35,850 bases of DNA from Kiritimatiellia bacterium (GTDB lineage: Bacteria > Verrucomicrobiota > Kiritimatiellia > RFP12 > UBA1067), in assembly GCA_017520845.1 (NCBI GenBank), contig JAFXEU010000034.1, positions 1 to 35,850 of the forward strand, given 5' to 3'. The translations under genes were made by a program, and so were the position numbers. This document shows positions 1-35,850 of this stretch, one piece after another. Under the pieces are notes generated by a model. It was not told where the DNA came from and ran no database searches. It saw only the letters and a program-made list of their open reading frames with translations. Within the stretch, counting starts at the first letter, position 1; each line of letters opens with the position of its first letter.

Positions 1-1233
1 CTGCGCAAGGCTTTCCCGAATTTCGGGGATGCTGGCCATGCGCGCATCATGCGCGGTGATCGTGTCATTCCCGGCCTGTTCAAGGTGCGTTGTCGCGATG
101 ACGGCTTTGTCGAACTCGGCTACCACCAGAAAGCGTTTGTACCTCGCATATGACAGTGCCGTCCATTTCCATGAAACCGGCTCTTCTTTCGACAAGACGC
201 AGTTGCCCTGCGAGCCTTCTCCGTAGAACGTCTTGTGCATACCGGTCAGTTTGGCGAGCACGGTGGCCTCGGGATGGCCGACGGTGTCGCGAATCTCGTT
301 TAGGCAGCAGAAGTCAGGATTCTCTCTGATGATGCGGTCTGCGATGCGGTCTGCGATGATGGTCTGCGTCGCGGCATCGTAGGCGTAGTTGATGTTGTAT
401 GTCATGAGACGGAAAGCGCCGTCCGGCATGGCCGCGCGCTGCGTTGGCGGCTCCGTAGGCTCCGGGGCGGCGAACTGCGGCGTACCGTCGGCAATCGAAA
501 TCGCCGCGTCGGGACCGGCCGCCGCGCTCGCCGCAAGCTGGGCGTCGCTCAAAACGCCTCTCCAGAGGCGGACTTCGTCATAGGCGGCCAATGCATCGCG
601 ATCCGCCGCATACTGCGAATGTCCGAGATAGAGGACTGGATCGACGAAGCCGTGTATGCCGACCGGCATCGTCAGCGTGCCGGATTTCTGGAGCTCACCC
701 GTCTCCGCGTCTCGCCGCTGCCACCGGACAACAGTCGCCTCGCCGCTCCTTTGGAATGTGACAGCAATGTGGTAATCCGTTCCAAGCTCGTATGGAGCCA
801 TCGTATTCGCAACGCTTGTCCCGGCGCCGCCGTTCTTCGCGCCGACACTGTCGCTGCCGAGAGTCGTGCCGTATGTCCATGGCATCTGGAAGTAGTGCGC
901 GTCGTCCGCGCCGTAGTCGAAGATGCGCGACCAGCTCTTGACGCCGTCATGCCGCGCCCATATCTCAATAGTCGCGGCTGTCGTGTCGAGCATGTTCGTT
1001 CCGAGATCGACATAGCCCGTGCCATGCGAACACGCTCCATAGCCCATGTGAACCCTGCCGCCGTAAAGCGACACGTACGTGCCGCACTTCACCGCATCCG
1101 CCCCGCCCACGGAGTCGGAGTAGTCGCCGTTGAAGCTCCAGCGGTGCGTCAGCTCCGCTGCAGAAAGTGGCAGCGCCGCAAATGCCATAAGCGCAAGTGC
1201 CGAGCAAGTAAACAGCCCACCAACCTTCTTCAT
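1..1233 (-). CDS. LamG-like and endonuclease/exonuclease/phosphatase-domain secreted protein (3' part outside window)
   Basis: The frame starts at ATG 1233 and stays open to base 1, giving 411 codons, so the C-terminus is missing. Residues 1-25 form a Sec-type leader (MKK, hydrophobic core, LSAAE). Residues about 28-200 look like a LamG/concanavalin-type lectin domain: LTHRWSFNGDYSDSVGG, then YVDLGTNM, then YDEVRLWRGVLSDAQ near the end. After a Pro-rich linker, residues 275-411 resemble the start of an EEP (DNase I/exonuclease III) fold, with MTYNI at 277-281, LNEI at 311-314 (the usual metal-binding Glu) and ATTHL at 380-384. The family cleaves phosphodiesters or phosphomonoesters; the substrate here is unknown. 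It is the last visible gene of the operon, 16 bases after the metallophosphoesterase. A 12-bp tandem duplication gives the repeated ADRIADRI. The fold assignment is by motif and catalytic residues further on cannot be checked. Confidence 0.75.
   Translation of the reverse strand, partial: MKKVGGLFTCSALALMAFAALPLSAAELTHRWSFNGDYSDSVGGADAVKCGTYVSLYGGRVHMGYGACSHGTGYVDLGTNMLDTTAATIEIWARHDGVKSWSRIFDYGADDAHYFQMPWTYGTTLGSDSVGAKNGGAGTSVANTMAPYELGTDYHIAVTFQRSGEATVVRWQRRDAETGELQKSGTLTMPVGIHGFVDPVLYLGHSQYAADRDALAAYDEVRLWRGVLSDAQLAASAAAGPDAAISIADGTPQFAAPEPTEPPTQRAAMPDGAFRLMTYNINYAYDAATQTIIADRIADRIIRENPDFCCLNEIRDTVGHPEATVLAKLTGMHKTFYGEGSQGNCVLSKEEPVSWKWTALSYARYKRFLVVAEFDKAVIATTHLEQAGNDTITAHDARMASIPEIRESLAQ
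331..354. repeat. 12-bp perfect tandem duplication inside the EEP-domain gene
   Basis: GATGCGGTCTGC occurs twice in a row (331-342, 343-354). It keeps the frame and duplicates four residues (ADRI) between the first two EEP motifs. Confidence 0.85.
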
Positions 1234-1249
1234 GTTCGAGAATATCCTT

Positions 1250-2719
1250 TCATACCTTGAAATCCGTGATAATCGGTCTGCCTGAAGTACCAAGCGAGGT
1301 CAGCGGACGGGCGGCAATGGTGAGCGTCTTGCAGGGCGGCAGTTCGGATTTGGAGATTTCAAGCGTAGTCACGCCACCATTCGGCTCATGGCCGATCCCC
1401 ATGTTCACACCCGTCGCATAGACCGCCTTGCGCAGCTTCACCCCCTCTCCCGCCACAACGACCTCGTAGGCATACACACGCGAATCGGGATTGCCATCAG
1501 CAAGAGGTATTCTCACGCAGAGTTTCGGAGACACGGGGTTTTCTTGGACAAGATTAACAGGATTTACAGGATTATCGTTTGCAGTCTTCGCAATCTTGTT
1601 AATCTTGTCAATCCTGTCTAAAGAGACTTCCAGCTTCGCGCCCTTGCGGAACTGCGGTTCGCCAATGACTTTCTTCAACTCGTCCTTTGAGAATGGACGC
1701 GGATCGTACCTGCCGAGCGGCATAATCCAGTCCGCGCCGAGCCTCCCGCCTTTTCCTACCTCATACCGCTCTATGGCCAACATGTCGTCGTAAACGCGCA
1801 CGACATAGCACTGCCGGTTTCCTTCTGTTTCCGGGGACTTTTCTATCGGCGGATTGGGCGACCAGGCATCGTCCTTCGAGGAAAGCGCGTTGGAGCCGTG
1901 GGGCGCGCACGAAGGGCACTGTATTACCGGCCCGGCGCTCCACATGTAAATCCTGTTCCAGTTCGCCGCGCTCGAATGCCAGTGTCCGAAGAAGGATACC
2001 GCGTTGGAGTATTCGCGCATCGCCGCGTTCAGGACTTTGCGGGGGCGAATATGCGAAAAGAGGAAGAACGGCTTGCCACATGCGGGCATTTCGCCCATCG
2101 TCTCCTTCACGAGTGCGGCCGCTTGCGACTCGACTTCCTCGCCTTTGCCGGGGACGTAGTGGCGAGCGAAGAAATGGTATCCATTGACCGTCCTGTGCCA
2201 TACGTCCGAATACGGTTCGCCCCAGATGCGCTCCCAGTTCGCTGCTATGTCGGTGGCGAGAACGTGTCTCGCGCGTTCCTCCGGATCGGGGTAGAGGTCG
2301 ATTACCATCTTCCCGATTCCGTAGTTCAGCGCCTCCATGTCGTGGTTGCCGGTGACGAAAAGCCGTTCCACCTTGTGGCCGTCGGGGGCGAGGTCGTGCG
2401 GAAACACCTTGTCCCAGGCGGTGCGGTGAAACTCCATCTCCTCGACCTGTCCGCAATGCGCCATGTCGCCGCAATGAAGCACGGCATCGACGTTCTGCCC
2501 GCGAAAATGCTTCAGCGCGGCGACAACCCAGTTGTCCGACCAGTATTTCGTCGAATACTTGCCGTCAGTCGTCGTCCTGAGATGCGTGTCGCTAATGACG
2601 CCAAAGACGAGATTCGGCTTGCCGCCGTGCTTCCAGCCCAAGGGGGCCGCAAACAGCCGTCCGCAGAAAAGCGACGCGAACGCAGCGAATCCGTCCCCAA
2701 TGAACTCACGTCTTGTCAT
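1250..2719 (-). CDS. Tat-exported calcineurin-like metallophosphoesterase
   Basis: 489 residues from ATG 2719. This start is chosen because it opens MTRREFIGDGFAAFASLF, a twin-arginine leader, and is preceded by a GAGGGGG ribosome site; an in-frame extension upstream overlaps GH95 and has no leader. All five metallophosphoesterase blocks are present: SDTHL (D44, H46), CGD (D85), GNHD (N125, H126), SHIRP (H223) and GHWH (H246, H248). The domain should bind two metal ions and hydrolyse phosphoesters outside the cytoplasm; the substrate is not evident. Residues about 300-489 form a C-terminal extension with Ig-like character. Residues 369-398 (DKINKIAK then NPVNPVNLVQENPV) are encoded by an inverted dispersed repeat and look like an insertion. 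The gene lies 13 bases after GH95 and 16 before the LamG/EEP gene. Confidence 0.85.
   Translation of the reverse strand: MTRREFIGDGFAAFASLFCGRLFAAPLGWKHGGKPNLVFGVISDTHLRTTTDGKYSTKYWSDNWVVAALKHFRGQNVDAVLHCGDMAHCGQVEEMEFHRTAWDKVFPHDLAPDGHKVERLFVTGNHDMEALNYGIGKMVIDLYPDPEERARHVLATDIAANWERIWGEPYSDVWHRTVNGYHFFARHYVPGKGEEVESQAAALVKETMGEMPACGKPFFLFSHIRPRKVLNAAMREYSNAVSFFGHWHSSAANWNRIYMWSAGPVIQCPSCAPHGSNALSSKDDAWSPNPPIEKSPETEGNRQCYVVRVYDDMLAIERYEVGKGGRLGADWIMPLGRYDPRPFSKDELKKVIGEPQFRKGAKLEVSLDRIDKINKIAKTANDNPVNPVNLVQENPVSPKLCVRIPLADGNPDSRVYAYEVVVAGEGVKLRKAVYATGVNMGIGHEPNGGVTTLEISKSELPPCKTLTIAARPLTSLGTSGRPIITDFKV
1547..1618. repeat. Inverted repeat of AGGATTnACA type, inserted in frame in the metallophosphoesterase gene
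   Basis: The left arm, 1547-1573, is built of GACAAGATT, AACAGGATT and TACAGGATT. The right arm, 1592-1618, is its near reverse complement with the same 9-base periodicity; the loop is 18 bases. The arms differ at only a few positions, mostly A/G exchanges. The element keeps the reading frame and encodes the low-complexity NPVNPVNLV stretch. A matching fragment occurs at 21117-21136. Confidence 0.85.
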
Positions 2720-2732
2720 TGCGCGGCCCCCT

Positions 2733-5021
2733 CTATTTCCACAGCTTGCCGTTGTAGCGGACGACTGGCTTTTTCGCTGCATGTGCGCCCGGGCGAAGCG
2801 CGACCTTGACCGGCTTGCCATCCTTCCACTCGCAATCGACCGTCCAGCCGCCGCGCGCGCAAAGCCCCTTGAACGAACCATGCGCCGCCCATTTCGCCGG
2901 CAAGGCTGGAAGCAGGTCGATTATGAAATTGCCGTCTTCATCCGTCTCATGGCTCTGGAGCAGCATCTCCGCAATTGCCGCTGTGCCGCCCGCGTTCGCG
3001 TCGATTTCCTGAAAAGAGCCGATTTTCGCCCAGAGGGTATCGCAGGTTCTCTCGCGCATCATGTTGCCGAAGAGCGCGAGCGCCCGGTCGCCTTCGCCGG
3101 TGCGAGCGCGGCAGCACATCCGGTGCGCGAGCGCCCAGGCGTGACTGTGGTCGCCGCGCAGGTCGAGCGTCCGCTTCGCGGCGGCGAGGAAGTTCGGCGT
3201 GGCGCGGCTGACGAGTGCACACGGATAGAGTCCGCAGAGCTGTGAGATGTGACGGTGGTTCGGGTCGCCGATTTCGCCGTAGGCGTTCTCCTCGCGGTAT
3301 TCCTTGATTTGCCCTGATGCGCCTACCTCAATGCCGCCGTAGCGCCCTAGTTGCGCCCTGCAGCGCTGGACGACGGGATCATCCTCGTGTCCGAGAGTTC
3401 CAGCGAGCCGCACGAACGCCGCATTGTTCGCCTCAATCATCTGCTGGTCGAACGCACATCCGATGGTGTGCGGATACCGGCCATTCCAGTACTGCTCCGG
3501 GGACGCGGAGAACGTGGCCAGGAAGAGCCCGTTCGTCTCGGCGACGGTGCGTGAGAGAAAGTCCGCCATCCCGCGCAGAATCGGCCATGAACGCATCCGT
3601 GCGCTTGTCGATTGCGAAAAGTCGCACCAGTCGACGAAGAGTGCCGTTGTGAGTCCCCCCGTGCCGGGACCGGAGTGTCCGTTGGGCTTCTCGCGCATCG
3701 GCGTACACATCACCTCGCAGGGCCACGCCGCCGTCCCGATGCTCCACAAGTCCTTCGAGACGGGTTCGGCAAGCGCGGCGGGATTCTCGCGTTTCAGGTA
3801 CTCGACGGCGGGGTCGTGCGTGGCGGGGCGGTAGGCTTCGCAGTAGTCCGCATACGCCTCGAAGCACTCCGCCATGTTGCAGACGAACGCCGGCCAGTAG
3901 GCCATCTGCACGTTGATGTTGTGCCAGTAGCCAGAGCCCCAGCCGGTCTCAAGCATCGGCCCAGCCCACACGCCCTGCAGCGAACATGGAAGCGTCCCCG
4001 GACGCGACGACGATGCAAGCAGATACTTCCCCAGCCGCCAGTAGAGCGCGGCGAGATACGCGCTCTTTTCCGCTCTTCGCCGTAGCTCAGGCGTCGTCAA
4101 AAGCGCGTCGGAACCTTCATATTCGAGGTTTATCGACGAGCGCGTGACGACTTCCCGGAAGTCGGAGATGTGCCGCGTCTTGAGCGTGTCGTAGCCGAGG
4201 GTGGCCGCCGCCGCCACGCGCCGCCGTGCCTCCGGCATCGGGTCGGGTCCGAGAAACGGGGTGCGGTCGCGTTCGCCGTGCATCGGCGCAATCATCTCCG
4301 GCGCGAGCCGGTAGTCCGTCTCAAGCGTGAAGTAGACGACGGCCTCGCCCGCGTCCGTGACCTTGAGCGCCCCGTCCGGCATCACCTCCACCGTGCCGTC
4401 GGTAACGACCCTGAAGCACCCGGCAAGGCTGATGCCATACGCGCCGCTCGTTTCTGCGAGGCGAATCTCGCCTGCGCCCGCGTCCGCCTCGACCCTGCCC
4501 GTGCGGTCGAACGGCGGCGGCGCGTCAAGCGCGGGGATTTCCACGTGAAGCGTGAAGGCAAGCGCACCCTTGCGCGACGCGCCAAGACGCATCGCGCAGA
4601 CGTTGTCCGCGTAGGAGACGAAGCACTCCCGCGTGAACGCCACGCCGTCCGAGGCGTATCTCACCTGCGCCACCGAATCCTCGAGGTCGAGTTCGCGCCG
4701 GTAGCCCGTGGCGTTCGCGTGGCCGAGTTTGATGGAGAGGTCGGCGGCGTCCGTCATGTTGCCCTGCGGCCAGTCGGGACGCTTCCACAAGAGCGCGCGC
4801 GTCTGGAAGGACGGCGCCGTCAGCTGAAGCCGTTCGACATCCGTCCCGCCGAACATAGCCACGCCGAAGTGGCCGTTGCCGAGCGGCAGCGCGGACGTGC
4901 GCCAGCCCTCCGCGCTCCAGTCCGCCGCCTCGCGGTAGCGAAGCCGCCACGCCGACGCCCGCGTCGAAACCGCCGCGCTTGTCGCGAGAGCCAGCACACC
5001 AATCAACATCAATCTCTTCAT
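2733..5021 (-). CDS. GH95-family glycoside hydrolase (alpha-L-fucosidase/alpha-L-galactosidase type)
   Basis: 762 residues, the usual length for GH95, with a Sec leader (residues 1-24, ending in ASA). Family landmarks in order: LPLGNGHFGVAMFGG (46-59) of the N-terminal beta-domain, CSLQGVWAG (346-354), HNINVQMAYWP (367-377) with the two conserved Asn (N368, N370), ASPEQYWNG (506-514), QIKE then DPNHRHISQLCGLYP (571-600), and the C-terminal LLPALPAKW / LCARGGWTVDCEWKDGK (703-736). Characterised GH95 enzymes release terminal alpha-1,2-L-fucose or L-galactose by inversion; which sugar this one removes cannot be told. ATG 5021 has a GGAAG site just upstream. It follows the broken phosphoesterase by 21 bases and precedes the intact one by 13, so it belongs to the same exported glycan-degradation operon. 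Confidence 0.9.
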   Translation of the reverse strand: MKRLMLIGVLALATSAAVSTRASAWRLRYREAADWSAEGWRTSALPLGNGHFGVAMFGGTDVERLQLTAPSFQTRALLWKRPDWPQGNMTDAADLSIKLGHANATGYRRELDLEDSVAQVRYASDGVAFTRECFVSYADNVCAMRLGASRKGALAFTLHVEIPALDAPPPFDRTGRVEADAGAGEIRLAETSGAYGISLAGCFRVVTDGTVEVMPDGALKVTDAGEAVVYFTLETDYRLAPEMIAPMHGERDRTPFLGPDPMPEARRRVAAAATLGYDTLKTRHISDFREVVTRSSINLEYEGSDALLTTPELRRRAEKSAYLAALYWRLGKYLLASSSRPGTLPCSLQGVWAGPMLETGWGSGYWHNINVQMAYWPAFVCNMAECFEAYADYCEAYRPATHDPAVEYLKRENPAALAEPVSKDLWSIGTAAWPCEVMCTPMREKPNGHSGPGTGGLTTALFVDWCDFSQSTSARMRSWPILRGMADFLSRTVAETNGLFLATFSASPEQYWNGRYPHTIGCAFDQQMIEANNAAFVRLAGTLGHEDDPVVQRCRAQLGRYGGIEVGASGQIKEYREENAYGEIGDPNHRHISQLCGLYPCALVSRATPNFLAAAKRTLDLRGDHSHAWALAHRMCCRARTGEGDRALALFGNMMRERTCDTLWAKIGSFQEIDANAGGTAAIAEMLLQSHETDEDGNFIIDLLPALPAKWAAHGSFKGLCARGGWTVDCEWKDGKPVKVALRPGAHAAKKPVVRYNGKLWK

Positions 5022-5042
5022 CTTCTTCCTTTTGTTTTACAT

Positions 5043-5221
5043 TCACATGTACAAAAGCCTGCTGTGCGTGTAGTCGGAGTGGTAGGAACTGCCATCCGGC
5101 GAATCGAAGTGGATATCACCCAACACCGGAACGGAGGCAGAATCGCGCCCGACGCACCTGACATTGCAGATATCAACGCCGCTGAGCAGCAAAATACAAA
5201 CTCCCTGCGCGTCATATTCAT
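5043..5221 (-). pseudogene. Frameshifted, truncated Tat-exported metallophosphoesterase remnant
   Basis: ATG 5221 overlaps the stop of the propeller gene (ATGA) and has a GGAG site 6 bases upstream, so it is positioned like a normal operon gene. It opens MNMTRREFVFCCSAALISAM, a twin-arginine leader, and continues to AILPPF. Moving one base at that point gives PVLGDIHFDSPDGSSYHSD, the first metal-binding block (GDxH) of a calcineurin-like phosphoesterase, which stops at TGA 5043 after about 28 residues. The rest of the domain (GNHD, GHxH) is absent, because GH95 starts 21 bases later. A one-base deletion plus a larger deletion best explains this. A sequencing error could explain the frameshift but not the missing 250 or more residues. 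Confidence 0.75.
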
Positions 5222-6387
5222 AAATTTCTCCGTCCGCAATATATTCTTCCAGGGAATGCCATTACATGGCCGTTGCACTCCACGACGAGAAGGAAACTGT
5301 CGTTTCCGATGGCGCACAGCGCGGGCCACATCATCCTGTCTTCGTCTTCTGTCATCATCGGCGGCGAAGAAACGCACCGCATCGTCGAAATCGCGCCGTT
5401 TTTGATTTCCTTCTTCGGCACAACGGCTACGCGCGCTATGGGTTTATTGACATCGACGTCGCCTTTGCCGCTATGTTCCTGCCATGAAAGAAGCATATAG
5501 TTTTTCGTGGTTGCGATATAAGGTGCTCCGGCATACGTCTTGCGCCAGTCTGGCGCCTCGAGAAGCGGCTCCATGCGCCGTGGCGAAGGCGCAAGCACCG
5601 GCTCCTTCCAGTTTTCCGCAATACGCGAGGCGACAATCTGCGGATGGAGTCTCGTGCCGGACGGATTCGCCTCGATTGAAAGAAATCGCCAGCCGGCATA
5701 TTCTGCCACGGCAGGCATCCCGTCCCTGCACTTCGGCGTGTAGCAGGCCGTACGTGGCTTCGACCACGTCTCCCCCCCGTCGACAGTCTCGATGAAGGAT
5801 ATGTCCTGGTAGCGGCGGCGATTTTCTTCGTATGGCGATTCGTCGGCAAAATATATCTGCGCACGCCCTTCCCTGCCGGGCAGGACGAACGGCTCGTAGC
5901 ATCCACGCCACAGGCCATCCTTGCTGGGCGGGCATTTGTAGACGACCTTCAGCGGCGACCACGTCGAGCCGCCATCGTCGGAGACCGATATTGCAATCGC
6001 AAAAGGATGCGCATCGACCCTGCATTTCGAGGGACGCAGGTTGCAGGCGAATATGATGCGCCCCGTCTCCAACTGGGCGAACTCGGCGTTGGCAAGAGCC
6101 ACGAACACCTTCTCTTCGCCATTCGTTACGGTGAAGTTCCTTGCAACCACGACCCTGTCGCTCCATGCGCCCTTCGCCCCGTTCTTGCCGCGCGTGTAGA
6201 AGCGTGCTACCATGCCGTCAAGCGCATAGCCGGCCATGAGCCGCCCATCATTCAGACGGTGTATGCGCGCATAATAGCCGCGTCCCAGATCGAACGGCTT
6301 CCCCCATTGGATCGAGATGTTGTTCGACGCATGGACTGCGCCGCTGGCAAGGGCGATTGCGGCAAGGATGACGGCGAAGGGCTTCAC
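5218..6387 (-). CDS. Secreted sialidase-fold (BNR/Asp-box) beta-propeller, exo-glycosidase-like
   Basis: 389 residues with a Sec leader (1-20, ending VHA). The sequence has the six-bladed sialidase pattern: a YYARIHRLNDGRLMAGY blade start, two Asp-boxes (SDDGGSTWS and TVDGGETWS), and conserved WRGCYEPFVLPG and YFADESP segments. Families with this fold include GH33 sialidases and GH93 exo-arabinanases. The neighbouring GH51 and GH127 genes make an arabinan- or arabinogalactan-directed role conceivable, but the substrate cannot be read from the sequence and the Arg triad of true sialidases was not identified with confidence. The gene overlaps GH127 by ATGA upstream and the phosphoesterase remnant by ATGA downstream. 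Confidence 0.75.
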   Translation of the reverse strand: MKPFAVILAAIALASGAVHASNNISIQWGKPFDLGRGYYARIHRLNDGRLMAGYALDGMVARFYTRGKNGAKGAWSDRVVVARNFTVTNGEEKVFVALANAEFAQLETGRIIFACNLRPSKCRVDAHPFAIAISVSDDGGSTWSPLKVVYKCPPSKDGLWRGCYEPFVLPGREGRAQIYFADESPYEENRRRYQDISFIETVDGGETWSKPRTACYTPKCRDGMPAVAEYAGWRFLSIEANPSGTRLHPQIVASRIAENWKEPVLAPSPRRMEPLLEAPDWRKTYAGAPYIATTKNYMLLSWQEHSGKGDVDVNKPIARVAVVPKKEIKNGAISTMRCVSSPPMMTEDEDRMMWPALCAIGNDSFLLVVECNGHVMAFPGRIYCGRRNL

Positions 6388-8783
6388 TTGAACCTGGCCT
6401 CCAAAATGCCGCTCGAATAGCGAGGCTGCAGTTTGATGTCCAGTCTCAGCGAACGGGCATTCACCGGCGAAGGGAAATCGACGCTCGTGAAGCGGTCCTT
6501 TTCAACCGGGCCTTGTTCGACCGCCTTGCGCCAAGGCGAATCGTCCGACTCGCGCCAGGAAACGCTCCAAGATTCGGGGATTCGGCAGCCGCCCGTTCCC
6601 GTGTCGTCAAACCAGTATACCTCCACGCCGCGAATTTCACGCACGGCGGAGAAATCGAATTGCACCCATTCGCGCGTTCCCCTGTGTTCCCAGAATGTCA
6701 GCCGGGGAATGGATTTGTCGGAAGATGATTTGGGTATCTTTCCGTCTATGGCCGCAGGAACCGAACTGCCCGAATAGCAATATGACGCATGCGCGACTAT
6801 GGGAGGAGTCGTCTCATGAAACCACGTCTGCATCTCGTTGCCCGGCTGGCGGTTGCCCCAGATGAAGTATGGCACAAGCGTCACGCCGTTCGACGATTTG
6901 AGCGTGACGAACCGTTCAGCGCCTATCTCCACCGTGCCATCGCTGAAAGTTGCGTCAGCCGGAATGAAGGCGTCGAAGGCCTTGCCGTCGTTGTCCGCGC
7001 CCTCCGCGCAGTAGACAATTGGCCCGCGCTCGACTGCGAGTCGTCCTTTGTCCGCCTCAACCTTGCCATGCGCCTTGACGCGTCGGACTGGCATGTCCAT
7101 CGCAACCTCCACGACATCACCGGTTTTCCACTCGCGTTCGATGACGGCATAACCCTTGACAGAAGAAATATCGATTTTCCGCCCGTTCACCTTGACCTTG
7201 AAATCGTCAATCTTCCCTGATACGATCTGCGTGTAGAGATCGCTGGGCACGGGCCGACCTACGCACCAGCCTGGAATGCGGACGTGAAGCGCAAACCTCT
7301 CGCAATCGCGTGGAGGCGTCACGCAAAGTTCAATCTTCCCGTTCCACGGATAGTCCGTCTTCTGCTTCAGTTTCACATCGCCGCTTGCAAGATGCAATGT
7401 CGCTTCCGAATCGACGAAGAGGTTGACATAGGCCGCATCGCCCCGTGTTGCGTATGCGAACTGGACGATTTGCGGGATGAACCTCACCACGTTCACCGGG
7501 CAGCACGAGCAGCCGAACCACTTCGAGCGCTTGTATCCGCCTTTCGAGGCAAGCGGATTCGGGTAGAAGAACTCGTCGCCCGAAAGCGACACGCCGGAAA
7601 TAATGCCGTTGTACAACGCGCGCTCCATCACGTCGATGTATTTTGCCTCGCCGTGCATGAGGAACATTCGCTCGTTCCACAGGGCATTTCCTATTCCGGC
7701 GCACGTTTCGAGATAGGCCGTCTCGTTCGGCAGTTCATAGTTTGCGCCAAACGCCTCGCCGCTATGCCTTGCGCCGACAGACCCGTTGAGCGCCAGTTTC
7801 TTCTGGACTACGTTCTCCCAGATCGCGGCTATCGCCTTCACATATTCCTTGTTGCCCGTAAGAGCCGCAATATCCGCCATGCCGCAGTAGAGATACGTCG
7901 CACGGACGGCGTGGCCGACGGCTTCTCGCTGATCGACAACAGGCATGTGCTTCTGGAAATACGCGCCCGGCGCACCAAGCGCCTTGCCGTCGGCGAGGTC
8001 TCCCGACTGCGTGAACACCTTCCTGTTCTTTCCCTTGAAGTCCTTCCCCCGGCGGTCGAGTAGATATTTCGCAAGTTCGAGATAGAGCTCCTCTCCCGTC
8101 ACTCGATAGAGCTTGGCAAGCGCGAGTTCTATTTCCTCGTGACCCGATGTCTCGTGGAGCTGCGTCGCTCCGGGGCCGAACGTGCGGCAGACGAGGTCGG
8201 CGGACTTGGTCGCCACGTCAAGGAGGTTGCGCTTGCCAGTGGCCTCGTACCACGCTACCGCCGCCTCGTAGAGGTGTCCGACGTTGTAGAGCTCGTGGCT
8301 GTGCGCGAGATGGCTCCAGCGCGTCGGCCCCATCATGCGGAACTCCGGCTTCCCATTCTTGCCCTTGTAGGTGAAACCGAGCGTCCGCGCCGTGTAGAGG
8401 TAGCCGTCCGGCTCCTGCGCTCCGGCTATTGCGGCGATGACGCCATCGACATACTTCTCAAGTTCCGGGTCGGGGTGGACGGCAAGGATGTTCGCTGCGC
8501 CCTCTATGACCTTGTAGACATCTGAATCGTCGAACGGAATGCCCTTGAAAGTTCCCCATTCACGCCTTGCGGCGCGCCGGAAGTTGGGGATTCGCTCAAG
8601 CTCGCACTTCTCGAAGTCGGCCTTTAGCGTAACAAGTCTATTCGTCTCGAAACGCGGCAGCCAGAAACCGCCCGTCACGTTGACATCCGTCAACTTCGCC
8701 GGACTGTACGGATAGTAGTCAGACGCCATTGCCGTGATTGCGCATACCGCAAACGAGATGCAGAAAAGAGATTTTGCTTTCAT
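6384..8783 (-). CDS. GH127-family beta-L-arabinofuranosidase-like enzyme with C-terminal discoidin-like domain
   Basis: 799 residues with a Sec leader (1-20). The (alpha/alpha)6 catalytic region opens SPAKLTDVNVTGGFW and carries GAQEPDGYLYT (121-131), HSHELYNVGHLYEAAVAWYEATGK and SGHEEIELALAKLY, all typical of the DUF1680/GH127 family. The zinc/cysteine catalytic site is visible as LETC (E359, C361) and GCSCCPVN (C425, C427, C428); in characterised members one Cys of the CCP pair is the nucleophile. Residues about 670-799 (ASYCYSGSSVPAAIDG, then WVQFDFSAVREIRGVEVYWFDD, then SLRLDIKLQ) look like an F5/8 type C, CBM32-like domain. The family removes beta-L-arabinofuranose; exact linkage unknown. 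ATGA overlaps on both sides (cupin upstream, propeller downstream). Confidence 0.9.
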   Translation of the reverse strand: MKAKSLFCISFAVCAITAMASDYYPYSPAKLTDVNVTGGFWLPRFETNRLVTLKADFEKCELERIPNFRRAARREWGTFKGIPFDDSDVYKVIEGAANILAVHPDPELEKYVDGVIAAIAGAQEPDGYLYTARTLGFTYKGKNGKPEFRMMGPTRWSHLAHSHELYNVGHLYEAAVAWYEATGKRNLLDVATKSADLVCRTFGPGATQLHETSGHEEIELALAKLYRVTGEELYLELAKYLLDRRGKDFKGKNRKVFTQSGDLADGKALGAPGAYFQKHMPVVDQREAVGHAVRATYLYCGMADIAALTGNKEYVKAIAAIWENVVQKKLALNGSVGARHSGEAFGANYELPNETAYLETCAGIGNALWNERMFLMHGEAKYIDVMERALYNGIISGVSLSGDEFFYPNPLASKGGYKRSKWFGCSCCPVNVVRFIPQIVQFAYATRGDAAYVNLFVDSEATLHLASGDVKLKQKTDYPWNGKIELCVTPPRDCERFALHVRIPGWCVGRPVPSDLYTQIVSGKIDDFKVKVNGRKIDISSVKGYAVIEREWKTGDVVEVAMDMPVRRVKAHGKVEADKGRLAVERGPIVYCAEGADNDGKAFDAFIPADATFSDGTVEIGAERFVTLKSSNGVTLVPYFIWGNRQPGNEMQTWFHETTPPIVAHASYCYSGSSVPAAIDGKIPKSSSDKSIPRLTFWEHRGTREWVQFDFSAVREIRGVEVYWFDDTGTGGCRIPESWSVSWRESDDSPWRKAVEQGPVEKDRFTSVDFPSPVNARSLRLDIKLQPRYSSGILEARFK

Positions 8784-9175
8784 TGGGAGTCATTCCTTTT
8801 TGAGATTTCCAGATATTCAGAGTTTTCGCGAGATGTATCGGAATTCTCGCCGATTAGAATTCTCGCACCCGGCTTCATGAGGACATGATGCCATGTGCCG
8901 GCGAGAACGTTGTAGTATTTGAGGCGTTCCATCGGCACCAACCGTGCGTCGGGGCCGATTGCCAGAGTCGCCTCACCATCCAAAAGAACGAACGTTTCGT
9001 CAGTCGCAAGATGTCTCTCAAGACGAGTGAAGTTCCGCTCGTCGAAATTCGGCGCGTAGCTGATCATGGCAAGCGTCCACTTCGGACCGTCCACAAGCCG
9101 TTTGTAGCCCGCCCCAGAAAACGAGACGACATCTAGTCCCTCCACGGTCTTGTCAATCTCGATTCCTTCGCTCAT
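8780..9175 (-). CDS. Small cupin-fold protein
   Basis: 131 residues from ATG 9175, which overlaps the stop of the upstream glycosidase (ATGA); its own stop overlaps the GH127 ATG in the same way. There is no signal peptide, so it is cytoplasmic, unlike its neighbours. The core ETFVLLDGEATLAIG (60-74), then MERLKYYNVLAGTWHHVLMKPGARILI (82-108), matches a single cupin barrel: a first strand pair with Glu/Gly and a second motif with the paired His of TWHH. Such proteins include sugar isomerases, ureidoglycolate-lyase-like enzymes and ligand sensors. Its role may be in metabolising released sugars, but nothing in the sequence fixes a substrate. A longer in-frame extension upstream is antisense-like low-complexity sequence and was not used. 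Confidence 0.75.
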   Translation of the reverse strand: MSEGIEIDKTVEGLDVVSFSGAGYKRLVDGPKWTLAMISYAPNFDERNFTRLERHLATDETFVLLDGEATLAIGPDARLVPMERLKYYNVLAGTWHHVLMKPGARILIGENSDTSRENSEYLEISKRNDSQ

Positions 9176-12100
9176 TTGGCCGCTGCTCCTTTCGCCCGGA
9201 AGTTGTACATCTCGCATGCGATGCCGCGAAGAGCCTCGACGATTTCCGGGTATGGATTGTCGCAGATGTCGGTCCAGCCTACGGTGATGCCTTCCCCGTC
9301 GAAACGTCCGCTCGTCGCCTGGTCGGAGAATTGGTGCCAGTGGCAGCCGACAACCTGCGGACGCGACAGCGCGTTGCGCACGTATGCTGTCATCCTCGCG
9401 GCGCGGTCGGCCTGGTTCTTCGCCTTGCAGACTCCCGTTCCGAAGGGGCCGCGGTCGTTCGCGCCGAAGTGGAACTCGGTGATGAGAACGGGCCTGTCCA
9501 GCGCCTCCGGCACTTTCCAGCTTGCCAGCGAATCGCGATAGACGTTGAACGTAACGACATCGCAATACCGCCCTGCGGCCTCCACCACCCAAGGCGCCGC
9601 GCCGCCTCCGGCGAAACGGCAACCGAGATACAGCAAGTCAGGATCGAACTCCTTGACGGCTTCGCGCGTCCGGCGGAAATACGTCTCCACAAGCTTGAGC
9701 GTGAACGCCTCCAAATCCGGCTTCGCTTTTGCGCCGGGCAGAAGCGTGGAATGGAGAAGGTCGTCCCAGTCGGCATAGTCCTTCCCCCATGCGGCGGAAA
9801 GCGCGGCGATGTCGCCACCGTATTTAGACTTCATGAACTCCACAAGCGCCTTCTTCGCAGCCTGGTCTGGCGGCGATTGAAGCGTCCATTCGGCAAGCTT
9901 CGCCTTGGTCGGGCCCCAGTCAATCTCGTTGTCCACGGAAAATCCGATGCACCACGGATCTGAAGCCTGCTGCTTGCGCTCTTCAAGAAGCTGGCGGACG
10001 CTCGTCTTGAAGGTTTCGTCCCACGGGTCGCGGAACTTCCACCACTCGCCGTAGCTCGCCTCGATGGGACGCGACTGGCGCTCCAGCCGCTCGACGTATG
10101 GCGTCTTGTCCTTCAGGCAGATTGCGATGTCGGAGGAGGACGAGAGCGTATTCACGCCCCAGCTGCGCAAGCGGCGATGGACGATGTCGGCGAAAGCGTC
10201 GTAGTATCCTTCGCCGTATTTCCTGTAGAGATTGGCGGACGAGAAGTCGTAGATGCGCGTCTGGCCGCGAGCCTCGAAGAATGGGTAAAGGAGCTCGTCG
10301 CGCGTCGTCCAGAACTTCGAGAACGCCGTGGCGTTCTTCGCGCCCGGCTCCGGCGGGAGGTCGGTGAAGAACACGTCGCGGTCGGGTATCGGTACGCCGC
10401 GATGGGGCTTGCCGATATCGCCGTTCATCGGCGTCATGGCCGATGAAGCCGAGACGCGCATCACCCCCCACGACCAGAAGAGATGCCCGTCTGGATCGAC
10501 AAGATACCACTTGCCGTCCACCTTCTCCGTCCTGAATCGCCTGGACTTCGCAAGCTGCGGACCTTCCGCCCATCCGCCGAACCTGTCCCAACCGGCAGGG
10601 CCGGGATTGGCGGCAAGCTCCTTCGCCTCCGTCTTGGCCGCGGCCTTGAGTTCGCCGTCGCAGTGCGTCTTTCCGGGCCATTCGCGATACTTGAACTGGC
10701 CGTACTTGTCGAAGCACGGGAGGAAATCTTCCGTCTTCATCTTCATCCACTCCTCGCTGCCCTCGGGACCGAGCCCTTTCATCCAGTGGCTGAACTGGCC
10801 GGGACGGTAGAGCGAATCGACGATGGCGTAGGGCGTCTCCTTCTTCCAGTCGTAGGCGAGGGGGACCGCGCCGCGCGGCGCAATCATGATCGGCGAATCC
10901 CACATGGGCATGTCCTCCAGCCAGGTGCGATCCTTCTCGCGGGTTAGGCGCGACTCGGGAATCTCGAATACGCGGCCTGTGATCATGTCCACCCACACGA
11001 GGTTGCGCTGTTTTCCCGGCAGCCACATCCTGATGCGGTCGAAACCAAGCTGGTCGGAAGGCCTCGACTCCGCGAACCAGTAGAACCGTATCGGCGTGGA
11101 GTAGCGCGAGAAACGCACGGCCGTCATCTTTCTGCGCCCTTCAGCGCGGGTGTCGAAGCGCTCGACCATCTTGAACGGCACGTCCTCGTGGAACGCCTCC
11201 GGGTGCGCCTCGGAGGTTAGGAACGAAAACACGTTGTTGAGCGCATGGTACGAAGGACGCATATACATCCCCTCGTGCAGATTGTTGCATCTCACGAGCC
11301 CGAAGCTCTGCAGCATGAAGCCGTAGTTCAAGTCCACAAGCGAGAAATACCCGGACGGAATCGCGTGCGCGGCATCCGTCACCGCGCGCCGCAGAAGCCA
11401 CTTCGCCTGCGAGTATTCCGTCCATTCGATGTTCGGTAGGGCGTGGGAGTATTCCAGCTGCGCCGGGCATCCTGATTCGCCTTGCATCACGTCGAACGCG
11501 CCGCTGTAGCTCTTGACGAGTTTCCTGAGCGGCATTGCGCGCGTCCGCCACGCCGGGTCGGGGTTTGCGTCGTAGGGATGGAAAATGAAGTACGACCCAA
11601 GGTCGAGCGCATTCTCCTTCTTGAGTTTCTCAAGGACGCATGTGTATCCCTTCGGGAAGTCGATGGCCGTGCAGTAGATTTTCGCCTCCGGCTGGACGGC
11701 GCGTATCGCCTTGGCCGTCTGGTAAAAAAGCTCGGCGTAGTCAGGACCCTGTCCGAATGGCTCGTTCCAGACTTCCCACTCGCCCACGACATCCTTGTAG
11801 CGACGGACGCATGCCGTGACGTATTTGAGCCAAGCCGCGAACGCCTCCTTGTTCCCGGTGACGTCGCGAACCTTCATGCCCAGGCGGTAGTCTCCTCCGT
11901 ATACCGGGTTGCCGTAGGAGAGGCAAATCCATGGCTGGACGCCGAGCTCGGCCATTTCGCGCACCGGAGCATCAAGCCAATTAAAGTCGTATTCGCCTTT
12001 CTTCTTCTCCGTCTTCGCCCAGCCGGAGAAGAGCCGCCCGTGCTTCGCGCCGAGCCGGGCGACGTATTTCTTCATCGTCCCCCAGCTGGCGTAGTCGCGG

Positions 12101-12345
12101 TCGAGCGTCTCGCAACCTATCGACCAGGAGTTCGCCTTGATGTCCTTTGCCCCGCATGTCGCAAGCAAGCCGATCTGCCTAAGCCCCGGATCGAGCTCGT
12201 TCAGCCGCTTCCACGTCACACTCTTGCCCGTGGGAGCATCGAATGTCTCCAGACGGCCCGGAGCGGCGGACAGGACGCCCGCGCTCCAGACCGACAGAAC
12301 GCAAACGATTGCAAACCTATTCATAACGATTGCAAACCTATTCAT
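9172..12345 (-). CDS. Secreted two-module glycoside hydrolase: GH39/GH5-like plus GH50/GH42-like
   Basis: 1057 residues with a Sec leader following a duplicated start. Module 1 (about 60-500) is a TIM-barrel clan A type: RLFSGWAKTEKKKGEYDFNWLD, acid/base candidate WNEP (E195), FIFHPYDANPD, and nucleophile candidate QGESG (E290), followed by a beta-sandwich-like tail. Module 2 (about 590-1045) begins DGKWYLVDPDGHLFWSWGV (610-628), a hallmark of agarase-like GH50 proteins, with DNEIDWG (acid/base E807), CDVVTFNVY and VLITEFHF (nucleophile E957). Both modules keep both catalytic Glu, so both may be active. Single GH39-like or GH50-like enzymes are usually around half this length. Likely substrates are galactan or xylan types; this is inference. 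ATG 12345 lies 6 bases after the solenoid gene's stop. Confidence 0.8.
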   Translation of the reverse strand: MNRFAIVMNRFAIVCVLSVWSAGVLSAAPGRLETFDAPTGKSVTWKRLNELDPGLRQIGLLATCGAKDIKANSWSIGCETLDRDYASWGTMKKYVARLGAKHGRLFSGWAKTEKKKGEYDFNWLDAPVREMAELGVQPWICLSYGNPVYGGDYRLGMKVRDVTGNKEAFAAWLKYVTACVRRYKDVVGEWEVWNEPFGQGPDYAELFYQTAKAIRAVQPEAKIYCTAIDFPKGYTCVLEKLKKENALDLGSYFIFHPYDANPDPAWRTRAMPLRKLVKSYSGAFDVMQGESGCPAQLEYSHALPNIEWTEYSQAKWLLRRAVTDAAHAIPSGYFSLVDLNYGFMLQSFGLVRCNNLHEGMYMRPSYHALNNVFSFLTSEAHPEAFHEDVPFKMVERFDTRAEGRRKMTAVRFSRYSTPIRFYWFAESRPSDQLGFDRIRMWLPGKQRNLVWVDMITGRVFEIPESRLTREKDRTWLEDMPMWDSPIMIAPRGAVPLAYDWKKETPYAIVDSLYRPGQFSHWMKGLGPEGSEEWMKMKTEDFLPCFDKYGQFKYREWPGKTHCDGELKAAAKTEAKELAANPGPAGWDRFGGWAEGPQLAKSRRFRTEKVDGKWYLVDPDGHLFWSWGVMRVSASSAMTPMNGDIGKPHRGVPIPDRDVFFTDLPPEPGAKNATAFSKFWTTRDELLYPFFEARGQTRIYDFSSANLYRKYGEGYYDAFADIVHRRLRSWGVNTLSSSSDIAICLKDKTPYVERLERQSRPIEASYGEWWKFRDPWDETFKTSVRQLLEERKQQASDPWCIGFSVDNEIDWGPTKAKLAEWTLQSPPDQAAKKALVEFMKSKYGGDIAALSAAWGKDYADWDDLLHSTLLPGAKAKPDLEAFTLKLVETYFRRTREAVKEFDPDLLYLGCRFAGGGAAPWVVEAAGRYCDVVTFNVYRDSLASWKVPEALDRPVLITEFHFGANDRGPFGTGVCKAKNQADRAARMTAYVRNALSRPQVVGCHWHQFSDQATSGRFDGEGITVGWTDICDNPYPEIVEALRGIACEMYNFRAKGAAAK
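12304..12345. repeat. 21-bp perfect tandem duplication containing the start codon
   Basis: 12304-12324 and 12325-12345 are identical. Each copy encodes MNRFAIV, so the glycosidase begins MNRFAIVMNRFAIVCVL and has two in-frame starts (12345 and 12324). Only the first has a purine-rich AGGTAAG stretch nearby, inside the end of the preceding gene. Confidence 0.9.
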
Positions 12346-12351
12346 TTGGAC

Positions 12352-14091
12352 TTACCTGAATATTATTATGAGCCCCGGCGGCACTGCAAGGATTTTCTTT
12401 TTGTCTTCGGAGAGTTTCAGGCGCCAACCGCTGCACACGTCGCCAGCGAGCGTCGGGAGTCCTTCTAGTGTGGCGTTGCTGCCATCTGCCACCTCGGCAA
12501 ATACATACTTCGCGCCGCTGGGCCTGTTGTTGAACTTGAGCGTACAACCGGAGAATGTCACCTTGCCAGAGCCGGTCACTGTAATCGACCCTCCATCCGT
12601 GACGTTGAACGTGCAGTTTGTCACGGTCTGGTTGTACGTTTCCGTTGCGAGCGTCAAACCGCCCGCCTTCAGCTGGATGTTCGCGAGGTCTTTGAGGATC
12701 GTATCCGCCTTGCGCGCTTGCAGCGTGCCGCCGTCGAACTCGACAAGCACAGCCGTCCCTTGGTATTTCTTAACGTGGTTGGCGATGAGCGTGCCGCCGT
12801 CGCGCAGGATAAGCGTCCCCTTTCCATTCGAATTGAAGCCAAGGTTCACGTTGCCACGGATTGTCACGACGCCCGAGCCGCTGATGTCGAGAATGCCGGT
12901 GCCGTCGTTGCCGATCATGATGCCCGTGTTCGTCGTCTCGAACGTTCCGCCGGAGATGTTGTATCTGCCGGTGTTGGATGCCGTGAATCCAAAATAGGGG
13001 AGCGTGTTGTTGCCATTATCACTCGCCATCTTGACCGAACCGCCGGTCTGGTTGAAGAAGTTTGTGGCGGTGTTGGAGGCGGTGCCGATCTTGAAATGCT
13101 TGTTGAACACGACTTCGCCGCCGGACATCTCGACCGTGCCCGCCTTCGCCGCGCCGACTCGCGTCTCGCCTTTCGCGTTCACCTTGCCGCCTGTGATTGT
13201 CAGCGTGCCGACGCCATTCATGCCGACGCACAACGCCCCGACCGTCTCAAGCTCGCCGGTTCCGGACAGCGTCAGGCTGCCCGTTCTGTTGTGGCCGATG
13301 TTCAGCGTGTTGGTTACCGAGAACAATCCGCCCGACAGTTCATATTCTCCCTTGGCGCCTATGCCGATTTGTGCAATCTTTACGGCATTCGTGCCGCCAG
13401 TCTGGATGTATTTGGCCTCTGAACTCCCGCCGACGTTCAATGTGTTGGCATATACAGTGCCGCCGCTCTGATCGGCTTGCGCGTAATAGCCCGCACCGCC
13501 GGACTCGTTGCCCATGTTGAATGTAGTGCTCACATTGAGTTTTCCGTTTTCGGAGATTTCAAGATAGCCGTATGTCTTGCTGGAGGATGCGTCGGGTCCT
13601 TTTGACGCCAGCCGGAGATTTACCGCAGTCACCTCGCCGTCGCCCGCGATGACAAGTTTGCCTGTCGTGCCGTGGATGCCGACAAACGCGCTGCCGGTCG
13701 TCGCCTTCAGCGTCCCGTTGGAGATGATGTATGTGCCTGGACAGTTGTCGAGCCGCCCGATGCGCAGTCCGTCGTTGCCGGAGACGGTGAGTGTACCGTT
13801 CGTCTGGATTATAAAACCCTCATCGTGCGTCTGCACCGTGGAGCCGTGGCCGCCGATGACGAGAATGGAGTATTGCGTCTCTCCGGCCGGCACGATGGCA
13901 GGCTTGGCGGCATTCGCGTGGACGATTGCCGTATCAGATGAGCCGGGAGTAGTGTCGCCCGACCAGTTTTCGCGGGTACTCATCAGGTCGTCGGCACCGC
14001 CGCCGTCCCATGTCCGTTCCGCCGCTGAAGCAACCAATGCGCAGCAGCACGCGGCCGCCGCGAGAATCGATTTGTGCTTCATGGTTTTCAT
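12352..14091 (-). CDS. Secreted autotransporter-like beta-solenoid repeat protein
   Basis: 579 residues with a Sec leader (about 1-23, ending SAA). It opens ERTWDGGGADDLMSTRENWSG, the usual start of autotransporter-associated beta-strand proteins. It then carries many 20-25 residue rungs of the type GxGxLxISGG...GxxxxIG: TLTVSGNDGLRIG, KLVIAGDGEVTA, SLTLSGTGELETVGALCVG, TLTITGGKVNAKGETRVG, TVEMSGGEVVF, ILDISGSGVVTIRGNVNLG. No beta-barrel translocator and no PEP-CTERM tail are present; it ends PPGLIIIFR. This suggests a free or loosely attached surface solenoid, perhaps a glycan scaffold for the hydrolases. ATG 14091 is chosen because AAAGGA lies 8 bases upstream; a second ATG at 14082 arises from a 9-bp duplication. 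Confidence 0.75.
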   Translation of the reverse strand: MKTMKHKSILAAAACCCALVASAAERTWDGGGADDLMSTRENWSGDTTPGSSDTAIVHANAAKPAIVPAGETQYSILVIGGHGSTVQTHDEGFIIQTNGTLTVSGNDGLRIGRLDNCPGTYIISNGTLKATTGSAFVGIHGTTGKLVIAGDGEVTAVNLRLASKGPDASSSKTYGYLEISENGKLNVSTTFNMGNESGGAGYYAQADQSGGTVYANTLNVGGSSEAKYIQTGGTNAVKIAQIGIGAKGEYELSGGLFSVTNTLNIGHNRTGSLTLSGTGELETVGALCVGMNGVGTLTITGGKVNAKGETRVGAAKAGTVEMSGGEVVFNKHFKIGTASNTATNFFNQTGGSVKMASDNGNNTLPYFGFTASNTGRYNISGGTFETTNTGIMIGNDGTGILDISGSGVVTIRGNVNLGFNSNGKGTLILRDGGTLIANHVKKYQGTAVLVEFDGGTLQARKADTILKDLANIQLKAGGLTLATETYNQTVTNCTFNVTDGGSITVTGSGKVTFSGCTLKFNNRPSGAKYVFAEVADGSNATLEGLPTLAGDVCSGWRLKLSEDKKKILAVPPGLIIIFR

Positions 14092-14097
14092 GGTTTT
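14080..14097. repeat. 9-bp tandem duplication spanning the start codon of the solenoid gene
   Basis: CATGGTTTT occurs twice in direct succession (14080-14088, 14089-14097). It gives the protein start MKTMKHKS and two ATG codons nine bases apart. Confidence 0.8.
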
Positions 14098-14120
14098 GAT
14101 CCTTTCGGGTGTTTGTACTG

Positions 14121-14227
14121 TTATTGAAAGATGTCAAAGGTTTTCAGATAGTCTATGCTGGCCTTCAAGCCGTCCACGCCGCGCCGCAGACAACCGCAAA
14201 CGCCAAAATCTGAATCGTTCTTTTCAT
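14121..14227 (-). pseudogene. Short signal-peptide gene remnant between GH51 and the solenoid gene
   Basis: One base after the GH51 stop, with GGGGAG upstream, ATG 14227 opens MKRTIQILAFAVVCGAAWTA and stops at TGA 14165. The peptide is nothing but a Sec leader. Shifting one frame near the end reads GVDGLKASIDYLKTFDIFQ and stops at TAA 14121, just before the solenoid gene's ribosome site. The simplest reading is a once longer secreted-protein gene reduced by deletion to its leader and tail. A genuine 20-residue leader-like peptide is possible. No homologue is recognised. Confidence 0.5.
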
Positions 14228-14228
14228 G

Positions 14229-16073
14229 TTATTTCATCTCCCCGGTAGCTTCTTTTAGATTCATCCGCGCCGCCGCGATGGAAGCCGGCGGCAGCGTGAT
14301 TTCAACAAAACCGTCCGCTGCGGCAACCTCCAGCGGACGCCTTGCGTATCTCGAGCCCGAAGACAGCCCTGTCGGAACGAGCAGCTCGCCACTGCACATT
14401 GCCGCTTGGCCGCCTGTCGGGATCCTGAATGTGTGGGGCCGCACGGTCGAAAAGTTGTACATCGTCACGTAGCGCGAGCCGTCGGAATGGTCTGTGACGA
14501 AAGCGTCCTGGTCGTCCTGGACGGACGGAATGCCTCCCACGTGTCCCTTCCAAAGCCTCATCGCCTCGCCGGCTGACGACAGGTGGCTCTCAAAGGGCGA
14601 AACGACTATCGCCTTCTCGTTGATTGCCTGGAAGTAGCAGACAAGCCCAATTCCGAGCCGCTCCCAGTCGCGCATCAGGCGCGTGAGGAACTTGGCCGTG
14701 TAGAGTCCCTCGATGATGCCCTCTTCATGATACCACGTCTCCCAAATATTCCATTCGTCGCAGGATATGGCGATTTCGCGGGGCAGTTTCGCGCGAAAAT
14801 CCCCGAGACGGTCTATCGCCTTGTCCGCGCACTTCGAGACGCTGGCGTAGAATGCGGCCGTGCGCTCCGGCGTGGAGAAATCGAACACGCCCGGATGTTC
14901 GTAGCGATGGTAGGAGCAGATTTGCGACACGTCGGCGAGTTTCGTCGCCGCGCCATCGATCCACTTCTTCCCTCCCCACGGATAGAGCCCCGACTGCACG
15001 AGCGTGATGGAGGGATCCTCCCTGAGCATCGCCTCGGCGTGCGGGCGCACCATCTTGACGTAGCCCTCCGGCCCCTTCGGACCTTCCATGTGGCCGTAGC
15101 CCATTTCGTTGCCGAGCGACCACATCTTCACCCGCCCCTTGCACGCCTTGAGCCAATCGACCGACGACTCCGGCGTTTCCCAGACGGCGTTGATGGTGAA
15201 AATGGGCTTCGCGCCGATGCGCTCGCACAGGGCGATGACGTCCTCCATGCCGATGTCGTTGGAATCGTAGCCGAACGAATACGGCTGCGTCTCGATTTCA
15301 GTGTAGGACTGGAGCGGCGCACGCTCGTCCCTGTCGGCGATAAGAGAGTCGCGCCAGCGGTATTCGCCCGCGAAGTTCCCGCCGGGCCAGCGGATGTAGG
15401 AGGCACCAATTTCCTGCAGATGCCTGACGACATCCGCCCTCATGCCGCGGAAATTGTCGTCCGGCATGACCGACACCGCGCCGACGACACCGTACTGCCG
15501 CCCTTTGACGCAAATCGAAACCTCGGCCTCGCAGTCCTGTTCCGGCGTGAAGGAGAACTCGATCCGGACAAACTCTTTCGGCGACTTCGTGCGCACCGCC
15601 GCCTCGTGTTCCGCAATGTTTCTGCCGCCGGACGCGACGCGGAGGACGAACGTCATGTCTTCGTCGTGCAAGGAACTTGCCCGGATGCGGAAAGTGTGCG
15701 AAACGCCTCCGCGCAAGCCAATGCCTCGCTGGACAATTCCAGCCTCGCCGGCCTCGTCCAGCGAACCAATCAACTGCGAGTGGATTTCGTTCATGCGAAA
15801 CATTTTCGACTTCGCCGCGTGGCGCGTGCAGCCATAGTCTGGCATTTGATAGACCGCCTTCGCGCCGCACGCCTCCCACATCGCAGCCACCCCAACAGGC
15901 GAGGGTTTTCCGGCGAACTTCCGGTTGCGCACCAATTCCGCAGAAAGCCCGCCCTGCACCGCCGAACGCGTATGCTCGATGTTCTGTCCGAACAATTCCG
16001 CCGGAACCGCCGCCGCGAATACGCCGGACGTGTTGGCCGCAAAGACAGCAAAGATCGCCAATGTTTTCTTCAT
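14229..16073 (-). CDS. GH51-family alpha-L-arabinofuranosidase
   Basis: 614 residues with a Sec leader (1-20). Family landmarks: ELFGQNIEHT (26-35) and GGLSAELVRNRKF at the N-terminus, YIRWPGGNFAGEYRWRDSL (226-244), WSLGNEMGYGHM (318-329) carrying the acid/base Glu E323, SYHRYEHPG, and SCDEWNIWETWY (437-448) carrying the nucleophile E440. The C-terminal beta-sandwich ends with a LPPASIAAARMNL-type strand. The enzyme should be exported and release terminal alpha-L-arabinofuranosyl residues from arabinan, arabinoxylan or arabinogalactan. It is the promoter-proximal gene of the long minus-strand operon, with GGAG about 10 bases before ATG 16073 and an extended -10 element about 110 bases upstream. 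A short upstream frame ends over its start codon (ATGA). Confidence 0.9.
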   Translation of the reverse strand: MKKTLAIFAVFAANTSGVFAAAVPAELFGQNIEHTRSAVQGGLSAELVRNRKFAGKPSPVGVAAMWEACGAKAVYQMPDYGCTRHAAKSKMFRMNEIHSQLIGSLDEAGEAGIVQRGIGLRGGVSHTFRIRASSLHDEDMTFVLRVASGGRNIAEHEAAVRTKSPKEFVRIEFSFTPEQDCEAEVSICVKGRQYGVVGAVSVMPDDNFRGMRADVVRHLQEIGASYIRWPGGNFAGEYRWRDSLIADRDERAPLQSYTEIETQPYSFGYDSNDIGMEDVIALCERIGAKPIFTINAVWETPESSVDWLKACKGRVKMWSLGNEMGYGHMEGPKGPEGYVKMVRPHAEAMLREDPSITLVQSGLYPWGGKKWIDGAATKLADVSQICSYHRYEHPGVFDFSTPERTAAFYASVSKCADKAIDRLGDFRAKLPREIAISCDEWNIWETWYHEEGIIEGLYTAKFLTRLMRDWERLGIGLVCYFQAINEKAIVVSPFESHLSSAGEAMRLWKGHVGGIPSVQDDQDAFVTDHSDGSRYVTMYNFSTVRPHTFRIPTGGQAAMCSGELLVPTGLSSGSRYARRPLEVAAADGFVEITLPPASIAAARMNLKEATGEMK

Positions 16074-16216
16074 AGCGCATCAATCTCCGTATTGTTGAAT
16101 TTGAATCCTGCCGCATGGCGCATGACGAAACCCTGTCCGTCCTTGCGGTCCCACGCAATCGTTTTCTCATCGCCGACCCATATTATAGCATATCGCGCCG
16201 ACTGATGAGACTCCAT
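16070..16216 (-). other. Protein-like short frame ending in the GH51 start codon (ghost C-terminus or leader peptide)
   Basis: The frame reads AIIWVGDEKTIAWDRKDG and continues GFVMRHAAGFKFNNTEIDAL to a TGA that overlaps the GH51 ATG (ATGA). The composition is that of a normal protein. Its only full-length ATG (16216) lies inside the operator, upstream of the -10, so it would not be transcribed from that promoter. A second ATG, 8 bases after AGGG, would give a 17-residue leader MRHAAGFKFNNTEIDAL coupled to GH51. It is either the tail of a deleted gene or a short coupled leader. Confidence 0.4.
16182..16190 (-). promoter_or_regulatory. Extended -10 promoter of the glycan-degradation operon
   Basis: The minus strand reads TGCTATAAT, continuing ATGG. 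A consensus -35 is missing at the correct distance (TCTCAT at 17 bp), as expected for an activated promoter. The 12-base stretch TGCTATAATATG is identical to the -10 region of the SDR operon. Confidence 0.6.
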
Positions 16217-16245
16217 TCGCGAAGACATAAGCATCCTATTTGCGA
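16212..16245 (-). promoter_or_regulatory. Probable XylR-type operator upstream of the GH51 operon
   Basis: On the minus strand, half-site 1 is TCGCAAATAGGATGC starting at 16245. Half-site 2 is TCGCGAATGGA starting at 16222, exactly 23 bp later. Both half-sites match the copy at 18959-18992, while the bases between them do not. The element ends 24 bases before the -10. Confidence 0.65.
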
Positions 16246-16291
16246 AATTCGGGGGGAGTCGTCTTGAGGTCTGTCCCCGCGAATCATCGCC

Positions 16292-16390
16292 AAACTCGTC
16301 GTAAAAAGTGTAGCATTGGCGTTAAAACTCGTCTGGAAAAATGTAGAACCAGCATTGAAACTCGTCAGGAAAAATGTTATACTCTTACCC
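16292..16390 (+). repeat. Three 33-bp tandem promoter-like repeats before the ATPase gene
   Basis: AAACTCGTC recurs at 16292, 16325 and 16358, exactly 33 bases apart. Each is followed by an A-rich tract and a TG(T)TA(G/T) block. Units differ at several positions; the last has the best -35/-10 pair. The 33-bp spacing (about three helical turns) puts all copies on one face of the DNA. Confidence 0.75.
16355..16383 (+). promoter_or_regulatory. Sigma70-type promoter of the AAA ATPase gene
   Basis: TTGAAA (16355-16360), a 17-bp spacer, then TATACT (16378-16383) preceded by TGT as an extended -10. The ATPase ATG is 30 bases downstream, with AAGGGAAG in between. Confidence 0.65.
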
Positions 16391-16413
16391 GAACTCAACA
16401 AGGGAAGCGTGAA

Positions 16414-17727
16414 ATGGAGCGGAAAATCTACAAAAGCCTCTTGAAATGGAAGCATTCTAATCTGCGTAAGCCGCTCATCCTGCGCGGCGCAAGGCAGGTC
16501 GGAAAGACATGGCTTTTGAAGGAATTCGGCAGACGCGAATACAAGTCTTTCGTCTATGTGAACTGCGACAAGGATGCGTTCGCCGCCGACCTCTTCAGGG
16601 ATTATGACGTGAAGAGGATTCTTCTTGCAATCGAGGCGCATACGGGCGTCAAGGTGCGCGAAGGCGAAACCCTTGTCGTTTTCGACGAGCTTCAGGAAAC
16701 TCCGCGCGGAATCGGCGCACTGAAGTATTTCTGCGAGGACGCCCCTGATATCCACGTCGCGGCGGCAGGCTCGCTCCTGGGAATAACGCTTCATGCCGGC
16801 ACATCCTTCCCTGTCGGAAAGGTGGACGAATTGACGCTGCGTCCGCTCGACTTCTGTGAATTCCTTGCCGGGACAGGCGACGCCCCGCTGGCGAAACTTC
16901 TCACGGACGGTGAACCGTCTGCCATCGACACGATGCGAGAGCCGCTTATTGAACGGCTTCGACGGTTTTTCTTCGTCGGCGGAATGCCTGAAGTCGTTTC
17001 GGCGTTCGCGGCGGAATGCAGTCTCGCCGAAGTGCGACGGCTCCAGCGCGCAATCGTCGACTCCTATCAGCAGGACATCTCCAAGCACGCGCCCGCCAAT
17101 GAAGTGCCGCGCATCAATCTCGTCTGGCGATCCCTCATATCGCAACTCGCCAAGGAAAACAGAAAATTTGTCTATGGCGCGGTCAAGCACGGCGGACGCG
17201 CCAAAGAATTCGAGACGGCCATACAATGGCTCGTCGACGCGGGAACCGTCAACCGCGTCACACGGGTGAACAAGCCCGTCGCGCCGCTTGCATTCTACGA
17301 AAACTTCAATGCGTTCAAGCTCTTTCCGCTCGACTGCGGGCTGATGGGCGCGATGGCCGATACGCCCGCCGCGTCCATTCTCGCCGGCAATGCCGGATTT
17401 GATGAATACAAGGGCGCGTTCACAGAGGCATTTGTCCTGTCCGAAATGCTTGCCGCCCGGGATTCGCGCGTATTCTACTTCAGCGCTTCCGATTCGACGG
17501 TGGAAATCGACTTTATCGTCCAGAATGGCACAGCCGTCGTCCCGGTGGAAGTCAAGGCGGCGGAAAACCTCCAGTCCAAATCCCTGCGGACGTTCGTCAC
17601 GGCCCATGAAGGTCTCAGGGGCGTACGCTTCTCCCTCTCACCGCATAGAGACCAGGGCTGGATGGAGAATGTTCCTCTCTACGCAGTGAGCAGATTCTTC
17701 AGCGACAACAGCGAAACGGGGGAATGA
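16414..17727 (+). CDS. AAA family ATPase with DUF4143/PD-(D/E)xK-like C-terminus
   Basis: 437 residues from ATG 16414, chosen for the AAGGGAAG site and because the promoter ends just before it; an in-frame extension to 16240 would run through the promoter repeats. Walker A is GARQVGKT (25-32) and Walker B LVVFDE (87-92), followed by AAAGSLLG (117-123) and LRPLDFCEFL (142-151), the family's typical order. The C-terminal part (about 355-395) has VEIDFIV and VVPVEVKA, an E-x-D...E-x-K pattern like PD-(D/E)xK nucleases (D366, E379, K381). These proteins are widespread in multicopy in gut and environmental bacteria, and their function is unknown. The gene stands alone on its strand and convergent to the regulator, so a link to the sugar operons is not implied. 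Confidence 0.85.
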   Translation: MERKIYKSLLKWKHSNLRKPLILRGARQVGKTWLLKEFGRREYKSFVYVNCDKDAFAADLFRDYDVKRILLAIEAHTGVKVREGETLVVFDELQETPRGIGALKYFCEDAPDIHVAAAGSLLGITLHAGTSFPVGKVDELTLRPLDFCEFLAGTGDAPLAKLLTDGEPSAIDTMREPLIERLRRFFFVGGMPEVVSAFAAECSLAEVRRLQRAIVDSYQQDISKHAPANEVPRINLVWRSLISQLAKENRKFVYGAVKHGGRAKEFETAIQWLVDAGTVNRVTRVNKPVAPLAFYENFNAFKLFPLDCGLMGAMADTPAASILAGNAGFDEYKGAFTEAFVLSEMLAARDSRVFYFSASDSTVEIDFIVQNGTAVVPVEVKAAENLQSKSLRTFVTAHEGLRGVRFSLSPHRDQGWMENVPLYAVSRFFSDNSETGE

Positions 17728-17747
17728 CGGGCCGCGCGCCCCGTTTC
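17713..17747 (+). terminator. Hairpin at the ATPase stop codon, possible terminator
   Basis: GAAACGGGG (17713-17721) and CCCCGTTTC (17739-17747) are perfect 9-bp arms around a 17-base loop containing the TGA stop. No U-tract follows, so intrinsic termination is uncertain. Confidence 0.35.
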
Positions 17748-17787
17748 CGTGTTCCCTGTCGTATGCGGGGACAGCCGCGCAAGCGCG

Positions 17788-18939
17788 CTATTTCGCGGCT
17801 TCACGCCAGCCGGACATCGTCTGGCCGGTCTGTGCCTTGAAGAACTTGCGGAGCGAATTCGGATTCTCGAAGCCGCAGAAGTCGGAAATCGCCTTGAGCG
17901 GCAGCGTCCCCTCGCGCAGCAGGTCCTTCGCGCGCGCCAGCTGGATCGCGTGCATCTCTTCGAGAACCGAATGGCCGGTGGCCTTCCTGAAGCGCATCTC
18001 GGCCTGACGCCGCGAACATGGGAAACGCTCCAGCACGCGCGCCGCCGTGAGCCCCGCGCACGCCTCCCGCCGGATGAGGTCGAGCGCGTCCGCGACAGCC
18101 GGATCGTGCGCGCGCAGCCGGCGCGTCGACGCGCGCGGCACCACGGCGAGCGGACCGAACGTCCGGCGGCGCGCGCCTCGGAACTTCTCGCGGTCCCTGA
18201 GCCGCGCGGCGAGGAGGAGCGCGGCCAGTTCGCCGCCGCGCCGGAAATCCGGCTTGATCGAGCTGAGTGTCGGCCGGGTGTGCTCGCAGATGTCGCGCGC
18301 GTCATCCACCCCGATGACGATCAGCTCGTCCGGAACCTTGACCTGCGCGAAGACCGCCGCCGACAAAACCTCCGCAGCGACGCCGTCGTTGGCCGCGAAG
18401 AGCGCGCAGGGCTTGGGCAGCGCCGCGACAAACGCACGCAGCTCGCGCGTGTAGCGGGTGGGGTCCGCGGGCGACGGCCGCCCGGTGAACACGCGGCAGC
18501 CGCGTCCGTTCAGCGACAGCGCCGAGACAAAGCCGCGCTCGCGCGCCGCACTCCAGAACCGCGGCTCCGGATACGGCACGAAGGCGAAGGCCGTCGCGTC
18601 GGTGCGCAGGAGCTCGCGCGCGGCCATCTGCGCGGTCGCCGCGGAATCGTGCGTGACGCAGAAGGCGTTCCGGGGCAGACATGACGGATCGTGGTCGAAG
18701 AACACGACCGGCAGACCGCCGAAGACGGCCGGCGCGACCGCCGCCGCCGTGCCGCCGCATTCGACAATCGCACCGACCGGGTGCCAGAATTCGACCAGCG
18801 CCGCGATCCGCTTCGCCGACGGCAGACCGGGAACGGTCTGCACCAGCCAGCCGCATTTCGCGGCGACATCCTGGACGCCGCCGAGCTTTTCCGCCGCATT
18901 TGTCTTGAACTGTGACTGAAAGTAGAGAATCGTCTCCAT
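17788..18939 (-). CDS. XylR-type transcriptional regulator (LacI-like sugar-binding domain plus AraC HTH)
   Basis: 383 residues from ATG 18939 (METILYFQSQF); ATG 18945 is an alternative two codons earlier. There is no N-terminal LacI HTH. Residues about 1-265 form a type I periplasmic-binding fold (VGAIVECGG, GLPVVFFDHDP, LFAANDGVAAEVL, LIVIGVDDARDICEHTRPTLSSI). Residues about 280-383 carry an AraC-type double HTH (LIRREACAGLTAARVLERFPCSRRQAEMRFRKATG in part, then AISDFCGFENPNSLRKFFKAQTGQTMSGWR). This is the architecture of E. coli XylR, which binds direct-repeat operators and activates on sugar binding. It is divergent from the SDR operon. A matching operator in front of GH51 suggests that it also controls the hydrolase operon. 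The inducer is unknown. Confidence 0.88.
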   Translation of the reverse strand: METILYFQSQFKTNAAEKLGGVQDVAAKCGWLVQTVPGLPSAKRIAALVEFWHPVGAIVECGGTAAAVAPAVFGGLPVVFFDHDPSCLPRNAFCVTHDSAATAQMAARELLRTDATAFAFVPYPEPRFWSAARERGFVSALSLNGRGCRVFTGRPSPADPTRYTRELRAFVAALPKPCALFAANDGVAAEVLSAAVFAQVKVPDELIVIGVDDARDICEHTRPTLSSIKPDFRRGGELAALLLAARLRDREKFRGARRRTFGPLAVVPRASTRRLRAHDPAVADALDLIRREACAGLTAARVLERFPCSRRQAEMRFRKATGHSVLEEMHAIQLARAKDLLREGTLPLKAISDFCGFENPNSLRKFFKAQTGQTMSGWREAAK

Positions 18940-18951
18940 GCGCATTAGTCT

Positions 18952-18981
18952 ATCATATTCGCAAACAGGATGCAATGTAAA
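18952..18981 (-). promoter_or_regulatory. Tentative promoter of the regulator gene
   Basis: On the minus strand TTTACA, an 18-bp spacer and TATGAT. The -10 is only 12 bases from ATG 18939 and no Shine-Dalgarno is visible, so the transcript would be nearly leaderless. One operator half-site lies in the spacer, consistent with autoregulation. Confidence 0.35.
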
Positions 18982-18992
18982 TCGCAAACGGA
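18959..18992 (+). promoter_or_regulatory. Probable XylR-type operator between regulator and SDR operon
   Basis: Half-site 1, TCGCAAACAGGATGC, starts at 18959 and half-site 2, TCGCAAACGGA, at 18982, a 23-bp direct repeat. It abuts the SDR promoter's -35 and ends 24 bases before its -10, as at the GH51 promoter. Confidence 0.7.
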
Positions 18993-18993
18993 A

Positions 18994-19022
18994 TTACAAC
19001 CAGCCGTGCCGTCTGCTATAAT
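18994..19022 (+). promoter_or_regulatory. Promoter of the SDR-MFS-dehydratase-lactonase operon
   Basis: TTACAA (18994-18999), a 17-bp spacer, then TATAAT (19017-19022) with an extended TGC before it. The SDR ATG follows 52 bases later. Confidence 0.65.
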
Positions 19023-19074
19023 ATGCAGTGTTCCACTCATTACGACAAGTCTGACAATCACGACAAGGAAGATT

Positions 19075-19860
19075 ATGGGCAGGTTTGACGGCAAGGTCGT
19101 CCTGGTGACGGGCGGCAACAGAAACACGGGACTCGATCTCGTCGAGCGGTTCGCCCGCGACGGGGCGAAGGTCTACATGTGCGGGTTGAGCGAAGCCTCC
19201 ACCGCCAAGGGAGCCGCCGAGATCAAGGCGCGCGGGCTGGACGGCGTAATTTCGCAGGCGTGCGACATCTCCGATGCCGCGCAGGTCGCGGCGCTGTTCG
19301 ACACGATCGAACGCGACGCGGGGCGGCTGGACATCCTCATCAACAACGCCGCGAACCAGGGGCTCGGCCACGGCGGGCCGCTGGAGATGGATGCCGAAAG
19401 ATTCTGGGACGTTCTCAAGACGAATGTCGTCGGCGGCTTCCGCATGACGCAGACGGCGTGCAACCGCTTCTTCATGAAGCAGGAATCGCGCGGCGTCGTC
19501 GTCTTCCTCTCGTCCAACACCGCCATGCGCGCGATCCGCCACCGCACCGCCTACTGCGCCTCCAAGGGCGCGATCAACTCCATGGTGCGCGCGCTCGCGC
19601 TCGACCTCGCGCCGCTCGGCATCCGAGTCAACTGCTGCGCGCCGGGCTACATCTACACCGAACGCTGGCTCACGCTCGATCCGGAAAAGGCCGCACGCCG
19701 CCGCCTCAACTGTCCGCTCCGGCACGAGGCGAAAGGCGCCGACATCGCGAACGTCGTCGCGTTCCTCGCCTCGGACGATTCCGCGAACATGACGGGCGAG
19801 ATCGTCACGTGCGACGCGGGCTGCTCGTGCCAGCACATGCCGGAGGACGTGGATGTCTAA
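19075..19860 (+). CDS. SDR-family NAD(P)-dependent oxidoreductase
   Basis: 261 residues from ATG 19075, with AAGGAAG just upstream; the in-frame extension to 18970 would cross the promoter. It is a classical short-chain dehydrogenase: cofactor-binding TGGNRNTG (12-19), acidic CDIS after beta-4, NNA (90-92), LSS (145-147) and YCASK (Y160, K164). The C-terminus GEIVTCDAGCSCQHM is a variant of the usual TGQ...VDGG ending. As first gene of an operon with a lactonase and a sugar-acid dehydratase, it probably oxidises a free aldose to its lactone, although SDRs also oxidise sugar acids. It overlaps the transporter gene by 8 bases. Confidence 0.88.
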   Translation: MGRFDGKVVLVTGGNRNTGLDLVERFARDGAKVYMCGLSEASTAKGAAEIKARGLDGVISQACDISDAAQVAALFDTIERDAGRLDILINNAANQGLGHGGPLEMDAERFWDVLKTNVVGGFRMTQTACNRFFMKQESRGVVVFLSSNTAMRAIRHRTAYCASKGAINSMVRALALDLAPLGIRVNCCAPGYIYTERWLTLDPEKAARRRLNCPLRHEAKGADIANVVAFLASDDSANMTGEIVTCDAGCSCQHMPEDVDV

Positions 19861-21118
19861 GCATTACAAATGGCTGCTCATCGGAATGCTCAGCTGCGCG
19901 TTCTTCTTCCATCAGGCGGATCGGGCGCTCTTCGGGCTGCTGACCATTCCGATTCAGGACGAACTGAATCTCACGGACGTTCAGATCGGGTGGATCAACA
20001 CGACGCTGTCGTGGACGCTCGCGGCAATGACGGTCGTCGCGGGCTTTCTGGGCGACCGCTTCTCGCGCAAGCGGATCATCACACTGTCGCTGATCGCCTG
20101 GTCGCTCATGACCGTGTGCATGGGCTTTATCGGCGGATTCCTCGGAGCGCTCTTCTTCCGCTCGATCGCGACCGGCGTCGGCGAGAGCTTCTACGCCCCG
20201 AGCGCCTACGCGCTCATCGCCGTTCACCACAAGGAGACACGTTCCGTCGCGCTCTCCATCCACCAGGCGGCGCTCTATGTGGGGCTCATGGTTTCGGGGC
20301 TGATCGTCGCGCGGGCGCTCGGACTGCTCGGCACGTGGCGCAACGTCTTCATCGCGTTCGGCGCGGCCGGCTGCGCGCTGGGGATCTTCTTCATCTGGGG
20401 TCTGAAGGACAATGACTCGCGCAGAGACGCAGAGACGCCGAGAGAGGCAACGCGCCGCGCCTCTGCGCCGCCACGCGACAAGACGTCTCTCACGGCAGGC
20501 TTGAAGGCCTACTTCTGCAACCCGTCTGCGCTGTGCGCCACGGCGGGGTTCGTCGCCATCGTCTTCGTCAACAACGCTTATCTCTTCTGGGCGCCGAAGT
20601 TCGCGGCCGAGAAATTCGCGATCGGCGTGGGCGAGGCCGGCAAGGGCGTGATGCTCGGACACCACCTTTTCGCGTTTGCGGCGATTCTCGCGGGCGGCAT
20701 CATCACCGACCGTTTCGTGGCGAAGATGCCGCGCTTCCGACTCGGCTTCCAGGCGGCAGCCCTTCTCTGCGGCGCACCCGCGCTGCTGTGGATCGGCCGC
20801 GCGCCGTCCTTCACCGCGCTTCTGATCGCCGCGAGCGTCTACGGCGTCTTTCGCGGCTTCTTCGAGGTCAACACGCACGCATCGCTCTTCGATGTCGTCG
20901 CGCCGCAGCACCGCTCGACGGCGGTCGGGCTGCTCAACATGATCGCCTTTTTCTTCGGCGGGCTCTCCGGCGTGGCGATGGGGGCGCTGTCGCACAGCCG
21001 GGGCGTGCACGGCTTCGAGATCGGCTTCGGCATCATGGCGGGCACCTACGCGCTCGGCGCGGCGCTTCTGGCGTTCAGCTTCTTCTTCACGTTCAACAAA
21101 GATCGAATCGCGGAATAA
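19853..21118 (+). CDS. MFS transporter, probably for a sugar or sugar acid
   Basis: 421 residues with about 12 hydrophobic segments. After helix 1 (YKWLLIGMLSCAFFFHQADRALF in part), the loop between helices 2 and 3 carries GFLGDRFSRKR, the signature MFS motif A, and helix 4 follows RSIATGVGESFYAPSAYALI, as in anion:cation symporter-type carriers. The second half has GGIITDRFVAKMPRFR. The central cytoplasmic loop (about 183-212, RRDAETPREATRRASAPPRD) is unusually Arg/Ala/Pro-rich and encoded by a GCAGAGACGCAGAGACGC repeat, which looks inserted. Operon position suggests uptake of the monosaccharide or acid processed by the adjacent enzymes. Transport direction and substrate are inferred. Confidence 0.85.
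   Translation: MSKHYKWLLIGMLSCAFFFHQADRALFGLLTIPIQDELNLTDVQIGWINTTLSWTLAAMTVVAGFLGDRFSRKRIITLSLIAWSLMTVCMGFIGGFLGALFFRSIATGVGESFYAPSAYALIAVHHKETRSVALSIHQAALYVGLMVSGLIVARALGLLGTWRNVFIAFGAAGCALGIFFIWGLKDNDSRRDAETPREATRRASAPPRDKTSLTAGLKAYFCNPSALCATAGFVAIVFVNNAYLFWAPKFAAEKFAIGVGEAGKGVMLGHHLFAFAAILAGGIITDRFVAKMPRFRLGFQAAALLCGAPALLWIGRAPSFTALLIAASVYGVFRGFFEVNTHASLFDVVAPQHRSTAVGLLNMIAFFFGGLSGVAMGALSHSRGVHGFEIGFGIMAGTYALGAALLAFSFFFTFNKDRIAE
20416..20475. repeat. CGCAGAGACGC-type repeat inside the MFS central loop
   Basis: CGCGCAGAGACGCAGAGACG is followed about 40 bases later by CCTCTGCGCCGCCACGCG, a partly eroded inverted counterpart. It keeps the frame and encodes a low-complexity basic loop. Confidence 0.5.
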
Positions 21119-21136
21119 TCCTGTCAATCCTGTCTA
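21117..21136. repeat. AATCCTGTC-type repeat fragment at the MFS/dehydratase junction
   Basis: AATCCTGTC occurs twice in succession starting at 21117, then TA, matching the right arm of the element at 1547-1618. The first bases belong to the MFS stop codon TAA (21116-21118), and no ribosome site is visible between the repeat and the next ATG. Confidence 0.7.
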
Positions 21137-21144
21137 CAACGGCC

Positions 21145-22311
21145 ATGAAAATCAAATCGATCAAGACATTCGCAATCGACTGCTTCCGGACGAACTGGGT
21201 GTTCGTCAAGGTGATGACCGACGAGGGCCTCTCCGGCATCGGCGAGGGCACGCTCGAATACAAGGAAAACGCCCTTCTCGGCGCGCTGGCCGACCTGGAG
21301 CACGCACTTGTCGGGAAAGATCCGTTCGACACCGAATGGATCTTCCACGAGAACTACCGCGACGCCTACTGGCGCGGCGGGGCGGTGCTCATGAGCGCGC
21401 TTTCGGCGGTTGACATGGCGCTGTGGGACATCAAGGGAAAGGCGCTCGGCCTTCCCGTCTGGAAGCTCCTCGGCGGCAAGTGCCGCGACGGCGTTCCCTG
21501 CTATGCCAACTGCTGGTTTTCGGGCGCGAAGGAGCCGGAGGAATTCGCCGCGAAGGCCGAGGCCGCAGTCACCGCCGGATTTCGCGGGCTCAAGTGGGAC
21601 CCGTTCGGCAAGAACTACCGGCAGCTGCCGCCGGAAGACTTCAAGAAGGCGCTCCGGTGCGTCGCGGCGGTGAAGGCCGCAACGGAGGGCAAGGCCGAAA
21701 TCCTGATCGAATGTCACGGACGCTTCGACGTGCCGACCGCGCTCCGCGTCTGTCACGCGCTGGAGGAGTTTTCGCCGTACTGGGTGGAAGAGCCCGTCAT
21801 CCCGGACACGCTGCGCGCCCTGGCCGACGTCCGTTCGCGCGTGCGCGTGCCGATCGCGTGCGGCGAACGCCTCTACACGACGCAGCAGATCCTCGACGCG
21901 ATCGAACTGCGCGCGTGCGACTACCTGCAGCCCGATTCGTCGCACGCGGGCGGACTGACCGGCATGAAGCAGATCGCCGCCCTTTGCGACGCACACCACA
22001 TCCCCTTCTGCGCGCACAATCCGTCCGGCCCCGTGGCGAACGCCGTCACGCTGGCGCTCGGCGTCTCGACGCCCGGCTACTGCATCCACGAGACGCTGTT
22101 CGACGACGTGCCGTGGCGCAAGGACGTGATCGACGAGGACGTGCGCTTCGCGGACGGCCTCATGTATCCCTCGGACCGCCCCGGCCTCGGCATCGAGCTG
22201 AACGAAGAGGCTGCCGCCGCGCATCCGAAGGCCGACCACTGGCTCCGGCACTACGTCGGCACGCTGACCAACATCCGGCCGCCGGACAGCGTGAAGTATT
22301 ACCACGGCTAA
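21145..22311 (+). CDS. Enolase-superfamily sugar-acid dehydratase (mandelate racemase/galactonate dehydratase group)
   Basis: 388 residues from ATG 21145; earlier in-frame codons overlap the MFS gene out of frame and are not protein-like. The N-terminal capping domain (1-115) ends ALWDIKGKALGLPVWKLLGG. The barrel has IECHGRFD (E189, H191), WVEEPV (E215), ACGER (E241), QPDSSHAGG (D264, H267) and FCAHNPSGP (H291). These are the metal-ligand and acid/base positions of the galactonate-dehydratase type, in which a His pair removes water from an aldonic acid to give a 2-keto-3-deoxy acid. The first ligand is Glu rather than the usual Asp. Candidate substrates include galactonate, fuconate and arabinonate, with no way to choose. 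No KDG-type aldolase is in the window. Confidence 0.88.
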   Translation: MKIKSIKTFAIDCFRTNWVFVKVMTDEGLSGIGEGTLEYKENALLGALADLEHALVGKDPFDTEWIFHENYRDAYWRGGAVLMSALSAVDMALWDIKGKALGLPVWKLLGGKCRDGVPCYANCWFSGAKEPEEFAAKAEAAVTAGFRGLKWDPFGKNYRQLPPEDFKKALRCVAAVKAATEGKAEILIECHGRFDVPTALRVCHALEEFSPYWVEEPVIPDTLRALADVRSRVRVPIACGERLYTTQQILDAIELRACDYLQPDSSHAGGLTGMKQIAALCDAHHIPFCAHNPSGPVANAVTLALGVSTPGYCIHETLFDDVPWRKDVIDEDVRFADGLMYPSDRPGLGIELNEEAAAAHPKADHWLRHYVGTLTNIRPPDSVKYYHG

Positions 22312-22332
22312 ACCATGACGGGACTTCTGGCC

Positions 22333-23352
22333 ATGACAATTTTTCTCGGCTCCTACACGGACGATACGCACCCGAACGGACTGAAGACAATCGAGCTGGA
22401 TGAAGCATCCGGCGCGATGGTCGTCGTCGCCGACTATCCCGTCTTGAACGCACTCTATCAGGCGCTTTCGCCGGACGGGAAGTGGCTCTATACCTGCACG
22501 GGCGAAGGGCTTGCCGCGTTCGCCATCGGCGCAGACGCGTCGTTGACGCGCCGCGACGCGGTAGCGCTCGGCACTTGCGTCTGCCACGTTGCCGCGCGGA
22601 CGGACCGCGTCGTCTTCGCCGACTATCTCGGCAGCTTCGCGGGCTCTGTCGCGGTTGCGGACGGCACGTTCGGCGAACCCGTCATCCACCGGCACAGCGG
22701 CAGCGGGACGAATCTCCCGCGCCAGAACGCCGCGCACTGCCATCAATCGTGCTCGCTGCCCGATGGTTCGGGCTATGTCGTCTGCGATTTGGGGCTGGAT
22801 GAACTTGTCGAATATCCAAGCGGACGCCGGTTCAAGACATCGCCCGCCGGCGCGGGGCCGCGCCACCTCCTCTTCCACCCGAACGGGCGTCTCGCCTTTC
22901 TCGTCTCGGAGCTCGGCAATCTCGTCTCATCGCTCGCGTGGAATCCGGTCGACGGCTTCCGTCTTCTCGATCTACTGCCAACGCTGGAGCGGGCGGCGCT
23001 CCCCGTCGGCTCCGTGATCGGCACGACCGGCACGGATCTCGCCGCCGCGATCCGCTTCACGCCCGACGGGAAGCGCCTCGTCGTCTCGAACCGCGGGGAA
23101 AATTCGCTTGTCGTCTACGACTTCGACGAATCGACGGGCAAACTCGCATTCAAATCGCGCTCGCTCCTTCCTGGTTCGTGGCCGCGCGATTTCATTTTCG
23201 TCACCGACACGCTCGCACTCGTCGCGCTGGAGCGCTCGGGTGAAGTCATCTCGCTCCGCTACGACCCGGCAGCCGGCGCCTTCACGCCACTCGCCACCCT
23301 TGGCGGCCTCTTCCGCCCCGTCGCGCTGACCACCCGCCCGACCTTGGCATAG
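22333..23352 (+). CDS. Lactonase, seven-bladed beta-propeller (YbhE/Pgl type)
   Basis: 339 residues from ATG 22333, preceded by GGGA at a suitable distance; ATG 22315, four bases after the dehydratase stop, is an alternative adding six residues. The sequence has the repeated blade pattern of 6-phosphogluconolactonase-like propellers: TIFLGSYTDDTHPNGLKTIELDEASG at the start, ALSPDGKWLYTC, AGPRHLLFHPNGRLAFLVSELGNLV in part, IRFTPDGKRLVVSNRGENSLVVYDFD and WPRDFIFVTDTLALVALE. Such enzymes open sugar lactones. With the SDR and dehydratase it completes a plausible oxidation, hydrolysis and dehydration sequence. No leader, so cytoplasmic. It is the last gene of the operon, convergent with ruvA 76 bases away; that gap shows no clear terminator. 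Confidence 0.85.
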   Translation: MTIFLGSYTDDTHPNGLKTIELDEASGAMVVVADYPVLNALYQALSPDGKWLYTCTGEGLAAFAIGADASLTRRDAVALGTCVCHVAARTDRVVFADYLGSFAGSVAVADGTFGEPVIHRHSGSGTNLPRQNAAHCHQSCSLPDGSGYVVCDLGLDELVEYPSGRRFKTSPAGAGPRHLLFHPNGRLAFLVSELGNLVSSLAWNPVDGFRLLDLLPTLERAALPVGSVIGTTGTDLAAAIRFTPDGKRLVVSNRGENSLVVYDFDESTGKLAFKSRSLLPGSWPRDFIFVTDTLALVALERSGEVISLRYDPAAGAFTPLATLGGLFRPVALTTRPTLA

Positions 23353-23428
23353 TTCACGAAATCTTGCGCTCGGGTCGTACGTCTTCGCCTCGTTTCAAAA
23401 AAGTGGGATAAGGGTGAACTTAAAAAAC

Positions 23429-24031
23429 TCACTTGCCGCGGGAAAGAGCAAGACGTATGACCGTCTCGACATCTGATACGGAAGGATTCTCCTGAACGAC
23501 CTGTGTTACCATCTTGTTTGCGGTCTCTTCGTTGAATCCGAGCGCCGAAAGAGCGAGAATCGCGTCGCGAAGCATCGGAGCTTTAACGTCGTCTTTGGAA
23601 GAACGCGAAGTCGCGGCGAGCGCTTCGATGGCGTTGACCTTGTCTTTAAGTTCGACACATATCTTTTCGGCGGTTTTTTTACCGACGCCTTTTATCGCGG
23701 AAATGCGTTTAGCGTTCCCGCTCGCGATCGCGAGAGACAGCTCCCCGATGGAGGATCCAGACAGGATCGCGATTGCGATCTTGGGTCCGACTCCGCTCAC
23801 CTGGGTCAATTTAAGAAACATCTCGCGCTCAGGCGCCGTCGCGAATCCGAAAAGCGTTTCGTCGTCTTCGCGGACGCAGTGCCACGCGAGAAGCTTAACC
23901 TCTTCGCCTTCGCGGGGAAGTTTGTCAAACGTCGAAACCGGTATAAAAAGTTCATAGCCCACGCCGGCCGCCTCGACAATGACGCGGTCGAAAGACTTTT
24001 CAGCCAATATTCCTTTTACGTAGGCTATCAT
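23429..24031 (-). CDS. ruvA: Holliday junction branch-migration protein RuvA
   Basis: 200 residues, the normal length. The N-terminal OB domain begins MIAYVKGILAEKSFDRVIVE and carries GVGYELFIP (23-31). Two helix-hairpin-helix motifs follow, VSGVGPKIAIAIL (78-90) and IKGVGKKTAEKI (113-124), and the flexible C-terminal domain III (about 150-200: ALSALGFNEETANKMV) contacts RuvB. RuvA tetramers bind Holliday junctions and load RuvB helicase. Here it is 16 bases after a VOC-family gene and near yebC, a common neighbourhood, but ruvC and ruvB are not adjacent. Confidence 0.95.
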   Translation of the reverse strand: MIAYVKGILAEKSFDRVIVEAAGVGYELFIPVSTFDKLPREGEEVKLLAWHCVREDDETLFGFATAPEREMFLKLTQVSGVGPKIAIAILSGSSIGELSLAIASGNAKRISAIKGVGKKTAEKICVELKDKVNAIEALAATSRSSKDDVKAPMLRDAILALSALGFNEETANKMVTQVVQENPSVSDVETVIRLALSRGK

Positions 24032-24047
24032 TCAGCGCCCGATTCTT

Positions 24048-24425
24048 TTATTCGAAAAAAATCGAATTTGTGCGTTTGCAGAGCTGAATCGGAACGCCCC
24101 ACGGATCGCGGAGGATCGCCATGTGGAACTGGGGATTATCAAGACTGAGCTGCTCAATCTTCGCGCCGGCCTCGACGAGTCTGTCGGCATCGCGCTTCAC
24201 GTCCTCCGAAACGAACGCGACGTGAAGAGTCATCGAATTCATCTTTGCGTAATCGGGAGCTTCGGGCGTCTCGCCGGTACGGTATATCTCAAGACCCATA
24301 ATTCCGGAATCGTCGAGAATAAAAGCGCTGCCGGGTTTCGAGCGGCGGAAACCGAGATTATGACACCACCAGTCGATAAACTTATCCGGATCTGAAACGT
24401 CTAATGCGATATGTTCGAGCTTCAT
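24048..24425 (-). CDS. VOC-family (glyoxalase/bleomycin-resistance fold) protein
   Basis: 125 residues from ATG 24425, chosen because MKLEHIALDVSDPDKFIDWW is the standard start of the fold; an upstream in-frame ATG lies within the terminator hairpin. The two beta-alpha-beta-beta-beta modules are visible, with candidate metal ligands H5, E46 (LEIYR) and H68 (LHVAF). The fourth position, usually Glu, is Q114 in DPWGVPIQL, so metal binding may be altered. Members include glyoxalase I, epimerases and dioxygenases. No substrate can be given. It sits between a terminator and ruvA. Confidence 0.8.
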   Translation of the reverse strand: MKLEHIALDVSDPDKFIDWWCHNLGFRRSKPGSAFILDDSGIMGLEIYRTGETPEAPDYAKMNSMTLHVAFVSEDVKRDADRLVEAGAKIEQLSLDNPQFHMAILRDPWGVPIQLCKRTNSIFFE

Positions 24426-24438
24426 GCTGGCACCTTTC

Positions 24439-24480
24439 AAAAAAACAAGCGCGACGCGGTCCATAAAGACCTCGCCGCGC
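24439..24480 (-). terminator. Intrinsic terminator after yebC
   Basis: On the minus strand a 13-bp stem with two mismatches (GCGCGGCGAGGTC / GACCGCGTCGCGC), a 6-base loop, then TTGTTTTTTT. It lies 22 bases after the yebC stop and just before the VOC gene. Confidence 0.75.
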
Positions 24481-24501
24481 TGATTGCCTAATCAGGTTTA
24501 A

Positions 24502-25266
24502 TTAACCTTCCGCGGCGAGCGCGGCGTCAACCTCGTCGGTCGTCTCCATGTTGTTGTAGACGTCCTGAACGTCCTCGAGATCCTCGAGCATATCGACGAA
24601 CTTCTGAACGGCCTTGGCGGTAGCGACATCGCTGACCATCGCGGGCTGGTTCGGAACGAGACCGACGTTGGAGTTCTCTTCGTCGACGACGATGCCGGCG
24701 GTTTTGACGGCTTCGAGAACGGCCGTAAAGTCGTTAGGCTGGCACTTGACGGTGAAGCCGCCGTCTTCGGAAAGAACGTCTTCGGCACCGGCTTCGAGAG
24801 CGACTTCCATAACCTTGTCTTCGGTAATGCCGTCGGCCGCGGGAATCATGATCTGACCCATGCGGTCGAAAAGGCGCGACGCGGCGCCCTGCTTGGCGAA
24901 CTCAAGACCGTTCTTCTTGAAGACATTGCCGACTTCGGCCGCGGCGCGGTTCTTGTTGTCGGTAAGAACGTTGACGACGAAAGCGACGGCGCCCTTGATG
25001 CCCTCGTAGGAAGCGGGAACGAGAACCTCGGACTCGATTTCGCCCGTGCCCTTCTTGATGGCGCGCTCGATGTTGTCGTTAGGCATCTGCGCGGCCTTGG
25101 CCTTCGCGATAAGAGTACGAAGAGTGGGGTTGTTGGCGGGATCGCCGCCCTTCGCCTTTACGACGATGGTGATTTCTTTACCGAGTTTCGAGAAGATTTT
25201 ACCTTTTCTCGCGTCCGCAGCGCCCTTAGCGCGCTTGATTGTCGCCCAGTGACTATGACCTGACAT
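24502..25266 (-). CDS. yebC: YebC/PmpR-family DNA-binding/translation-associated regulator
   Basis: 254 residues, the usual size. The N-terminus MSGHSHWATIKRAKGAADARK with KIFSKLGKEI matches the nearly invariant family start (GHSKWANIK...KGKIFTKL). Later blocks GGDPANNPTLRTLIAKAKAAQMPNDNIERAIKKG in part, YEGIKGAVAFVVNVLTDNKNRAAAEVGNVF in part, and the acidic C-terminus with EDLEDVQDVYNNME complete the three-domain protein. Members act as transcriptional regulators or as factors easing ribosome stalling. A terminator follows. It lies 53 bases after infA. Confidence 0.95.
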   Translation of the reverse strand: MSGHSHWATIKRAKGAADARKGKIFSKLGKEITIVVKAKGGDPANNPTLRTLIAKAKAAQMPNDNIERAIKKGTGEIESEVLVPASYEGIKGAVAFVVNVLTDNKNRAAAEVGNVFKKNGLEFAKQGAASRLFDRMGQIMIPAADGITEDKVMEVALEAGAEDVLSEDGGFTVKCQPNDFTAVLEAVKTAGIVVDEENSNVGLVPNQPAMVSDVATAKAVQKFVDMLEDLEDVQDVYNNMETTDEVDAALAAEG

Positions 25267-25319
25267 GTTTTAGACTCCGTTTCGCTTTTGTTGTTAAGTA
25301 ATGAAATTAAGTGGCGTTA

Positions 25320-25547
25320 TCAGACCTTATGGCGGTACGTGATGCGGCCCTTGCCCAAATCGTAAGGTGAAATCTCGACGGTGACCTTGTCTCCGATCGC
25401 GATCTTAATGAAAAACTTGCGCATCTTTCCGGAGATGTGCGCCAAAACTTCATGCCCGTTTTCGAGCTGAACTTTATACATCGTAGCGGGGAGAACTTTG
25501 GTTACGACTCCCGTTACTTCGATCGCCTGATCTTCTTCTTTAGCCAT
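25320..25547 (-). CDS. infA: Translation initiation factor IF-1
   Basis: 75 residues from ATG 25547, chosen because [15 protein letters not shown] is the normal IF-1 start and AAGG lies 10 bases upstream. The S1/OB fold is complete: [30 protein letters not shown] in part, [22 protein letters not shown]. It binds the 30S A-site during initiation. The gene lies outside any visible ribosomal protein operon and has its own promoter. Confidence 0.95.
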
Positions 25548-25581
25548 TCGATTTACCTTAATTATGTAAATAATGTCACAT

Positions 25582-25610
25582 AGTTTACCAAATTTAGCCC
25601 TGAAAGGCAA
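25582..25610 (-). promoter_or_regulatory. Likely infA promoter
   Basis: TTGCCT (25610-25605), a 17-bp spacer, then TAAACT (25587-25582) on the minus strand, 34 bases before ATG 25547. Confidence 0.45.
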
Positions 25611-25621
25611 CTACATCAGCA

Positions 25622-26347
25622 TCATTTATCGGTACGAATAACGCGATAGAATCCGCTGTCGCCGACTTTTGGGGCCTTGATCGTAACAGTATCGCCGGAT
25701 GCGGGAGCTTCAAGCGCGGCTCCGGTCGAGTCGGCGGTGGAAGCGTCGCGACCGCTCTGTACGCGCATATAGCCTGGCAGATTCTCTATCGTCAGAACGA
25801 CCTCGTCCCCTTCTATGCGCATCGCCTTGACGCGCGGCTGACGCGTGTCCCGGGGCGCGGCGGAATTGAGATTCGCGACCGCAGCACCTTCGGCTTTCGA
25901 TGAAAGATTCGAAAACGAGATTTTAGCGGGAACGCGCCCGTAGCCGTTCACGAGTTTTACTTCGCCGTTCTCCACTCCGCGCGGCGTTACGACGCCTGAC
26001 GCGGCAACAACGCGCGTGTCCATGACGAACACTTCGAACTTGCCGTAATTTACGGCCGCGGCACGGGAAATCTGGAACATAACCTTCGGACAGCGGCCGT
26101 CTTTCGCAAGCGGTGCGACAATCAAGATTTTATCTTTTTCGTCCAGCGCCTTACCGTCGGCGGAAAAGCCCTCGAATACGCCGTCATTAGTCCAAACGAG
26201 CGCGTACAATTCGCCGTCGAGGACCGTAGAGCCGTCGGCGTACTTATCGGGACCGACCGTCGAAAAAACAATCGCCGAGTCCTCTACGCTGTCTGCATAG
26301 AGACAGAGAAGCGAAACCGAAAACATTATCGAGAGTAGCTTTTTCAT
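25622..26347 (-). CDS. Secreted protein of unknown function
   Basis: 241 residues with a clear Sec leader (MKKLLSIMFSVSLLCLYADS). The rest is beta-rich without a recognised family: TVLDGELYALVWTNDGVFEGFSADG (about 42-66, in part), a middle segment PKVMFQISRAAAVNYGKFEVFVMDTRVV (in part), and a C-terminal tail VVLTIENLPGYMRVQSG then KVGDSGFYRVIR that resembles the Ig- or fibronectin-like tails of other PVC secreted proteins. It is 12 bases after the membrane/TPR gene, so it is probably co-transcribed with the surface cluster. No function is proposed. Confidence 0.8.
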   Translation of the reverse strand: MKKLLSIMFSVSLLCLYADSVEDSAIVFSTVGPDKYADGSTVLDGELYALVWTNDGVFEGFSADGKALDEKDKILIVAPLAKDGRCPKVMFQISRAAAVNYGKFEVFVMDTRVVAASGVVTPRGVENGEVKLVNGYGRVPAKISFSNLSSKAEGAAVANLNSAAPRDTRQPRVKAMRIEGDEVVLTIENLPGYMRVQSGRDASTADSTGAALEAPASGDTVTIKAPKVGDSGFYRVIRTDK

Positions 26348-26359
26348 AACTTTAACATA

Positions 26360-28723
26360 TCACTTTTCTTTAGATTTCAATTCACGGATTGTACGGAGAG
26401 TCTCTTGGACTTCTTTAGATTCAGGCAGAATTCTCAACGCTTTCACGGCATTCGTTTCTGCCTCGTCATAGCGGTCCATTCTGATCAGGACAACCGCGAG
26501 ATTGTTGAGAATCGCAGGCTCGTCCGGAGAATTTTTTAAAGCGCGCTTCAAATACTCCTCGGCCTTCTCGTACCGGTGATTCATAAAATAATCCATGCCT
26601 AAAGCGAAATTGGCCGATACGTCATTTTCATCCTGAAGTATGATCTTTTTGGCATAACTGCCGGCCAGCTTGAAATCTGCGCGCCTGAGACTTATGTTAA
26701 GCCCTTCACGCGGCGTTAAGGTAAGAGTCGTGTTTTTCTGAAGAATTTCATCTCCGATGTCTTTTACTTTTTTATATTCGGGATTAGCCTCATCAAGACG
26801 CTCGGCCAGATTGTTTTCTTTTTCAGCCGCTGCGCCGTCTTTTGCGTAATTTGCTAAATATGCCCGAATAGCGCACATCCTGGACAGGCGCCATTGGATG
26901 CGCGACAAAGCTGAACGAAGTTTCAGAGACTCAACGTCTGAAATATCGCATTCTTCCCGGAATGAGAGAATTTCATCGGCCAATGAATAAGCGGCGTTTA
27001 TTCCCTTTTGCGTATCGAAATCGTCCGATTCGCCGCTCTTGCCTAAAAAGCCTCCGCATCGGGGGAAATTCTTATTATTCATTCTCCAAAGCTCAAAACC
27101 GACCTGTACCGCAAGATTTGGAATCGTCGGCGAATCATTCAGCATCCATGTGCGCAGCGCATCAGCGGTCCCCGCATTCAATTCTGTGCTGTACTTATTT
27201 TCAACATCGACGCGTCTGCGGATAACGGCCTCGTATTTACCGTTGCCCGACATCAGCGAAAGCGTCTTTATGTCCTTCCCTTCGATAGCCGCCTTGAGCT
27301 CAATCAAAGCGTCTAGCGCGCCGTCGGTAATGAGAACGGGCTTATCTGAACACTCTCGAACGACGTTGGCGACATACTCGTCGACAATCGCCTTCGCCCG
27401 ACTTTCTACGCGATTGATCCGTCCGACAACCACAACCAGAACCACCGACGAGACAATAAGCGGCATAAATACAAACCTGTAAACACGTCCAGATATCGCG
27501 AGCCTGCGTTTTATTTTTACGATCATCGGCACATCGGGATTTTCATCCCAGAAAAACTCTCTAGCCAAAGCGCGCGAATTGCGAAAATGAACATCGACGG
27601 CAAATACGCAGATCGCGGCAAAAACGACATAAGAAGTTCCTAGAATGCAAACCCCCAAAATGAAATCCGACGAAACGAGTTCAATATCCGAAATCCAGCG
27701 CCAGAACCACCATGATGAAAAAGGACTGGATTGAAGCAAGGCTAAAAGACCGAACACCAGGAACAAAAAGCTGTACCTGATATAAAGAAAAGTCTTAATA
27801 TCCGTCGCCCGTCTTATACACGCGAAAGAAAAAACCACGAGAACTAAAACGGTAACGCCGGTGAAAGCCCAACCCAACGGACTAATCATCGAACAGACCA
27901 GAGCGCCATACCGTTTTGATATCCTTACAAGCTGCAAAAAGAACCCGCTCTGCGAATCATACGCGTTGTACGCGAAGAAAAACCGCATATTTAACGAAAG
28001 CGCGGCAATCCAGAAAACGACAAACGCAAAAAGCATCCATTTGATCAAAACCGACTGCATCAAAGGATTGGCTAGACGGTAATTTGTTATCTCATCTTCA
28101 CGATAATAGCGAAAATGCAGATAGAGCGAAGATAAAAGAGGGATAATAAATCCTATCGGCGTCTCGGCGGACAACAACCCGGAGAAAACTCCCGTAAGAA
28201 TAAAACAGGTCACGCTCATTCTACGGAAAGACCGGACGGCGAAAAAGACAGCGGAAAGAAAAAGCATCAGCGCCAGAGTCTCCGGGAGAAAAACTTCACC
28301 CAAGGACCAGACGGGAGACGAGAAAACAAATACCGCGCTTCCGAGAATCGGCAATATATATGTAATTACGCGGCCCCACCTGCGGGAATTTGCCGATGTT
28401 TGCAGACTTGCAGGCAAAAGCAGCGAAAAAAGTCTCGTCGATATAAACGCTGAAAACGCTAACGAAACTGGACCTGAAACGTAAAGGCATCGCATAGTCT
28501 TAACTATGCCGCAATGAGAATTTATGCACGAGATCAGACTGTGCCAGAGCAAAGGGAGCGGATTCTCCGGAGGTCTAAGACCGAACGCCACCGACAAGGA
28601 ATCTGCGGACTCAACGGGAATATAATTTGTGTCGTTCAGAAAAAACGCGAACGCGCCTACGGCAAGCGCCCAGACGCAAGCTAAAAAAAGATCAAACCAG
28701 GTAGATTTACCTTGAGAAGTCAT
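26360..28723 (-). CDS. Polytopic membrane protein with C-terminal TPR repeats (DUF2723/GT-C-like)
   Basis: 787 residues. The N-terminal half has about 12 hydrophobic segments, starting WFDLFLACVWALAVGAFAFF. The first periplasmic loop, ESADSLSVAFGLRPPENPLPLLWHSLI (in part, about 38-65), resembles the D/E...HPPGxPL loop of DUF2723/GT-C-type membrane glycosyltransferases, although the His is Arg. Residues about 430-690 are soluble. Residues about 700-775 form two TPRs (ANFALGMDYFMNHRYEKAEEYLKRALKNSP in part, ILNNLAVVLIRMDRYDEAETNAVKAL in part). The family often glycosylates exported proteins; an equivalent job on the neighbouring surface proteins is inference. It overlaps the PEP-CTERM gene by ATGA. 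Confidence 0.75.
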   Translation of the reverse strand: MTSQGKSTWFDLFLACVWALAVGAFAFFLNDTNYIPVESADSLSVAFGLRPPENPLPLLWHSLISCINSHCGIVKTMRCLYVSGPVSLAFSAFISTRLFSLLLPASLQTSANSRRWGRVITYILPILGSAVFVFSSPVWSLGEVFLPETLALMLFLSAVFFAVRSFRRMSVTCFILTGVFSGLLSAETPIGFIIPLLSSLYLHFRYYREDEITNYRLANPLMQSVLIKWMLFAFVVFWIAALSLNMRFFFAYNAYDSQSGFFLQLVRISKRYGALVCSMISPLGWAFTGVTVLVLVVFSFACIRRATDIKTFLYIRYSFLFLVFGLLALLQSSPFSSWWFWRWISDIELVSSDFILGVCILGTSYVVFAAICVFAVDVHFRNSRALAREFFWDENPDVPMIVKIKRRLAISGRVYRFVFMPLIVSSVVLVVVVGRINRVESRAKAIVDEYVANVVRECSDKPVLITDGALDALIELKAAIEGKDIKTLSLMSGNGKYEAVIRRRVDVENKYSTELNAGTADALRTWMLNDSPTIPNLAVQVGFELWRMNNKNFPRCGGFLGKSGESDDFDTQKGINAAYSLADEILSFREECDISDVESLKLRSALSRIQWRLSRMCAIRAYLANYAKDGAAAEKENNLAERLDEANPEYKKVKDIGDEILQKNTTLTLTPREGLNISLRRADFKLAGSYAKKIILQDENDVSANFALGMDYFMNHRYEKAEEYLKRALKNSPDEPAILNNLAVVLIRMDRYDEAETNAVKALRILPESKEVQETLRTIRELKSKEK

Positions 28724-29292
28724 ACGACAATTTGTTTACGGCGGCGCAATGCGAGAAGAGCTCCGCCTAAGAGAATAAGCAATCCGCCTGTCGGCTCGGG
28801 AACTACGGTAAACTCTGTCGGAGTCCAAGGGCGAGCATACGAAGGAGTCATACCTTCCCATTGAGCGATATGAAGTTGCTCATTAAGATACGTATATGAA
28901 GTCGGTTTAGACTCCATGGCTGTTCCCGTCCATGAGCCGCTCGACCAATTACCGAGCTCCAAAACATAACTGTAAGCATCACCCGCATAAGAGCCTAACG
29001 AGGCGTAATATCCGCCTGGAACTCCAACGCCCGCGCCTCCTTCGAAGGGGGTATTGTTACCGCCGGAAGTAACACCGATTATAGGCAAATAACCAGACGA
29101 GCCGTCTTTTCCTTCGTAACGGATACGAGCGCCATTGACACCTAACTCCGCCGCCGTATAGGTACTGCCGTCTGCGGCTGTTCCCGTAATGGAATCGGTC
29201 GACATAATCATCCAATATAGCAACTCGCCACCATCTGCCGCGCGGCAAATGTCAGCAAGAAATATGAACGACAATAACAAAATTTTCTTCAT
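28720..29292 (-). CDS. PEP-CTERM sorting-domain protein
   Basis: 190 residues with a Sec leader (MKKILLLSFIFLADICRA). The C-terminus is VVPEPTGGLLILLGG followed by ALLALRRRKQ: the Pro-Glu-Pro motif, a hydrophobic helix and a basic tail that define PEP-CTERM proteins, normally cut and anchored by an exosortase. The body is Gly/Ser/Tyr-rich (GGNNTPFEGGAGVGVPGGYY, YSYVLELGNWSSGSWTG), with no enzyme motif. No exosortase is in the window. It sits 16 bases downstream of one Pmp-like gene and overlaps the membrane/TPR gene, so the three are probably made together. Confidence 0.9.
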   Translation of the reverse strand: MKKILLLSFIFLADICRAADGGELLYWMIMSTDSITGTAADGSTYTAAELGVNGARIRYEGKDGSSGYLPIIGVTSGGNNTPFEGGAGVGVPGGYYASLGSYAGDAYSYVLELGNWSSGSWTGTAMESKPTSYTYLNEQLHIAQWEGMTPSYARPWTPTEFTVVPEPTGGLLILLGGALLALRRRKQIVV

Positions 29293-29308
29293 ATAGTCTA
29301 AACTATTT

Positions 29309-32300
29309 TCACTCCTTGAAAGGCTTGGATGTCGGAAGCTTTAACTCAAAGCTTGACTCACCGCAACGATGATACCAAAAGCCATGACCCGCGGGTATTG
29401 ATATATCATCCGTTAAATATGAACGATTATTCTCATCAACGAACCAGCCGAACCACTTTCCCTGATGTCTGAAAAGCTGAATCGGAGCTTCCTTTTCATT
29501 AATAATGCGAATCTGATCATACTCATGCGGTTTATCGCCCCAATCATAATCTTCATTGATCTTAACACTCTTAAGACTGGGATTAGGAATAAGCGTGCAA
29601 ACAGGATTGCGTTCAGAACCCGCGGCAATCGTAAGAGTAATATCATCTGGTGAATACTGACCGATAATAAAGAACGGCTTATCAGTCGGATTAGAGCGCG
29701 TCACCCATGTTACGTTATTGCGCGAAAGCTGGTGATTATCAGGATCTTGAGGAGAGACGACTTCTCTTGCGGTCGCTGTAATTAAACCTTCCCACTTGTT
29801 TTCCTCAAAATTCCACGACCACCCCTGATAAACATGACCATTATTAGCGACTCTGACTAAATCATTGTTTTCTAACTGCTTAGTATGCAGATACTTGGAA
29901 ACGGTAAGGGGCTCGCTCGAAAGCGTAGTCGCCTTGCGCGAAAGAGCGACAAAAGGCACAGCCGCCATCGTATTGGTAAACGAGCTCGCGACCTCAAGTA
30001 CGCCGATTATATTAGTCGAAGGAATCTCATTAGTAACCGAAAGCGTATCATTAGGAACAATAAGCGTAGTTACGCGATAAAAGCCGCTCGCATTCTTGGA
30101 CTTGCCGTCTTCACCTATAAGTTCAACGCTGAACTCAGGCTTATCCATAACCTCACCGACACGAACCCAGCCGTTGTCAGTAGACTTTTTCAAATCATAA
30201 AATACGCTGTACCCGGTATCGCCGCGATGACTCTTATTAGGCTCAGTCATAGAGACTTTTAACGTCGTAATATTCTCAGACTCTTCAACAGAGCTTACGA
30301 GAAGATGATCCGCGACAGTACCGGTAACGATATTCTCCCACTTGCGAAGCCCGTTGGCTTCGGGTGTGTCGAGAGTGGCGTTAACATTCTCTTGACTAAA
30401 ACCAGCCGCTCTATTATAACCCAAACTACCTAGAAGCTGATCGACAACTGTAATCGGCAACTGACCGTTCGTCTTACGCTGCGTCGCTTCAAACACGGCC
30501 TTCGGGAATCTAAAGTACGCCTGCTCGATAGCGTTAGTCGTTTCAACGGCGCCAGACTTCCTGTAAGTTATATGAATAAGCTTAATAAGATCATACGACA
30601 TAGCGTTCCAAATAAAGGCATCCTCTCGGCCATACGATATGGCGTTGCCGCCATTTGCGTCGTTTGAAGGCAATATTTGCGGCTGATTCTCTGGCATTTG
30701 ATGATCTACAATCCCACCTTCTGCCGTATCGAAATAAACGACTCTCGGACCGATTTCCTCAAGAACGTTGCTCGTTTCGTTCGAAATCGCAGGAGCCGCG
30801 AGAACGCGCACATGGTAATTCATATTCGTATGGGCATTACGCACCCAATCGCCTGTCGAATAAGTAATTTTGTCAAGATCATCACTGTCTATAACTTCGC
30901 GAATCTCATTATCCACAGTCTCCAAAGGAACGAGCGTAACGTCTGCGACGCGCGATGTAAGATTAGTCTCCCACGCTAAACGCGCGACCATCCACGGATG
31001 AATTTCGCAATAATTGTCTATGACCACACAATTAGTCGCAATCCACGCCGGATCAGGCCTCGTGTGATATGATCCACCCTCTAAAACATAGGCGTTCTTG
31101 TAAGCTTCAGAATCATGCGCAATACCGCTTACAACATCACGATACCCAAAAACTTTACCAACGCGATTAGTGGAGCTGTCTCGAATAGTAACTTTACCGC
31201 CCGAAGCTACTTCAAGATTACATGTAATCGAATGGCCCTGAAGATCGAAGGTTACCTCAACACCATCAGGTACGCGGATATGTGAATCTCCATACGCCTC
31301 AGGATTCATAATAAAGCCGTCGTTAAACTCAATAAAGATTGGATATGACGGATCTGGTTCTCTTAAAATAGCAGCAACTGTCGTACGATCATGAGGAAGC
31401 TGATAAATCTTATGTCGCGTCCAAACAAGAGCGTTGCCGTTCATCCAGCCGCGATAACGGTTGTCCCCGTTCCAGAAAAACTGGCGCGACTCTTCGTGCG
31501 TCGAGGTAAAGTATTCCCAAACGCCGCCGAAACTCTTGTTCTTCAGCTCGTTTTCGATCTCCGTTTCTGTTTTACCGCGCAAATCGGGATATCTGACGCC
31601 TATCCAACCCTTATCAAACATAAGCCCCGACTTGTCACCCGAAAGTTTAAGACGGTTAGCGTATCTTTCATCAAGCTCAAAAGTGGAAACGTCGTCAAGA
31701 ATTTCTGTGTAAGTCGGGTTATAGTTACTACCGCCAGTTCTCACTTTGCAGACATTATTCGAAACTACTACCGGGCCGATTACATGAAGCATAGGTCCTG
31801 TATCACCGAGATAAATACCACCGCCATAACATTCAACTCCCGTAGCGGACTCTTCGCCACAAACATTATTCGTTATATAACCGCCATACAAGAAAATATC
31901 ACCGCGAAACGCAACACCGAGATGGTCTTCAGCCAAGCTTCGCGCGCCCGTTACCCGTATCGCTCCGCCCGAACCCTTAGCCGAGCAATTGGCGATTACG
32001 CCGCCGTTCATAATGATATTTCCTGAATCGCAGCAAATAGCTCCGCCATTACCATGAGCTGACTTATTGTGGCAATCCAGAATCTCAGCTCCGTCATTAA
32101 TAATGATGCGAGATCCCTTTTTAGCGTGAATTACAGCATGATCGGCATCAGCCGTCGTCGTAACCGTAACATTCCGGATCGTTGTTCCGTTCTGCAGCTC
32201 AAGCCTCGCTATTTTATTGGTATCGGAAGATTCGTTAAGATAAAACAAGCCTTCGTTTCGACTAGCGTAGTTTTTGCCGTCAAAGACAATGTTTGTCAAT

Positions 32301-32596
32301 GTAAGTTTATAATTAGGATCTATTTCAATCTGTCGCGCATTGGCTACAGAAATCGTATATCTGGATCCGTCTTTACTTCTAATCTTCAGATTTTTTCTTA
32401 AAGTGATATCGGACGTTAATTCGATATTCGCGGTAAGAATTATGTCATCACAGGATCTATACCTGGATCCGGTACCGCAATAATTGACAAAATCTCTCGC
32501 CTTGCTGATTTCTTTACTGTCGGCAAAGGCTGAAAATTGCGCTATAAGCGCTATCGCGAACACAAATCCAGTTTTATTTAAAAAGTATTTTTTCAT
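29309..32596 (-). CDS. Large secreted right-handed beta-helix protein with Pmp-like repeats
   Basis: 1095 residues with a Sec leader (about 1-25, ending AFA). Residues about 30-290 form a beta-helix with GGAI-type motifs (GNGGAICCDSGNIIMNGG, GSGGAIRVTGA, YGGGIYLGDTG) and NNVC repeats like those of chlamydial polymorphic outer membrane proteins. A second short helix follows (about 430-480: VTFDLQGHSITCNLEVASGG). The middle is of unknown fold. Residues about 985-1095 (NPVCTLIPNPS, then YDQIRIINEKEAPIQLFRHQGKWFGWF in part, then DISIPAGHGFWYHR) form a compact C-terminal domain without a name I recognise. There is no autotransporter barrel. It overlaps the upstream paralogue-like gene by ATGA. A surface adhesin or matrix role is likely but unproved. 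Confidence 0.75.
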   Translation of the reverse strand: MKKYFLNKTGFVFAIALIAQFSAFADSKEISKARDFVNYCGTGSRYRSCDDIILTANIELTSDITLRKNLKIRSKDGSRYTISVANARQIEIDPNYKLTLTNIVFDGKNYASRNEGLFYLNESSDTNKIARLELQNGTTIRNVTVTTTADADHAVIHAKKGSRIIINDGAEILDCHNKSAHGNGGAICCDSGNIIMNGGVIANCSAKGSGGAIRVTGARSLAEDHLGVAFRGDIFLYGGYITNNVCGEESATGVECYGGGIYLGDTGPMLHVIGPVVVSNNVCKVRTGGSNYNPTYTEILDDVSTFELDERYANRLKLSGDKSGLMFDKGWIGVRYPDLRGKTETEIENELKNKSFGGVWEYFTSTHEESRQFFWNGDNRYRGWMNGNALVWTRHKIYQLPHDRTTVAAILREPDPSYPIFIEFNDGFIMNPEAYGDSHIRVPDGVEVTFDLQGHSITCNLEVASGGKVTIRDSSTNRVGKVFGYRDVVSGIAHDSEAYKNAYVLEGGSYHTRPDPAWIATNCVVIDNYCEIHPWMVARLAWETNLTSRVADVTLVPLETVDNEIREVIDSDDLDKITYSTGDWVRNAHTNMNYHVRVLAAPAISNETSNVLEEIGPRVVYFDTAEGGIVDHQMPENQPQILPSNDANGGNAISYGREDAFIWNAMSYDLIKLIHITYRKSGAVETTNAIEQAYFRFPKAVFEATQRKTNGQLPITVVDQLLGSLGYNRAAGFSQENVNATLDTPEANGLRKWENIVTGTVADHLLVSSVEESENITTLKVSMTEPNKSHRGDTGYSVFYDLKKSTDNGWVRVGEVMDKPEFSVELIGEDGKSKNASGFYRVTTLIVPNDTLSVTNEIPSTNIIGVLEVASSFTNTMAAVPFVALSRKATTLSSEPLTVSKYLHTKQLENNDLVRVANNGHVYQGWSWNFEENKWEGLITATAREVVSPQDPDNHQLSRNNVTWVTRSNPTDKPFFIIGQYSPDDITLTIAAGSERNPVCTLIPNPSLKSVKINEDYDWGDKPHEYDQIRIINEKEAPIQLFRHQGKWFGWFVDENNRSYLTDDISIPAGHGFWYHRCGESSFELKLPTSKPFKE

Positions 32597-34713
32597 CGTT
32601 CATCCCCCTCGCACGCCATAAGTTGTAAAGCGATCGGCGCGCCCCTTAATCGAACACCGTCCTTTGCGCTGTCCCACGTTACGCGATGCTCGCCCGCCTT
32701 GCGCAAATCCGGCTTCCAGCCGAGCCGTTGCTCTTCAAACTTACCTTGTTCATTTTTACCCGAATTCTTTACAAAACTCTTCAATTGCTTCGTTACATTA
32801 GTACCGTTTTCAGTATACGACGCGATAAACACCAAGCGGTAATCAACCGCGTCCTTCTCTGAAACCGAATAGTCGATATCAACCAGGTTATTCCACGGAT
32901 AACGCTGACGGACACGAATGATCTTAGTCTCCACCGGTGAAAAAATCGGGGTAATGATAATATCAGATGTTACGGTAAATGAGAAAATATACTGCTGCTC
33001 TGAGCCGGCAATCTTTACGTCATTAATAATCCACCCGTCGAGATAGTGTGCACTATCCGGAATACCGTGAACCGTTACGACAGAATTCGAGCGATAGCTG
33101 TCGTTGTAAACGGTTACGCCCGAAACGCGGCCGCCCGTAAATTCACCGAGCTTAACAACAAAAAGCGTGATATCCTCGCGTTCTTCCTCTTTCTCGATAA
33201 CCGACACTCCGCCCGCACCGATAAAGTTATTCTCAGTACGCGATGCACCGCCAAAACCTTCAGTAACCTTACAAGATTCAAGTTCATTATCTGGAGGAAC
33301 GGTGACTTTCTCTCCAAGGGCGACAACTACGCCATTGGTTTCGAATGCCATATGAATATTCCAAGTCTCATCGAAAATTCCATTATATTCAAAATAAGTC
33401 GTTACGGAATTAGCAAAAATATAATGATTGGTCGGCTGTGAAAGCATTACAGGCGAGAGCGACCATGAATCGCCTTCCGTCTCCGTGCGGGAAACAAGCG
33501 GATGATCGAACGATGAGGTAACGCCGTCTGTACCCGTTGAACCCGCGGCGATAATGCCGGAATTCTGAACGCTTCCGAATATCCCTTCATACTCCTTCGT
33601 CGTTCCCGTCATATCGATCTGAGGCAAACCCGAAACCGCGTCATAAACCGAGTGCTGCATAGTTGAATGCACTTCCTCCGCCTCGCTGTAGCGGCCAAGA
33701 CTCGACGAAACAACAGCTTCACCATCGTCATAACCGTTATACGCTAAAATCGAGTTTACGATATGAACGTGACTCGCGCCGCCGGCGTTGCCGATCGCGC
33801 CGCCCGCCATCGTACCATATTCTTCAGATGTAGTGATATTACCGGTAAAAGTTGAATTCATAACAAAGAGATCGCCGCCCTTACAGTTATTAATACCGCC
33901 ACCGATTTCAGTAGACGCGTTATTGGCGACAACGCAGTTGTTAAGGAGCATAAGGCCCTGGTTTTCCGCGGCGCCTCCGCCGTGAGCTGGACCTAATGAT
34001 TCATTCTCGGTAAGAGAACAAGAATCCATGACAAGCGTTCCGCCGTTAATATATTCGTCAGACGTACCGACACGCTCACTGAAATTAAGAATTCCTCCGC
34101 CATACCAGTTGGCATTACGGACAATATTGCAATTTACTAAAAGCGCGCGAGCGTTAGGACGATTTAAAAGAGCGGTCCCCGTTCTAAGCATATCGACGCC
34201 TTCCATATCAAGATAGCCGTAGTTATCGATACCGCCGACAGAAGGAGAATCCCCCACTGTACGAGTGCCCGTAAAGCCACCCATCAATGTTACGTGCTTT
34301 ATAATAACCTTAGAACCAGCCTCAATTTTAAAGAGGTTATAAGTACTATATTCTCCTTCGGCCGGCTTTAAAATATAAGTTTGATCGCCCGTTCCGGCGA
34401 TTCGAACACTACCGTCTTCAGGCAAAAACGGCTTTTCAACCTGAATTGTCTTATTTTTAGTACCTGTTGTTTGGCCATCCAATATGGCACCATCCTCAAG
34501 AGTGATGCATTCTTTTAAAATAATTGTCTCAATATCCGCACGAGCTAATAGATTCGTCAAATCGACATAATTATCAACATCTCTTGCTATATGTGTATTG
34601 TCGGAGTCAATAGTATACGCAAGTGCGGAAAAACTACATAAAACCGCTAATGTTACGCAATTTATGCGCAAAAATCGTGCGCTATACACGAAAAAATCAA
34701 CTATTTTTCTCAT
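32593..34713 (-). CDS. Secreted right-handed beta-helix protein, Pmp-like, with unnamed C-terminal domain
   Basis: 706 residues. The leader is longer than usual (about 1-33, MRKIVDFFVYSARFLRINC then a hydrophobic core to ALA). Residues about 40-330 form a beta-helix with GGGILNFSE, HGGGAAENQGLMLLNNCVVANN, IGGGINNCKGGDLFVMNSTFTGN in part, and AGGAIGNAGGASHVHIVNSIL. After linker sequence, about 530-600 resembles an InlB-type B repeat (VTVHGIPDSAHYLDGW). The end, RQRYPWNNLVDIDYSV then RKAGEHRVTWDSAKDGV, is a distinctive domain I cannot name. ATG 34713 has no Shine-Dalgarno. It is the promoter-proximal gene of the surface cluster. Confidence 0.75.
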   Translation of the reverse strand: MRKIVDFFVYSARFLRINCVTLAVLCSFSALAYTIDSDNTHIARDVDNYVDLTNLLARADIETIILKECITLEDGAILDGQTTGTKNKTIQVEKPFLPEDGSVRIAGTGDQTYILKPAEGEYSTYNLFKIEAGSKVIIKHVTLMGGFTGTRTVGDSPSVGGIDNYGYLDMEGVDMLRTGTALLNRPNARALLVNCNIVRNANWYGGGILNFSERVGTSDEYINGGTLVMDSCSLTENESLGPAHGGGAAENQGLMLLNNCVVANNASTEIGGGINNCKGGDLFVMNSTFTGNITTSEEYGTMAGGAIGNAGGASHVHIVNSILAYNGYDDGEAVVSSSLGRYSEAEEVHSTMQHSVYDAVSGLPQIDMTGTTKEYEGIFGSVQNSGIIAAGSTGTDGVTSSFDHPLVSRTETEGDSWSLSPVMLSQPTNHYIFANSVTTYFEYNGIFDETWNIHMAFETNGVVVALGEKVTVPPDNELESCKVTEGFGGASRTENNFIGAGGVSVIEKEEEREDITLFVVKLGEFTGGRVSGVTVYNDSYRSNSVVTVHGIPDSAHYLDGWIINDVKIAGSEQQYIFSFTVTSDIIITPIFSPVETKIIRVRQRYPWNNLVDIDYSVSEKDAVDYRLVFIASYTENGTNVTKQLKSFVKNSGKNEQGKFEEQRLGWKPDLRKAGEHRVTWDSAKDGVRLRGAPIALQLMACEGDER

Positions 34714-34745
34714 TTGTTTATATTCGCTTTTTTAGATGGGCATGT

Positions 34746-34774
34746 ATTATATCATTTTTTACTTAAAATGTTAC
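34746..34774 (-). promoter_or_regulatory. Promoter of the surface-protein operon
   Basis: On the minus strand GTAACA (34774-34769), a 17-bp spacer and TATAAT (34751-34746), with TGA just before it as an extended -10. ATG 34713 is 32 bases downstream. Confidence 0.6.
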
Positions 34775-34876
34775 CCCTCCCCTTTAACTTTTTTAGCCGC
34801 GATAACCGCGTAAAACCATATAAAATCAATCTAAAATATCATTAATAACCCATTCGCTTACTGCACACCAAAACCA

Positions 34877-34904
34877 ACCACCGCATTTATGTAAAAGCGG
34901 TGGT
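34877..34904. repeat. Inverted repeat, 8-bp arms
   Basis: ACCACCGC and GCGGTGGT are perfect complements around a 12-base AT-rich loop. It could form an RNA hairpin or mark an element end; no U-tract follows on either strand. Confidence 0.6.
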
Positions 34905-35071
34905 AACCTCGCCCTCAAATCCGAACTTACGACCAACGCCAAAAATCAAACTTCCCCCTCATTTTCCTTAACTTTTCACACCATAGGGACAGGCCCCTCG
35001 CCCTCTTCAATTCGCCCGTTTACAACACTGTTCGTTTCACGATTCACAAGACCATTATACCATAAAAGTCA

Positions 35072-35102
35072 TTCCATTCGTTCGCTGCGCTCACGAAGGA
35101 AT
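35072..35102. repeat. REP-like hairpin
   Basis: TTCCATTCGT pairs with ACGAAGGAA (one bulge) around TCGCTGCGCTC, itself partly self-complementary. The form resembles small REP elements. Confidence 0.5.
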
Positions 35103-35135
35103 ATAAATTCACTATTGCAATACGACAAGATCGCT

Positions 35136-35163
35136 ACCCTCGCATTTTTAAAAATGCGAAGGT
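35136..35163. repeat. Near-perfect palindrome after the EF-hand-loop gene
   Basis: TCGCATTTTT is followed directly by AAAAATGCGA, flanked by ACC...GGT after one mismatch, giving 14-base arms. It lies 5 bases beyond the stop of the minus-strand gene and may act as a terminator, although the T-run is inside the stem. Confidence 0.5.
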
Positions 35164-35168
35164 AAATA

Positions 35169-35702
35169 TCATCTTACGATAATATAAAACCTGCCATTCG
35201 ATTGATTGACATTCAGACTTCTGAAACAATGCCCTTTGCCGCGAGATATAATTTTGAAATGCGTCCAAGCGCGTTTAAAAAACACCGTGCCGCGAGGAAT
35301 TTGCGTCACCGCTTCATTTCCGTTCAGCTTTGCCCGCAATCGCTTTGAATCGCGCCCTGCAGGCATCCAAGCGTTCCATTTAAACTCGCTGTCGCCTGAC
35401 GACTCGCCATAAATATACTTATTCCCGTTTTTTGGATCGACAATCTGCCATACACCGCATTCAGATCCGACAACAAGCTCCATTTCTTTCCGCGAAATAT
35501 CACCGTCCAAATCAGCATCGGTTCCAAAAGCGACTTCAACGACATTACTTGAAGTAGAAAAAAGAGAAAGCGTAAACTCCATCTCGCTCATTTCAGGCGA
35601 AGTCGCCAAAACAACATTCGTCGATACCTCGCAATCTGAATGTCCAATCGGAGGCAAAGAGCCGACATTTAAAGTCGCAGCTAATAAAAGCGCGCCTGTC
35701 AT
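35169..35702 (-). CDS. Small exported protein with a canonical EF-hand-type calcium loop
   Basis: 177 residues from ATG 35702, which overlaps the upstream stop (ATGA) and has AAGGAG 6 bases before it. Residues 1-20 (MTGALLLAATLNVGSLPP) are a weak leader. Residues 62-73, DADLDGDISRKE, fit the DxDxDGxIxxxE calcium-binding loop at every key position. The flanks do not look like a paired EF-hand, so an unpaired dockerin-like calcium site is as likely. The region after it (GVWQIVDPKNGNKYIYGE) and the C-terminus (SLNVNQSNGRFYIIVR) match nothing I recognise. It is coupled to an incomplete upstream gene. Confidence 0.7.
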   Translation of the reverse strand: MTGALLLAATLNVGSLPPIGHSDCEVSTNVVLATSPEMSEMEFTLSLFSTSSNVVEVAFGTDADLDGDISRKEMELVVGSECGVWQIVDPKNGNKYIYGESSGDSEFKWNAWMPAGRDSKRLRAKLNGNEAVTQIPRGTVFFKRAWTHFKIISRGKGHCFRSLNVNQSNGRFYIIVR

Positions 35703-35850
35703 TTACGCTCCTTTTTTTCGCGAAATGCCTTTATCCGCTTTACAGCATTTGTTGCATGTTGTCGATGAAAATCATGAGGATTCGTCTCTGCAATTTCTTC
35801 AAGAATCTTCATTCTTTCATCGCTATTTTCATACTGAGGATCAAGCGATA
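35699..35850 (-). CDS. C-terminal fragment of a gene cut by the right window edge
   Basis: 49 codons are visible, reading SLDPQYENSDERMKILEEI, then AETNPHDFHRQHATNAVKR and a Lys/Arg-rich end IKAFREKKERK. The stop TGA overlaps the ATG of the next gene (ATGA), which supports it being real. The fragment is helical and charged, without leader or motif. The family cannot be recognised from this part. Confidence 0.6.
   Translation of the reverse strand, partial: SLDPQYENSDERMKILEEIAETNPHDFHRQHATNAVKRIKAFREKKERK

Follow-up and report, generated by a model that had tools for sequence, protein, structure and literature searches.

A XylR-type regulator very probably binds the same double site in front of two operons, one for cutting polysaccharides and one for the catabolism of sugar acids, in the stretch of DNA analysed here (the window; 35,850 nt, one whole contig of a 2.7-Mb genome). 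We report the sites, their geometry, their rarity, their recurrence in other species, and the co-variation between them and the HTHs of the regulators.

Two probable operators with one layout

An earlier note on this DNA had described two elements with half-sites 23 bp apart, and both are present. The 34-bp elements lie at 16245–16212 on the minus strand and 18959–18992 on the plus strand, and in both the half-sites start exactly 23 bp apart. The sites and their promoters are:

18959–18973, plus strand: operator 1 half-site 1, TCGCAAACAGGATGC, seen in the sequence and conserved at orthologous loci
18982–18996, plus strand: operator 1 half-site 2, TCGCAAACGGAATTA, 23 bp from half-site 1
19014–19022, plus strand: extended -10 of the short-chain dehydrogenase/reductase (SDR) operon, TGCTATAAT, from the sequence
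18947–18955, minus strand: extended -10 of the regulator promoter, TGATAGACT, 7 nt from the ATG and 6 bp from half-site 1
16231–16245, minus strand: operator 2 half-site 1, TCGCAAATAGGATGC, from sequence, pattern search and orthologous loci
16208–16222, minus strand: operator 2 half-site 2, TCGCGAATGGAGTCT, from sequence, pattern search and orthologous loci
16182–16190, minus strand: extended -10 of the hydrolase operon, TGCTATAAT, from the sequence

The two elements were aligned from half-site 1 and identity was counted for each segment. It is 14/15 in half-site 1, 0/8 in the 8-bp spacer, 10/15 in half-site 2, 8/17 from half-site 2 to the extended -10, and 12/12 in TGCTATAATATG, while the 40-bp flanks are at background (7/40 and 11/40). 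These values agree with the earlier description of a diverged spacer and of conservation limited to half-sites, spacing and -10. Both elements have an equal interval from operator to extended -10, as had been claimed, but the value of 24 bases needs correction: the operator end (GGA) is separated from TGCTATAATATG by 21 bases and from TATAAT by 24. The -10s are near consensus and the -35 boxes of the two promoters are poor (TCTCAT and TTACAA). In the SDR operon the weak TTACAA (18994–18999; 17 bp 5' of the extended -10) overlaps half-site 2, which spans about -47 to -33 relative to the predicted start site.

The regulator and the genes of the two operons

Operator 1 lies between the regulator gene (minus strand) and an operon of SDR, MFS, MR_MLE and lactonase genes, and operator 2 precedes a hydrolase operon that begins with a GH51-like gene. 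The genes are:

17788–18939, minus strand: XylR-type regulator with a LacI/periplasmic-binding-like sensor and a C-terminal AraC-type double HTH (about 17791–18105), from Pfam and PDB
19075–19860, plus strand: SDR, first in the operator 1 operon (Pfam adh_short_C2, 1.9e-51)
19853–21118, plus strand: MFS transporter (top NCBIfam subfamily D-galactonate transporter, below cut-off)
21145–22311, plus strand: enolase-superfamily (MR_MLE) sugar-acid dehydratase-like protein (Pfam MR_MLE_C, 2e-63; PDB dehydratases), with the start at 21145 placed from the G038 orthologue
22315–23352, plus strand: seven-bladed beta-propeller lactonase, 6-phosphogluconolactonase-like (Pfam Lactonase, 1.3e-53)
14229–16073, minus strand: GH51-like alpha-L-arabinofuranosidase, first in the operator 2 operon (PDB 4atw and 3ug3, about 1e-18)
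12352–14091, minus strand: repeat-rich secreted or autotransporter-like protein (TIGR04393 repeat, weak)
9172–12345, minus strand: protein with a GH50 agarase-like C-terminal half (PDB 4bq2, 1.8e-71)
6384–8783, minus strand: GH127 beta-L-arabinofuranosidase-like protein with an F5/8 C domain (Pfam, 1.3e-107)
5218–6387, minus strand: BNR-repeat protein (weak match)
2733–5021, minus strand: GH95 family protein (Pfam, 2.1e-86)
1250–2881, minus strand: metallophosphatase (same search as GH127 and GH95)
16414–17727, plus strand: AAA_14/DUF4143 ATPase between the regulator and operator 2, in opposite orientation (Pfam)

The regulator had been called XylR-type from the letters alone, and database matches bear this out (Peripla_BP_3, 3.2e-24; HTH_18, 1.4e-14; top PDB match E. 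coli XylR 4fe4, 4.6e-28). It has the domain layout of the type, a LacI-like sensor joined to an AraC double HTH; two direct-repeat half-sites lie 5' of the target -35, as read at the sequence level only; and the genes adjoining the operators, its putative targets, are sugar-related.

The GH51-like protein (14229–16073) had no match in the Pfam search, and its NCBIfam match to ArfA (1.9e-18) is below cut-off. Taken together, the hydrolases would fit arabinose, fucose/galactose or agar-like sugars as substrate. HSD17B14 is an L-fucose dehydrogenase (PMC11293516); the SDR of the operator 1 operon matches it no more strongly than it matches other SDRs. The AAA_14/DUF4143 ATPase probably does not belong to the regulon.

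Rarity in the genome and recurrence in other species

By chance 0.02 pairs are expected in the window, and two are seen. When up to 3 mismatches were allowed, the 2.7-Mb genome contained matches at these two places only, and the reversed-pattern control gave 0 matches under the same limit. By pattern and profile searches, on which the genome-wide statements rest, there is no other strong copy in the genome, so the search that the earlier note had proposed found the sites to be rare. A looser pattern run on 12 genomes returned mostly chance-like 3-mismatch matches, in some genomes on par with the reversed controls.

For comparison with relatives, a profile built from eight operator-promoters and a position matrix derived from it were run on genomes (drafts) and loci. 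Sites recur beside orthologous regulators in other species, as the earlier note had anticipated. Three other species (G038, G096 and G009), whose regulators are 84–98% identical to that of the window, also have both operators, and in each the second lies downstream of the regulator. In G038 (98%) operator 1 is accompanied by a second site 1.9 kb beyond the regulator, and G096 (84%) contains both with the second at 1.8 kb. The G009 regulator gene (98%) is divided between two contigs; one carries operator 1, and the other carries the second operator, 2.6 kb beyond the regulator. Neither this site nor the second site of G096 was part of the profile set; the G096 site scores 36 and the G009 site 39, and the top profile score in 2 Mb of random DNA is 11.3. 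In two more distant genomes, G028 (71%) and G035 (69%), only operator 1 was found, with no second site nearby.

The gene behind the second site encodes a GH51 protein in the window, a GH28 protein in G096 and, in G009, a protein with an F5/8 C domain. Behind the G038 site lies an MR_MLE, MFS and SDR set instead of a hydrolase gene. The link to depolymerases is thus not universal, since an enolase-superfamily gene follows the site there. Between G038 and the window, a 67-bp block of operator plus promoter matches and both flanks are unrelated.

A 23-bp spacing beside homologous regulators

We then turned to homologous regulators of the same genus and order and examined their upstream DNA. The host is an uncultured ruminant-gut Kiritimatiellae bacterium, and the same site geometry occurs at dozens of related regulators in its lineage; most organisms of the related records are named Kiritimatiellae or Verrucomicrobia, and many are from ruminant gut.

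Self-similarity of the DNA was scored at each offset with no motif supplied. It peaks at 23 bp, with a mean of 8.78 of 12 for the 23 closest regions and about 6 at other offsets. When the window orthologues were left out (n=62), the mean at 23 bp was 8.0 versus 6.33 in shuffles (sd 0.13). A repeat together with a -10 at the right distance was found in 34 of 93 regions at 23 bp and in 0–6 at other spacings from 17 to 31, and in shuffles by a mean of 0.85 regions. In the qualifying regions half-site 2 is 33–36 bp from TATAAT, an interval fixed by the search. By these counts, direct repeats that are spaced by exactly 23 bp and keep a fixed distance to an extended -10 are a general feature beside such regulators in the order. 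About 60% of the homologue upstream regions, including those of the close homologues L126 and L136, contain no repeat recognisable by these criteria. The spacing test gave no clear result in other classes, where close homologues are few, and when other regulators were surveyed for second operators nearby, only a few candidates emerged, within the limits set by flank length.

The 5' part of the half-site is mostly CGCAA. The 3' part varies by group (GGGATGC, GGAGAT, TCGTTTGCA, TACAGTC, AGTGCCGC and TTCTCACG), and in some groups GCGGTTTTGG is found throughout.

Co-variation of recognition helices and boxes

Partial Mantel tests were carried out on 35 regulators, with sensor-domain distance removed and with a half-site register chosen partly with CGCAA as guide. 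Regulators that differ more in the first recognition helix also differ more in the 5' box (r=0.45; corrected 0.42, p=0.0005), and after the same correction no link was found between the first helix and the 3' box in these 35 regulators (p=0.31). For the second helix, the distances go with those of the 3' box (0.54; corrected r=0.29, p=0.0015), with no link to the 5' box in the same set (p=0.88). This double dissociation is what head-to-tail binding of the AraC type would predict, and such matching ties the sites to these proteins.

Proposed mechanism and its alternatives

We hold with high confidence that both elements are operators of the adjoining regulator, through which the sugar-bound protein would activate both operons and repress its own gene. 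One double-HTH domain would bind each half-site, with the first HTH on the 5' box CGCAA and the second on the 3' box GGATGC; two subunits would sit head to tail, 23 bp apart, and the proximal one would touch the -35 region. The sugar-bound regulator may then recruit RNA polymerase to two promoters with a good extended -10 and a poor -35, one leading to secreted hydrolases (the GH51 operon) and the other to the SDR, transporter, dehydratase and lactonase. We infer that the protein binds, that it activates the two operons and does not repress them, that it represses its own gene, and that the inducer is a sugar or oligosaccharide that has been released.

Negative autoregulation would follow from the position of operator 1. 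Because the extended -10 of the regulator is only 6 bp from half-site 1, the operator covers the -35 region of this back-to-back promoter, and autorepression is predicted since operator 1 overlies it. The regulator transcript is predicted to be leaderless. An extended -10 near the regulator start scores at least 9 in 32 of 39 related loci (2 of 39 when shuffled). At a paralogue elsewhere in the genome (on contig C45), the divergent gene has been lost together with its -10, but the half-sites and the regulator's own -10 are kept, a pattern that would fit a second, autoregulatory use of the operator.

The same paralogue bears on how many proteins are involved. The earlier note had predicted that one protein controls both depolymerisation and catabolism; this interpretation is supported by rarity, recurrence, regulator type and the general 23-bp repeat, but more than one protein may act, because this paralogue (G000:C45:167700-168842) is 78% identical and its recognition helices, SRRYAEMRFKKA / FENPNSLRKFFRAQ, hardly differ from those of the window regulator, SRRQAEMRFRKA / FENPNSLRKFFKAQ. 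Its own sites (L035) are similar to the window operators. Cross-regulation, in which more than one XylR-type protein, e.g. the window regulator and the C45 paralogue, acts on both sites so that the same promoters answer to two sugars or two regulators, is possible but doubtful. The window operators are closer to each other than to the C45 sites, and the window orthologue alone suffices in G038, G009 and G096, because both operators are kept there without a comparable second close paralogue.

That the regulator is instead a repressor at both promoters, relieved by its sugar, is unlikely. Half-site 2 does touch the -35 region and the -10s are near consensus, but the -35 boxes are poor and the operator lies 5' of the core promoter, where class II AraC-family activators sit; the site of such activators overlaps the -35. 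Activation is also the role of both E. coli XylR and Vibrio XylRA (PMC12125979). A remnant of recent promoter duplication, without shared regulatory meaning, would account for the same -10 and spacing in both promoters, but we give it very little probability and rejected it on the segment-wise identities: these are confined to half-sites and -10, with no spacer position shared and the flanks at background. The 23-bp geometry also occurs with other sequences at many other regulators, and both sites are present in other species.

Relation to known systems and significance

The regulator that we propose to act through these operators resembles E. coli XylR (xylAB / xylFGH) in domain layout, in homology over sensor and HTH, and in direct-repeat operators before divergent sugar operons. 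However, the best repeats at E. coli xylA (GTGAATTATCTCAAT / GTGAAATAACATAAT) are 21 bp apart and AT-rich, whereas the spacing here and family-wide is 23 bp and the half-sites are CGCAA..GGATGC; E. coli xylR is not back to back with its operator, and here the regulator gene is. Judged by the marks of an E. coli XylR orthologue, no xylA or xylB is among the genes identified next to the operators, and the 21-bp spacing of xylA is absent. In AraC araI1-I2 and in RhaS-type class II sites, as here, the half-sites lie head to tail and the proximal half-site abuts or overlaps the -35; those proteins differ in the sensor domain, and the araI half-sites are 21 bp apart versus 23 here.

A precedent in function is Vibrio XylRA at the beta-1,3-xylan locus, a XylR-type activator with direct-repeat sites before several promoters, which was found by ITC, EMSA and deletion to couple depolymerases, transport and sugar catabolism (PMC12125979). 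The type of regulator and the direct repeats at several promoters are alike, though here they are read from sequence alone. The Vibrio system is gammaproteobacterial, with xylose as effector and an isomerase pathway, in contrast with the SDR, MR_MLE and lactonase genes here. Because XylRA already couples depolymerases and catabolism by experiment, this kind of switch is known, and the window provides a well-supported further example. Less expected are the constancy of the 23-bp plan and the way in which each box co-varies with its HTH across the lineage.

Beyond the window, we see about an even chance that the order shares one rigid plan, with half-sites 23 bp apart and fixed to an extended -10, with HTH1/5' box and HTH2/3' box as separately evolving pairs, and with the second operator as a promoter cassette behind which carbohydrate genes have been swapped from species to species. 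If this is true, the operators of hundreds of regulators could be deduced from the sequences of the proteins. The 23-bp plan and the match of HTH to box would allow operators and targets to be predicted for many uncharacterised XylR-type regulators, and they provide a naturally occurring set in which the evolution of AraC-type specificity can be followed. The two operons described here make up a predicted regulon that can be tested, in gut polysaccharide degraders whose lineage is represented here by metagenome assemblies.

ATPase genes of the two-site loci and repeats upstream of a subgroup of ATPase genes

In all five loci that combine the XylR-type regulator with both operators, a DUF4143 or ATPase_2/DUF234 type ATPase lies between the regulator and the second operator. 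These ATPases belong to different subfamilies, and the one in the window has the opposite orientation. ATPases of the DUF4143/DUF234 type are abundant in some two-site genomes, with 34 DUF4143 matches in G096 (a genome whose regulator orthologue is 84% identical).

Directly 5' of the start or the -10 in a subgroup of DUF4143/AAA_14 ATPase genes, we found three direct repeats with a spacing of exactly 33 bp, the top spacing for triples among those tested (mean 13.6 vs about 10–11.7 at the others). The repeat sequence varies from one ATPase gene to another; for example, TGGTGAAAATGT occurs three times upstream of the L235 ATPase. The 33-bp triple repeat looks like a candidate gene-specific operator.

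ATPase genes and 33-bp triple repeats
Window 16414-17727: ATPase, two-site locus
L047 4333-5682: ATPase, two-site locus
L131 7297-8667: ATPase, two-site locus
L140 411-1736: ATPase, two-site locus
L035 11257-12654: ATPase, two-site locus
Window 16292-16377: triple repeat
L131, upstream of 7297: triple repeat
L234, L235, L251, L254 and L259, upstream of the ATPase: triple repeats

Start regions of the regulator genes

XylR-type regulator genes look leaderless: of 124 such genes, 44 have an extended -10 that precedes the start codon by 6–9 nt, with a peak at 7 nt; a weaker peak exists at the same distance in other genes.
Window 18939-18955: extended -10 and start region of the regulator
Upstream of XylR-type regulator genes, most distances from half-site 1 to the -10 of the regulator itself belong to one of three classes: 5–7, 16–17 or 30–34 bp.

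GH50-like protein of the hydrolase operon

The product of window 9172-12345, whose gene neighbours GH51, GH127 and GH95 genes, matches GH50 agarases (4bq2, 1.8e-71) over its C-terminal half. The host of this agarase-like gene is probably a ruminant-gut bacterium.
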